Assembly: GCA_015654835.1 (NCBI GenBank)
Contig: JAATGG010000104.1
Span: 1 to 39,491, forward strand
DNA length: 39,491 bases
From: Terriglobales bacterium
Lineage (GTDB): Bacteria; Acidobacteriota; Terriglobia; Terriglobales; Acidobacteriaceae
Direction of reading: 5' to 3'
Within the stretch, counting starts at the first letter, position 1, and the number at the start of each line of letters is the position of its first letter. A program made the translations under genes and the position numbers. Shown here one piece after another: positions 1 to 39,491 of this stretch. The notes under the pieces were generated by a model. It did not search any database and was not told where the DNA came from. It worked only from the letters and a program-made list of their open reading frames with translations.

Positions 1-61
1 CTGGAGTTGAGAAACTGAAGGCACCGTCTCACAGCATGCTGCAAGCACCATTCCATGATCG

Positions 62-88
62 CTCCAGATAACTCCGGACTCCAGATAA
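62..88. repeat. 10-bp direct repeat next to the palindrome
   Basis: CTCCAGATAA occurs at 62-71 and again at 79-88, one copy every 17 bp. It lies immediately left of the perfect palindrome and outside the recognisable transposase homology. Its function is unknown; it may belong to the same small repeat element as the palindrome. Confidence 0.5.
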
Positions 89-91
89 TGG

Positions 92-117
92 GCCTTATCC
101 CGAGCTCGGGATAAGGC
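92..117. repeat. Perfect 26-bp palindrome
   Basis: The left arm GCCTTATCCCGAG (92-104) is followed with no spacer by its exact reverse complement (105-117). It abuts the point, near 116, where IS66 transposase homology begins, so it probably marks an insertion or deletion endpoint. With no loop and no T-run it is not a convincing terminator. It could be a repeat end or a protein-binding palindrome. Confidence 0.75.
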
Positions 118-683
118 TCACGCGAGACGTAAGTTCCACGACATCCACGTGACTCATCGATCACCGATCACCGCTGAAGCGCTCAACCGGATCGGTGCTC
201 TTTACGCAATCGAGGACCAGGTCCGAGGCAAGCCCTCCCGATCTTCGCCGCTCTGTTCGCCAGGACCAGGCCAGACCGCTCCTCGATGACTTCCGCCGAT
301 GGATGGAGAAGGTGCGGCAGTCGTTGTCGCGCAAGAGCGACACTGCCGGTGCAATCGCCTATGCTCTTTCGCACTGGCGTGCTCTCACGCGCTACGCAGA
401 TGACGGTCTGCTCGAAATCGACAATAGTGCTGCCGAGAGAGCGTTGCGGGCGGTCTCGATTGGACGAAAGAATTACCTGTTTTTTGGTGCCGATTCCGGC
501 GGCGAGCGAGCGGCTTCATTCTACACCCTCATCGGAACGGCCAAGCTCTGCGGACTCGATCCCTTATTCTACCTTCGCCCTGTCACGGCACAGATCGCTG
601 ATCATCCCATCAACCGCATCGGTGAACTCCTGCTCTGGAACATCGCTCTAACCCTCCAGTCAAAAACAGCAGAAGCCGCTTAA
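116..683 (+). pseudogene. IS66-family transposase remnant (C-terminal part, frameshifted)
   Basis: This is the C-terminal part of an IS66-type (TnpC) transposase. Translation from 116 in one frame gives AHARRKFHDIHV, the conserved block ahead of the catalytic region, and continues to about 232 (ALYAIEDQVRGK). The conserved continuation PPDLRR lies in the next frame, so there is a net +1 (or -2) frameshift within 231-240. The rest, to the stop at 681-683, carries typical late IS66 blocks: LEIDNSAAERALR, FFGADSGGERAASFYTLI and HPINRIGELL. The N-terminal two thirds and the accessory genes tnpA and tnpB are missing, so the element is dead. Upstream homology stops beside a 26-bp palindrome. Family identification is firm; the exact left boundary is not. 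Confidence 0.88.
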
Positions 684-689
684 GAACCA

Positions 690-724
690 AATAGGTGTCC
701 ACCTAAAATAAGCGGACACCTATT
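690..724. repeat. 11-bp inverted repeat just after the IS66 remnant
   Basis: AATAGGTGTCC (690-700) and its exact reverse complement GGACACCTATT (714-724) flank a 13-nt spacer. It starts 7 bp after the transposase stop codon. No T-run follows, so it is not a clear terminator. It may be a leftover insertion-sequence end of a different family, but no transposase for such an element is present. Confidence 0.55.
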
Positions 725-1066
725 AAGGATCATCGCTCTCGTCAAGAGGGGAGCTTCACACGCTTACCAACTATGCAATGCGCACAAAAGAAGAAAAGAA
801 GGCAAGAGCCGTCAGGCTTATGAGAACGAATGCAGCGCTATGTCTGGCGCGCATCGAAAGCATCGATTTCCTCCGGTTAGTTTTATTGCTCCTTATTCTG
901 CTGTAAACACAGGCATCGATGAAATGTCGTGGATTGCAGCGGGATCATAGGTAGGATGCAAAGCTGGTGAGTTGCGGCTGAGTTTGATAGCGTTATCTCT
1001 CTGGAATTTGCGGTCGCCCATTTGGCGCGAAAGCTTTTCCGGCTATGCGTCATCTATGAGGCTCTC
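725..1066. other. Intergenic stretch without recognisable gene
   Basis: About 340 bp between the IS66 remnant and the SGNH hydrolase. I see no coding pattern, RNA gene or strong sigma-70 promoter. It presumably contains the hydrolase promoter. Confidence 0.4.
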
Positions 1067-2575
1067 ATGAGTTTGCGGTTCTTAGTTCTGCTTGCTTTGC
1101 TTCCCGGTGTTGTTGCGCCTGCGGAAGTGATCCTGCCTAAAATTCTTGCCAGCCACATGGTCGTGCAGCGCGACCTGCCTGTGCATGTGTGGGGAATGGC
1201 GACTCCCGGCCAGGACGTGAGGGTAAGTTTTCGCGGAGAAACCCGCCCTGCCAAGGCAAACCGGCTGGGCCGCTGGAGTGTGTATCTCGATCCGGGGACC
1301 GCTGGGGGCCCGTTTCAGATGAAGGTGGAAGGAGTGCCTGTGGCTGCCGGTTCGACCGAGGCTGCACAGACCATCACACTTGACGACGTGCTCGTAGGGG
1401 ACGTGTGGGTCGCCTCGGGGCAATCGAATATGGAGTTCGAGATGCGCCGCGCCGCCACGGCTGCCCAGGATCTGCCACATGCGGCGAATCCGCGAATCAG
1501 GCTGCTGGTCGTGAAGAAACGCGCATCCGATTATGCGCAGGACGATGCGGACACGGACGGTTGGGCGGCCTCCTCGACTGAAACCGCCAGAAATTTTTCT
1601 GCCGTCGCGTGGTACTTTGCGCGCGATATCGAACAGCGAGAGCATGTGCCTGTTGGCGTCATCGATTCGTCTTGGGGTGGCACGATTGTGGAGTCATGGA
1701 CGCGCCTGACGGCGCTTGCCGAAGATGCTTCGCTCGCTCCTGCATTTGTCGCTCGCGGCAAGATGACCGATCACGAGTCCGACGCCCTGCTTGAAGACAA
1801 AGACGAGCAGCGCCAGCGGGAGGAAGCCAAGGCGCAGGGCAAGCCGGGGCCGCAATTTTCCTGGCATCCTCCGCTCGCCAGTTGGGGGCCGGGCCTGCTC
1901 TACAACGGCATGATTGCGCCCTTGGTGCCGTTTCCCATCCGCGGAGTGCTTTGGTATCAAGGGGAAAGCAATAGCGCATTGGCGCGGGCGCCGCTCTATG
2001 GCCGCCTGTTTCGGACCATGATCGAGGATTGGCGCCGTCAGTGGGGCATCGGCGATTTTCCATTTCTCTATGTGCAGATTTCGAACTTCAAATCGACGCC
2101 GCTTGAGGACTGGGCGACACTGCGCGAACAACAGTTGAAGGCGCTGGAACTGCGCAACACCGCCATGGCCGTCACCATCGATATCGGCAATCCGGACGAC
2201 GTTCACCCTACCGACAAAGTGGATGTGGGCTTGCGGTTGTCCCATGCCGCCCGCGCTCTTAGCTACGGTGAGCCGGTCGAATACTCCGGCCCACTGTTTC
2301 GCCAGGCCATGCCCGAGGGGACTGCGATTCGCGTCTGGTTCGATCACGGCAAGGGACTCACAGCAAAAGGCGGTACTGTGACGGGATTCGAAGTTGCCGG
2401 CGCAGATGGAAAGTTCGTCGCGGCTACGGCCAAAATCGAGGGCAACACCGTGATCGCTACAAGCGCTTCTGTGCCTGAGCCGCTCTTTGTCCGCTATGGA
2501 TGGGCCAACAGCCCGGACTGCGACTTATTCAACGGGGAGGGATTGCCTGCCTCGCCATTTACCTCGATGCAGTAG
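1067..2575 (+). CDS. Secreted sialate O-acetylesterase-like SGNH hydrolase
   Basis: A 502-residue secreted esterase of the sialate O-acetylesterase (SASA/SGNH) family, expected to remove O-acetyl groups from sialic acids or plant polysaccharides outside the cytoplasm. The ATG at 1067 is preferred over a TTG at 1022 because a GAGG motif precedes it and it opens directly on a signal peptide (MSLRFLVLLALLPGVVA). The nucleophile motif GQSNM is at about residues 118-122 (Ser120), and the Asp-x-x-His block DDVH is near 377-380. WYQGESN is the conserved middle block. N-terminal beta-sandwich sequence (residues 20-110) and the total length fit the family. The gene stands alone and is followed by a good terminator. 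True substrate unknown; a fucosidase further along (15643) suggests glycan breakdown. Confidence 0.85.
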   Translation: MSLRFLVLLALLPGVVAPAEVILPKILASHMVVQRDLPVHVWGMATPGQDVRVSFRGETRPAKANRLGRWSVYLDPGTAGGPFQMKVEGVPVAAGSTEAAQTITLDDVLVGDVWVASGQSNMEFEMRRAATAAQDLPHAANPRIRLLVVKKRASDYAQDDADTDGWAASSTETARNFSAVAWYFARDIEQREHVPVGVIDSSWGGTIVESWTRLTALAEDASLAPAFVARGKMTDHESDALLEDKDEQRQREEAKAQGKPGPQFSWHPPLASWGPGLLYNGMIAPLVPFPIRGVLWYQGESNSALARAPLYGRLFRTMIEDWRRQWGIGDFPFLYVQISNFKSTPLEDWATLREQQLKALELRNTAMAVTIDIGNPDDVHPTDKVDVGLRLSHAARALSYGEPVEYSGPLFRQAMPEGTAIRVWFDHGKGLTAKGGTVTGFEVAGADGKFVAATAKIEGNTVIATSASVPEPLFVRYGWANSPDCDLFNGEGLPASPFTSMQ

Positions 2576-2588
2576 CTCCCAATGCAAG

Positions 2589-2633
2589 GCCGGTGCCCCA
2601 GTCTCAACTTTGAGTCCCGTGGCACCGGCTTTT
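2589..2633 (+). terminator. Rho-independent terminator after the SGNH hydrolase
   Basis: The 9-bp stem GCCGGTGCC (2589-2597) / GGCACCGGC (2621-2629) is followed by TTTT (2630-2633), 13 bp after the stop codon. It lies between convergent genes and may also slow transcription from the rubrerythrin side. Confidence 0.75.
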
Positions 2634-2654
2634 ACAAAACGAAAAGTGTCAACC

Positions 2655-3236
2655 TTAACGGATGACTTCGAATTTTTCCCAGGCACAATTGCAGACCGGG
2701 CAGCGCTCGGCTTCGGGCTCTTCAGACGTGTAGCCGCAGGCTGGACACACGTAGAAATCGCGGGCTGCGGCGACCCATGAGTCGGCCTTGCCGCCTTCAA
2801 CCAGCGCAATGGCCTCGCTGTAGAGGCGCGCGTGCGTCTTCTCGGCTTCCAGAGCCCAATTGAAGGTGCGCATGGCCGCGGTGTTGTCGTGGGTCTTGGC
2901 TTCTTCAAGAAATTCTGGATACATGGAGTCGATCTCATATTGCTCGCCACCGAGGGCGGTCTTGAGATTTTCGAGTGTGCTTTTGGTTTCGACCGCGTGA
3001 ATCTCCGCGTGGGCTTCGCCGCCCAACTGCCGGATTACACGGGCATGATTGCTGGCGTGGATCTGCTCGGCGCGGGCCGCGGCACGAAACAGGCTGGCGG
3101 CTCCATGCAGTTTGTCGGCGTCCGCCTTTACCGCAAACGCAGTGTATTTGGCGTGCGCATTCGATTCGCCTTCAAAGGCCGCCAAAAGATTTTTGACGGT
3201 GAGGGCGTTTCCCTGGGCTATTTCGTGAACTGGCAT
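2655..3236 (-). CDS. Rubrerythrin
   Basis: A 193-residue cytoplasmic non-haem iron protein that reduces hydrogen peroxide in anaerobes and microaerophiles. The N-terminal ferritin-like four-helix domain (about residues 10-150) has the di-iron carboxylate/histidine motifs: E22/E24 in FEGES, AEQIH near 56-60 and AEKTH near 131-135. The C-terminal rubredoxin domain has CPAC (C164, C167) and CPVC (C179, C182) to bind one iron. The order ferritin-like then rubredoxin and the length are those of classical rubrerythrin. A strong GGAGGA Shine-Dalgarno sits 6 bp before the ATG at 3236. It appears monocistronic. Its presence matches the oxygen-sensitive ferredoxin and hydrogenase enzymes elsewhere in the window. 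Confidence 0.95.
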   Translation of the reverse strand: MPVHEIAQGNALTVKNLLAAFEGESNAHAKYTAFAVKADADKLHGAASLFRAAARAEQIHASNHARVIRQLGGEAHAEIHAVETKSTLENLKTALGGEQYEIDSMYPEFLEEAKTHDNTAAMRTFNWALEAEKTHARLYSEAIALVEGGKADSWVAAARDFYVCPACGYTSEEPEAERCPVCNCAWEKFEVIR

Positions 3237-3317
3237 CGACTTTCCTCCATAGTGCGCGTTTAGCCTACGCGCAATGCCGGAAAGGCTCAGTGATACAGGC
3301 TACAGTCTCAAGCGCGC

Positions 3318-3680
3318 CTAAGGCTTTGAAGGCGCGGTTGCCACATTCCGCGAGTAACGAATGACTTCTACGGCAGAGGTTGCCACCAGACCTTCTTCAA
3401 CCATGTTGTCGAGGAAGGGAATCAGCCTGCCGATCTGCTCCTCGGTGTCGATGATGCTTAACTGGATCGGCGCGTCTTTCGAGAAGGTCCAATGGCCGGA
3501 ACGGCGAATCCGGCTGCCCGTTCCGTAGCCCTCGATGCCGCGGAAGACAACGGCATCGGCCATGCCCAGTTCCTTGCATTTAGCTAGAATTGCCTCATGC
3601 AGGGGCTTGCCCTGCCACCGGTCGTCTTCGCCAAAGTGGACCCGCACCATGCGAGCAGAAAACTCCTGTTTCATGCTCAA
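3318..3680 (-). CDS. DUF190 PII-like protein (single domain)
   Basis: A 120-residue protein with one DUF190 domain, a PII/GlnB-like ferredoxin-fold family whose ligand and target are not established. Typical blocks are VRVHFGEDDRWQGKPLHEAI near the start, FRGIEGYG in the middle, IQLSIIDTEEQI, and the terminal MVEEGL...VIRY. A GGAGG sequence precedes the ATG. It is the third gene of the crcB operon, 8 bp after the tandem DUF190 gene. PII-like proteins normally form trimers and usually sense small molecules. From its position under the fluoride riboswitch I infer a role in fluoride stress or in modulating CrcB, but nothing in the sequence proves that. It is closest in sequence to the second half of its neighbour. 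Confidence 0.85.
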   Translation of the reverse strand: MSMKQEFSARMVRVHFGEDDRWQGKPLHEAILAKCKELGMADAVVFRGIEGYGTGSRIRRSGHWTFSKDAPIQLSIIDTEEQIGRLIPFLDNMVEEGLVATSAVEVIRYSRNVATAPSKP

Positions 3681-3688
3681 GCCTCCAC

Positions 3689-4438
3689 TTATTCCAGAGT
3701 AGCCGCGGGCGGTGACGGCAGCCCTTCCGCATCCGCTCCGTGCGCGCGATAAGCATACTTGATGATGTCCACCTCGGAGAATACCACCAAACCTTCCTCG
3801 ACCATCCGCTCGACAAGGGGCAGGAAGGTGCGCAGCTTTTCAGCCGTATCGATTGCCGAGAGCATGATCGAATCGCCATGCGGAGAAGCTACCGGCTTGT
3901 CTTTGTGAAACCGTCCGTGCGCCCCGTAGCCCAGAATGCCGCGATAGACGGTGACCCCGGCAATGTCATTGGCCCGCATCGCCTCGACCAGAGCCGTGTA
4001 GAGCGGCTTATCTTGCCAGCGGTCTTCTTCGCTCACGTAGATGCGCATCATCTGCGCTTTGCCTTCCATCTTGAAGCGCGCAGGCGCCGGGAGAGCGTCT
4101 GGCTTTGAGATCTGTGCAGGCTTGGCTACTGTCGTTTCCTGCATTTCGATCAGGCCGGTTCCACATAGTTCCTGCAACTTGCCGAGCAGCTCATCCACCT
4201 TCTCGCGTGTCTCGATGAACTCGACCTTGAGGGGAAGGTGATCCGAGATATCCACCATGCTGGCGGAGTGCATGTGGTGGTCGGCGCCGAATCCGGCGAT
4301 GCCCTTCGTGACCGTCGCACCCGAGACGCCTCGATAGAAAAGGAAGTCGAGGATGCTTGTGTAAACGGCGGCCCCGTGGTGGGTGGCTCCCTCGCTTAGA
4401 TAAATGGTGACCTTGACTGCTTTGCCCGCGTTCAACAT
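3689..4438 (-). CDS. Tandem DUF190 protein (two PII-like domains)
   Basis: A 249-residue protein made of two DUF190 domains in series. Domain 1 (about residues 3-100) starts KVTIYLSEGATHHG and has TKGIAGFG. A linker (about 100-130, Pro/Ala-rich) leads to domain 2 (about 135-240), which starts RIYVSEEDRWQDKPLY and has YRGILGYG. Start: the frame stays open to 4552, inside crcB, but the ATG at 4438 has GGAGGA just upstream and opens directly on the domain, so 4438 is used. Domain 1 is the divergent copy; domain 2 resembles the single-domain protein encoded next. It is 67 bp after crcB and shares its transcript. Function is unknown beyond membership of the PII-like family; the fluoride link rests on operon context. 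Confidence 0.83.
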   Translation of the reverse strand: MLNAGKAVKVTIYLSEGATHHGAAVYTSILDFLFYRGVSGATVTKGIAGFGADHHMHSASMVDISDHLPLKVEFIETREKVDELLGKLQELCGTGLIEMQETTVAKPAQISKPDALPAPARFKMEGKAQMMRIYVSEEDRWQDKPLYTALVEAMRANDIAGVTVYRGILGYGAHGRFHKDKPVASPHGDSIMLSAIDTAEKLRTFLPLVERMVEEGLVVFSEVDIIKYAYRAHGADAEGLPSPPAATLE

Positions 4439-4505
4439 GATTCCTCCAGAAAGGGAAGCAGGATTGTAGTTCAGCTCTTGTCCATCCGGTAGATGCTCGC
4501 GACTT

Positions 4506-4883
4506 TCAGGAGATGGCCTCGGCCAGCATCGAACCGCCCCATACGGCCGCAAGGCCCAGCACGAAGCTGGTCACGGCATAGAGTCCCGCAAGCAAAAACG
4601 CTCCTGTCCGCAAGGTCGCAAGCGTTTCCCACTCGTAAGTTGAAAATGTACTGTAGGCGCCGATAAAACCGATAGGAATCAGAAATCGCCAGGCAGGATT
4701 AAGTTCCGCTCGCCGGCTCATATAGGTAAGCGAAAAACCGATAAGCACACATGCCGTGATGTTGACCACCAGCGTGGCATAGGGAAAGCGAATTCCCATT
4801 CGCCCGGCAATCGTCGAGCCCACCCAATACCGGGCCATGGAACCCAGTGCGCCGCCCACAGCGATCAGAAGATATTTATGCAA
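4506..4883 (-). CDS. crcB: Fluoride exporter CrcB (Fluc channel)
   Basis: A 125-residue four-helix inner-membrane protein of the CrcB/Fluc family, which exports fluoride as a dual-topology dimer. Signature blocks are GALGSMARY near the N-terminus, TLVVN in helix 2, and GFIGAYSTFSTYEWE in helix 3, matching the conserved phenylalanine/threonine/serine track. Start: a TTG at 4883 preceded by GAGGGGA is preferred over an upstream TTG at 4913, because MHKYLLIAVGG is the usual beginning. A fluoride riboswitch and a good promoter lie upstream, and two DUF190 genes lie downstream. The rare TTG start may keep basal translation low. Assignment is strong: family motifs and riboswitch agree. Confidence 0.95.
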   Translation of the reverse strand: MHKYLLIAVGGALGSMARYWVGSTIAGRMGIRFPYATLVVNITACVLIGFSLTYMSRRAELNPAWRFLIPIGFIGAYSTFSTYEWETLATLRTGAFLLAGLYAVTSFVLGLAAVWGGSMLAEAIS

Positions 4884-4891
4884 CGATCTTC

Positions 4892-5042
4892 TCCCCTCGT
4901 GCAAGTTATACAACCAACAAAGGTGCAGCCTTGCGCGAAGGCAAAGCCAAGCACAAACAGCACATAAGAGTCGGCAGACTCATGCGCTCAAGTTGTATTC
5001 GAGGGGATTACGCCGGGACATAACTCCGCGACAGGATCCCCT
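4892..5042 (-). promoter_or_regulatory. Candidate expression platform of the fluoride riboswitch
   Basis: Read on the minus strand, leader element ATCCCCTCG (5008-5000) can pair over 8 bp with CGAGGGGA (4899-4892), which is the crcB Shine-Dalgarno region. The same element can instead pair over 7 bp with AGGGGAT (5042-5036), directly after the aptamer. The two pairings exclude each other, which suggests control of translation initiation. The complementarity is seen in the sequence; the switching model is inference. Confidence 0.5.
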
Positions 5043-5106
5043 GCCAGGAGTCATCATCTGTCCGGATTAGAGCGGGACAGCGGTTAACGGTGAACTCCAT
5101 CACCGC
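5043..5106 (-). promoter_or_regulatory. Fluoride riboswitch (crcB motif aptamer)
   Basis: On the minus strand the RNA starts GGTGATGGAGTTCACC (5104-5089). P1 is GGTG/CACC, followed by the conserved AACCGC. A second stem is CTGTCC (5080-5075) with GGACAG (5063-5058). Conserved GATGA follows, then ACTCC (5051-5047), which is complementary to GGAGT (5098-5094) in the first loop and forms the pseudoknot. All three helices of the known fluoride aptamer are present. It lies 160 bp upstream of crcB and about 15 bp after a sigma-70 promoter. Confidence 0.95.
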
Positions 5107-5119
5107 ACGTAACACTTTT

Positions 5120-5148
5120 ATTACACCGCTGTCTGCCGAGCCTGTCAA
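5120..5148 (-). promoter_or_regulatory. crcB: Sigma-70 promoter of the crcB operon
   Basis: On the minus strand there is a perfect -35 TTGACA (5148-5143), a 17-bp spacer and a -10 TGTAAT (5125-5120, 5 of 6). Transcription would begin near 5113, just before the riboswitch aptamer. The promoter lies only 20 bp after the stop of the upstream ABC-F gene, so read-through from it is also possible. Confidence 0.85.
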
Positions 5149-5167
5149 TAAGATGGTCGATGAAGAT

Positions 5168-6766
5168 TTAGTTGTGCTTGCCCTTCCACTCCACATAGGG
5201 GCCGTTGAAATCTTCGATCCCGTCTTCTTTAAAGTTCCAAAGCCGCGTCGCAACCTCGTCGATCAGGTCGTGATCGTGCGTAACCAGCAGCACTGTGCCT
5301 TCATAGCGCTGCAAGGCGATGTTGAGCGCATTGATCGACTCAAGATCGAGATGGTTGGTCGGCTCATCGAAGATCAGGAAGTTGGGCTTGGTGAGAATCA
5401 GCTTGCAGAACACCAGACGGGCCTGTTCGCCGCCGGAGAGCGCCTTGGTCGGCTTCTGGCCTTCCTCGCCGGAGAAAAGCATTTGCCCGAGAATGCCGCG
5501 AATCTCCTCGACCGTAGCTTTGGGGTCGAACTGGTGCAGCCACTCGGCCACTGTGAGGCCATGCTCGATGGTGGCGCCGATGTCCTGAGGAAAATACCCG
5601 ATCTGCGCTTCGTGGCCCCAGAAGACTTCGCCGGCGTCGAGCGTGAATTCCTTGTCTGCCAGCCCGGGATAGTTGGCCAACAGGCTCTTTACGACGGTAG
5701 TTTTACCGGCGCCGTTGCGGCCCATCAGACAGATCTTTTCGCCGCGCAGCACGCTGGCGGTGAAGTCGTCTACGACGTGCAGGTCGCTATAGTGCTTGGT
5801 CAGGCCCTTGAACTCCAGCACATGTTTGCCGCTGGGACGCACCTGATCGAAGCGAATGTAGGGCCGTTGAATGTTGGAACGAGCCAAGTCGTTGGTCTGC
5901 AACCGCTCTACCTCTTTGCGGCGGCTGGTTACCTGCGTCGAACGCGTACCGGCGGCAAAGCGCGCGATGAACTCGTTCAACTGCGCAATCTTTTTCTCGC
6001 GCTGGGCGTTTTGCGACTCCAGTGTGGAGCGCACCTGGGTCTTGGCCATCACCATTTCGTCGTAGCCGCCGGTGTAGATGATGATCGTCTGATAGTCGAT
6101 GTCGGCGGTGTGGGTGGTGACGCTGTTCAAGAAGTGCCGATCATGCGAAATCGCGATCAGCGTGCCATCGTAGTTGAGCAGGAAGTCCTGCAGCCAGTGA
6201 ACGGAGTCCAAATCGAGATAGTTGGTGGGCTCGTCGAGCATCAGCGCTTCGGGTTTGCCGAACAGGGCCTGCGCCAGCAGGACGCGGATCTTCTGGCCGC
6301 TCTGTAACTCGCCCATCTTGCGCTCGTGAAAATCATCGGTAATATCCAGGCCTTGCAGCAGCACGGCGGCATCGCTTTCGGCGGTATAGCCGTCCTCGTC
6401 ACCGATGATGCCTTCCAACTCGCCCAGCCTCATGCCATCTTCATTGGTCATTTCAGGCTTTTCGTAGATGCGGTCGCGTTCTTCAAGAGCCGCCCAGAGC
6501 GGGGCGTTGCCCATGATGACCGTGTCGATCACGCGATAGCTGTCGAATGCAAACTGGTCCTGGCGCAGGATGCCCAGCTTTCGCGGGCGAACGACCGTGC
6601 CTTTTTGCGGTTCCAGTTCCCCGGTCAGGATTTTCATGAACGTGGATTTGCCCGCACCATTCGGTCCGGTGAGACCGTAGCGCCGGCCCGGCGTAAACGT
6701 GGTACTTACATCCTCGAAGAGCACCTTCGAGCCATAGCGCATGGTGACATTGCTGACACTGATCAT
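5168..6766 (-). CDS. ybiT: ABC-F ATPase, YbiT/EttA type
   Basis: A 532-residue soluble protein with two ABC ATPase domains and no membrane segment. ABC-F proteins act on the ribosome as translation factors. Domain 1 has Walker A GPNGAGKST (about 35-43) and Walker B LMLDEPTNYLD. The inter-domain linker (about 240-320) carries the charged helical region of the P-site tRNA interaction motif. Domain 2 has Walker A GRNGAGKTT, signature LSGGEQAR and Walker B LIFDEPTNHLD, each followed by an H-switch (ISHDRHF, VTHDHD). Length and the N-terminal block (VTMRYGSKVLFEDVS) fit the YbiT subgroup rather than EttA or Uup. It is probably monocistronic. The antisense strand has a long open frame that is only a shadow of this gene. 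Confidence 0.92.
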   Translation of the reverse strand: MISVSNVTMRYGSKVLFEDVSTTFTPGRRYGLTGPNGAGKSTFMKILTGELEPQKGTVVRPRKLGILRQDQFAFDSYRVIDTVIMGNAPLWAALEERDRIYEKPEMTNEDGMRLGELEGIIGDEDGYTAESDAAVLLQGLDITDDFHERKMGELQSGQKIRVLLAQALFGKPEALMLDEPTNYLDLDSVHWLQDFLLNYDGTLIAISHDRHFLNSVTTHTADIDYQTIIIYTGGYDEMVMAKTQVRSTLESQNAQREKKIAQLNEFIARFAAGTRSTQVTSRRKEVERLQTNDLARSNIQRPYIRFDQVRPSGKHVLEFKGLTKHYSDLHVVDDFTASVLRGEKICLMGRNGAGKTTVVKSLLANYPGLADKEFTLDAGEVFWGHEAQIGYFPQDIGATIEHGLTVAEWLHQFDPKATVEEIRGILGQMLFSGEEGQKPTKALSGGEQARLVFCKLILTKPNFLIFDEPTNHLDLESINALNIALQRYEGTVLLVTHDHDLIDEVATRLWNFKEDGIEDFNGPYVEWKGKHN

Positions 6767-7008
6767 TCTTTTTGTGTTCCTTAACGCGGGCCGCAGCGGG
6801 GTATCGGCTCAGCCGGGCCGGGGCAAACTGAGGGTTGAGACAAGATTTTGGGGCACGCGCACGCGTGCAGCCCCTGAGAACTGCACTTCTAGTTTCTCAT
6901 AAGCCAGGGTCAGCAGCCCACTTGTCCTGTTCTGATACAGAAATGGCCACAGGAGGGCGATTTTAAGGGTTTTTGGTTACCATCGGTACTCAAAGGTACC
7001 CTCTTTTT

Positions 7009-7527
7009 ATGCGAGGGCCGAAAAAACCGCAGATATACTCGGGGCATTGGCCCTCTACTTGCAGTTTTTCATTTCCCCGCAGAGGTGTAACCATCGACCC
7101 ACAGTCTACAAAAACAAACTGGAAATCGATCGCCCCGCCACCTGATGACGTGGAACGTCGCGTACATCGCCGATTAAAATGTAACGGTACTGGAGAAATT
7201 CGTATATTTCCGGAGGGAATCAAGGTCGTCGGCGCTGTTGTCGACCTGAGTCTCAATGGATGTTGTTTGGAATTCGATAGCGCTGTCCCTGCTCATGTAA
7301 ATACACGTGTGGAGATCTATTTGAATGTGAAAGGCATCACCCTCCAATTGGCGGGTGAGATTCGCCATTTGCAAACAAGGGGTCAAGCAGGCATCGAATT
7401 CATCGACGTAAGCAGGCGCAAAGCGGAACAAATTCAAGAATTGATTCACGAACTCTACGAGCTGGAACAGAACTTCCCCAAGGAAGCCCCATCCGGTCTT
7501 TCTGCCAGCCCTGTTTATCGCAATTAA
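7009..7527 (+). CDS. PilZ-domain protein (c-di-GMP receptor candidate)
   Basis: About 172 residues; the PilZ domain spans roughly the last 120. It holds the two c-di-GMP-binding motifs: RRVHRR (RxxxR) and DLSLNG (D/NxSxxG), about 35 residues later, followed by the beta-barrel (LQLAGEIRHLQ, AGIEFID). A C-terminal helix (KAEQIQELIHELYELEQ) could mediate contacts. The N-terminal 50 residues have no recognisable domain. The start is uncertain: ATG 7009 has no clear Shine-Dalgarno, TTG 6973 is an alternative, and initiation further in, close to the domain, is possible. It is a single-domain receptor whose partner cannot be told from neighbours (a divergent ABC-F gene and convergent feoB). Confidence 0.85.
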   Translation: MRGPKKPQIYSGHWPSTCSFSFPRRGVTIDPQSTKTNWKSIAPPPDDVERRVHRRLKCNGTGEIRIFPEGIKVVGAVVDLSLNGCCLEFDSAVPAHVNTRVEIYLNVKGITLQLAGEIRHLQTRGQAGIEFIDVSRRKAEQIQELIHELYELEQNFPKEAPSGLSASPVYRN

Positions 7528-7533
7528 ACTCAC

Positions 7534-7558
7534 CCGGTGCAATGGCTAAAGGCACCGG
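7534..7558. terminator. Possible terminator hairpin after the PilZ gene
   Basis: The 7-bp stem CCGGTGC (7534-7540) / GCACCGG (7552-7558) starts 6 bp after the stop codon. The following sequence is A-rich rather than T-rich, so termination is uncertain. Confidence 0.35.
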
Positions 7559-7591
7559 AAAACCAATCATGCAATGAAGAGAGGGTCTGGG

Positions 7592-7621
7592 TGGACAGCA
7601 ATCAGTCATGGTTGCTGTCCA
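7592..7621. terminator. Hairpin between convergent PilZ and feoB genes
   Basis: The 10-bp stem TGGACAGCAA (7592-7601) / TTGCTGTCCA (7612-7621) lies 22 bp after the feoB stop on the minus strand. It has no T-run on either side, so it is a stabilising or weak terminating hairpin. Confidence 0.4.
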
Positions 7622-7642
7622 TACTCATTTCAGGAACAGTAA

Positions 7643-9553
7643 TTACCCGACGATTGCCGTCACGATGTGGTTCACCGCAAAGGCGGCAATGTAGGCGAGC
7701 ATCAGCATGTAGGCGAATTGAATTGCCGGCCACTTCCAGCCATTGGTTTCGCGGCGGACCACCGCGATGGTCGAAGTGCACTGCAACGCGAAGGCGAAGA
7801 AAATCATTAGTGCCAGTGCGCCGCCCAACGTCATGTCGTGCCCCAGTGCGGTTTGCAGACTCAAGGATTGGGTCCCTGGGTCCGATCCGTAGAGCGTGCC
7901 CATGGTGCTGACCATGACCTCGCGCGCGGCTATGCTCGAGAGCAGTCCGATGCCAATCTTCCAGTTGAAGCCCAGGGGCGCAATGACCGGCTCGATGAAG
8001 TGGCCCAGGCGGCCGATCAGGCTATTGGCAAGATCCGGCGCAGCGATCACTCCGCCCGCCGTATGGATCACCGGCAGATGTGCCAGAACCCATAGCGCCA
8101 AGGTGACGCACAGAATTACCGTGCCTGCGTTGTGCAGAAATACATGCGCACGATCGACGACGCGCATCGTAATCGCGCGTAGAGTCGGCATCCGGTATTG
8201 CGGCAGTTCGAGGATGAACGGCGTCTCGCTCGACCTGAGGATGGAACTTTTCAGCAGCCGTGCCGTGGCAAGCGCAGCCACAAAGCCCGCTACATACAGC
8301 CCCAGCATGACGATTGTACGAAGCCCGAGAAAACCGTGCAGGTAACTGCGATTGGGAATGAATGCGGCGATGAGCAGCATGTAGACCGGCAACCGCGCCG
8401 AGCAGGTCATGAAGGGAGTCACCAGGATTGTGGCGAAGCGGTCGCGCTTGTTCTCGATGGTGCGGGTTGCCATAATCGCGGGAACCGCACAGGCATACGC
8501 TGAAAGCAGGGGAATGAAGGCCTTGCCGTTCAAGCCAATCGAACGCATGACACGGTCGGCGATGAGGGCGGCGCGGGCGAGATAGCCCGAATCTTCAAGC
8601 ACACCGATGAAAAGAAAGAGCAGCAGAATCTGCGGCAGAAAGACCAATACGGACGAAATGCCTTTCCAGGCTCCGTCGAGTATCAGGGATTGCAGCCAGC
8701 CGGCAGGCAGCAGGGGCCGGACCAACTCGCCGATGCGCGCCAGAATATCGCCGAGGCCGTCGGAAAGCGGCTGCCCGATGGAGAAGACGACTTCGAAAAC
8801 ACCGACCACGACTGCCAGAAAGAGCAGCGGGCCCCAGATGCGATGCAAAAGTATGTTGTCGAGCTTGCGGCTGCCTTGTGCCGAGAGGGGGGCGCGATAG
8901 CCCGTGCGCCGGCTTACCTGAGCAGCCCAGGTGTGTGCACTGGCCGCGTTGCCCAGCACGGGCAGCGTCAGAGGATGTGCGGCGGTTTGCTGCGACTGCT
9001 GGTTGAGAAACAGCCTTACCGCGTCCAGACCGGTTCCATGGGTGGCGCTGATCAGGGCTACGGCAGCGCCCAATTCCCTGGCTAGCCCGAGCGCATCGAC
9101 CTTGCCGCCACGGGATTCCATCAGATCGCTCATGTTGAGCAAAACCAGCGTGGGCAACCCTAAGGCCAGCACAGGTGCCGCCAGCATCAGCTGCCGCGTC
9201 AGGTGCTGGGAGTCGAGGACCAACAGCACTGCGTCCGGAGCCGGGGTGCCTGGCATTTTGCCGCGCAGTACATCGACGGCTACGCGGGCATCTTCGGAGT
9301 AAGGGGTAAGGCTGTAGACACCGGGCAGGTCGATGAGGGTCAGGTCGTCACGGCCTACGCCCGCCATCAGGCCCATGCGTTGTTCGACGGTTACACCGGG
9401 ATAGTTCGCGACCTTTTGACGTAATCCAGTAAGGCGATTGAAAAGGGTGGATTTCCCAGCGTTCGGAGGACCGATGAGGACTATGGTACTTAGTTTGCCG
9501 TCGGAGGGGGGGGGAGGGGGGGTAAAGGTTGGAGGAGCGCAGCAACTGCTCAT
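7643..9553 (-). CDS. feoB: Ferrous iron transporter FeoB
   Basis: A 636-residue inner-membrane Fe(II) transporter. The N-terminal G-protein domain has G1 GPPNAGKST (28-36) and G3 DLPG (in LIDLPGVYSLTPYSEDA). The membrane domain follows from about residue 240, with Gate repeats and the conserved cysteines in YACAVPAIMA, TCSARLPVYM and ALQCTSTIAVV. It is shorter than the 700-770 residues of many FeoB proteins, with a compact G-domain spacer. The start overlaps feoA by 4 bp (ATGA). Codons 7-17 contain C9 and C7 runs coding for a Pro-rich N-terminus, unlike the normal family beginning and potentially slippery. Its iron would feed the many Fe-S enzymes nearby. Confidence 0.95.
   Translation of the reverse strand: MSSCCAPPTFTPPPPPSDGKLSTIVLIGPPNAGKSTLFNRLTGLRQKVANYPGVTVEQRMGLMAGVGRDDLTLIDLPGVYSLTPYSEDARVAVDVLRGKMPGTPAPDAVLLVLDSQHLTRQLMLAAPVLALGLPTLVLLNMSDLMESRGGKVDALGLARELGAAVALISATHGTGLDAVRLFLNQQSQQTAAHPLTLPVLGNAASAHTWAAQVSRRTGYRAPLSAQGSRKLDNILLHRIWGPLLFLAVVVGVFEVVFSIGQPLSDGLGDILARIGELVRPLLPAGWLQSLILDGAWKGISSVLVFLPQILLLFLFIGVLEDSGYLARAALIADRVMRSIGLNGKAFIPLLSAYACAVPAIMATRTIENKRDRFATILVTPFMTCSARLPVYMLLIAAFIPNRSYLHGFLGLRTIVMLGLYVAGFVAALATARLLKSSILRSSETPFILELPQYRMPTLRAITMRVVDRAHVFLHNAGTVILCVTLALWVLAHLPVIHTAGGVIAAPDLANSLIGRLGHFIEPVIAPLGFNWKIGIGLLSSIAAREVMVSTMGTLYGSDPGTQSLSLQTALGHDMTLGGALALMIFFAFALQCTSTIAVVRRETNGWKWPAIQFAYMLMLAYIAAFAVNHIVTAIVG
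9506..9522. repeat. G9-A-G7 homopolymer tract inside the feoB start
   Basis: On the plus strand a run of nine G (9506-9514), one A and seven G (9516-9522) lies within the first 20 codons of feoB. On the feoB mRNA these are C-runs coding for a short proline stretch. Such tracts are prone to replication slippage and to sequencing error. Confidence 0.85.
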
Positions 9554-9849
9554 CGCGCAGCCTCGACTAACTCCTGAATTTCTTCGTGCGCAGGGCTTTT
9601 CTCATTTTCCTGGTGTTGGCCGATGGAGGAGCGCACGCGGATGGAAGCGGCGGTTTCATGGCGCAGGGCAATTTCCATGCCGTCGATGCCATAAACGGTC
9701 GGATCGCCGGCGGGGGCACGGCGGAGCGCGGTGACCGGCGCATCGGGTACAAAGCCCATATGCATCAGGTGGTTCTGGACGGATTCAGGAAGGTCGAGGC
9801 TTACCAATATGCCGCTCTCGCCCACTTTCAGTTCGCTTAGCACGCTCAA
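9550..9849 (-). CDS. feoA: FeoA iron-transport protein
   Basis: A 99-residue cytoplasmic SH3-like protein that assists FeoB. The core reads LSELKVGESGILVSLD, then HLMHMGFVPDAPVTALRRAP and YGIDGMEIALRHETAASIRV, the classical FeoA pattern. The frame stays open upstream to 10029 but the extra 60 residues resemble nothing. I prefer the TTG at 9849, which has GAGGGAG 8 bp upstream and starts exactly at the domain. A short charged C-terminal tail (about 25 residues) extends past the usual end. It overlaps feoB by 4 bp, so the two are translationally coupled. A CRP/FNR-type palindrome at 10155-10170 lies upstream. Confidence 0.85.
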   Translation of the reverse strand: MSVLSELKVGESGILVSLDLPESVQNHLMHMGFVPDAPVTALRRAPAGDPTVYGIDGMEIALRHETAASIRVRSSIGQHQENEKSPAHEEIQELVEAAR

Positions 9850-10154
9850 CCGCCGGACTCCCTCGGGCTGTTTAAAAAGCAGCACGGTGGAACTACGACC
9901 ATATTGGTCTGATTTAAGTGTACGACTGCTTCGGTCCGCGTTGCAACCGATCACTCCAGAAACTGAGGCCATCCGTGAGCCGTTTTTTAGCTCGCTTGGG
10001 GGAAGATTCTCAGCTCGATGCATAGCCACGGCTCTACCTCCAGAGAGAACGGAAAAACCCTCTTGTGGACCCGTTCCTTATCTCCCTCATGGACCCCTGT
10101 CTCTACCCCATCGGAGCGTTGAGACATTTCTATCAGTCCAGGTACGCGCGAGGA

Positions 10155-10170
10155 TGTGACCCAAATCACT
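10155..10170. promoter_or_regulatory. CRP/FNR-type palindrome between feoA and the small unknown gene
   Basis: TGTGA-CCCAAA-TCACT has 5-6-5 spacing and matches 9 of 10 positions of the CRP-family consensus half-sites. It could serve feoAB (minus strand) or the gene at 10224 (plus strand); the sequence does not decide which. Related palindromes precede both hydrogenase operons. Confidence 0.55.
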
Positions 10171-10223
10171 CCGTTAGCTCGCCAAGGCGTTGTTCCGTCC
10201 GGCTGGCAGTGATACAAGGACTC

Positions 10224-10520
10224 ATGGACGTCGAGCAATTTCGCGCTTCGGTGAAACACGGGGCCGTGCCGGGGGATCTGGCTCCTCCGCTTGCGGCGCT
10301 GTGGTGGGATGCGAAAGGGGATTGGATACGCGCCCACGGACTAGTGGACCAACTCGACACGCTTGACGGCATGGCGGTTCACGCCTACCTGCACCGCAAA
10401 GAGGGAGACGTGGGCAATGCCGATTATTGGTACCGGCGGGCCGGACGCCGATTCCAGCGGGCCAGTTTCGATGCCGAATGGGAAGCGCTTGCGGCCGCGC
10501 TTCTGACCGAGCGGGAATGA
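10224..10520 (+). CDS. Conserved-looking small protein of unknown function
   Basis: A 98-residue soluble, Trp/Ala-rich protein. I cannot assign a function. Features: an opening MDVEQFRASV, then LAALWWDAKGDWIRAH, and LHRKEGDVGNADYWYRRAGR, where the aromatic and Arg-rich pattern suggests a helical, tetratricopeptide-like fold. There is no signal peptide or cysteine motif. The ATG at 10224 is chosen because AAGGA lies 4 bp upstream; the longer frame from 10065 has atypical composition and crosses the CRP/FNR-type site. It is divergent from feoAB and upstream of nifJ, with a 300-bp AT-rich gap between. A link to iron or redox regulation is speculation from position. Confidence 0.6.
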   Translation: MDVEQFRASVKHGAVPGDLAPPLAALWWDAKGDWIRAHGLVDQLDTLDGMAVHAYLHRKEGDVGNADYWYRRAGRRFQRASFDAEWEALAAALLTERE

Positions 10521-10621
10521 GTCCGATTCGGGCAGGGCAGCGCCGGCCGGGTTGCGGCACAGAGGCGAATGTGAGGCTATTATCGCGTCCCGGTCCCGAT
10601 TGCTTTTTCGCTATATATAAC

Positions 10622-10640
10622 AAAATAAACAGCTTATTTT
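10622..10640. repeat. AT-rich hairpin
   Basis: AAAATAA (10622-10628) and TTATTTT (10634-10640) form a 7-bp inverted repeat with a 5-nt loop, in an AT-rich patch that is unusual for this window. It is followed by TTTT and could be a weak terminator of the preceding gene or part of the nifJ promoter region. Confidence 0.4.
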
Positions 10641-10688
10641 CTGATTCGCGGAAGAGGGCAGTGGCTTGATCCGGCTCTAAAGAGGCGG

Positions 10689-10716
10689 CATATTGTGAAT
10701 TTTAATTCACAATATG
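10689..10716. promoter_or_regulatory. Perfect 28-bp operator-like palindrome upstream of nifJ
   Basis: The arm CATATTGTGAATT (10689-10701), a central TT, and the exact reverse complement (10704-10716) lie 106 bp before the nifJ start. The inner TTGTGAA...TTCACAA resembles a Rex operator, but the gap between arms is 6 rather than 4. It is too AT-rich to be a good terminator and is most likely a repressor operator for nifJ. Confidence 0.6.
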
Positions 10717-10733
10717 GTATTCATTTCCCGGCG

Positions 10734-10749
10734 TGTGTCTTTCATCACA
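10734..10749. promoter_or_regulatory. Degenerate CRP/FNR-type site upstream of nifJ
   Basis: TGTGT-CTTTCA-TCACA matches 9 of 10 half-site positions of TGTGA-N6-TCACA, 73 bp before the nifJ start codon. No convincing -10 box is placed for a class II promoter, so this is weak. Confidence 0.3.
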
Positions 10750-10822
10750 GCGGCACGGCTCCCCAGGGACGAGACTCAGCGTAGCGGTTGTTTCCTGATG
10801 GCCGCGCTATGAGGCAAAGCGA

Positions 10823-13800
10823 ATGAGTGAACAAAACATGGTAATTATGGATGGGAACGAGGCTGCTGCTTCGGTTGCCTATCGTCTCTCCGAAGTCGTC
10901 GCCATCTACCCCATCACCCCCTCGTCGCCGATGGCCGAATGGGCTGATCAGTGGCGCGCCGAAGGAAAAAAGAATATCTGGGGCGCGCTGCCCGTTGTGG
11001 AAGAACTGCAGAGTGAGGGTGGCGCCGCGGGCGCACTCCACGGCGCATTGCAAGCCGGCGCTTTCGGGACCACATTCACAGCCTCTCAAGGCCTGTTGTT
11101 GATGATCCCCAACATGTTCAAGATTGCGGGTGAGTTGACCCCGACCACGATGCACGTGACGGCCCGCACGCTGGCTACGCACGCGCTTTCGATCTTTGGC
11201 GACCATTCCGACGTGATGGCCTGTCGGTCCACCGGTTGGGCGATGTTGGCTTCCAACTCGGTCCAAGAAGTTGCCGATATGGCATTGGTGGCGCAGATTG
11301 CCACTCTCGAATCCCGCATTCCTTTCATGCACTTTTTCGACGGCTTCCGTACGTCGCATGAAGTCGGCAAGATTCTGCCGATCTCGGACGAGACTATCCG
11401 CGCCCTGCTCGACGACAAGTACATCATTGAATACCGGCAGAACGCTCTGAGCCCTGATCGCCCCATCATCCGGGGCACGGCGCAAAATCCCGACGTCTTT
11501 TTCCAGGCTCGTGAAGCCAGCAATCCTTACCACAACGCAGTACCCGGCATCGTTCAGTCCATCATGGACCGTTTTGCCGCCCAGACCGGCCGCGCCTATC
11601 ATCTGTTCGACTATTACGGCGCACCGGATGCGGATCGCGTGATCGTGCTGATGGGCTCGGGCGCCGAAGCTGCGGAAGAAGCAGTGGACGCGATGGTCAA
11701 GCAGGGCGAGAAGATCGGCATGGTCAAGGTTCGTTTGTTCCGGCCGTTCGACTCCAGAGCCTTCCTGGCGGCGCTTCCTTCGACCGTGAAGTCGATTGCC
11801 GTTCTCGACCGCACCAAGGAACCCGGTTCCGCCGGCGAGCCGCTCTACCAGGACATCGTGACCGTCCTCTCGGAGCATGCCGCCGAACTGCCCTTCTCGA
11901 AGCCTGTCGTGGTGGGCGGCCGTTACGGCCTCTCCTCGAAGGAATTCACGCCGGCCATGGTCAAGGGAATTTATGACGAGCTGGCCAAGCCTGCTCCGAA
12001 GAACCACTTCACCATCGGCATCGACGACGATGTGACGCACACCAGCCTGAGCTATGATCCGAGCTTCTCGACCGAAGATCCGCGGACGGTGCGCGCGCTG
12101 TTCTACGGGCTGGGTTCGGATGGCACGGTCGGCGCCAACAAGAACTCCATCAAGATTATCGGCAGCAACACGCCGAACTACGCGCAGGGCTACTTCGTCT
12201 ACGACTCGAAGAAGTCCGGCTCGATGACGACTTCGCACTTGCGTTTCGGACCTACGCCGATCCGCTCCAGCTACCTGATTACGCGTGCAAGCTTCATCGC
12301 CTGCCACAACTTCAGCTTCCTTGAGAAGATGGATGTGCTCGAAGCAGCGATGCCGGGCGCGGTGTTCCTGCTCAACTCGCCCTATTCGGCTGCCGAAGTC
12401 TGGGACAAGCTGCCCAAGACTACGCAAGAGGGGATGCTCAAGAAGAAGATCGAGTTCTACGTGATCGACGGCTACAAGGTGGGACGTGAGGCCGGCATGG
12501 GCTCGCGCATCAACACCATCATGCAGACCTGCTTCTTTGCCATCAGCGGCGTGCTGCCTCGCGACGAAGCCATCGAGCAGATCAAGAAGTCCATCAAGAA
12601 GACCTATGGCAAGCGCGGCGACGCGGTGGTGCAGAAGAACTTTGCCGCCGTCGATCACGCTCTTGCTCACCTCGAAAAAGTCGAACTGCCGGCCGCAGCT
12701 TCTTCCGATTTCGACATTGTCGGAGCGATGAGCGGCAACCCGCCCAAGTTCGTCAACGACGTGCTCGGACAGATTGCATCAGGCCAGGGCGACCTGCTTC
12801 CGGTGAGCGCATTGCCAGCCGGCGGCGCGTTCCCGACAGGCACGGCGCAGTATGAGAAGCGCAACATTGCGCAGTTCATCCCGGTATGGGACAAGGACCT
12901 CTGCATTCAGTGCGGCAAGTGCGTGATGGTTTGCCCGCACGCTGTCATCCGCTCGAAGGTTTACAGCCCCGAGCTTGCGGACAAGTCTCCCGCAACCTTC
13001 CAATGGGCCAAGCCCAAGTGGAAGGCCATGGAGCAGGATCACTATACCCTGCAGGTTGCTCCTGAAGATTGCACCGGCTGCGCGGTCTGCGTCGAAATCT
13101 GCCCTGTAAAGAGCAAAAGCGATGCCAGCCACAAGGCGATCAACATGGCTCCGCAGGCTCCGCTACGCGAAGCCGAGCGCGCGAACTGGGACTTCTTCCT
13201 GGGACTGCCGGAAGTGGACCGCAGCAAGATTTCGCATACCCAGGTGAAGGATCTGCAGCTTTTGCAGCCTCTGTTCGAATTCTCGGGCGCCTGTGCCGGT
13301 TGCGGTGAAACACCGTACGTCAAGCTGCTGACCCAGCTTTTCGGCGACCGGCTCTACATCGCCAATGCCACGGGTTGCTCGTCGATTTACGGCGGCAACC
13401 TGCCGACGACGCCTTACACCACCAACGCCGAGGGGCGTGGGCCGACCTGGGCCAACTCGCTGTTCGAAGATAATGCCGAGTTCGGTTTCGGTATGCGCAT
13501 TGCTCTCGACCAGCAGAAGATTTTTGCGGAAACGCTGGTTACCCGCCTCGCGCCGGTCTTGGGCGACGAACTGGTGACGGCTCTGCTCGGTGCTTCGCAG
13601 AAAACCGAAGAAGAGATCAACCAGCAGCGGGAGCGCGTGTTGGCGCTGCGCGGCAAGCTGATCGGCCACAAGGAATCCGATGCACGCAACCTGCTGGCCA
13701 TCGCCGATTCACTGGTTCGCAAGAGCGTCTGGATCCTGGGTGGAGACGGATGGGCCTACGATATCGGTTTCGGCGGACTGGATCACGTACTCGGTTCCGG

Positions 13801-14446
13801 CAAGAATGTGAACGTGCTGGTGCTCGATACCGAGGTCTACTCAAACACCGGCGGACAGATGTCGAAGGCCACGCCACGCGGCGCGGTTGCCAAGTTTGCC
13901 GCCAGCGGCAAGGTCGTCAGCAAGAAGGACCTGGCGATGGAAGCGGTCAGCTACGGCTACGTGTATGTGGCCCAGGTGGCTTTGGGATCGAACGACACGC
14001 AAGTGGTCAAGGCCTTCCAAGAGGCTGAGGCGCACGAAGGGCCGTCGATCATCATCGCCTACTCCAGTTGCATTGCGCACGGCTACGACCTGATTCACGG
14101 ACTCGAACAGCAGAAGCTGGCTGTGCAGTCCGGTTACTGGCCGCTGATGCGCTACAACCCGGACCTGCGCGACACCGGCAAGAATCCGTTCCAACTCGAT
14201 TCCAAGGCACCGACGATCCGGCTGAAGGATTATGCCTATCGCGAAGCACGTTACACGATGCTTAGCCGTGGCAACCCCGAACTAGCCGCCGAACTGCTGA
14301 AGGAAGCGCAGGATGACGTCGAACGCCAATGGCGCGTGTACTCGGCGCGGGCCGCAATGCCGGGCCGGTCGGAGACACCCAACATCGCTCCTCAAGAAAT
14401 ACCCGTCGAGAAGGCTGAGCCGGTAGGCGCGGGAGGAACAAAATGA
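10823..14446 (+). CDS. nifJ: Pyruvate:ferredoxin (flavodoxin) oxidoreductase
   Basis: A 1207-residue single-chain enzyme converting pyruvate and CoA to acetyl-CoA, CO2 and reduced ferredoxin; oxygen-sensitive and cytoplasmic. Order of domains: N-terminal pyrimidine-binding part (AYRLSEVVAIYPITPSSPM, residues 15-35), the transketolase-like domain II, the gamma domain (about 420-640, FYGLGSDGTVGANK), the inserted two-cluster ferredoxin domain with CIQCGKCVMVCP (from residue 694) and CTGCAVCVEICP (from 750), then the TPP domain with GACAGCGETPY, ATGCSS and GDGWAYDIGFGG (about 973-985). Length matches the NifJ family (about 1170-1200). GAGG precedes the ATG. It overlaps the next gene by 4 bp. It supplies reduced ferredoxin for the group 4 hydrogenase downstream and acetyl-CoA for AdhE. 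Confidence 0.97.
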   Translation: MSEQNMVIMDGNEAAASVAYRLSEVVAIYPITPSSPMAEWADQWRAEGKKNIWGALPVVEELQSEGGAAGALHGALQAGAFGTTFTASQGLLLMIPNMFKIAGELTPTTMHVTARTLATHALSIFGDHSDVMACRSTGWAMLASNSVQEVADMALVAQIATLESRIPFMHFFDGFRTSHEVGKILPISDETIRALLDDKYIIEYRQNALSPDRPIIRGTAQNPDVFFQAREASNPYHNAVPGIVQSIMDRFAAQTGRAYHLFDYYGAPDADRVIVLMGSGAEAAEEAVDAMVKQGEKIGMVKVRLFRPFDSRAFLAALPSTVKSIAVLDRTKEPGSAGEPLYQDIVTVLSEHAAELPFSKPVVVGGRYGLSSKEFTPAMVKGIYDELAKPAPKNHFTIGIDDDVTHTSLSYDPSFSTEDPRTVRALFYGLGSDGTVGANKNSIKIIGSNTPNYAQGYFVYDSKKSGSMTTSHLRFGPTPIRSSYLITRASFIACHNFSFLEKMDVLEAAMPGAVFLLNSPYSAAEVWDKLPKTTQEGMLKKKIEFYVIDGYKVGREAGMGSRINTIMQTCFFAISGVLPRDEAIEQIKKSIKKTYGKRGDAVVQKNFAAVDHALAHLEKVELPAAASSDFDIVGAMSGNPPKFVNDVLGQIASGQGDLLPVSALPAGGAFPTGTAQYEKRNIAQFIPVWDKDLCIQCGKCVMVCPHAVIRSKVYSPELADKSPATFQWAKPKWKAMEQDHYTLQVAPEDCTGCAVCVEICPVKSKSDASHKAINMAPQAPLREAERANWDFFLGLPEVDRSKISHTQVKDLQLLQPLFEFSGACAGCGETPYVKLLTQLFGDRLYIANATGCSSIYGGNLPTTPYTTNAEGRGPTWANSLFEDNAEFGFGMRIALDQQKIFAETLVTRLAPVLGDELVTALLGASQKTEEEINQQRERVLALRGKLIGHKESDARNLLAIADSLVRKSVWILGGDGWAYDIGFGGLDHVLGSGKNVNVLVLDTEVYSNTGGQMSKATPRGAVAKFAASGKVVSKKDLAMEAVSYGYVYVAQVALGSNDTQVVKAFQEAEAHEGPSIIIAYSSCIAHGYDLIHGLEQQKLAVQSGYWPLMRYNPDLRDTGKNPFQLDSKAPTIRLKDYAYREARYTMLSRGNPELAAELLKEAQDDVERQWRVYSARAAMPGRSETPNIAPQEIPVEKAEPVGAGGTK

Positions 14447-15459
14447 TCGATTTTTCCACACAATACCTGGGGCTCAAGCTGAAGGGCCCCATCGTGGTCT
14501 CGTCCACGCCGCTCTCCGAGTCGCTCGACAACATTCGCCGCATGGAGGATTCCGGTGCGTCGGCGGTTGTACTCACCTCGCTGTTTGAGGAGCAATTGGC
14601 TCTGGAAGCACGGACCCTGGACGAGGATTTGGCCCGCGGAACTGAATCGTTTGCCGAGTCGCTCGACTACTTGCCCGACCTGAAGGACTACCGCATGACG
14701 CAGGATGTCTATTTAGACCATCTGCGTCACGCGCGGGCGGCCGTGGCGATTCCCATTCTGGCCAGCCTGAACGGAGCCACAACCGGCGGCTGGGTCAAGT
14801 TTGCCAAGGAGATGGAGGAGGCCGGAGCCAGCGCGATCGAACTGAATACCTATGCGCTCGCCACCGACCGCAGCCAGACTTCGGCGGATCTTGAGTCGCA
14901 GTTGCTCGAACTGGTTTCAAGTGTCTGCCACTCGGTGAAGGTTCCCGTAGCCGTCAAGCTCTCCCAGTCCTTCACCAGCGTTCCTAACCTGGTGGGCCGG
15001 TTGGAGGATGCGGGCGCGCGGGGCGTGGTGCTCTTCAACCGCTTCTACCAGCCCGACTTCGACATCGAGACGCTGGAGGTTCGGCCCACGCTGCACTTCT
15101 CGACGCCTTCGGAACTGCTGCCGCGGCTGCACTGGGCGGCCATTCTTTATGGCCACCTGAACATCGACCTCGCCGTTTCGGGTGGAGTGCATTCGGCGGA
15201 AGATGTGCTGAAGGCCGTGATGGCCGGAGCCGGCATTACGATGATGGCCTCGGCGTTGCACATTCACGGCATCGAGCATATCGGCAGAGTTTTGGCCGAT
15301 CTGCGCTACTGGCTTGAGAAGCATGAATGCTCATCGCTTTGGGAGATGCGCGGCTGCCTGAGCCGCCGTTCCGTTCCCGATACTTCTCCGTTCGACCGCG
15401 GCAATTACATCAAGACGCTCAGCTCCTATAGCCTGCGTCAGAAACAGGCTGCGTTTTAG
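14443..15459 (+). CDS. Dihydroorotate dehydrogenase-like flavoprotein
   Basis: A 338-residue TIM-barrel protein of the FMN-dependent dihydroorotate dehydrogenase/PreA superfamily. It begins MIDFSTQYLGLKLKGPIVVSS and has the conserved strand blocks IPILASLNG, SAIELNTYA, VPVAVKLSQSF, and a phosphate-binding end DLAVSGGVHSAEDVLKAVMAGA. This subgroup commonly sits beside nifJ and is annotated only as dihydroorotate-dehydrogenase-like. It is probably not the pyrimidine-pathway enzyme, because no pyr genes are near and it is translationally coupled to nifJ (ATGA overlap). The substrate is unknown; I infer a flavin-linked role in ferredoxin or pyruvate metabolism. A strong terminator follows 30 bp after the stop. 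Confidence 0.82.
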   Translation: MIDFSTQYLGLKLKGPIVVSSTPLSESLDNIRRMEDSGASAVVLTSLFEEQLALEARTLDEDLARGTESFAESLDYLPDLKDYRMTQDVYLDHLRHARAAVAIPILASLNGATTGGWVKFAKEMEEAGASAIELNTYALATDRSQTSADLESQLLELVSSVCHSVKVPVAVKLSQSFTSVPNLVGRLEDAGARGVVLFNRFYQPDFDIETLEVRPTLHFSTPSELLPRLHWAAILYGHLNIDLAVSGGVHSAEDVLKAVMAGAGITMMASALHIHGIEHIGRVLADLRYWLEKHECSSLWEMRGCLSRRSVPDTSPFDRGNYIKTLSSYSLRQKQAAF

Positions 15460-15488
15460 GCAGACAGGGAGCGAAGTTTTCCTGGAAT

Positions 15489-15532
15489 CCAATGGCGGCT
15501 GTACCTTAAGGGTGCAGCCGCCATTGGCTTTT
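15489..15532 (+). terminator. Rho-independent terminator of the nifJ operon
   Basis: The 13-bp stem CCAATGGCGGCTG (15489-15501) / CAGCCGCCATTGG (15515-15527) is extended by four more inner pairs and followed by CTTTT. It ends the nifJ-flavoprotein transcript. Confidence 0.88.
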
Positions 15533-15642
15533 GAGGGGTAAGCGGCGGGCGAAGATTGGCATATCGGCGGGCATTCATTATGATGCGGTTTGAGTAGCCA
15601 ACCGGGACGGGACCAGGCGGGTTGGATGAAGAGGAGTGGGGA

Positions 15643-17073
15643 ATGGGACGCAGGAGAAGGTGGATCGGGGCTGTATTGGGAACGTTTACATTGATATGCG
15701 GGCTGTGCGCCGCGCAAGCGCCGGGGAAGTATGAGCCAACGTTGGAGTCGCTTGACCGGCATCCCTTGCCGGAGTGGTATGCCGACGCCAAGCTGGGAAT
15801 CTTTATTCACTGGGGACTTTATTCGGTGCCGGGATGGGCGCCACTGTCGCATCCCGACCACGATTTTTCGTCGCCCGACTACATCAAAAACACTCCCTAT
15901 GCCGAGTGGTACTTCAACTCGATGCGCGTGGACGGGTCGCCGACGCAGGCCTATCATCGCGCCCATTATGGCGCGAATTACGACTACTACAATTTTGTGC
16001 CTATCTTCAATCGCGAGACCCAGAAGTGGAAGCCGGACGAATGGGCGACGATCTTTCGCCAAGCCGGCGCACGTTACGTGGTGCTTACCAGCAAGCATCA
16101 TGAAGGATTCACACTCTGGCCCAGCTCGATTCCCAATCCAACGCTGCCGCCGGACCGGCAACATGCGACGCGGGACCTGGTGGGCGAGTTGACGACTGCG
16201 GTGGAGAAGCAGGGACTGCGGATGGGACTTTATTACTCAGGCGGCTACGACTGGACGTTTGTTCCCGGCCCGGTGCGCGTGAATGCCGACTATCAAAGCA
16301 CGAAGCCGCAGAGCGAGGCTTATGGGAAGTACGCGAACGCGCAGATTCACGAGTTGATCGAACGGTATCATCCCGCGCTGTTGTGGAACGATATCGACTG
16401 GCCGAAGACGGGCAAGGCGCTGGAGGTGGAGGCCGACTACTACAACGCGGTGCCCGACGGAGTGATCGACGACCGCTTCGGCATCGCGCACTCGGACTTT
16501 ACTTCGCCCGAGTATCAGAAGGTCGACCAGATCAATCCGAAGAAGTGGGAAGAGTGCCGCGGGCTGGGCCAATCGTTTGGCTATAACCGGGCGGAGGGGG
16601 AGGCACAGACCATTGCGCCTGCCGATTTGATCGAGCTGCTGGTGGACATCGTCAGCAAGAATGGAAACTTGCTGCTGGATGTGGGGCCGGAGGCAGACGG
16701 AACGATTCCGCCGGTGCAGATGGAGCGGCTCAAGGCTCTGGGTGCGTGGCTTGCGCAAAATGGAGAGGCAATCTATGGCACGCAGCCTTGGACCCATGCG
16801 GTTGGCAAGACGGTGGAAGGCAGCAACCTTCGCTTTACGCGCAAGGGCCACGATTTGTATGTGACGGTGTTGGGGAATCCTCTGGAGAAATCCAAGGATC
16901 ATGGGATGACGATCGAAGAATTGGCTGGAAAACCGGGCATGACGGTTTCTCTCCTCGGCAGCGACGAGCCGCTTACGTGGAAGGGCGAAGGGAATAACTT
17001 GCACATCGTACTTCCTGCGCAGTTAAAGGGAAGCTATGCTTACGCATTCAGGTTATCCGGTTATCTTAACTAA
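15643..17073 (+). CDS. Secreted alpha-L-fucosidase (GH29)
   Basis: A 476-residue retaining fucosidase of glycoside hydrolase family 29, releasing alpha-L-fucose from glycans outside the cytoplasm. The ATG at 15643 has GAGGAG upstream and opens on a signal peptide (MGRRRRWIGAVLGTFTLICG, cleavage near AQA). GH29 blocks: WYADAKLGIFIHWGLYSVPG, YVVLTSKHHEGFTLWPS, MGLYYSGGYDW, and LLWNDIDWP, where Asp near residue 250 aligns with the family nucleophile. RGLGQSFGYNR and NGNLLLDVGPEADGTIP are the usual late blocks. A C-terminal beta domain (about 370-476) follows. It is a single gene between the nifJ terminator and a large hairpin, with no sugar transporter or regulator adjacent. It fits glycan use together with the esterase at 1067. 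Confidence 0.93.
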   Translation: MGRRRRWIGAVLGTFTLICGLCAAQAPGKYEPTLESLDRHPLPEWYADAKLGIFIHWGLYSVPGWAPLSHPDHDFSSPDYIKNTPYAEWYFNSMRVDGSPTQAYHRAHYGANYDYYNFVPIFNRETQKWKPDEWATIFRQAGARYVVLTSKHHEGFTLWPSSIPNPTLPPDRQHATRDLVGELTTAVEKQGLRMGLYYSGGYDWTFVPGPVRVNADYQSTKPQSEAYGKYANAQIHELIERYHPALLWNDIDWPKTGKALEVEADYYNAVPDGVIDDRFGIAHSDFTSPEYQKVDQINPKKWEECRGLGQSFGYNRAEGEAQTIAPADLIELLVDIVSKNGNLLLDVGPEADGTIPPVQMERLKALGAWLAQNGEAIYGTQPWTHAVGKTVEGSNLRFTRKGHDLYVTVLGNPLEKSKDHGMTIEELAGKPGMTVSLLGSDEPLTWKGEGNNLHIVLPAQLKGSYAYAFRLSGYLN

Positions 17074-17116
17074 GGAATTTCGAGTTATAGCAGTGGTCTT
17101 AATAGATATAACGAGT

Positions 17117-17161
17117 TATGTTCACTCCGCAGCGAGAATCGATTGCTGCGGAGTGAACATA
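17117..17161. terminator. Large hairpin after the fucosidase gene
   Basis: A perfect 17-bp stem: the left arm 17117-17133 begins TATGTTCACTCC and the right arm 17145-17161 ends GGAGTGAACATA, with an 11-nt loop. It begins 43 bp after the stop codon. It is a strong structure but has no T-run after either arm, so it may be a transcript-stabilising hairpin or a repeat element as much as a terminator. Confidence 0.6.
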
Positions 17162-17503
17162 CATCTTATATAACGTTCCGCGTCTTCCAGCAAAACAAGC
17201 GATTAGTCAATCTAAAATCGACCGCAAACTCCATGGCTCTGGGGATGCCTCCTTTGCGGGGCTAAAAGCCGCTGTGTCGTGTCGCACAGTATATGTGCAC
17301 GAAATGTGCATGGGGCGCTTAGCGGGCGCACAATATGATGCATTTCCGTATATGTGCACGTCATTCAACCTTGTATCTTCCGTCACAGACCCTTATCTCA
17401 TATTGAGTTCAAACTATAGGGTTTGGTAGCGACAGCAACTCGACGTAACTGGCCGCCTGCCCTCCAACCATGATGAATGCAGGCAAGATATGAAGGGGAG
17501 AGC
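17162..17503. other. Long adhE upstream region
   Basis: About 340 bp between the large hairpin and adhE, with no gene. It contains the ATGTGCAC/T direct repeats (17289-17360), an inverted pair CTGTG/CACAG near 17272-17290, and AT-rich sequence near 17390-17430 suitable for a promoter, though I cannot place -35 and -10 boxes with confidence. The adhE Shine-Dalgarno AAGGGGAGA lies at its end. Confidence 0.45.
17289..17360 (+). promoter_or_regulatory. Repeated ATGTGCAC motif, candidate operator cluster for adhE
   Basis: GTATATGTGCACG occurs exactly twice (17289-17301 and 17348-17360, 59 bp apart). A third, near-identical ATGTGCAT lies at 17304-17311, 11 bp (one helical turn) after the first. 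Such phasing suggests cooperative binding by a regulator. The factor is unknown. Confidence 0.5.
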
Positions 17504-20263
17504 ATGACAAATTTCGAGATGTTTCTAGCAGCAGATCAGGAGCAAAGAAGCCGGGTAACCACGAAAGAAGAGCTGGATGCCCTTATCGTCCGTGTAAAGG
17601 CTGCTCAACAGAAATTCGCCGGCTTCTCGCAAAAGCAGGTCGACCATATCTTCCGCAACGCCGCATTGGCTGCTGCAGACGCCCGTATTCCTCTTGCCCA
17701 GTTAGCGGTAGAAGAGACGGGAATGGGAGTTATCGAAGATAAGGTCATCAAGAATCATTTTGCGTCCGAGTACATTTACAACAAATACAAGGACGAGAAG
17801 ACCTGCGGTATTTTGAGCCAGGATGACGAGGCCGGCACGATTACCATTGCCGAGCCCATGGGGCTGATCTGCGGCATCATTCCGACCACGAATCCGACTT
17901 CGACCGCGATTTTCAAGTCGCTGATCAGTCTGAAGACGCGCAACGGCATCATCATCAGTCCGCACCCGCGCGCCCGCAAGTGCACCTGCATCGCCGCGCG
18001 CCTTGTGCTTGAGGCGGCAGTGGCAGCCGGCGCTCCTGAAGATATCATCGGATGGATCGACGAGCCGACCATCGAACTGACCAATCAACTGATGCATGCT
18101 CCGGAGGTCAAGCTGATTCTCGCGACCGGCGGTCCGGGCATGGTTCATGCGGCTTATTCGTCGGGCACGCCCGCCATCGGTGTCGGCGCCGGTAATACGC
18201 CGGTGGTAATCGACGAAACGGCCGATCAGAAGCGGGCTATTGCTTCGATCCTGATGTCGAAGACCTTTGACAACGGGGTAGTCTGCGCCTCGGAGCAGGC
18301 CGTCATTGCCGTCGATTCGATTTACGAGTCGATTCGCGACCGCTTCTCCCGTCATGGCGGCTACATCCTGAACAAGAAGGAACTGGATGCGGTTCGCAAG
18401 ATCATTCTGGTCAATGGATCGGTGAATGCAAAGATCGTCGGCCAGTCCGCGCCGAAGATTGCCGAGCTAGCGGGGATCAGCGTGCCGGCAACGACCAAGG
18501 TGCTGATGGGCGAAGTGTCCGACGCGACCGAGGCCGAGCCGTTTGCGCATGAGAAGCTCTCCACCATTCTTGCTCTTTATCGCGCGAAGGACTTCAAGGA
18601 TGCCGTTGTGATTGCCGCCAAGCTGGTTGCACTCGGCGGCATCGGACACACCTCGGTGCTCTATACCGACCAGGATCAGCAGAAAGACCGCGTGAACTAT
18701 TTTGGCGATCAGATGAAGACGTCCCGCATTCTCATCAACACGCCATCTTCGCACGGCGGCATCGGCGATCTTTATAACTTCAGCTTGTCACCGAGCCTGA
18801 CGCTGGGCTGCGGAAGTTGGGGAGGCAATTCGATTTCGGAAAACGTGGGACCCAAACATTTGCTCAATAAGAAGATCGTCGCCAAGCGCGCCGAGAATAT
18901 GTTGTGGCACAAACTGCCGGCTTCGATCTATTTCCGCCGCGGCTGCATTCCCGAGGCATTGAAGGAAATCGCGGGCAAGAAGCGCGCCCTCATCGTGACC
19001 GATAACTACCTGTTCCGCAATGGGTATGCGGACGAGTTAATCGAGGTGCTCAAGAAGCTGGGCCTGGAAGTGGAAACCTTCTACCAGGTGCAGGCCGATC
19101 CGAACCTGAGCACGGTGCGCAAGTGCGTGGAAGCGGCCAATGCCTTCCAACCGGACGTGATCGTTGCATTGGGCGGCGGTTCGCCGATGGATGCGGCCAA
19201 GATTACCTGGGTGATGTACGAGCATCCCGAGGTCGACTTCGAAGACCTGGCTCTGCGCTTCATGGATATCCGCAAGCGCATTTACAAGTTCCCGAAGATG
19301 GGCATCAAGGCGACGATGATCGCGATTCCCACGACTTCCGGTACCGGGTCCGAAGTAACTCCGTTTGCTGTCGTGACCGACGATGCGACCGGCAAGAAGT
19401 ATCCCATTGCCGACTACGAGTTGACGCCGAACATGGCGATCATCGATCCGAACCTGGTGATGAACCTGCCTAAGTCGCTGACCGCCTTTGGCGGCATCGA
19501 TGCCGTGGTTCACGCTCTGGAAGCCTATGTCTCCATCATGGCCAATGAGTTCTCAGACGGCCAGGCGCTGCACGCGCTGAAGTTGCTCAAGGAGTATCTG
19601 CCCTCGGCCTACAAGAACGGCGCCAAAGATCCTATCGCTCGCGAGAAGGTTCACAACGCCGCAACGCTGGCCGGCATCGCGTTCGCGAATGCTTTCCTGG
19701 GCGCCTGCCACTCCATGGCGCACAAGCTTGGCGCTGGCTTCCACGTACCGCACGGGTTGGCGAACGCGCTGCTGATCAGCAACGTGATCCGTTATAACTC
19801 GAACGACAACCCGACCAAACAGGCGGCCTTCTCGCAGTATGACCGTCCCAAGGCGAAGTGCCGGTATGCCGAGGTTGCCGATCATCTGGGACTGGGCGGC
19901 ACAACCAAGGACGAAAAGGTCGAGAACCTGATTCAGTGGGTTGAAGGGCTCAAGAAGGACCTGGAGATCCCCGCCAGCATCAAGGACGCCAACGTGGCCG
20001 AGGCCGATTTTCTGGCCAAGTTGGATTCGGTGGCCGTGGATGCCTTCGACGATCAATGCACGGGAGCCAATCCCCGCTATCCGCTCATCAAGGAGTTCCG
20101 GGCGATTCTGCTCGACAGCTACTATGGCCGGCCCTTCGTCGAACTGACGGAGCGGTTCGACCTGGATGTTCCTGCGGCGGCGAAGACGGTGGTTGCTCAC
20201 AAGGCGAAGGCCGAAACAGGCAAAACCGCACCCAAGGCCGAGGAACCGGTCCTGGCCAAGTAA
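17504..20263 (+). CDS. adhE: Bifunctional acetaldehyde/alcohol dehydrogenase AdhE
   Basis: A 919-residue enzyme that reduces acetyl-CoA to acetaldehyde and then ethanol with two NADH; it usually assembles into spirosomes. The N-terminal aldehyde dehydrogenase domain (about 1-450) has the catalytic cysteine in GVVCASEQAV (about residue 261), preceded by LATGGPGMVHAAYSSG. The C-terminal iron-dependent alcohol dehydrogenase domain (about 480-890) has GGGSPMDAAK, TTSGTGSEVTPFAVVTD and the metal-binding HSMAHKLGAGFHVPHG (from about 736). ATG 17504 is preferred over an earlier in-frame codon because AAGGGGAGA lies 2-3 bp upstream. A charged Ala/Lys-rich tail of about 25 residues ends the protein. 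It is monocistronic between two hairpins. It regenerates NAD+ during pyruvate fermentation by NifJ. Confidence 0.97.
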   Translation: MTNFEMFLAADQEQRSRVTTKEELDALIVRVKAAQQKFAGFSQKQVDHIFRNAALAAADARIPLAQLAVEETGMGVIEDKVIKNHFASEYIYNKYKDEKTCGILSQDDEAGTITIAEPMGLICGIIPTTNPTSTAIFKSLISLKTRNGIIISPHPRARKCTCIAARLVLEAAVAAGAPEDIIGWIDEPTIELTNQLMHAPEVKLILATGGPGMVHAAYSSGTPAIGVGAGNTPVVIDETADQKRAIASILMSKTFDNGVVCASEQAVIAVDSIYESIRDRFSRHGGYILNKKELDAVRKIILVNGSVNAKIVGQSAPKIAELAGISVPATTKVLMGEVSDATEAEPFAHEKLSTILALYRAKDFKDAVVIAAKLVALGGIGHTSVLYTDQDQQKDRVNYFGDQMKTSRILINTPSSHGGIGDLYNFSLSPSLTLGCGSWGGNSISENVGPKHLLNKKIVAKRAENMLWHKLPASIYFRRGCIPEALKEIAGKKRALIVTDNYLFRNGYADELIEVLKKLGLEVETFYQVQADPNLSTVRKCVEAANAFQPDVIVALGGGSPMDAAKITWVMYEHPEVDFEDLALRFMDIRKRIYKFPKMGIKATMIAIPTTSGTGSEVTPFAVVTDDATGKKYPIADYELTPNMAIIDPNLVMNLPKSLTAFGGIDAVVHALEAYVSIMANEFSDGQALHALKLLKEYLPSAYKNGAKDPIAREKVHNAATLAGIAFANAFLGACHSMAHKLGAGFHVPHGLANALLISNVIRYNSNDNPTKQAAFSQYDRPKAKCRYAEVADHLGLGGTTKDEKVENLIQWVEGLKKDLEIPASIKDANVAEADFLAKLDSVAVDAFDDQCTGANPRYPLIKEFRAILLDSYYGRPFVELTERFDLDVPAAAKTVVAHKAKAETGKTAPKAEEPVLAK

Positions 20264-20274
20264 GTCACCGCGAC

Positions 20275-20319
20275 GAAAGGGAAGCGGGCCGCAACTCTGG
20301 CCTGGCCCGTTTCCCTTTC
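20275..20319. terminator. Terminator-like hairpin after adhE
   Basis: A 16-bp stem with one G-U pair runs 20275-20290 (GAAAGGGAAGCGGGCC) with 20304-20319, starting 12 bp after the adhE stop. The right arm ends TTTCCCTTTC, but there is no uninterrupted T-run, so efficiency is uncertain. Confidence 0.6.
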
Positions 20320-20432
20320 AGCGCACGCAATCTGTACAGAGCAAGCGGTTGGAAGGCGTCCTTGTGGACGTGGGCGCGTTCGTGTGTCTTGCGGCGGCTC
20401 CGAGCTGGTGCCGTGCAGGAAACCAACAACGA

Positions 20433-20463
20433 AGTGACCTAGCTCACTGTGAGCCAGATCACT
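20433..20463 (+). promoter_or_regulatory. Two adjoining CRP/FNR-type palindromes before the group 4 hydrogenase operon
   Basis: Site 1 is AGTGA-CCTAGC-TCACT (20433-20448), perfectly symmetric in its arms. Site 2 is TGTGA-GCCAGA-TCACT (20448-20463). They share one base, and their centres are 15 bp apart. They lie 85-115 bp before the antiporter gene. A -10 box is not obvious; the tandem arrangement is the strongest evidence for function. Confidence 0.65.
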
Positions 20464-20489
20464 TTGCCTCATTCTTTTAGGAGAGGGTC

Positions 20490-20564
20490 GTGCAGATCAG
20501 GCGTTACGTAGGAACACCGCACACTACCCGGTGGTTCGGAGGCAACGATGCAAGTCTCCAATGA
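20490..20564 (+). CDS. Possible 24-residue leader peptide
   Basis: A GTG at 20490 with a good Shine-Dalgarno (AGGAGA, 5 bp upstream) starts a 24-codon frame ending TGA at 20562-20564, overlapping the first 17 bp of the antiporter gene. The predicted peptide is Arg/Thr-rich (MQIRRYVGTPHTTRWFGG near its start). It may couple translation to the hydrogenase operon, or it may be chance. No homology recognised. Confidence 0.25.
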   Translation: MQIRRYVGTPHTTRWFGGNDASLQ

Positions 20565-23500
20565 AGCTTTGGTGCTGTTTGCAATGCTGCCGCTGTTGGC
20601 CGGCATCGTTCTGCAGCTTCTCGCCGCACGCTTTCTTTCTTCCCGGGCCAAAGGTGTGCTGGCGCTGGTGTGTTGCGTCCCCAGCCTGGCTGCTGTGGTG
20701 GCCACTTTCACACGGGTGAGCCAAGCCGGAGCGATCCACTTTTCTGCACTGCCGTGGGATGGGCCGCTGGCCCTGGTCTTTCATGTCGATGCGCTCAGCC
20801 TGATGTTCGCGCTGATGGGCACGGGGCTGGGTTCCATCGTGCTGCTTTACTCGATCGGCTACATGGCCGAAGACCGCGGCGCCACGCGCTTTTACGCATT
20901 CATGCTGACGTTTATCTGCGGCATGGTGGGCCTGGTGTATAGCGCGAACCTGTTCTTTCTCTATCTTTGCTGGGAAGCGATGGGGCTGTGCTCGTTCAGC
21001 CTGGTCGGCTTCTGGTACGAGAAGAAGGAATCCGTCGCCGGCGCCCGCAAAGTGCTGTTGATGACCCATCTTGCGGGCTATGGACTGCTGGCGGCGATTT
21101 TGCTGATCTTTGCCCGCACGGGGAGCGCACTGTGGACCGACCCAGCGGTGGCCCAGGCGTTTAGCGGGGGTATTTACACGCTGATGCTGGTGGCGTTGCT
21201 TGCCAAGTCGGTGCAGTTTCCGCTGCACACCTGGATTCCCGAGGCGATGAACGCGCCCACCCCGGTGAGTGCGCTGCTTCACGCCGCCTGCTACGTGAAG
21301 GCCGGTGTGTATCTGGCTGCCCGTATGCATTGCTTCAATCAATGGCCGGGTTCCTGGGGCTTTGCGATGATGTGGCTGGGCGTTGTGACGATGGTTGTCG
21401 GGGTGGCCTACGCGATGGTGCAGCACGACCTCAAGCGGATGCTCGCCTTTCACACGGTGAGCCAGATCGGCTATATCATTACCGGCCTGGGGCTTGGCAC
21501 TCCTTTGGGGATTGCCGCGGGATTATTGCACTGCCTCAATCACAGCCTGTTCAAGGGCGGCCTCTTTCTGGCCGCAGGTTCGGTGCAGCACGCTACCGGA
21601 ACCCGGGACATGAATCAGCTAGGCGGCCTTGCCCGGCGGATGCCGCGTACGTCGGTGGTGTGGCTGATCAGCGTCGGCAGCATGATGGGCGTGCCTTTCA
21701 TGAGCGGCTTTGCCAGCAAGTGGCTGCTGTACACGGCGGCTTTGCAGGCGGGGCAGGTTGTGCCGGCCCTGCTGGCCTGGGTGGTCAGCGTGGGCACGGT
21801 CTTCTCTTGCGTCAAGGCCACCAGTTCGGTATTTCTGGGACCTACCACGCCGCGGACTGAAAACGCTCACGAGGCGCCTCCGACGATGGTCTGGGCGCTC
21901 GGCCTCTTCGCACTGGGCAGCGTGGTTCTGGGCCTGGCTCCGCAACTGGCTGTCCACTACATCATCAATCCCATTCTGCCGCTGCTCGGCTTGGCGACCG
22001 TGCAGGTGTCCTGGTTTGGCCTGACGCCTACAGCCGGTTCGTGGCTGACGACGGGCGGCCTGGTGCTTGCGGTTGTTTCCGCAGGTGTCGGCGTGGTGCT
22101 TTACCTGATGGCCGGCATGTCAAGGGCGCGCGCCCTCTCCGTAGAGGGTGGCGCGATCATGGCGGGCGCCACGGGGGGCGGAGGCGTCGGCGTCTTTACC
22201 GGAGGCGAATCGATTTCAGGGCCGACCCGGTTGCCTGCGAGTGAGTTCTCGGTCATCCTCAAGAAGACATGGGCGCCGTTCTTCCGGAATACGGATGTGG
22301 ATCGGGTCTATCTGGCTCTTTGGGGCGGACTCCAGGCGGCTTCGAATGCGCTGGGCCGCGTCATGGCGTGGGCAGAGAAGTCCGCGATCACGTGGACGGT
22401 CGCTCTCACGCTTGCGCTGATCTGGCTGGTGCGCTGGTTCGCGCCTGCGGTGGGAGCACCGGTGCTGGCGAGTGGGACAAAGCAAGCGGCCGAATCGCTT
22501 CCCATGCTGCTGGGGGCGGGTTGCGCCGTTGCGCTCGCCGCGCTGCTGGTGGCTGCCGGCGCGCAGAAGGCGTGGAGATCTTTGGTCCCGCTGCTGGCGG
22601 GGACAGGACTCGCTGCCGTGGCTGCCACATGGGTTGCGCAGCCGGTCGCGCGGCTGGCTCTGCTGGAGCTTGCCACGGTGCTGGCTTTGGTGCTGGTGTG
22701 GCGGACGGGTACGCGACGCGCGGCATGGCTTTACTCCGTCGTGGTCGCGCTCTCCGCGGTGAGCCTCATCGCCGGGCAGGTGGCTCTGCAGCAGGGAAGC
22801 GTCGACTGGGCACGGGCGCTGTTGCTAAGCGGCTTTCTGCTGAAGCTTGCGATTGTGCCTCTGCTGCTATGGTTGCCGATGCTGGCCGATGCGGTGCCGG
22901 CTGTGGTGATCGGCGTCATCATTGCGGTCGTCGATATCGCGGCTTTCGGCGAGCTTTATTTGGCGGCGCAGACGCATCCTGAACTGCTGCTGCCCCAGGG
23001 CGTGTGGATCGTCGCTGCAATCGCTTCTGCGCTGATGGCATCGTTGTTGATGCTGACTCAGCGGAATCTGAAGCGGCTGCTGGCGCTCTCAACCATCGAG
23101 GACATGGGCTTTCTGCTGCTGGGCGTCTCGGTGGCCAATGAACTTGGCTTACGCGGCGCGCTGTTCGCGGCCACGGTTCATGCTTTGGCCAAGGCGCTGC
23201 TGTTTATCTCCATCAGCACTCCGGAAGCGGACGGCGCACTCACGGAAAACGCGCGCGGTCTGGCTTCGCGCTACCCGGTCAGTGCGGCGGGATTTCTTGC
23301 CGGGCTGCTGGCCATGCTGGGGATTCCGCCGCTGCTGGGCTTTGCCGGGCGCTGGCGCCTCTATCAGGTTGCGGCTGGAACCAATCACTGGGTCCTTGCA
23401 GGCTTCATTCTCTCCTCGATGTTCGCGCTGATTGCGTATGTTCTCTGTCTTACCCGCTGCTGGTGGGGACCTGCGGAAGCAGATACGACCGAGGGCGAGG

Positions 23501-23619
23501 TTCAGCACGGCGGTGAGTCTCTGCCGCTGCGGCTTGCGATTGTGGGCTTAATTATCGTTTTACTGGCTGGCGGCCTCTGGCCCAATGCGCTGCTTGCCTT
23601 GGCGGGAGGAATTCGATGA
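20548..23619 (+). CDS. Double antiporter-like subunit of group 4 hydrogenase
   Basis: A 1023-residue polytopic membrane protein, first gene of the hydrogenase operon and the likely ion pump. Module 1 (about residues 1-520) is a NuoL/MrpA-type antiporter subunit with the charged residues of the proton path: E143 in CWEAMGLCS, K220 in AKSVQFPLHTWIPEAMNAP, K251 in YVKAG, K336 in NHSLFKGG. Module 2 (about 650-1023) is a second, shorter antiporter-like unit with K766 (LLKLAIVP), NLKRLLALSTIEDMG and HALAKALLF, but Asp796 stands where the TM8 lysine is expected. A Gly-rich linker (about 535-555) and an amphipathic stretch join them. GGAGG lies 5 bp before the ATG. Family members are usually about 500-650 residues, so a fusion is likely. 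It overlaps the next gene by 4 bp. Confidence 0.88.
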   Translation: MQVSNEALVLFAMLPLLAGIVLQLLAARFLSSRAKGVLALVCCVPSLAAVVATFTRVSQAGAIHFSALPWDGPLALVFHVDALSLMFALMGTGLGSIVLLYSIGYMAEDRGATRFYAFMLTFICGMVGLVYSANLFFLYLCWEAMGLCSFSLVGFWYEKKESVAGARKVLLMTHLAGYGLLAAILLIFARTGSALWTDPAVAQAFSGGIYTLMLVALLAKSVQFPLHTWIPEAMNAPTPVSALLHAACYVKAGVYLAARMHCFNQWPGSWGFAMMWLGVVTMVVGVAYAMVQHDLKRMLAFHTVSQIGYIITGLGLGTPLGIAAGLLHCLNHSLFKGGLFLAAGSVQHATGTRDMNQLGGLARRMPRTSVVWLISVGSMMGVPFMSGFASKWLLYTAALQAGQVVPALLAWVVSVGTVFSCVKATSSVFLGPTTPRTENAHEAPPTMVWALGLFALGSVVLGLAPQLAVHYIINPILPLLGLATVQVSWFGLTPTAGSWLTTGGLVLAVVSAGVGVVLYLMAGMSRARALSVEGGAIMAGATGGGGVGVFTGGESISGPTRLPASEFSVILKKTWAPFFRNTDVDRVYLALWGGLQAASNALGRVMAWAEKSAITWTVALTLALIWLVRWFAPAVGAPVLASGTKQAAESLPMLLGAGCAVALAALLVAAGAQKAWRSLVPLLAGTGLAAVAATWVAQPVARLALLELATVLALVLVWRTGTRRAAWLYSVVVALSAVSLIAGQVALQQGSVDWARALLLSGFLLKLAIVPLLLWLPMLADAVPAVVIGVIIAVVDIAAFGELYLAAQTHPELLLPQGVWIVAAIASALMASLLMLTQRNLKRLLALSTIEDMGFLLLGVSVANELGLRGALFAATVHALAKALLFISISTPEADGALTENARGLASRYPVSAAGFLAGLLAMLGIPPLLGFAGRWRLYQVAAGTNHWVLAGFILSSMFALIAYVLCLTRCWWGPAEADTTEGEVQHGGESLPLRLAIVGLIIVLLAGGLWPNALLALAGGIR

Positions 23620-24086
23620 GCATTCTCAAGCAGTTGATGCATAAATGCCGCCGTAAGAGTCCGTGGCTGTTCCACCTGAACACGGGTAGCTGCAATGGCT
23701 GCGACATTGAACTCGTCACGTGCCTTTCGCCCCGCTACGATGTGGAGCAACTGGGCATTCATCTCGAAGGCAGCCCGCGCCATGCCGATATTTTGTGCAT
23801 CACCGGTCCGGTCACCCGCAACACGCTGGAAGCGGTGAAGACGGTGTACTCGCAGGTTTGCGAGCCGAAGGCCGTCGTCGCCCTTGGATCATGCCCGGCC
23901 TCGTGCAATGTTTTTGCCGGCAGTCCCGTGATCGAGGGGCCGCTCAGCAAGCACATTCCGGTGGACGTCTATGTACCCGGATGCCCGCCGCACCCAGACG
24001 CTATTATCAACGGCATTGCCCGCGCAGCAGAGATCCTGGCCAGCCGTGGAGTGCCCGAAAAAGCCAAAGGAGAGCCGCAGAAATGA
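23616..24086 (+). CDS. Group 4 [NiFe] hydrogenase small subunit (NuoB/HycG/EchC-like)
   Basis: A 156-residue cytoplasmic-side small subunit carrying the [4Fe-4S] cluster nearest the Ni-Fe site. The four cysteine ligands are in GSCNGCDIE (about residues 25-33), LGSCPASCNVF (about 90-100) and PGCPPHPDAI (about 125-134). The short length, lack of a Tat signal and the NuoB-like ending are typical of energy-converting group 4 enzymes rather than uptake hydrogenases. It starts within the stop of the antiporter gene (ATGA) and overlaps the next gene in the same way, so the operon is tightly coupled. It partners the large subunit encoded at 25938. Confidence 0.93.
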   Translation: MSILKQLMHKCRRKSPWLFHLNTGSCNGCDIELVTCLSPRYDVEQLGIHLEGSPRHADILCITGPVTRNTLEAVKTVYSQVCEPKAVVALGSCPASCNVFAGSPVIEGPLSKHIPVDVYVPGCPPHPDAIINGIARAAEILASRGVPEKAKGEPQK

Positions 24087-24994
24087 ATGCCTCTGGCCTG
24101 ATTCAACTTTTCGTGTTTCCCGGTTTGCTGTTTGCGATTCCCGCCGGCTGGTTCTACATATGGGGCGAGCACAAGGCCGTGGCCCGGATGCAGCAGCGTA
24201 TTGGACCGCCGATGCTGCAACCCTTCTACGACTTCGTCAAGCTGCTCGGCAAGCGCACGCCATCGCGCCGCGGCATTGAGGCGGACTTGCTTCGCCTGTG
24301 GCCCGCGCTGTCTGTGCTTTCGCTGGCGGGAGCGCTGGCGCTGCTGCCTGTTTTTCCGAGCGGGCATGGATTTTCGGGCGATGGCATTCTGCTGGTGGCG
24401 CTTCTCGAACTGCCGTCCATCTGCTTCATCCTGGCCGGCTTTACTTCAGGCTCGATCTACGGTGAGATCGGGGCCATTCGCGAAGCCGTCTTGAGCGTTG
24501 CCAATAACCTGGTCTTCCTGCTGGCCATCGTCACCATCGCGGTCACGGAGAAGACTTTCCGCCTGGGCGATCTTGCCGGGCCTTCCTGGAATCCGGGGCA
24601 CTGGCTTGGGGTCTTCGGCATCCTGTTGTGCATTCCCGCGAAGTTGAGGCTCAATCCCTTCTCGACTTCCAGCGCGGAACAGGAAATCTATTCCGGTCCG
24701 CTTACCGAATATGCGGGAGCGGCGCTGGGTATGTGGGAACTGGCGCATGGCCTGGAGTGGGTTGCGCTTACCGGTCTTGTGGCTACGCTGGTGCTGCCGG
24801 TTGGCGGTCCCTGGTGGATTCACGCAATCCTGTTCGTTGCTGTCTCCTTCGGCGAGGTGCTGTTGCTTTCAGCCGTATCCGCGGCCACGGCGCGCTTCAC
24901 CTTGCAGCGCTCTATCCAGTTCTATTGGCGCTGGGCTGCCGTGCTGGCGGTGCTTGCCATGTCTTCCGCCATTTACATGAGGTTCCGCTCATGA
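24083..24994 (+). CDS. Group 4 hydrogenase membrane anchor (NuoH/HyfC/EchB-like)
   Basis: A 303-residue membrane protein with about eight helices that joins the catalytic arm to the ion pump. NuoH-family blocks: YIWGEHKAVARMQQRIGP (about 20-40), LQPFYDFVKLLGKR, SIYGEIGAIREAVLSVANN and STSSAEQEIYSGPLTEYAGA, with conserved acidic residues on the proton path. The true start is the ATG at 24083, overlapping the small-subunit stop; the longer open frame upstream is not coding. It ends in a 4-bp overlap with the ferredoxin-like gene. Its length is close to that of HyfC/HycD. Confidence 0.93.
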   Translation: MNASGLIQLFVFPGLLFAIPAGWFYIWGEHKAVARMQQRIGPPMLQPFYDFVKLLGKRTPSRRGIEADLLRLWPALSVLSLAGALALLPVFPSGHGFSGDGILLVALLELPSICFILAGFTSGSIYGEIGAIREAVLSVANNLVFLLAIVTIAVTEKTFRLGDLAGPSWNPGHWLGVFGILLCIPAKLRLNPFSTSSAEQEIYSGPLTEYAGAALGMWELAHGLEWVALTGLVATLVLPVGGPWWIHAILFVAVSFGEVLLLSAVSAATARFTLQRSIQFYWRWAAVLAVLAMSSAIYMRFRS

Positions 24995-25485
24995 ACATCT
25001 TCCGTCTCATCTTTCAGAACCTTTGGCGCGGCCCGGTTTCGTTCCGTTTGCCGCATCACCATGAATGCACAAGCAGCGAGTATCGTGGCCTCATCCACAA
25101 TGACCCGGAACGTTGCGTAGGCTGCGGCAGTTGCGCCTATGTATGCCCGACCTGCGCGATTGTGGTGACTCGAACCGGGGACAAATATCAGTGGACCTAC
25201 GACCCAGGCAAGTGCACTTTCTGCGGACGCTGCATCGACCGTTGCAAGCCCAACACTTTGACCATGGAGTCGGAGCTTCCGCCGCTTTATAGCACCCAGG
25301 GCGAACTGAAGCAGGTTCTCGATATGGTGCGTAAGAAGCCGGTACGCCCTGCGGTTGCGGCGACTCCGGTTGCCAAAGCATCCGCAGTTGCAGCAGAGCA
25401 AGCGCCAGCAACTGCGCCAGCGACTGTAGCCGCAGAGGCTGCAAAGCTCACACCGCCCACCCCCAATCCGGAAGCTGCGGTCTAG
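24991..25485 (+). CDS. Group 4 hydrogenase ferredoxin-like subunit (NuoI/HyfH/EchF-like)
   Basis: A 164-residue electron-transfer subunit with two [4Fe-4S] clusters: CVGCGSCAYVCPTC (about residues 43-56) and CTFCGRCIDRCKP (about 73-85). It would take electrons from ferredoxin and pass them to the small subunit. The N-terminus (MNIFRLIFQNLWRGPV) is an amphipathic helix typical of NuoI-like subunits. The last 50 residues are Ala/Pro/Val-rich and repetitive, an unusual low-complexity tail with no family counterpart that I know. It starts in a 4-bp overlap, and a 30-bp gap with an AAAAGAAGG site precedes the next gene. Confidence 0.92.
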   Translation: MNIFRLIFQNLWRGPVSFRLPHHHECTSSEYRGLIHNDPERCVGCGSCAYVCPTCAIVVTRTGDKYQWTYDPGKCTFCGRCIDRCKPNTLTMESELPPLYSTQGELKQVLDMVRKKPVRPAVAATPVAKASAVAAEQAPATAPATVAAEAAKLTPPTPNPEAAV

Positions 25486-25515
25486 CCGGCGAATCAGCGG
25501 AAAAGAAGGTCAAGA

Positions 25516-25941
25516 ATGGCAATCGCACTAGCAGGTTTTGAAGAGAGACTCAAAGAGTTGGGCCTCGGCGAGGGGTGGGTCTGGAACAACGGTTCCTGGT
25601 GGCTCACGCCGCAGGAGGCAATCGATGTTCGCGCCACTACGGAGTTCATGCTCAAGCTGGACGCACGTTTTGTGGCGATCACGGCCATCGAACGCGAGGA
25701 CAAGGAAATTCGCCTCGACTACCAGTGGGACTTGAACGGCCAGCTTCTCAGTTTCATTACGGCGACTGCGGAGCGGCAGATTCCGAGCATTGCCGATCTG
25801 TCACCGGCAGCCGACTGGGTCGAGCGGGAAACGCGTGAATACTTCGCCGTCGAGTTCACCGGCCGCGAGAATACCAAGCCATTGATGACCAGAGCAGGCG
25901 ACGCCATTGGCATCAATCTGCATAAGGAGGTTGAAAAATGA
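25516..25941 (+). CDS. Group 4 hydrogenase NuoC-like subunit (EchD-like)
   Basis: A 141-residue soluble subunit of the NADH dehydrogenase 30-kDa (NuoC) family. In group 4 hydrogenases it packs against the large subunit and has no cofactor. The family signature is the block ERETREYFAVEFTGRE (about residues 101-117), preceded by the beta-sheet core (LDARFVAITAIERED, IRLDYQWDLNG). The N-terminal half is weakly conserved, as is normal. It ends in a 4-bp overlap with the large subunit gene and follows the ferredoxin-like gene by 30 bp. Shorter than NuoC of complex I, similar to EchD. Confidence 0.85.
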   Translation: MAIALAGFEERLKELGLGEGWVWNNGSWWLTPQEAIDVRATTEFMLKLDARFVAITAIEREDKEIRLDYQWDLNGQLLSFITATAERQIPSIADLSPAADWVERETREYFAVEFTGRENTKPLMTRAGDAIGINLHKEVEK

Positions 25942-27026
25942 GCTTCCGAATCCCAATCGGACCTTATCATCCCGCTCTCGAAGAGCCGTATAAGCTGGAA
26001 CTGGTGTGCGACGGCGAAACGGTGCGCGACGCGGTCATGCATGTCGGCTTCAATTTTCGCGGCATCGAGTATCTTGCCGAGCGGCGCAATTATCTGCAGG
26101 GCATCACGCTGGTGGAGCGCGTCTGCGGCATCTGCTCGAATGTGCACTCCCTTTCTTTCTGCCAGTCGGTCGAACAGCTAAACGGGGCTACGCCGCCGGA
26201 ACGCGCTCTCTACATCCGCGTGATCCTGGCGGAACTGGAGCGGCTGCATTCGCATTTTCTCTGGTCCGGCGTTGCGGCCAAGCTGATCGGCTTCAAGACC
26301 GTGTTCATGACCTGCTTCACGCTGCGTGAAAAGGTGATGGATGCGCTCTCGGCGATCTCAGGCAACCGCGTCAATTACGGCATGAATCGCATCGGCGGCG
26401 TCAATCGCGATATTGCCGATCCGCAGGCGGTTTTGAATATTCTGGGCGAAATGGAGCACGGTATCACCTCGGCGATCATTCCCATTTTTCTCGAAGACAG
26501 GACCGTTGCTTCGCGCTGCAAGGGGGTCGGCATTCTGACCAATGCACAGGCGAAGGCCATGGGCGCAGTGGGTCCGTTGGCGCGCGCTTCGGGCGTGCCG
26601 CAGGATATCCGCAAAGCCGCTCCCTACGCAGCCTATGAGCGATTCGAGTTCAACGTGCCTGTCGAAACAGACGGCGATGTTCGTGCCCGGCTCGTGGTTC
26701 ACGCGCTGGAAATGATCGAGAGCTGCCGCATTTTGCGGCAGGCGCTCAGCACGTTGCCCGAAGGGCCGTTCCACACGACGCCCCCAACCGCAGCGCGCTT
26801 CAAAGTACCGGCGGGCACGGCGATCAGCCGCGTTGAAGCGCCCCGCGGGGAGGTGGTGTACCAAATCACTTCCAATGGAACGGAAACTCCGGAGCGCGTT
26901 CGTGTGCGCACGCCTACGTTCATGAATATGGCTACGGTCCGCTTTACCGTGCTGGGACAGGAGCTTGGCGACTCGCCTTTGATTCAGGCGTCGTGCGATC
27001 CTTGCTACTCCTGCACCGACCGCTAG
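25938..27026 (+). CDS. Group 4 [NiFe] hydrogenase large subunit (EchE/HycE-like)
   Basis: A 362-residue catalytic subunit. Both Ni-Fe-binding pairs are intact: L1 RVCGICSNVHS (C63, C66) and L2 SCDPCYSCTDR (C356, C359), so this is a real hydrogenase and not complex I subunit NuoD. The chain stops at the Arg right after the L2 motif. There is therefore no C-terminal peptide for a maturation endopeptidase to remove, which is also reported for some CooH/Ech-type enzymes. The N-terminus IPIGPYHPALEEP and the compact length fit group 4. I leave the subgroup (4a-4g) open. It ends the operon; a hairpin lies 30 bp after the stop. Reduced ferredoxin from NifJ is the natural electron donor. Confidence 0.95.
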   Translation: MSFRIPIGPYHPALEEPYKLELVCDGETVRDAVMHVGFNFRGIEYLAERRNYLQGITLVERVCGICSNVHSLSFCQSVEQLNGATPPERALYIRVILAELERLHSHFLWSGVAAKLIGFKTVFMTCFTLREKVMDALSAISGNRVNYGMNRIGGVNRDIADPQAVLNILGEMEHGITSAIIPIFLEDRTVASRCKGVGILTNAQAKAMGAVGPLARASGVPQDIRKAAPYAAYERFEFNVPVETDGDVRARLVVHALEMIESCRILRQALSTLPEGPFHTTPPTAARFKVPAGTAISRVEAPRGEVVYQITSNGTETPERVRVRTPTFMNMATVRFTVLGQELGDSPLIQASCDPCYSCTDR

Positions 27027-27055
27027 AATATCTCGCAGTTAGAAGCCCATGTTGG

Positions 27056-27089
27056 TCTTCCAGGTCTCCGTCGTTCGAGGCCTGGAAGA
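27056..27089. terminator. Hairpin after the group 4 hydrogenase operon
   Basis: TCTTCCAGG (27056-27064) and CCTGGAAGA (27081-27089) form a 9-bp stem with a 16-nt loop. No T-run follows; it is a plausible but weak operon end. Confidence 0.45.
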
Positions 27090-27189
27090 AATCCCAATCA
27101 TCGCTTGCATCGACTCGCACCCACCACTATTTATCCCATGAAATGCGGCGAAGGTTTATGATGATTTCTTCCCTGGGAAAGGTGTGTGT

Positions 27190-28365
27190 ATGACGCCGAA
27201 AACATCTCGCCGTGACTTTTTGTCCGCAGCCGGGTTGATGATTCCTGCTGTTGGAGCAAGCTCGAACATGGGACTTTGGCCACCGATTGGGCAAACTCCA
27301 GCGCCAACCGCCAATGCTCCCGTTAAACTCGATTACCGAACTTTGGGCCGCACAGGGTTGAAGGTGACCACGGTTGGGTTCGGGTGCATGATTACTTCGG
27401 ACCCCAGCGTGATTGAGCGCGCCGCCGATATCGGGATCACTTATTTCGATACGGCGCGTGGGTATCAGCAGGGGAACAACGAACGCATGGTCGGCGCGGC
27501 GCTCGGAGCCAAGCGGAAGCAGGTGGTGCTTTCGACCAAGTCACATGCGCCGGATAAAGCGGGACTGCTGGACCATCTCGATACCAGCCTGCGCGAACTC
27601 AAGACAGATTACATCGATATCTGGTATCTGCATGCGAAGAGCAAGCCCGAAGAAATTACCGACGACATGATCGAGGTGCAGCAGCTTGCCAAGAAACAAG
27701 GCAAGATTCGCTTCGCCGGGGTCAGCACGCATAGCAGCCAGCAGCAACTGTTGCCGTGGATCGCACAGAAGGGCGCGTTCGATGTTGTGCTGACCGCCTA
27801 CAACTTTTCAATGGATGCCAGCATGGATCAGGCCATCGATACGGTCGCCAAGAAGGGCATCGGCGTGGTCGCGATGAAGGTGATGGCGGGAGGATTTCGC
27901 AGCCTCAAACCTACCGACCCAACCTATCTGAAATTGAAGCGGGACGGCGCCCTGCTGGCTGCACTCAAGTGGTGCATCAAGAAGCCGAATATCTCTACCA
28001 CGATCCCCAGCATGACGGACATGGACCAGTTGGATGAGAACCTCAAGGCTATGGGGAACTCCTTCTCCAACGGCGACGAAAAGCTGCTGGCGCAGCACCT
28101 GGAGCAGATTCAGCCGCTCTATTGCCGCATGTGCGGAAAGTGCGACGGAACGTGCCAAAAGGGGCTGCCGGTTGCCGACGTGCTGCGTTTTCTTACTTAC
28201 GCAGATGGCTATCGGCAGTTTGCGCTGGGACGGGAAAGATTTCAGGAGCTTGCGCCCGAACACGCCGCGGTTCGCTGCGGCGATTGCACCGAGTGCACGG
28301 TGAATTGTCCTTTCGGCGTCCGCGTATCCGACCGCATGGCGCGAGCCCAGGAGTTGTTTGGATGA
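27190..28365 (+). CDS. Tat-exported aldo/keto reductase with ferredoxin-like C-terminus
   Basis: A 391-residue oxidoreductase. The twin-arginine signal SRRDFLSAAG (residues 5-14) predicts export of the folded protein. The aldo/keto reductase barrel (about 50-310) keeps the catalytic tetrad: Asp and Tyr in FDTARGY, Lys in VVLSTKSH, His in IWYLHAKS. The C-terminal part carries two cysteine clusters, CRMCGKCDGTC (about 315-325) and CGDCTECTVNCP (about 365-376), probably two [4Fe-4S] centres. ATG 27190 follows GGAAAGG; a GTG at 27184 is less likely. It overlaps the next gene by 4 bp. Substrate unknown. A barrel that normally uses cytoplasmic NADPH yet is exported, with iron-sulfur clusters, suggests electron transfer at the membrane rather than classical NADPH use. 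Confidence 0.9.
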   Translation: MTPKTSRRDFLSAAGLMIPAVGASSNMGLWPPIGQTPAPTANAPVKLDYRTLGRTGLKVTTVGFGCMITSDPSVIERAADIGITYFDTARGYQQGNNERMVGAALGAKRKQVVLSTKSHAPDKAGLLDHLDTSLRELKTDYIDIWYLHAKSKPEEITDDMIEVQQLAKKQGKIRFAGVSTHSSQQQLLPWIAQKGAFDVVLTAYNFSMDASMDQAIDTVAKKGIGVVAMKVMAGGFRSLKPTDPTYLKLKRDGALLAALKWCIKKPNISTTIPSMTDMDQLDENLKAMGNSFSNGDEKLLAQHLEQIQPLYCRMCGKCDGTCQKGLPVADVLRFLTYADGYRQFALGRERFQELAPEHAAVRCGDCTECTVNCPFGVRVSDRMARAQELFG

Positions 28366-29201
28366 AGGCTGTTTTTTTGTTGATGACCCTCCTGTGCGCT
28401 ACGGGAGCCGCAGGCGCACAGGAGTATCTCGATTGCCATTTCGTGCCGGGCTGGGAACAAACAGGAGCAAAGCGCGAGTATACGCCGGACAATCTTTACG
28501 ACTACAAAGACGGTGGCGCAGAAGGTTACCTGGTTTTCAGTTTCGTCCACATGCAGGGCATCGACTGCAAGTCCGGTCCTCGTACGTTGTCGATCGATGT
28601 TTCGGAGATGGCCGATCCCGATTCGGCGTACGGCATGTTTTCCGCCAATCGCGATCCAAACCTGCCGGTGACTAAGATCGGGATGGGCGGCCAGATTCAA
28701 TCGCAGAGCGCCAGCTTTGTGAAGGGGAAGTATTACGTCGAGATCGTCGTCACCGATGCCGGGCCGGACAGTAATTACACCACGGTGTTGGGCGGCTTTG
28801 CGGCCAAGATGCAAGCGCGTATCGAAGGCAGAGAAACCGTGCCGGAGACCCTGCAGTGGTTCCCGCAAGACAACCTCACCTCGGCTCGCCTCATTCCTGA
28901 AAGTGTGCTGGGTCTGCGGTTGCTCAAGCGTGGCTATGTCGCGAAATACAGGCAGGGGCAGGCCTTCATCGTGCTTGAGTCTTCGCCGGAGTCGGCTGCA
29001 GAGGTGATGAAGAAACTGCGTGAGCGGTTCGCCGGAGCAACGCCGGCACAAATCGGCGATGAAGCCTTTCAAGTGAAGGCGCAGTATCTCGATGGCGTTT
29101 GTATCTTTCGCAAGGGGCGCTATCTTGCGGGATATGCCAACCTGCCGGATGCGCAATCCGCGACCGCCCAAGCTGCTCAGTTAGCCACGCGGATTCCGTA
29201 G
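28362..29201 (+). CDS. Secreted protein, DUF6599-like
   Basis: A 279-residue protein with a signal peptide (MKAVFLLMTLLCATGAAGA) and no enzyme motif that I know. It resembles acidobacterial DUF6599 proteins: early YTPDNLYDYKDGGAEGYLVF, then DVSEMADPDSAYGMFSANRD and GGQIQSQSASFVKGKYYVEI. Pairs of Cys in the mature N-terminal part (DCHF, IDCKSG) could form a disulfide. Translation is coupled to the Tat aldo/keto reductase by an ATGA overlap, so the two probably work together outside the cytoplasm. Family assignment is from memory of sequence pattern; function is unknown. It is convergent with the hydrogenase protease gene. Confidence 0.65.
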   Translation: MKAVFLLMTLLCATGAAGAQEYLDCHFVPGWEQTGAKREYTPDNLYDYKDGGAEGYLVFSFVHMQGIDCKSGPRTLSIDVSEMADPDSAYGMFSANRDPNLPVTKIGMGGQIQSQSASFVKGKYYVEIVVTDAGPDSNYTTVLGGFAAKMQARIEGRETVPETLQWFPQDNLTSARLIPESVLGLRLLKRGYVAKYRQGQAFIVLESSPESAAEVMKKLRERFAGATPAQIGDEAFQVKAQYLDGVCIFRKGRYLAGYANLPDAQSATAQAAQLATRIP

Positions 29202-29221
29202 CGAAGCGCGAGAACTTCGAC

Positions 29222-29704
29222 TTAGGCCGGCTCCGCAAATATTTTATTCAATGCGGCGACAGCTTTTGGAACGGCTGCCAACACGGCGTCACTGAGCGAT
29301 TCTCCGAGGTCGAAAGATGCGCCCCCCACGGTGATTGCGAGCGCATGGCCGGGTAGCTTTCCATAGAGATCGCGTGCGAAGGCGAGCAGGGCAGCAGGCG
29401 GCAGATGATGCGTAAAGATGCGCGGCGCCTCGACCGCTGCGGTCACATCGAATACGGTCAATTCGCCGGCCGGAGTAGTTGCCGATGCGTCCACAAACAC
29501 CACGAGATCGGCATCGCAAATGTTTTCGGCCAGTTCCGGAGTCAGTTGCTGCGTGACAATGGTCTGCACGCATGTGTGGTCGGCTTGCTGTTTCAGGGCT
29601 TCAGCAATCTTCCAACCGACACCGTCGTCGCTTCGCAGCGGATTGCCGCAGGCCAGTAGAAGCTTGCGGAGTGGTTGCGAAACGGTATGTGGGCTTTCGG
29701 TCAT
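29222..29704 (-). CDS. [NiFe] hydrogenase maturation protease (HoxW/HycI-type)
   Basis: A 160-residue endopeptidase that removes the C-terminal peptide of the hydrogenase large subunit once nickel is inserted. The family N-terminus ACGNPLRSDDGVG is at residues 18-30; further nickel-ligand candidates are Asp72 in VFVDA and His99/100 in THHLPP. The start is set at ATG 29704 (GAGGA 6 bp upstream) rather than 29716. It is the last gene of the hox operon, separated from hoxH by a 16-bp hairpin. HoxH has a 24-residue extension to be cleaved, and the group 4 large subunit has none, so HoxH is the expected substrate. Confidence 0.92.
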   Translation of the reverse strand: MTESPHTVSQPLRKLLLACGNPLRSDDGVGWKIAEALKQQADHTCVQTIVTQQLTPELAENICDADLVVFVDASATTPAGELTVFDVTAAVEAPRIFTHHLPPAALLAFARDLYGKLPGHALAITVGGASFDLGESLSDAVLAAVPKAVAALNKIFAEPA

Positions 29705-29716
29705 TCTTGTCCTCAT

Positions 29717-29752
29717 AGACGACAGCCGCTCCGAGGGGAGCGGCTGTCGTCT
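29717..29752 (-). promoter_or_regulatory. Intra-operon hairpin between hoxH and the protease gene
   Basis: A perfect 16-bp stem (AGACGACAGCCGCTCC at 29717-29732 with 29737-29752) closes a 4-nt loop. On the minus strand it ends directly before the protease Shine-Dalgarno. No T-run follows, so it is more likely an RNA-processing, stability or translation-tuning element than a terminator. Confidence 0.7.
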
Positions 29753-29768
29753 GAGTTGAGTTGACTGT

Positions 29769-31190
29769 TTAGCGATGAACTTCGTCTAGAATCTCGCCGC
29801 TGGGTGCGACCAGTTCAATCGAGAGAGGCATCTGGCCGAAGGCGTGCGTCGAGCAACTCAAGCAGGGATCGAAGGTGCGGATCACTGCTTCGACACGATT
29901 CAACATGCCCTGTTCCAGCTTGCTGCCTTTCACAAATCGTTGCGCTGCGTTCAAGACGCCGCGGTTCATGGCATGGTTGTTCTGTCCTGTGGCGATCACG
30001 AGATTGGCCCACACCATCTTGCCGTATTCATCGACCTTGTAGTGGTGCATGAGCGTGCCGCGCGGAGCTTCGGCGACGCCGGCACCTTCGAGACGATTGA
30101 CGCCTGCGGTGGCGCGTACGTGGGGGTCGAGAATTTGCGGATCGGCGAGAATCCGCTCGATCATCTCGATGCCGTACAGGACTTCAATGAGCCGTGCATG
30201 ATGGTAGTGGAACGAGCCATGCACCGGGCCTTTAGCCAACTGCTTGAACTCGACCAACTCTTTCCCTGCCAGAGGCGTACCCATTTTGCTGGCGATATTA
30301 AGCCGCGCCAGCGGGCCTACACGGTAACTTCCGCCGGGATATCCGAGAGGCTTGTAATAGGGAAACTTCATGTAGGTATAGGGCTCGACCGCTTCGCCAA
30401 AGTGATGATCGAACTGATCGGCGGTTACCTTATCGAGCACAGTGTTGCCGGTAGCGTCGATGAGCCGCAATGCGCCATCGGTGAACTCGATTGAATCGTC
30501 GTCGTTCACCAATCCAAGAAACATGGTGGGGAAATTGGCAAAGTTCTCAATCTCATCTTTGAACTTTTCGGCGATTTTCTTGTACCATGCCAAAGCGTAT
30601 TGCACGTTGCCGTAGGCTTGCGGGATCATGCCGAGAATCTCGTCGCGCTTGGCTGCGTCCAGAGGCTCGGTTACGCCGCCGGGAATGATCCACCCGGGGT
30701 GAATGCGCTTGCGGCCCAATAACTCGATGATGTGCTGGCCGAAACGACGCAGAGCTACACCGGCGAGCGCCAACTCCGGCTTAGCCTTGGCTACGCCGAA
30801 CAGATTGCGCTCTGCCGGGTCCGCATCCATCCCAAGCAACAGGTCGGGAGAGGACAGATAGAAGAAGCTGAGCGCGTGGGACTGAATGGTCTGCGCCAGG
30901 TTGATGATGCGCCGCAGTTGCGCCGCCGTGTGAGGAATCTCTACGGCCATGATGGCCTCACAGGCCTTTGCCGAAGCCACCAGATGGCTTACCGGACAGA
31001 TGCCGCAGATGCGGGCCATCAGGGCGGGCATTTCATAGAACGGGCGGCCTTCGTTGAACTTCTCAAAACCACGTACTTGGGTTACGTGGAAGAATGCCTC
31101 CTGGACATTGCCTTGATCATCGGTCTTCAGCGTAATCTTGCCGTGACCTTCCAGGCGTGTCACTGGGTCAATCACAATGGTTTGCGACAT
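29769..31190 (-). CDS. hoxH: NAD-linked [NiFe] hydrogenase large subunit HoxH (group 3d)
   Basis: A 473-residue catalytic subunit of the bidirectional hydrogenase. L1 is [10 protein letters not shown] (C62, C65) and L2 is DPCLSCSTH (C443, C446). Cleavage after His449 would release a 24-residue C-terminal peptide, as required for maturation. The N-terminus [14 protein letters not shown] is the standard opening. It belongs with HoxY (upstream by 9 bp) and the diaphorase HoxEFU. The gene order hoxE-F-U-Y-H equals that of cyanobacterial-type enzymes. It can evolve H2 from NADH or take up H2 depending on redox state. Confidence 0.96.
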
Positions 31191-31199
31191 TGCTCTCTC

Positions 31200-31733
31200 C
31201 TACGCACCAAAGCGGGTTAGGCTTGCGATATCCGGCGTGCGGCCGGCAAGCAAGTCACTCAAGACTGTATAAAATGTGTCGGCGGAGGGTGGACAGCCGG
31301 GCAAAAACAGATCGACCGGGACCACCTCGTGGACGGGACGCACCTTCTCAATCAGTGCGGGCACACCGACTGCCGGCACCTGCTGTTGCAGGTCCGCGGT
31401 GGTGAAATAGGCATGATCGGTGATGGCCTTTGCGCCGAAGGAATTGCGCATTCCCGGCACATTGGTGGTGATGGCGCAGTCGCCCATCGCGATCAGCATC
31501 TTGGTGCGTTCGCGAATGATATGAATCTTATGCTCATCTTCCACGCTGCTGATCGCGCCTTCCACGAGGGCAATATCCACGCCCTCGGGGAAGGTTTTGA
31601 AGTCGACCAGCGGACTGAAGACCAGATCGAACTGGTTGCTTAGCGTGATGAGCCGCTCATCCATGTCGAGAAAGGACATGTGACAGCCCGAGCAGCCGTC
31701 CAGCCATACCGTTGCTAGTTTTAATTTGCTCAT
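31200..31733 (-). CDS. hoxY: NAD-linked hydrogenase small subunit HoxY
   Basis: A 177-residue small subunit with one [4Fe-4S] cluster. Ligands are in [14 protein letters not shown] (about residues 11-24), AMGDCAI (about 97) and [11 protein letters not shown] (about 150). It lacks the Tat signal and the extra C-terminal clusters of uptake hydrogenases, as expected for group 3d. It overlaps hoxU by 4 bp and is followed 9 bp later by hoxH. It connects the Ni-Fe site in HoxH to the Fe-S chain of HoxU/HoxF in the cytoplasm. Confidence 0.95.
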
Positions 31734-32452
31734 TGTCCGTCTCTCATCATGTTCAGATATGGCAGGAATTCCGGATGTTTAGGATGGCTCACTCCCACCT
31801 TGCTCTTGTCGAACAGGGCGCCTGTGGGGCAGACCTGGATGCATTTGCCGCAACGCGTGCAACTCGATGCGCCCCACGGTTCATGCAAGTCGGTCAGCAC
31901 CTGGCTATTGATGCCGCGTCCCATAATGTCCCAGACATGCGCGCCCTCAATCTCGGCGCAGACCCGCACGCAACGCGAGCACAGAATGCAGCGATTGTGA
32001 TCGGCGACGAAACGTTCGTTCGAAGTGTCGACCTCAAGCCGGCCCACGCGGTAGGGCAGCCGCACATGCGTCAACCCCTGCGTCTGAGCCACAGCCTGCA
32101 ATTCGCAATTTCCATTGGCCACGCAGACGGCGCAGACGTGGTTGCGCTCGGCGAACAGAAGCTCCAGGATTGTGCGCCGATGGTGGACCAGTCTCTCCGA
32201 GTTGGTGTCGACTTCCATGCCTTCTTCGACCTTGGTCACGCAGGCCGGAAACAGCTTGGGCGATCCCTTGATCTCCACCAGGCACAGGCGACAAGCACCC
32301 ACGTCGGTGAGGCCGTCGAGATGGCAAAGTGTGGGGATGAAAATTCCGTTCTCGCGGGCCACGTCGAGAATGGTCTGGTCAGCGCGGGCACTGACGTTTT
32401 CCCCATTGATGATGAGCGTTTTGACATCAACGCTTGTCGCCGTCGGACTCAT
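31730..32452 (-). CDS. hoxU: Hydrogenase diaphorase subunit HoxU
   Basis: A 240-residue electron-transfer subunit homologous to the N-terminus of NuoG. The N-terminal [2Fe-2S] domain has [15 protein letters not shown] plus a later cysteine (FPAC). A NuoG-like middle follows with [15 protein letters not shown]. Two [4Fe-4S] ferredoxin motifs, [11 protein letters not shown] and [14 protein letters not shown], occupy about residues 150-215. It overlaps hoxF (4 bp) and hoxY (4 bp). It carries electrons between HoxF and HoxY. Confidence 0.95.
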
Positions 32453-34116
32453 GCGTGCACCTCAACTTCTCCAGACACACTGCCTTCAATTTCCCGTGAG
32501 CCGCAAGCACATACGCCCGCCGGGCAGTTTTTGTTTTCGATGTGCTCGATATACTCGTTGCGGAAGTAACGCAGCGTGCTCAGCACAGGATTGGGAGCCG
32601 TCATGCCCAGGCCACACAGACTTGTTTCCTTGATGACGGAGCAGAGGTCAACCAGTACGTCGAGGTCGGCATAGGTGCCTTCTCCATTGCAAATCTTGGC
32701 CAGGATCTGATGCATCTGCGCCGTGCCCGCGCGGCAGGGAATGCATTTGCCGCACGACTCGCCCATGCAGAACTCGACGAAGAACTTGGCTACGTTGACC
32801 ATGCACGACGTGTCGTCCATGACGATCATGCCGCCGGAGCCCATCATCGAACCAACGCCAATCAGGGATTCATAGCTGACGGGAATGTCGAGATGCTCTT
32901 CGGGAATGCAACCGCCCGAAGGGCCGCCGGTTTGTACGGCCTTGAAGCGCCGGCCTTCCGGGACACCGCCGCCGATGCCGAAGATGATCTGGCGCAGCGT
33001 CATGCCCATCGGGACTTCGACCAAGCCGGTGTGGTTGATTTTGCCAGTGAGTGCGAAGACCTTGGTGCCCTTGCTCTTCTCCGTGCCCATGTTGGCGAAC
33101 CATGCTCCGCCGTTGCGGATGATAGGCGGCACATTGGCGAATGTTTCAACGTTGTTGATGAGCGTCGGCTTGCCCCAGAGTCCGGAAACGGCGGGATAGG
33201 GCGGTCTCGGCTTGGGGGTGCCGCGCTTGCCTTCGATGGAGGCGATCAGAGCGGTCTCTTCACCGCAGACAAATGCGCCTGCGCCGAGACGAATCTCGAT
33301 GTCGAAGTTGAACGCGGTGCCGCAGATGTTGTTGCCGAGCAAACCGCGCCGGCGAGCATCGCGCAATGCCGTGCTCAAGCGGCTGACAGCCAACGGATAC
33401 TCGGCGCGCACATAGACGAAGCCGCGGCTGGCACCGACGGCGTAAGCGGCAATGGTCATGCCTTCAATCACGCGCTGCGGATCGCTCTCAAGCACGCTGC
33501 GATCCATGAATGCGCCGGGGTCGCCCTCGTCGCCGTTGCAGATCACATACTTCATATCGCCGACTGCCTTGGCGACCGTGCCCCATTTCAAGCCTGTGGG
33601 ATAACCGCCACCGCCGCGGCCCTTGAGCCCGCTCCGGGTGATCTCTTCGATCACTGTGATGGGCGTCATCTCCGTCAATGCCTTGAGCAGGGCGACAAAG
33701 CCGTCGCGGCCGATGTAGTCTTCGATTTTTTCAGGATCGATGCGGCCGGAGTTCTCAAGAACTACGTGCACCTGATCGTCGAAGTGCTCGCGCAGGTCGC
33801 AGAGCAACTCCGGGATCGGCGCTCCCTCGACGCTTTTGACCACTTCTTTGGCGCGTTCCGGCGTCACATGCTGATAGAGAACATTGATCGGTTCCATAAA
33901 GACCAATGGACCCGATGCGCACAAACCCATGCAGCCGGTGCGGCGCACGATGATGCGTTTGTTGGAGACGCTGGCTTCGCGCGCCAACTCGTCCTTGATT
34001 TTGTCGCTGTGCTGGGACAGGCAACCGGTGCCCATACAGACGTTGATTTCAAAGTCGGCTTTGGCCCGTTCCTGCTTGGAGTTCTCGGCAATCTGTTGGA
34101 GCTCTTCCAGGTTCAT
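32449..34116 (-). CDS. hoxF: Hydrogenase NADH-binding subunit HoxF
   Basis: A 555-residue diaphorase subunit where NAD(H) and FMN bind. The N-terminal thioredoxin-like [2Fe-2S] domain (about 25-110) has CMGTGC and GCMGLC. The NuoF core has the nucleotide-binding [16 protein letters not shown] (about 200-215), [17 protein letters not shown] and [14 protein letters not shown]. The C-terminal [4Fe-4S] motif is [13 protein letters not shown] with a later Cys in SLCGLG. A final Cys-containing tail ([10 protein letters not shown]) is extra. The ATG at 34116 (MNLEELQQ) shares its A with the hoxE stop; the longer frame upstream lies inside hoxE. HoxE is separate, as in cyanobacterial-type enzymes. 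Confidence 0.95.
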
Positions 34117-34610
34117 TACACTGTCCACCTTTCGAATTGCTCCTGCAGTTTGGCGGCAGTCGTGTCGCCCATCAGTTCTCCGTCGAAGATCGCCACCGGA
34201 GCGCGGCCACAGGCACCCACGCACCGCGCGGTCATGAGTGAAATTTTGCCGTCAGGCGTGGTGTCGCCTTCCTTGATCTGCAAATGCCGTTCCGCGTAGG
34301 CCACCAGCCGGTCTGCACCTTTGATGTAGCACGCGGTTCCCGTGCACACCGTGCAGGTATGTTCCCCGGGCGGTTTCAGGCTGAAGTAGTGATAGAACGT
34401 GACCACTCCATAGGCCTGACTGAGAGGGACGCGCAAGGACTTGGCGACGAACCGGATCGACTCATCGTCGAGATATCCAAACGAGGTCTGCACGGTGTGC
34501 AGCGTCTCGATCAGCGCATGCCGGGCAAAACCATGACGGCGCATCGTGCCGTTGACGATCTTCCACCGCTTGTCGGCCGATGGAAGGGGGGGCATAGGAT
34601 AGACGGGCAC
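34116..34610 (-). CDS. hoxE: Hydrogenase diaphorase subunit HoxE
   Basis: A 164-residue NuoE-like subunit with one [2Fe-2S] cluster in a thioredoxin fold; ligands are in CTVCTGTACYIKGA (about residues 85-98) and ARCVGACGRAP (about 125-135). It is the first gene of the operon. The start is taken as GTG 34610 because AGGAGG lies 4 bp upstream; an ATG at 34637 is in frame but has no such site. It may provide the side path to ferredoxin proposed for cyanobacterial HoxE. Its stop overlaps the hoxF start by one base (TAATG). Confidence 0.92.
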   Translation of the reverse strand: MPVYPMPPLPSADKRWKIVNGTMRRHGFARHALIETLHTVQTSFGYLDDESIRFVAKSLRVPLSQAYGVVTFYHYFSLKPPGEHTCTVCTGTACYIKGADRLVAYAERHLQIKEGDTTPDGKISLMTARCVGACGRAPVAIFDGELMGDTTAAKLQEQFERWTV

Positions 34611-34945
34611 ATTTCCTCCTAAAACAACTCTTGCCATTCGCAGACACGGCCCTAAAAAGGCGTGAGCAACCGCGAAACGGCTGATGCAATTGCACTTTCA
34701 CATTGCGGGAATTAAGAATAGACACGCATTGAATGGCCGTCCCGAATGCAGAGACATTAGAAAATTGGACAGATAAGGTCGTCGGTGACGGTCGTCACCC
34801 GGAGGCGAAAGAAAAATTCTAAAGACGCTGTATCGCGCAATTTTTCAGAGAGTTATATCAAAGTGGGAGGGAAAGGGGCGAGGGGAGCGGCACAACAGCA
34901 AGCCAGAAAGAAAAGCGGAACGGCGAGGGGCGTAAGAACGCTTCC
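34611..34945. other. hox operon upstream region
   Basis: 335 bp between the end of the LacI-type gene and hoxE, with no gene. It contains the palindrome and -10 candidate described at 34756-34799 and an AT-rich patch near 34800-34865. I see no terminator after the LacI-type gene. Confidence 0.5.
34756..34799 (-). promoter_or_regulatory. CRP/FNR-type operator and -10 box of the hox operon
   Basis: The palindrome GGTGA-CGGTCG-TCACC (34784-34799) has the same 5-6-5 spacing as the sites before the group 4 hydrogenase. On the minus strand a -10 candidate TCTAAT (34761-34756, 5 of 6) lies downstream, placing the palindrome centre about 42 bp before the predicted start. That is the class II activator position of CRP/FNR proteins. 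Confidence 0.55.
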
Positions 34946-36022
34946 TCACCCCACACTACTGGCCGTTTCGACGCCGCTCTTTTTAGCGGCAACCCGTGCC
35001 GGGGCGGTCGATTCCCGGACGATCAACTCGGGCTCGACCGAAATCTCCCGCGGCGCTTCGGCGTCTGACAGAATCCGTTCGAGAAGAGTTTTTGCGGCCA
35101 AGCGGCCCATTTCATGCAGAGGCTGGCGAATTGTGGTCAGGCTCGGCGTTTGAAATGCGGCTTGCGGAACGTCGTCGAAACCGACGACCGAAACATCCTG
35201 CGGTACCCGCAACTGCGCATCGTGGAGGGCACGAATTGCGCCGATTGCCGTCATGTCATTGAAGCAGACAATGGCCGTGAAGCGCCGGCGATGGGCGAGC
35301 AACTGCTGCACGACAGGATATCCAAGTTCAGGCGATGTGAGGTCTTGCGTGAGGCGGATCGTGAGCTCGGGATGGATGGCCAGCCCGAGACTGCGGGCTG
35401 CCTCGGTGATGCCCTCCCAGCGAATCTCGGAGTCGGAGCTATAGGGCTGGCCGCGCATGAACGCGATTTCGCGGTGCCCGAGATCATAGAGCTTGCGCAG
35501 CGTCATTTGCGCCGCTGCCTTGTGATCGAGGGACACGTTGGTCACGCCGGCGATTTTTCGATGGCCGGCGACGGCCACCGCCGGCACTGCCAGCCTTTGT
35601 TCAAGGCGGGTATCGACGGTGATGATCCCTTCAGCGCCGCGGTTCATCAGCATCTGCAGATGCCGCTCGATGAGCTCGGAACGATGCCTGTGATGGGCGA
35701 TGAAATAAAAGTAATTCTGTTCCAGCAGATAGTCGCCGATCCCATCCATCACGCGCGCATGATAGCCGTCGAGAACAGGGACCAAAATGCCAATGGTCAT
35801 GGTCCGGCGGCTGCGCAGGGAGCGGGCAACAAAGCTTGGCTGGTAGTTGAACTTTTGTGCAGCGGCACGGATGCGTTCACGGGTGGCCTCGGGGATCGAA
35901 CGGCCGGGAACGTTATTGAGCACAACCGAAATGGTGGCCGGGTCAAGCTCAAGATGAGCTGCCAGGAACTTGAGTGTTACCCGTTCGGTTGTACTTTCGG
36001 TGCTGTTCTTTTTTTTGCTCAT
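34946..36022 (-). CDS. LacI-family transcriptional regulator
   Basis: A 358-residue repressor. The N-terminal helix-turn-helix (about residues 16-40, LKFLAAHLELDPATISVVLN) and hinge helix region (about 50-70, YQPSFVARSLRSRR) are followed by a periplasmic-binding-protein-like sensor (from TIGILVPVL, about 74, to about 340). Usual late blocks are FTAIVCFNDMTAIGA and VPQDVSVVGFDDVPQAAF. LacI-family proteins normally respond to sugars. The Thr/Lys-rich N-terminal 12 residues and the Ala/Lys C-terminal tail are extra. It is upstream of, and co-directional with, the hox operon but separated by 335 bp; no sugar genes are adjacent, so its target is unknown. Confidence 0.92.
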   Translation of the reverse strand: MSKKKNSTESTTERVTLKFLAAHLELDPATISVVLNNVPGRSIPEATRERIRAAAQKFNYQPSFVARSLRSRRTMTIGILVPVLDGYHARVMDGIGDYLLEQNYFYFIAHHRHRSELIERHLQMLMNRGAEGIITVDTRLEQRLAVPAVAVAGHRKIAGVTNVSLDHKAAAQMTLRKLYDLGHREIAFMRGQPYSSDSEIRWEGITEAARSLGLAIHPELTIRLTQDLTSPELGYPVVQQLLAHRRRFTAIVCFNDMTAIGAIRALHDAQLRVPQDVSVVGFDDVPQAAFQTPSLTTIRQPLHEMGRLAAKTLLERILSDAEAPREISVEPELIVRESTAPARVAAKKSGVETASSVG

Positions 36023-36244
36023 TACGAGGCAACAACCTCTGATTCAATATTGGGCACTGCGGATCTCCGGGCCGGCAAGGCGCAGACAAAAACAGCCGCC
36101 AGGAATGCAGCGGTTCCGGATTTCACAGAGGCTCCACAGGAGCCCTAATTCAAATGCAGTCCATAACATTCACGCAGAGACAGCATGTATGTCAAGCTGA
36201 AAATCGGGAACAAGCGTTTGCCTGCGGACGTTGCCGGAAGGCAT

Positions 36245-36754
36245 TTAGAGCTGCCGGTGGGCGTAGGTCTCCCAATGCAACACTTCGCCGAGGGAACGCT
36301 TTTCGACGCCCGGCGCTTCGGCCGGATAGCCAACTGGGATCAGGCAAATCAACCGATATCCTTCGGGCGCGCCGACGAACTGGCGAATGGCATCGGCGTA
36401 GCCTTCTTTTTCGCCGGCAACCCAGCAGGCGCCGAGGCCATGGGCATGGGCTGCCAGGAGAATGTGCTCGCTGGCTGCCGAGCCGTCTTCAAGGAAATGC
36501 ACGGTGGGTTTGCAGATCACCAGAATGCAGGCGGCGGCGGTGGCAATGAACTGGGCGTGTCCGGTCAGCTCCGGCAGTTTGCGCAACATGGCTTTGTCGG
36601 TGACCACCACGAACTCCCACGGCTGTTCATTCATGGCGGTGGCCGCCAGTCGTCCGAAATCGACAATGTCTTCTAAAACTTCGCGTGCTACCGGCTGGCC
36701 GGTGTAGGCGCGGATGCTGCGCCGCTCTTTGAGTAATTGCAGTCCCTCGTTCAT
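36245..36754 (-). CDS. Nitroreductase-family flavoprotein
   Basis: A 169-residue FMN-dependent oxidoreductase of the nitroreductase family, usually a dimer using NAD(P)H. It opens LLKERRSIRAYTGQPVARE, where RRSIR binds the FMN phosphate. It has ATAMNEQPWEFVVVTD in the first third and HAHGLGACWVAGE before the C-terminus, with LIPVGYPAE closing the fold. The physiological substrate cannot be told; the family includes nitro-compound, quinone and flavin reductases. It has no obvious operon partner: 200-bp gaps lie on both sides. Confidence 0.9.
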   Translation of the reverse strand: MNEGLQLLKERRSIRAYTGQPVAREVLEDIVDFGRLAATAMNEQPWEFVVVTDKAMLRKLPELTGHAQFIATAAACILVICKPTVHFLEDGSAASEHILLAAHAHGLGACWVAGEKEGYADAIRQFVGAPEGYRLICLIPVGYPAEAPGVEKRSLGEVLHWETYAHRQL

Positions 36755-36853
36755 CTCGCTTCTTTCTGATGTGAACTTGTGTGTTACGCGGATTCACCTC
36801 TTGATTCAATCATAGAACTGCGAAGCGGCGTGCCCCTGCCATGAGCTTTTTGC

Positions 36854-36887
36854 GCGGAGTGCGCGTCCTGACGGATTAGCACTCCGC
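36854..36887. terminator. Hairpin between the nickel permease and nitroreductase genes
   Basis: The 9-bp GC-rich stem GCGGAGTGC (36854-36862) / GCACTCCGC (36879-36887) lies 69 bp after the permease stop in its direction of transcription. No T-run follows, so it may act as a weak terminator. Confidence 0.4.
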
Positions 36888-36955
36888 ACAAGGAAATGCA
36901 GATGAAAACGCTGCAAATTGTGCGGCTCTTCGGGGGGGCGTGTCCAGCGAATGTT

Positions 36956-37723
36956 TTAGCCGAGTGCCGGCAGACGGTCGGAGATGCCGAAGAGGAAGAT
37001 GATCCCGATGATGCAGCTATAGGCGGCACCGGTCCAGGCTACGAAATGATAGAAGCGGGGATGGTGGCCGCTGGCCTTGAAGGCGCCTCCCATCGTGGCG
37101 GTCATGATTGCATTCATCGCTACCAGGCCCAGGGCGAAGGCTCCCAAGCCCATCATTCCGCGGGAGGTTCCACCGAGATTTGCGGTGAGGAAGAAGAGCG
37201 CCAACTGACTCGGGGTCTCGGCGCCGACGCCGTGCAGAACGCCGATAAGGAAGACCGACTTGCCGTTGTACATCCACTGAAAGCGTTCGGGACGAGGGAG
37301 TTGCCGGTCTCCCATGCGCCGGATGCGCCAGACCAGCCACAGCAAACCATTGATAGCAATGGCTAAACGGCTTTCGATGCGGCCGTGCCGATGACCGTGA
37401 GCATCTTTTCTTAGGATGCCGGCCACTACGCCGATGCCAAGCACGATGAGAGTCAGGCCGATGAGCCGCTCGGTCCAATGGTCGAGTCCTTCAGGCAGGC
37501 CAAGGTGCATTTGAAGCACGGCGATACCCAAGGTGGCTACGGTGAAGGCGTGGCCGAGCGCGTAGGTCATGCCTAAACGCAGGCCACTGCGCCAGTTGGG
37601 CTGGACGGCGGTAATGTCGGAGATGGCGGCCAGATGGTCGTAGTCGAAGCCATGCCGCAGTCCTAGAAGCAGACAGGAGCCGAGCGCGGCATCGAGTTTC
37701 CAGTCGCCGGGAAGGAGAATCAC
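36956..37723 (-). CDS. Nickel/cobalt permease (NiCoT/HoxN-like)
   Basis: A membrane protein of about 255 residues with six to eight helices. The first conserved helix carries LLGLRHGFDYDHLAAISD, matching the metal-binding HX4DH signature of HoxN/NixA nickel permeases. A second block, LGHAFTVATLGIAV, follows about 30 residues later, and a His-rich loop (KDAHGHRHGR) about 50 residues after that. The later part has GVLHGVGAETPSQLALFF. The start is uncertain: a GTG at 37723 and a TTG at 37792 are both in frame and neither has a good Shine-Dalgarno. Nickel supply for the two [NiFe] hydrogenases is the likely role. Cobalt transport is an alternative. Confidence 0.8.
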   Translation of the reverse strand: MILLPGDWKLDAALGSCLLLGLRHGFDYDHLAAISDITAVQPNWRSGLRLGMTYALGHAFTVATLGIAVLQMHLGLPEGLDHWTERLIGLTLIVLGIGVVAGILRKDAHGHRHGRIESRLAIAINGLLWLVWRIRRMGDRQLPRPERFQWMYNGKSVFLIGVLHGVGAETPSQLALFFLTANLGGTSRGMMGLGAFALGLVAMNAIMTATMGGAFKASGHHPRFYHFVAWTGAAYSCIIGIIFLFGISDRLPALG

Positions 37724-37839
37724 ATGTGCAGTATAAAGCAGGATTGCAGGATGGTGGGGGCGGTACGCGGTATGACGGGTCGGATTTAGCAACGGTGAGG
37801 AGGCTGGCTCGTTGCCAAATCATCGAGTCCTGCAGAAAT

Positions 37840-37883
37840 GGGAGCCGGTTCAAGAGGCGACGGATGCGCCTGAACCGGCTCCC
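37840..37883 (-). terminator. Terminator of the SYLF gene
   Basis: The 13-bp stem GGGAGCCGGTTCA (37840-37852) / TGAACCGGCTCCC (37871-37883) starts 35 bp after the SYLF stop on the minus strand. A short T-rich stretch (ATTTCTG) follows on that strand. Confidence 0.65.
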
Positions 37884-37917
37884 GATGAGTGAGAGACCTG
37901 TTGGCTGATTGCGACTC

Positions 37918-38616
37918 TTACTCGCCGGCTGCGCGGGCCTGTGCCTTGGCGCCGACTACAGCGCCGAGGAACGGATGGGCGGCGGGGGGCGGAGGAACCG
38001 TGCCGGCAAGAACGTTGTGGATCGTGACGCCCGGGCCGTAGACCGCCTTCATGGCGTCATCATCGCGATGGACGACCGCGCCGTTCAGGGTGAGTCCGGC
38101 GAAGGCGCCTTTGGAGCGCGAGTAGGTGAGGATCTCAGAGTTGAGCTTCCAGTCGGTGTCGGCGGAGGCATGGCGGCCGACCGGGCCGGCGGACGCAGAC
38201 GCGTCGCCACCGATCTGGAACTTGCTGGAGAGCAGGTGCTGCATGCCGCGATCACTCTGGATAATCATGATCAGGTCGACGCCTTCGACGCCGATCTGCA
38301 GGCCCCAGCTTCCGCCGGTGATTGCGAAGAATGCGGGAGCGCTCCACTTTCCACCTGCGGTGCGGCAGGTGGCGACGCCGCGGCCGCCTTCAGCGCCGAA
38401 GACGAATCCGCCCTTGATCATGTGGGGAACCACGGCGATGCACTTGGCATGGTCGAGCACTTCTTCGGGGATGCCCTTGTCGGGGGGTGCCATCACCTGA
38501 TGCAGCACTTCGCCGGCATGTTGCAGCCGGTCATTCGCTGCTTCGAGCGTAGAATCGGCCCAGGCTAAAGTAGTCGTCAAGCTCAATACGGCACTTAGAA
38601 CCAGAAGTTTCTTCAT
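37918..38616 (-). CDS. Secreted SYLF (YSC84-type) lipid-binding protein
   Basis: A 232-residue protein with a signal peptide (MKKLLVLSAVLSLTTTLAWA). The SYLF domain, known to bind lipids in the YSC84/SH3YL1 family, fills most of the mature chain: IPEEVLDHAKCIAVVPHMIK, GGFVFGAEGGRGVATCR, PAFFAITGGSWGLQIGVEGVD, DASASAGPVGRHASADTDW and SRSKGAFAGLTLNGAVV. The C-terminal Pro/Ala-rich tail ends the protein. The start is placed at ATG 38616 with GGAAGG 11 bp upstream; a GTG at 38628 is the alternative. It is likely periplasmic or outer-membrane associated. No link to neighbours is evident. Confidence 0.9.
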   Translation of the reverse strand: MKKLLVLSAVLSLTTTLAWADSTLEAANDRLQHAGEVLHQVMAPPDKGIPEEVLDHAKCIAVVPHMIKGGFVFGAEGGRGVATCRTAGGKWSAPAFFAITGGSWGLQIGVEGVDLIMIIQSDRGMQHLLSSKFQIGGDASASAGPVGRHASADTDWKLNSEILTYSRSKGAFAGLTLNGAVVHRDDDAMKAVYGPGVTIHNVLAGTVPPPPAAHPFLGAVVGAKAQARAAGE

Positions 38617-38858
38617 ATTGCTGTTCACCTTCCTTGTGTTGGCCTGCGTGTCGCAGGTTGATCGCTCAGGGGATCGTTCTCCGCAGGCGGACAGCCACTA
38701 CGCCGAAGCTGTCGTACCCATGCCAGAAGAACAGGAATGCTCGAATTGCGTCGGGCACGGCCCCACTGCTCTTCAACTTAAATGAGAATCGCACCTAATT
38801 GGTTGCCCCAAGCATTTCTACGGCGCGACGTCAAGAGGCCGAGCGATGAGGTAGTGTC

Positions 38859-39491
38859 CTAATTTGGTTTTTGGCCCCGTTTTTTCTCCTGCTTGTCGGG
38901 GACCGTGCCCAAGGGCTTCAGATACCTGAAGTTCTCAGGCTCGCACTCGTAGAGTCCACCGAACCATTGTGTTTGCATAGCTCCGAGGCAATCCTTAAAA
39001 GTGACATCACCACTGATGGTAAAGAGCGTGCGCCGCTCAAACCCTTCCTTTGTCTCAATGCCGGTTTCAATATAGAAGGGGTATCCAGACTCCTTACCGT
39101 CCCTGCTTGGAGGCAAACGGACACTTTCAGAGACGGTGAATCGTTCCCACTCTCCCGGATAAAGGGCGACAGTTGTAACGATCTTTTGGACCGTCAAGAG
39201 GAATGGGGTGTTATTGACGGCCTCAAATCGCAGTTCAAGCACAAAGGGCTTTCCAGGGCGACTTACCGCTTCGACTCCTCTGGTTTCCACATCAACCCAC
39301 TGTTGCATACCGGCAGATTGCAAATCGGCTTGTCTTCCGATTTTGCGCAGAGAGTTCTCCAGGCGAGGAATCCTGCGATTCCCCCAACAACAACCAATGC
39401 CCAGTTGGACCATGTTCCTGGCCAGAACGCCTCTTTCCAGTTGTGCGACTGCTCCTGGGCGGCTTTATGCTTGGCTTCCCAATCGTGGTCA
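38859..39491 (-). pseudogene. Membrane-anchored hypothetical protein, frameshifted and cut by the window edge
   Basis: From the right edge, minus-strand translation gives a charged segment (KHKAAQEQSHNWKEAFWP) and then one membrane helix (WSNWALVVVGGIAGFLAW) followed by RTL. The natural continuation RKIGRQADLQSAGMQQWVDVE lies in another frame, starting after CAGAGAG at 39349-39355, so a 2-bp gain of the AG repeat (or equivalent) breaks the gene. The remaining 160 residues, to the stop at 38859, form a soluble beta-rich domain (PFVLELRFEAVNNTPFLLTV, ERRTLFTISGDVTFKD). The overall pattern of one helix, coil, then beta domain is common in acidobacterial hypothetical proteins. The downstream ATG at 39413 could start a shorter frame, but the match of the two frames argues for one broken gene. 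The 5' end is outside the window. Confidence 0.65.

Follow-up and report, generated by a model that had tools for sequence, protein, structure and literature searches.

A tandem and a single PII-like DUF190 protein, encoded behind a fluoride riboswitch and crcB, as candidate regulators of fluoride export in Acidobacteriota

To our knowledge, DUF190 is a widespread family without a function, though two structures have been solved. In a Terriglobales bacterium, the 39,491-nt stretch of DNA analysed here (contig JAATGG010000104.1; the window) places three domains of this family behind a fluoride riboswitch and the fluoride exporter gene crcB, two of them in a tandem protein (D1 and D2) and one in a single-domain protein (D3), which raises the question of what a PII-like set divided in this way does beside an exporter. 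The PII superfamily is known for homotrimers, so that a conserved set with three positions would be unusual within it. We favour the reading, to which we give about an even chance of being right, that the locus is a fluoride-inducible operon in which D1-D2 and D3 constitute a dedicated PII-like sensor and regulator of fluoride export, most likely as a 1:1 pseudo-threefold heterotrimer.

The layout listed in an earlier note on this DNA was recovered in full; along the minus strand lie, in order, a promoter, a fluoride aptamer complete with its helices, crcB, the tandem DUF190 gene and the single DUF190 gene (Table 1). That note had also taken the single transcript as something seen. What is seen is a shared strand and short gaps (67 nt from crcB to the tandem gene, 14 nt from the tandem to the single gene), and from these we infer that promoter, riboswitch, crcB and the two DUF190 genes are one transcript. 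A rubrerythrin gene (window 2655-3236, same strand, 81 nt past the single DUF190 gene) was considered as a further operon member and rejected; only 2 of the relatives searched have such a gene.

The promoter is the sole match of its quality within the window, where 0.03 are expected by chance, and, judged from its position, transcription should begin at or near the first base of the aptamer; a generic promoter scanner passed over it because of the G at position 2 of the -10 box. Every helix of the aptamer aligned to the RF01734 covariance model, and an own-clade model (R1) gave it 56.4 bits, with the window among that model's 22 training sequences. A candidate anti-aptamer hairpin re-uses the CTCC strand of the aptamer. 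Across 18 aligned leaders, 90.6% of its cells were paired, versus 24-47% in slid versions, yet its covariation was no better than in shuffles, and for this reason it is called a candidate only; it has no U-run. A stem in which CCCCTCG would pair with CGAGGGG, sequestering the Shine-Dalgarno sequence of the window leader, was rejected, as it was absent from the folds of relatives.

Table 1. Positions of the features of the window and of the loci compared with it (rows without a locus name refer to the window)
Feature	Position	Strand	Evidence or description
Sigma-70 type promoter, TTGACA-N17-TGTAAT	5148..5120	(-)	11/12 consensus bases
Fluoride riboswitch aptamer	5113..5038	(-)	RF01734, 43.2 bits vs gathering score 34
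Candidate anti-aptamer hairpin (expression platform)	5020..5054	(-)	RNAfold and 18 aligned leaders
crcB, fluoride exporter, 125 aa, TTG start	4883..4506	(-)	TIGR00494, PF02537
Tandem DUF190 (PII-like) protein, 249 aa	4438..3689	(-)	two PF02641 stretches, E 1.1e-56
Tandem domain D1, GIAGFG type, without E-x-D-x-W / PLYE motif	4414..4127	(-)	PF02641, 93 bits
Tandem domain D2, GILGYG type	4051..3764	(-)	PF02641, 100.9 bits
Single DUF190 protein, 118 aa, domain D3, GIEGYG type	3674..3318	(-)	PF02641, E 5.3e-30
Dynamin-family GTPase, examples	L162:1883-3979, 6087-7871; L120:6021-7901; L184:6063-7718; L144:1916-3982; L156:6072-7928
Conserved protein of ~204 aa, CxxC-type cysteines	L162:4372-4983		between crcB and tandem
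Fluoride riboswitch, then Na+/H+ exchanger and universal stress protein	L142:2782-4478		upstream of crcB and DUF190 set
DUF190 gene directly after fluoride riboswitch	L080 (G242:C706) 3807-4218		no intervening crcB
CLC channel-family plus DUF190-like fusions	L190:778-2559; L191:1230-2975; L192:1201-2988		L190 and L191 directly after fluoride riboswitch
DUF190-CBS fusions	L193:457-1776; L194; L197; L198

The crcB product scored above the TIGR00494 equivalog cut-off (105.5 vs 80.45 bits). D1, D2 and D3 (103.8 bits for D3) each pass the PF02641 gathering score of 23.4 bits, and in sequence comparison with the solved chains of PH1503 (2dcl) and TM0021 (1o51) every domain was a clear member of the family, with E down to 1e-19; the tandem also exceeded, weakly, the cut-off of the P-II family PF00543 (33.9 vs 25 bits). 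The source genome contains exactly one RF01734 match, one CRCB match and three DUF190 domains, all at this locus, and exactly three DUF190 domains were likewise counted in several relatives carrying a tandem and a single gene, a correspondence that supports their acting as one regulatory set.

AlphaFold models were obtained for the window tandem and for a linked D1-D2-D3 chain, the latter being locus L112 with its TAG stop read as Q, a modelling device that carries no biological claim. In both models every domain has the beta-alpha-beta-beta-alpha-beta ferredoxin-like PII fold, with a low-confidence loop joining strands 2 and 3. The closest structural matches of D2 were PH1503 (Z 14.2) and TM0021 (Z 13.1), then CPII and SbtB (Z ~10), and chains of SbtA-SbtB transporter complexes were among them; a PII fold with such matches supports a regulatory role. 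Confidence in how the domains are arranged was low, both for the linked chain (pTM 0.42; pLDDT 63) and for the tandem (pTM 0.48; pLDDT 70), so that neither model predicts the arrangement; this was noted on the negative side for the heterotrimer, yet the models speak neither for nor against a trimer. In the linked chain the alignment over D3 was shallow because MAFFT set single-domain rows on the wrong domain.

Is the association of these genes particular to one genome? In a survey of 297 genomes of the phylum, matches to RF01734 (100 genomes), DUF190 (99) and CRCB (151) were joined by their coordinates; 81 of 105 DUF190 clusters have a crcB gene upstream on their own strand, no more than 1.5 kb from the cluster start, and, counted from the other side, DUF190 follows 81 of the 150 crcB genes listed. 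This adjacency supports a role in fluoride export. The DUF190 sets in the survey vary, most being one single-domain gene; a tandem with a single was present in G273, G086 and G203, and a tandem only in G192, G143, G245 and G054.

The tandem form was then sought with an alignment of four tandems against the contigs of 85,000 species genomes, and the best 80 of 158 loci were kept; since these were picked by their tandem, they show how often a single lies beside a tandem and not how frequent tandems are (the window is an extra, minus-strand entry). All 80 belong to Acidobacteriota. Tandem and single occur together in 76 of the best 80, in the order crcB-tandem-single in 66, plus one more in which the single is in two pieces. 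The four loci without a single include two that stop at a contig edge. The earlier note had suggested a survey of genomes for fluoride riboswitches followed by DUF190 genes; when the same strand was scanned within 4.5 kb by a covariance model trained on 22 aptamers, a riboswitch was found upstream in 62 of these best 80 loci, in 26 of them directly before crcB or the tandem. Both the pairing of tandem with single and the riboswitch counts support a fluoride-responsive regulator, as does the locus where a riboswitch stands straight before DUF190 without crcB (Table 1). That about eighty related species share the trio suggests a control protein dedicated to fluoride export and so far undescribed. 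Counted against this account are nine of the best 80 loci in which tandem and single have no crcB in reach, several of them coming after a Na+/H+ exchanger.

Other genes accompany these loci. Among the best 80 of the 158, a Na+/H+ exchanger occurs in 23 and a universal stress protein (Usp) in 21, and at one locus both follow a fluoride riboswitch ahead of crcB and the DUF190 set. At about 42 of the same 80 loci, the crcB/DUF190 set is flanked on its own strand by genes for dynamin-family GTPases, several of them behind a fluoride riboswitch; no paper in the literature searched joins dynamin with a fluoride riboswitch. The ~204-aa protein with CxxC-type cysteines, encoded between crcB and the tandem, recurs in 20 of the best 80 loci and gave no match in Pfam.

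A tree of 294 DUF190 domains, built with a fast method, resolved three groups with clade supports of 0.76-0.92: a pure D2 clade with 83 of the 88 D2 domains, a pure D3 clade with 74 of the 78 D3 domains, and a third clade in which 85 of the 90 D1 domains are joined by eight single-domain proteins. Per-position consensus agreed with this division, D1 carrying GIAGFG and lacking the E-x-D-x-W and PLYE motifs, D2 GILGYG and D3 GIEGYG. Three orthologous clades with motifs of their own indicate that each domain keeps a distinct role, and they support a regulator with three different positions. Some sets do not conform. G086 has a reversed gene order and a third domain that does not group with the D3 clade, and neither the D1 nor the D2 clade takes in the tandems of G143, G245, G054, Listeria and Alicyclobacillus; judged by these sequences, multi-domain DUF190 sets probably arose more than once.

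If each domain has its own role, the chains could still assemble apart from one another, three tandems forming a two-layer stack of D1 and D2 trimers and D3 a homotrimer of its own, with the regulatory function kept. Each kind of chain does exist without the other: Acidipila rosea and G192 have a tandem without an above-cut-off single, loci L069-L071 and the independent tandems on Listeria and Alicyclobacillus plasmids have no neighbouring single, and eight relatives carry a D1-type single alone, which, since the eight single-domain proteins in its clade are D1-like, implies that D1 can work alone. We consider such separate homo-oligomers possible and rather unlikely, because tandem and single are kept together at 76 of the best 80 loci, D3 persists as a distinct clade alongside the tandem, and a three-domain protein exists as one chain. 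The latter is a 359-aa protein of a Mycobacterium branderi plasmid with three DUF190 stretches; its gene adjoins that of enolase, a glycolytic enzyme inhibited by fluoride, and the occurrence of such a chain in that position supports a three-domain regulator. A search of plasmids for more three-domain DUF190 chains yielded none besides this one. The suggestion in the earlier note that the two chains build one 2+1 complex thus gains from the co-occurrence, the clades and the natural three-domain chain, and loses any obligatory character through the two tandem-only genomes and the lone D1-type singles, which were also counted against the heterotrimeric regulator that we favour. The 2+1 complex is plausible and unproven.

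Further fusions point in the same direction as the three clades and the three-domain chain. Voltage_CLC proteins with a C-terminal DUF190-like domain were found in G103, G217 and Acidipila rosea (26.4, 22.6 and 18.4 bits, respectively, against the cut-off of 23.4, so that one passes and two fall below), and in G103 and G217 the fusion gene begins directly after a fluoride riboswitch. In four genomes of one family in the phylum, CBS domains come after a DUF190 domain, and crcB lies upstream; the one such protein scanned with Pfam has four CBS stretches. For adenyl-nucleotide binding in the cleft between subunits, this fusion is no more than suggestive. Both architectures support a regulator of fluoride export, and the proposed tie of DUF190 to fluoride transport emerges strengthened by crcB adjacency together with the CLC fusions.

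The CBS fusions can also be taken otherwise, namely that DUF190 proteins make no contact with a transporter and act in the cytosol, where they bind nucleotides or some other metabolite, or turn these over, protecting metabolism or signalling stress under fluoride. The enolase gene beside the three-domain protein and the crcB-less loci with Na+/H+ exchanger, Usp and dynamin genes would fit such a role, as would the ATPase/ADPase activity reported for the PII-like protein SbtB (PMC10991534). With crcB overwhelmingly the commonest neighbour of DUF190, and with DUF190 fused to CLC, the other class of fluoride exporter, we hold a purely cytosolic role to be improbable, if worth keeping in mind.

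Neighbours of the crcB/DUF190 type recur on plasmids in other phyla; on Listeria plasmids a fluoride riboswitch precedes a tandem DUF190 gene, two crcB genes, enolase and an antiporter, and such a plasmid operon has been described by way of its riboswitch and two CrcB proteins (PMC9484302). This, recurrence across families, the three orthologous clades with strongly conserved motifs and the fusion to a CLC exporter make it very improbable that the DUF190 genes are passengers, merely co-transcribed with crcB and with neutral duplicates as extra copies, even if the literature searched reports no fluoride phenotype of DUF190. As partners of the fluoride exporter, tandem and single form a set that is real and conserved widely, and that seems not to have been described before.

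For the regulator that we favour, a sequence of events can be proposed. Fluoride would stabilise the aptamer and block the candidate anti-aptamer hairpin, allowing transcription to finish or translation to proceed; CrcB would then be made together with the DUF190 proteins and would export fluoride. D1, D2 and D3 would assemble as a PII-type trimer, most likely from one tandem and one single, with non-identical ligand clefts; the trimer would sense adenyl nucleotides in the manner of SbtB and CPII and adjust fluoride export by acting on the exporter or on a partner transporter. We infer the heterotrimer, the nucleotide binding and the action on a transporter alike; what the data show are the gene set and its recurrence, the orthology of the three domains, their fold and the fusions. 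PII proteins being trimeric, their symmetry does not match that of dimeric CrcB or of CLC, so that a plug of the GlnK/AmtB type does not fit simply; with three different domains, exact threefold symmetry might no longer be required. It is conceivable, though we think it doubtful, that the fluoride-induced heterotrimer of a two-domain and a one-domain chain reads the energy state and gates dimeric CrcB directly, its three different domains solving the mismatch of threefold and twofold symmetry. If true, fluoride export would for the first time be seen under post-translational control, and the DUF190 family would gain a function. More generally, DUF190 is tied to fluoride export by its gene neighbours, by control through a riboswitch and by its fusion to another class of exporter, which makes its function directly testable.

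Compared with known systems, the locus shares promoter, aptamer and crcB with crcB-type RF01734 operons, and its relatives share the Na+/H+ exchangers that PMC11139923 reports. In that 2024 review the functions associated with the riboswitch are exporters, Na+/H+ antiporters and formate hydrogen lyase; DUF190 is named neither there nor in the discovery paper (PMC2864571), and no paper in the literature searched, outside which most subscription journals lie, joins DUF190/COG1993 with fluoride or crcB. How the activity of fluoride export is regulated is one of the topics that the review leaves to future research, and the DUF190 set is a candidate for that regulation. PH1503 and TM0021 (DUF190/COG1993/PF02641) resemble the window domains in sequence and fold (Z 13-14 for D2), but are single-domain proteins without an assigned function, whereas the window has three diverged domains as 2+1 behind a fluoride riboswitch. 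Canonical GlnB/GlnK belong to PF00543, while the window tandem is far better described by PF02641. The GlnK gene adjoins that of AmtB, the transporter that GlnK controls, and DUF190 likewise lies beside crcB, where gene neighbourhood and the CLC fusions are what suggests control. SbtB, which regulates bicarbonate transport by SbtA, and CPII have a fold in common with D2 (Z ~10), and with SbtB, as at this locus, the gene of a PII-like protein has that of an anion transporter as its partner; the chains of SbtB and CPII are single-domain, of ~100 residues, whereas the window set comprises three non-identical domains with a putative ligand and a putative partner, CrcB, that is a dimer.

Follow-up and report, generated by a model that had tools for sequence, protein, structure and literature searches.

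The open reading frame at nucleotides 20548–23619 on the plus strand of the window (the whole 39,491-nucleotide contig analyzed here) carries two antiporter modules on one chain of a hydrogenase subunit, and the second module, with altered buried charges, is conserved across its family. The frame is intact, encodes 1023 amino acids, and contains PF00361 twice. When each half was scanned separately, residues 1–530 matched PF00361 at 2.7e-64 and also PF00662, and residues 640–1023 matched PF00361 at 5.9e-30 (104.9 bits against the curated cut-off of 21.5). The preliminary description, which was made from the sequence alone, had proposed this fusion and named separate profile searches as a check; both halves are antiporter-like by that measure. 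In PDB searches with phmmer, residues 531–1023 matched MbhH of the Pyrococcus furiosus membrane-bound hydrogenase (6cfw_H) at 1.8e-20. A profile of module 2 found this chain at 3.5e-30, and among solved structures none is nearer to module 2 in sequence.

The fused gene leads a six-gene operon (20548–27026) with 4-base overlaps at most junctions. It is followed on the plus strand by a small hydrogenase subunit of the NuoB/CooL/EchC type (23616–24086; PF01058, 1.9e-29), a membrane subunit of the NuoH/CooK/EchB type (24083–24994; PF00146, 5.4e-45), a two-cluster ferredoxin subunit of the NuoI/CooX/EchF type (24991–25485; by domain scan), a NuoC/CooU/EchD-type subunit (25516–25941; PF00329, 6.3e-11), and a NuoD-type [NiFe] hydrogenase large subunit (25938–27026; PF00346, 6.6e-67; PF00374, 8.2e-11). 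All six core subunits homologous to those of complex I (L/M/N-type, H, B, C, D, and I) are thereby present. The four cysteine ligands of Ni are found in the two CxxC motifs of the large subunit, RVCGICSNVH and DPCYSCTDR. Judged from its sequence, the operon encodes a genuine energy-converting group 4 [NiFe] hydrogenase, with H2 evolution and ion coupling predicted. An Ehr-type (Ni-less) complex was also considered and is ruled out by the intact CxxC motifs.

Upstream on the same strand are genes for pyruvate:ferredoxin oxidoreductase (PFOR; TIGR02176, E-value 0) and AdhE (PRK13805, E-value 0). HoxF-U-Y-H type genes for a bidirectional [NiFe] hydrogenase lie 3 kb downstream on the minus strand (29769–34224); HoxU is above the NCBIfam cut-off, and HoxH, HoxY, and HoxF were assigned from sequence reading and sub-threshold matches. 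These surroundings would fit a fermentative setting, though not one general among the loci: the PFOR/AdhE neighborhood is seen in only three of 44, many of which have too little flanking sequence. The gene order M-B-H-I-C-D itself recurs at about 40 loci, also in three other families.

Module 1 (residues 1–490; 20548–22017, plus strand) is a canonical antiporter module of the NuoL/MbsH'/HyfD type, based on Pfam, alignment, phylogeny, and structure match. Its canonical residues are E143, K220, H227, H245, K251, H332, K336, and K391, and K251 is replaced by Thr in some relatives. The linker (residues 491–640; 22018–22467, plus strand) was delimited by the secondary structure in the AlphaFold (AF2) model, a structure match up to about residue 625, and an invariant motif. 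It is predicted to consist of TM15 (501–530), a disordered loop, a lateral-helix-like segment (564–611), and TM16 (613–631), with low confidence at 515–572. The full-length model (pLDDT 78, pTM 0.63) matches NuoL of mycobacterial complex I (8e9g_L) over residues 3–625 with Z 44.7, and MbsH' (6u8y_X) over residues 7–624 with Z 41.7, the lateral helix and the last TM included. A sequence search of the PDB with the linker alone returned no match (best E 0.54), so the homology to lateral-helix tails is based on structure only. The tail of HycC in formate hydrogenlyase (FHL) is ND3-like with a lateral helix, and helix length tracks the number of antiporter modules (PMC9474812). By analogy, the 48-residue lateral helix of the window protein, about 72 Å long, would be of a length suited to roughly two modules. 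At the site of the ND3-like loop of HycC, the linker contains the invariant sequence FTGGE (F550–E554), and no Cys that could be the counterpart of HycC Cys537 in the ND3 loop is found within residues 491–640.

Module 2 (residues 646–1018; 22483–23601, plus strand) is a 12-TM antiporter module equivalent to TM3–TM14, based on Pfam, the AF2 model, and structure match. The fold of both modules is a prediction; for module 2 modelled alone the confidence is high (pLDDT 89.9, pTM 0.90). This model matches ND4, NuoM, NuoN, and MrpD chains with Z 36–39 over about 360 residues, and Foldseek gives E 2e-12 and a TM score of about 0.8. TM1–2 are missing, leaving 12 TM rather than 14, and the structure matches begin at chain residues 42–81 or so, which corresponds to TM3. 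The models retain both the broken TM7 (766–775) and the broken TM12 (924–931).

In the preliminary description, Lys766 and Lys882 were said to remain in module 2, Asp796 to replace the TM8 lysine, and the HTWIP block to be lost. Sequence and alignment bear out all of these; LLLWLP and FFWLL are present instead of HTWIP. What it had missed is the retention of Glu707, the Arg935 and Glu851-Asp852 substitutions, the loss of TM1–2, and the linker of TM15, loop, lateral helix, and TM16 (residues 501–631 or so). In the alignment of 32 full-length sequences, Glu707 in TM5 (22666–22668, plus strand, as are the following sites) is invariant, and is Asp in the divergent L097. Lys766 in TM7 (22843–22845) and Asp796 in TM8 (22933–22935) are invariant too, as are Glu851-Asp852 at the start of TM10 (23098–23103), which stand in place of Ser-Gln or Ser-His. 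The canonical pair His878 and Lys882 in TM11 (23179–23193) is retained and invariant. Arg935 in TM12 (23350–23352) occupies the place of Lys (or Glu) in all 32, and is His in the divergent ortholog L099.

A one-residue gap is needed to bring Asp796 into register with the TM8 Lys (motif D-[IM]-A-A-F-G for the former, K-x-G-x-[FY]-G for the latter), and the MAFFT alignment places it one column before that Lys. The Glu of the TM10 motif E-[ND]-x-G is common to HycC, HyfB, and HyfF of Escherichia coli, so it is by itself not unusual. Among the 104 modules compared, Arg in TM12 is seen only in module 2 of this fused family, and the rest have Lys or Glu. Twelve charges in the membrane helices are unchanged in the 32 sequences: E707, K766, D796, E802 (TM8), K842, R843, E851, and D852 (TM9–10), H878, K882, E893 (TM11), and R935. 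Charged positions in the TM of module 2 are more often invariant (12/27) than other positions (38/271; Fisher p = 3.5e-4, 32 sequences).

The rate of divergence of module 2 is roughly double that of module 1. Excluding the nearest copy, identity to the window is 48–55% for module 2 and 67–72% for module 1. For the closest pairs, dN/dS is 0.09–0.26 in module 2 and 0.05–0.18 in module 1 (Nei-Gojobori, with some dS >1). By these comparisons module 2 is freer to change than module 1, yet clearly under purifying selection and not decaying. Given the 12 invariant charges and this dN/dS, the word "degenerate" once applied to module 2 is mostly wrong. Purifying selection alone is compatible with either an ion-conducting or a structural module 2.

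The explanation we lean towards is a six-subunit ferredoxin-type hydrogenase in which module 1 pumps and module 2 is an integral, altered working part. Both modules and their conservation are evident from sequence comparison. Most likely, a fermenting or facultatively anaerobic acidobacterium of soil or peat would dispose of reduced ferredoxin as H2. Proton reduction by ferredoxin at the [NiFe] site would drive ions through the NuoH subunit and the canonical module 1; module 1 and the linker (up to about residue 631) would perform ordinary ion translocation. Module 2 (about 646–1018) would be an added module that lost TM1–2 and had its buried charges altered while Glu707 and Lys766 were kept. 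It may act in the charge relay or in coupling, as a conserved element with altered chemistry, and would not be a relic.

The main rival, to which we give a smaller but substantial probability, is that module 2 is structural only. It would be a scaffold gripped by the lateral helix, or a part for assembly or anchoring, that retains its fold and its salt bridges (such as one between Asp796 and Arg935) without conducting ions, and only module 1 would pump. The loss of HTWIP and of TM1–2, the change of the TM8 Lys to Asp, and that of the TM12 Lys to a permanently charged Arg all fit this possibility. Arg935 looks hard to deprotonate, and so would block the classical exit step, which counts against an active module 2. 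The faster divergence and higher dN/dS than in module 1 indicate weaker constraint, and count against the explanation we prefer. The reaction from ferredoxin to H2 also yields little energy for a second pump, which is in favor of a structural role. A precedent is HycC, in which the TM7 Lys is missing (Leu208) and in whose structure a route for protons to the P-side was not clearly visible (PMC9474812). The TM7 Lys absent from HycC is retained in module 2. Against a structural role, the presumed pumping residues, the TM5–TM7 Glu/Lys and TM11 His/Lys, are retained without variation, and a pure scaffold need not retain both broken helices and both members of the pairs. It is possible, but rather doubtful, that ions also pass through module 2, where the carboxylates and the arginine (Asp796, Glu851-Asp852, Arg935) would replace the lysine relay, and ion stoichiometry or specificity would differ from those of single-antiporter enzymes; the protein would then be a charge-swap experiment made by nature within the complex I superfamily.

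It had been proposed that the Ech enzymes known so far contain a single antiporter subunit. This holds for Ech in the narrow sense, whose EchA contains one antiporter module, but not for group 4c, where CooM is already a fusion. CooM of Rubrivivax is a fusion of 1255 aa with 29–33 predicted TM (PMC4257681), and that of Citrobacter is encoded by 3789 bp and has 36 predicted TM (PMC5371261). The genome of the window itself contains a second group 4 hydrogenase, a cooMKLXUH-type cluster on another contig (L029, G000:C205:1-12000; 1782–9099, minus strand). Its CooM is 1273 aa long and has three PF00361 stretches: one half-length module plus two complete modules whose charges are canonical. Next to the cluster, where the contig ends, are a ferredoxin-like gene and one of the CooS family. 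The three Prismane/CooS-family hits of the genome are on contigs C187, C175, and C205, and none is on the contig of the window, C136, which is only 39 kb. A plasmid search for CooM returned only Mrp/Nuo-type matches and no CooM.

That the window protein is simply CooM, the subunit of an ordinary CO-linked group 4c hydrogenase, is improbable. The two systems share the six subunit types, a large subunit lacking a C-terminal extension (40.6% identical between them), and a leading gene whose product is a fusion of antiporter modules; group 4a or 4c hydrogenases have also been reported from peatland Acidobacteria, SbA5 among them (PMC6018796). In contrast to the window subunit, CooM (1255–1273 aa) has a half module and two full canonical modules, the CODH genes are adjacent to its gene, and the gene order is M-K-L-X-U-H, as in the C205 cluster. 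The window operon is ordered M-L-K-X-U-H, as at about 40 loci, with no CODH gene nearby, and its shorter subunit has two PF00361 stretches: a NuoL-type module, a lateral-helix linker, and a truncated, rewired module. In the module tree, module 1 groups with NuoL/HyfD (97/87), away from both CooM modules.

Other systems resemble the window operon in part. Methanosarcina barkeri Ech (EchA-F) shares the plan of a six-subunit ferredoxin:H+ oxidoreductase. MBS/MBX of P. furiosus also has two antiporter modules per complex, but MbsH', MbsH, and MbhH are encoded by separate genes and have canonical charges, and the MBS large subunit is not a hydrogenase. HycC and the Hyd-4 subunits HyfB, HyfD, and HyfF of E. 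coli are likewise antiporter subunits of group 4 hydrogenases, but they are encoded separately, are formate-linked, and have Glu or Lys, never Arg, in TM12 in the set compared here. NuoL, NuoM, and NuoN of complex I have the folds of both window modules but are separate genes, and the window operon has no NADH module. A third kind of fusion is found in Ehr-like Ni-less complexes of other Acidobacteriota families (L100–L104, L106, L107, and L109). These loci encode a fused double antiporter of about 1050 aa, NuoH, NuoB, and a large subunit with neither Ni CxxC motif; at L102, where scanned, there is also a protein of about 600 aa combining Fer4 and pyridine-nucleotide oxidoreductase. Module 1 of this fusion clusters with NuoN and carries Glu in place of the TM7 Lys.

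Module 2 of the window protein is on a branch of length 2.08 with no resolved sister, and its amino acid composition is unlike the rest of the tree. Since modules 1 and 2 are only about 28% identical, a recent duplication of module 1 is an unlikely origin for it. The large-subunit tree had too few named references and carries a long-branch warning. The window, CooM, and Ehr-like fusions differ in module make-up and order, which suggests that they represent separate events, although the module tree is no proof of this.

Besides the window, 31 full-length fused copies are present in named records, nearly all of them from Acidobacteriota. The sources include metagenome-assembled genomes (MAGs) of Acidobacteriaceae and Terracidiphilus, the peat MAG SbA5, the isolate Occallatibacter savannae (L082), and a doubtful Rhodoferax MAG. 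The contig scan, which also looked for the family outside Acidobacteriota, was run with two peptides specific to the family, so that orthologs as divergent as L097 would escape it. The fused gene was found in 36 of the 119 relatives searched, all of the window's own genus, and in six of 396 genomes spread across the phylum, with three other families included. The Rhodoferax copy is on a contig of 4235 bases (L070), and its fused ORF is 58% identical. Because none of 397 other genomes of that phylum has the fused gene, this contig is probably misbinned. Separate ORFs for module 2 were not seen in finished genomes, and shorter ORFs were at contig ends or beside breaks where checked. An assembly or annotation artefact, in which a missed stop or a frameshift joined two genes, might be imagined for a MAG-type contig from an assembly of 280 contigs, but can practically be dismissed given the 31 other independent fused ORFs, including those of the isolate O. 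savannae and of single-contig genomes (G002 and G871).

The fused length is the norm in its own subgroup (32/32 full-length copies). The preliminary description would have taken the length as ordinary if it were the norm of a well-described subgroup; the former half applies, while no description of the fusion or of the architecture of that subgroup was found in the literature. In the genome of SbA5, no group 4-like large subunit with Ni motifs was found other than that of the window-type operon (L162; 63% identity to the window); the motif read-out covered the other two large-subunit hits, which are NuoD-like and have no Ni motifs. Because SbA5 carries the window-type operon, the enzyme has already been counted.

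How antiporter-like subunits translocate ions, and which of their buried charges this requires, is a major question in research on complex I and the related hydrogenases. Two-module fusions probably arose in more than one group 4-type lineage. Here, a canonical module is joined in a single polypeptide to a charge-swapped one, and members of four families retain the swaps, which provides a natural test. If module 2 pumps, the TM8 and TM12 lysines would be dispensable. If it does not, a pump module would have been turned into a structural or coupling part.
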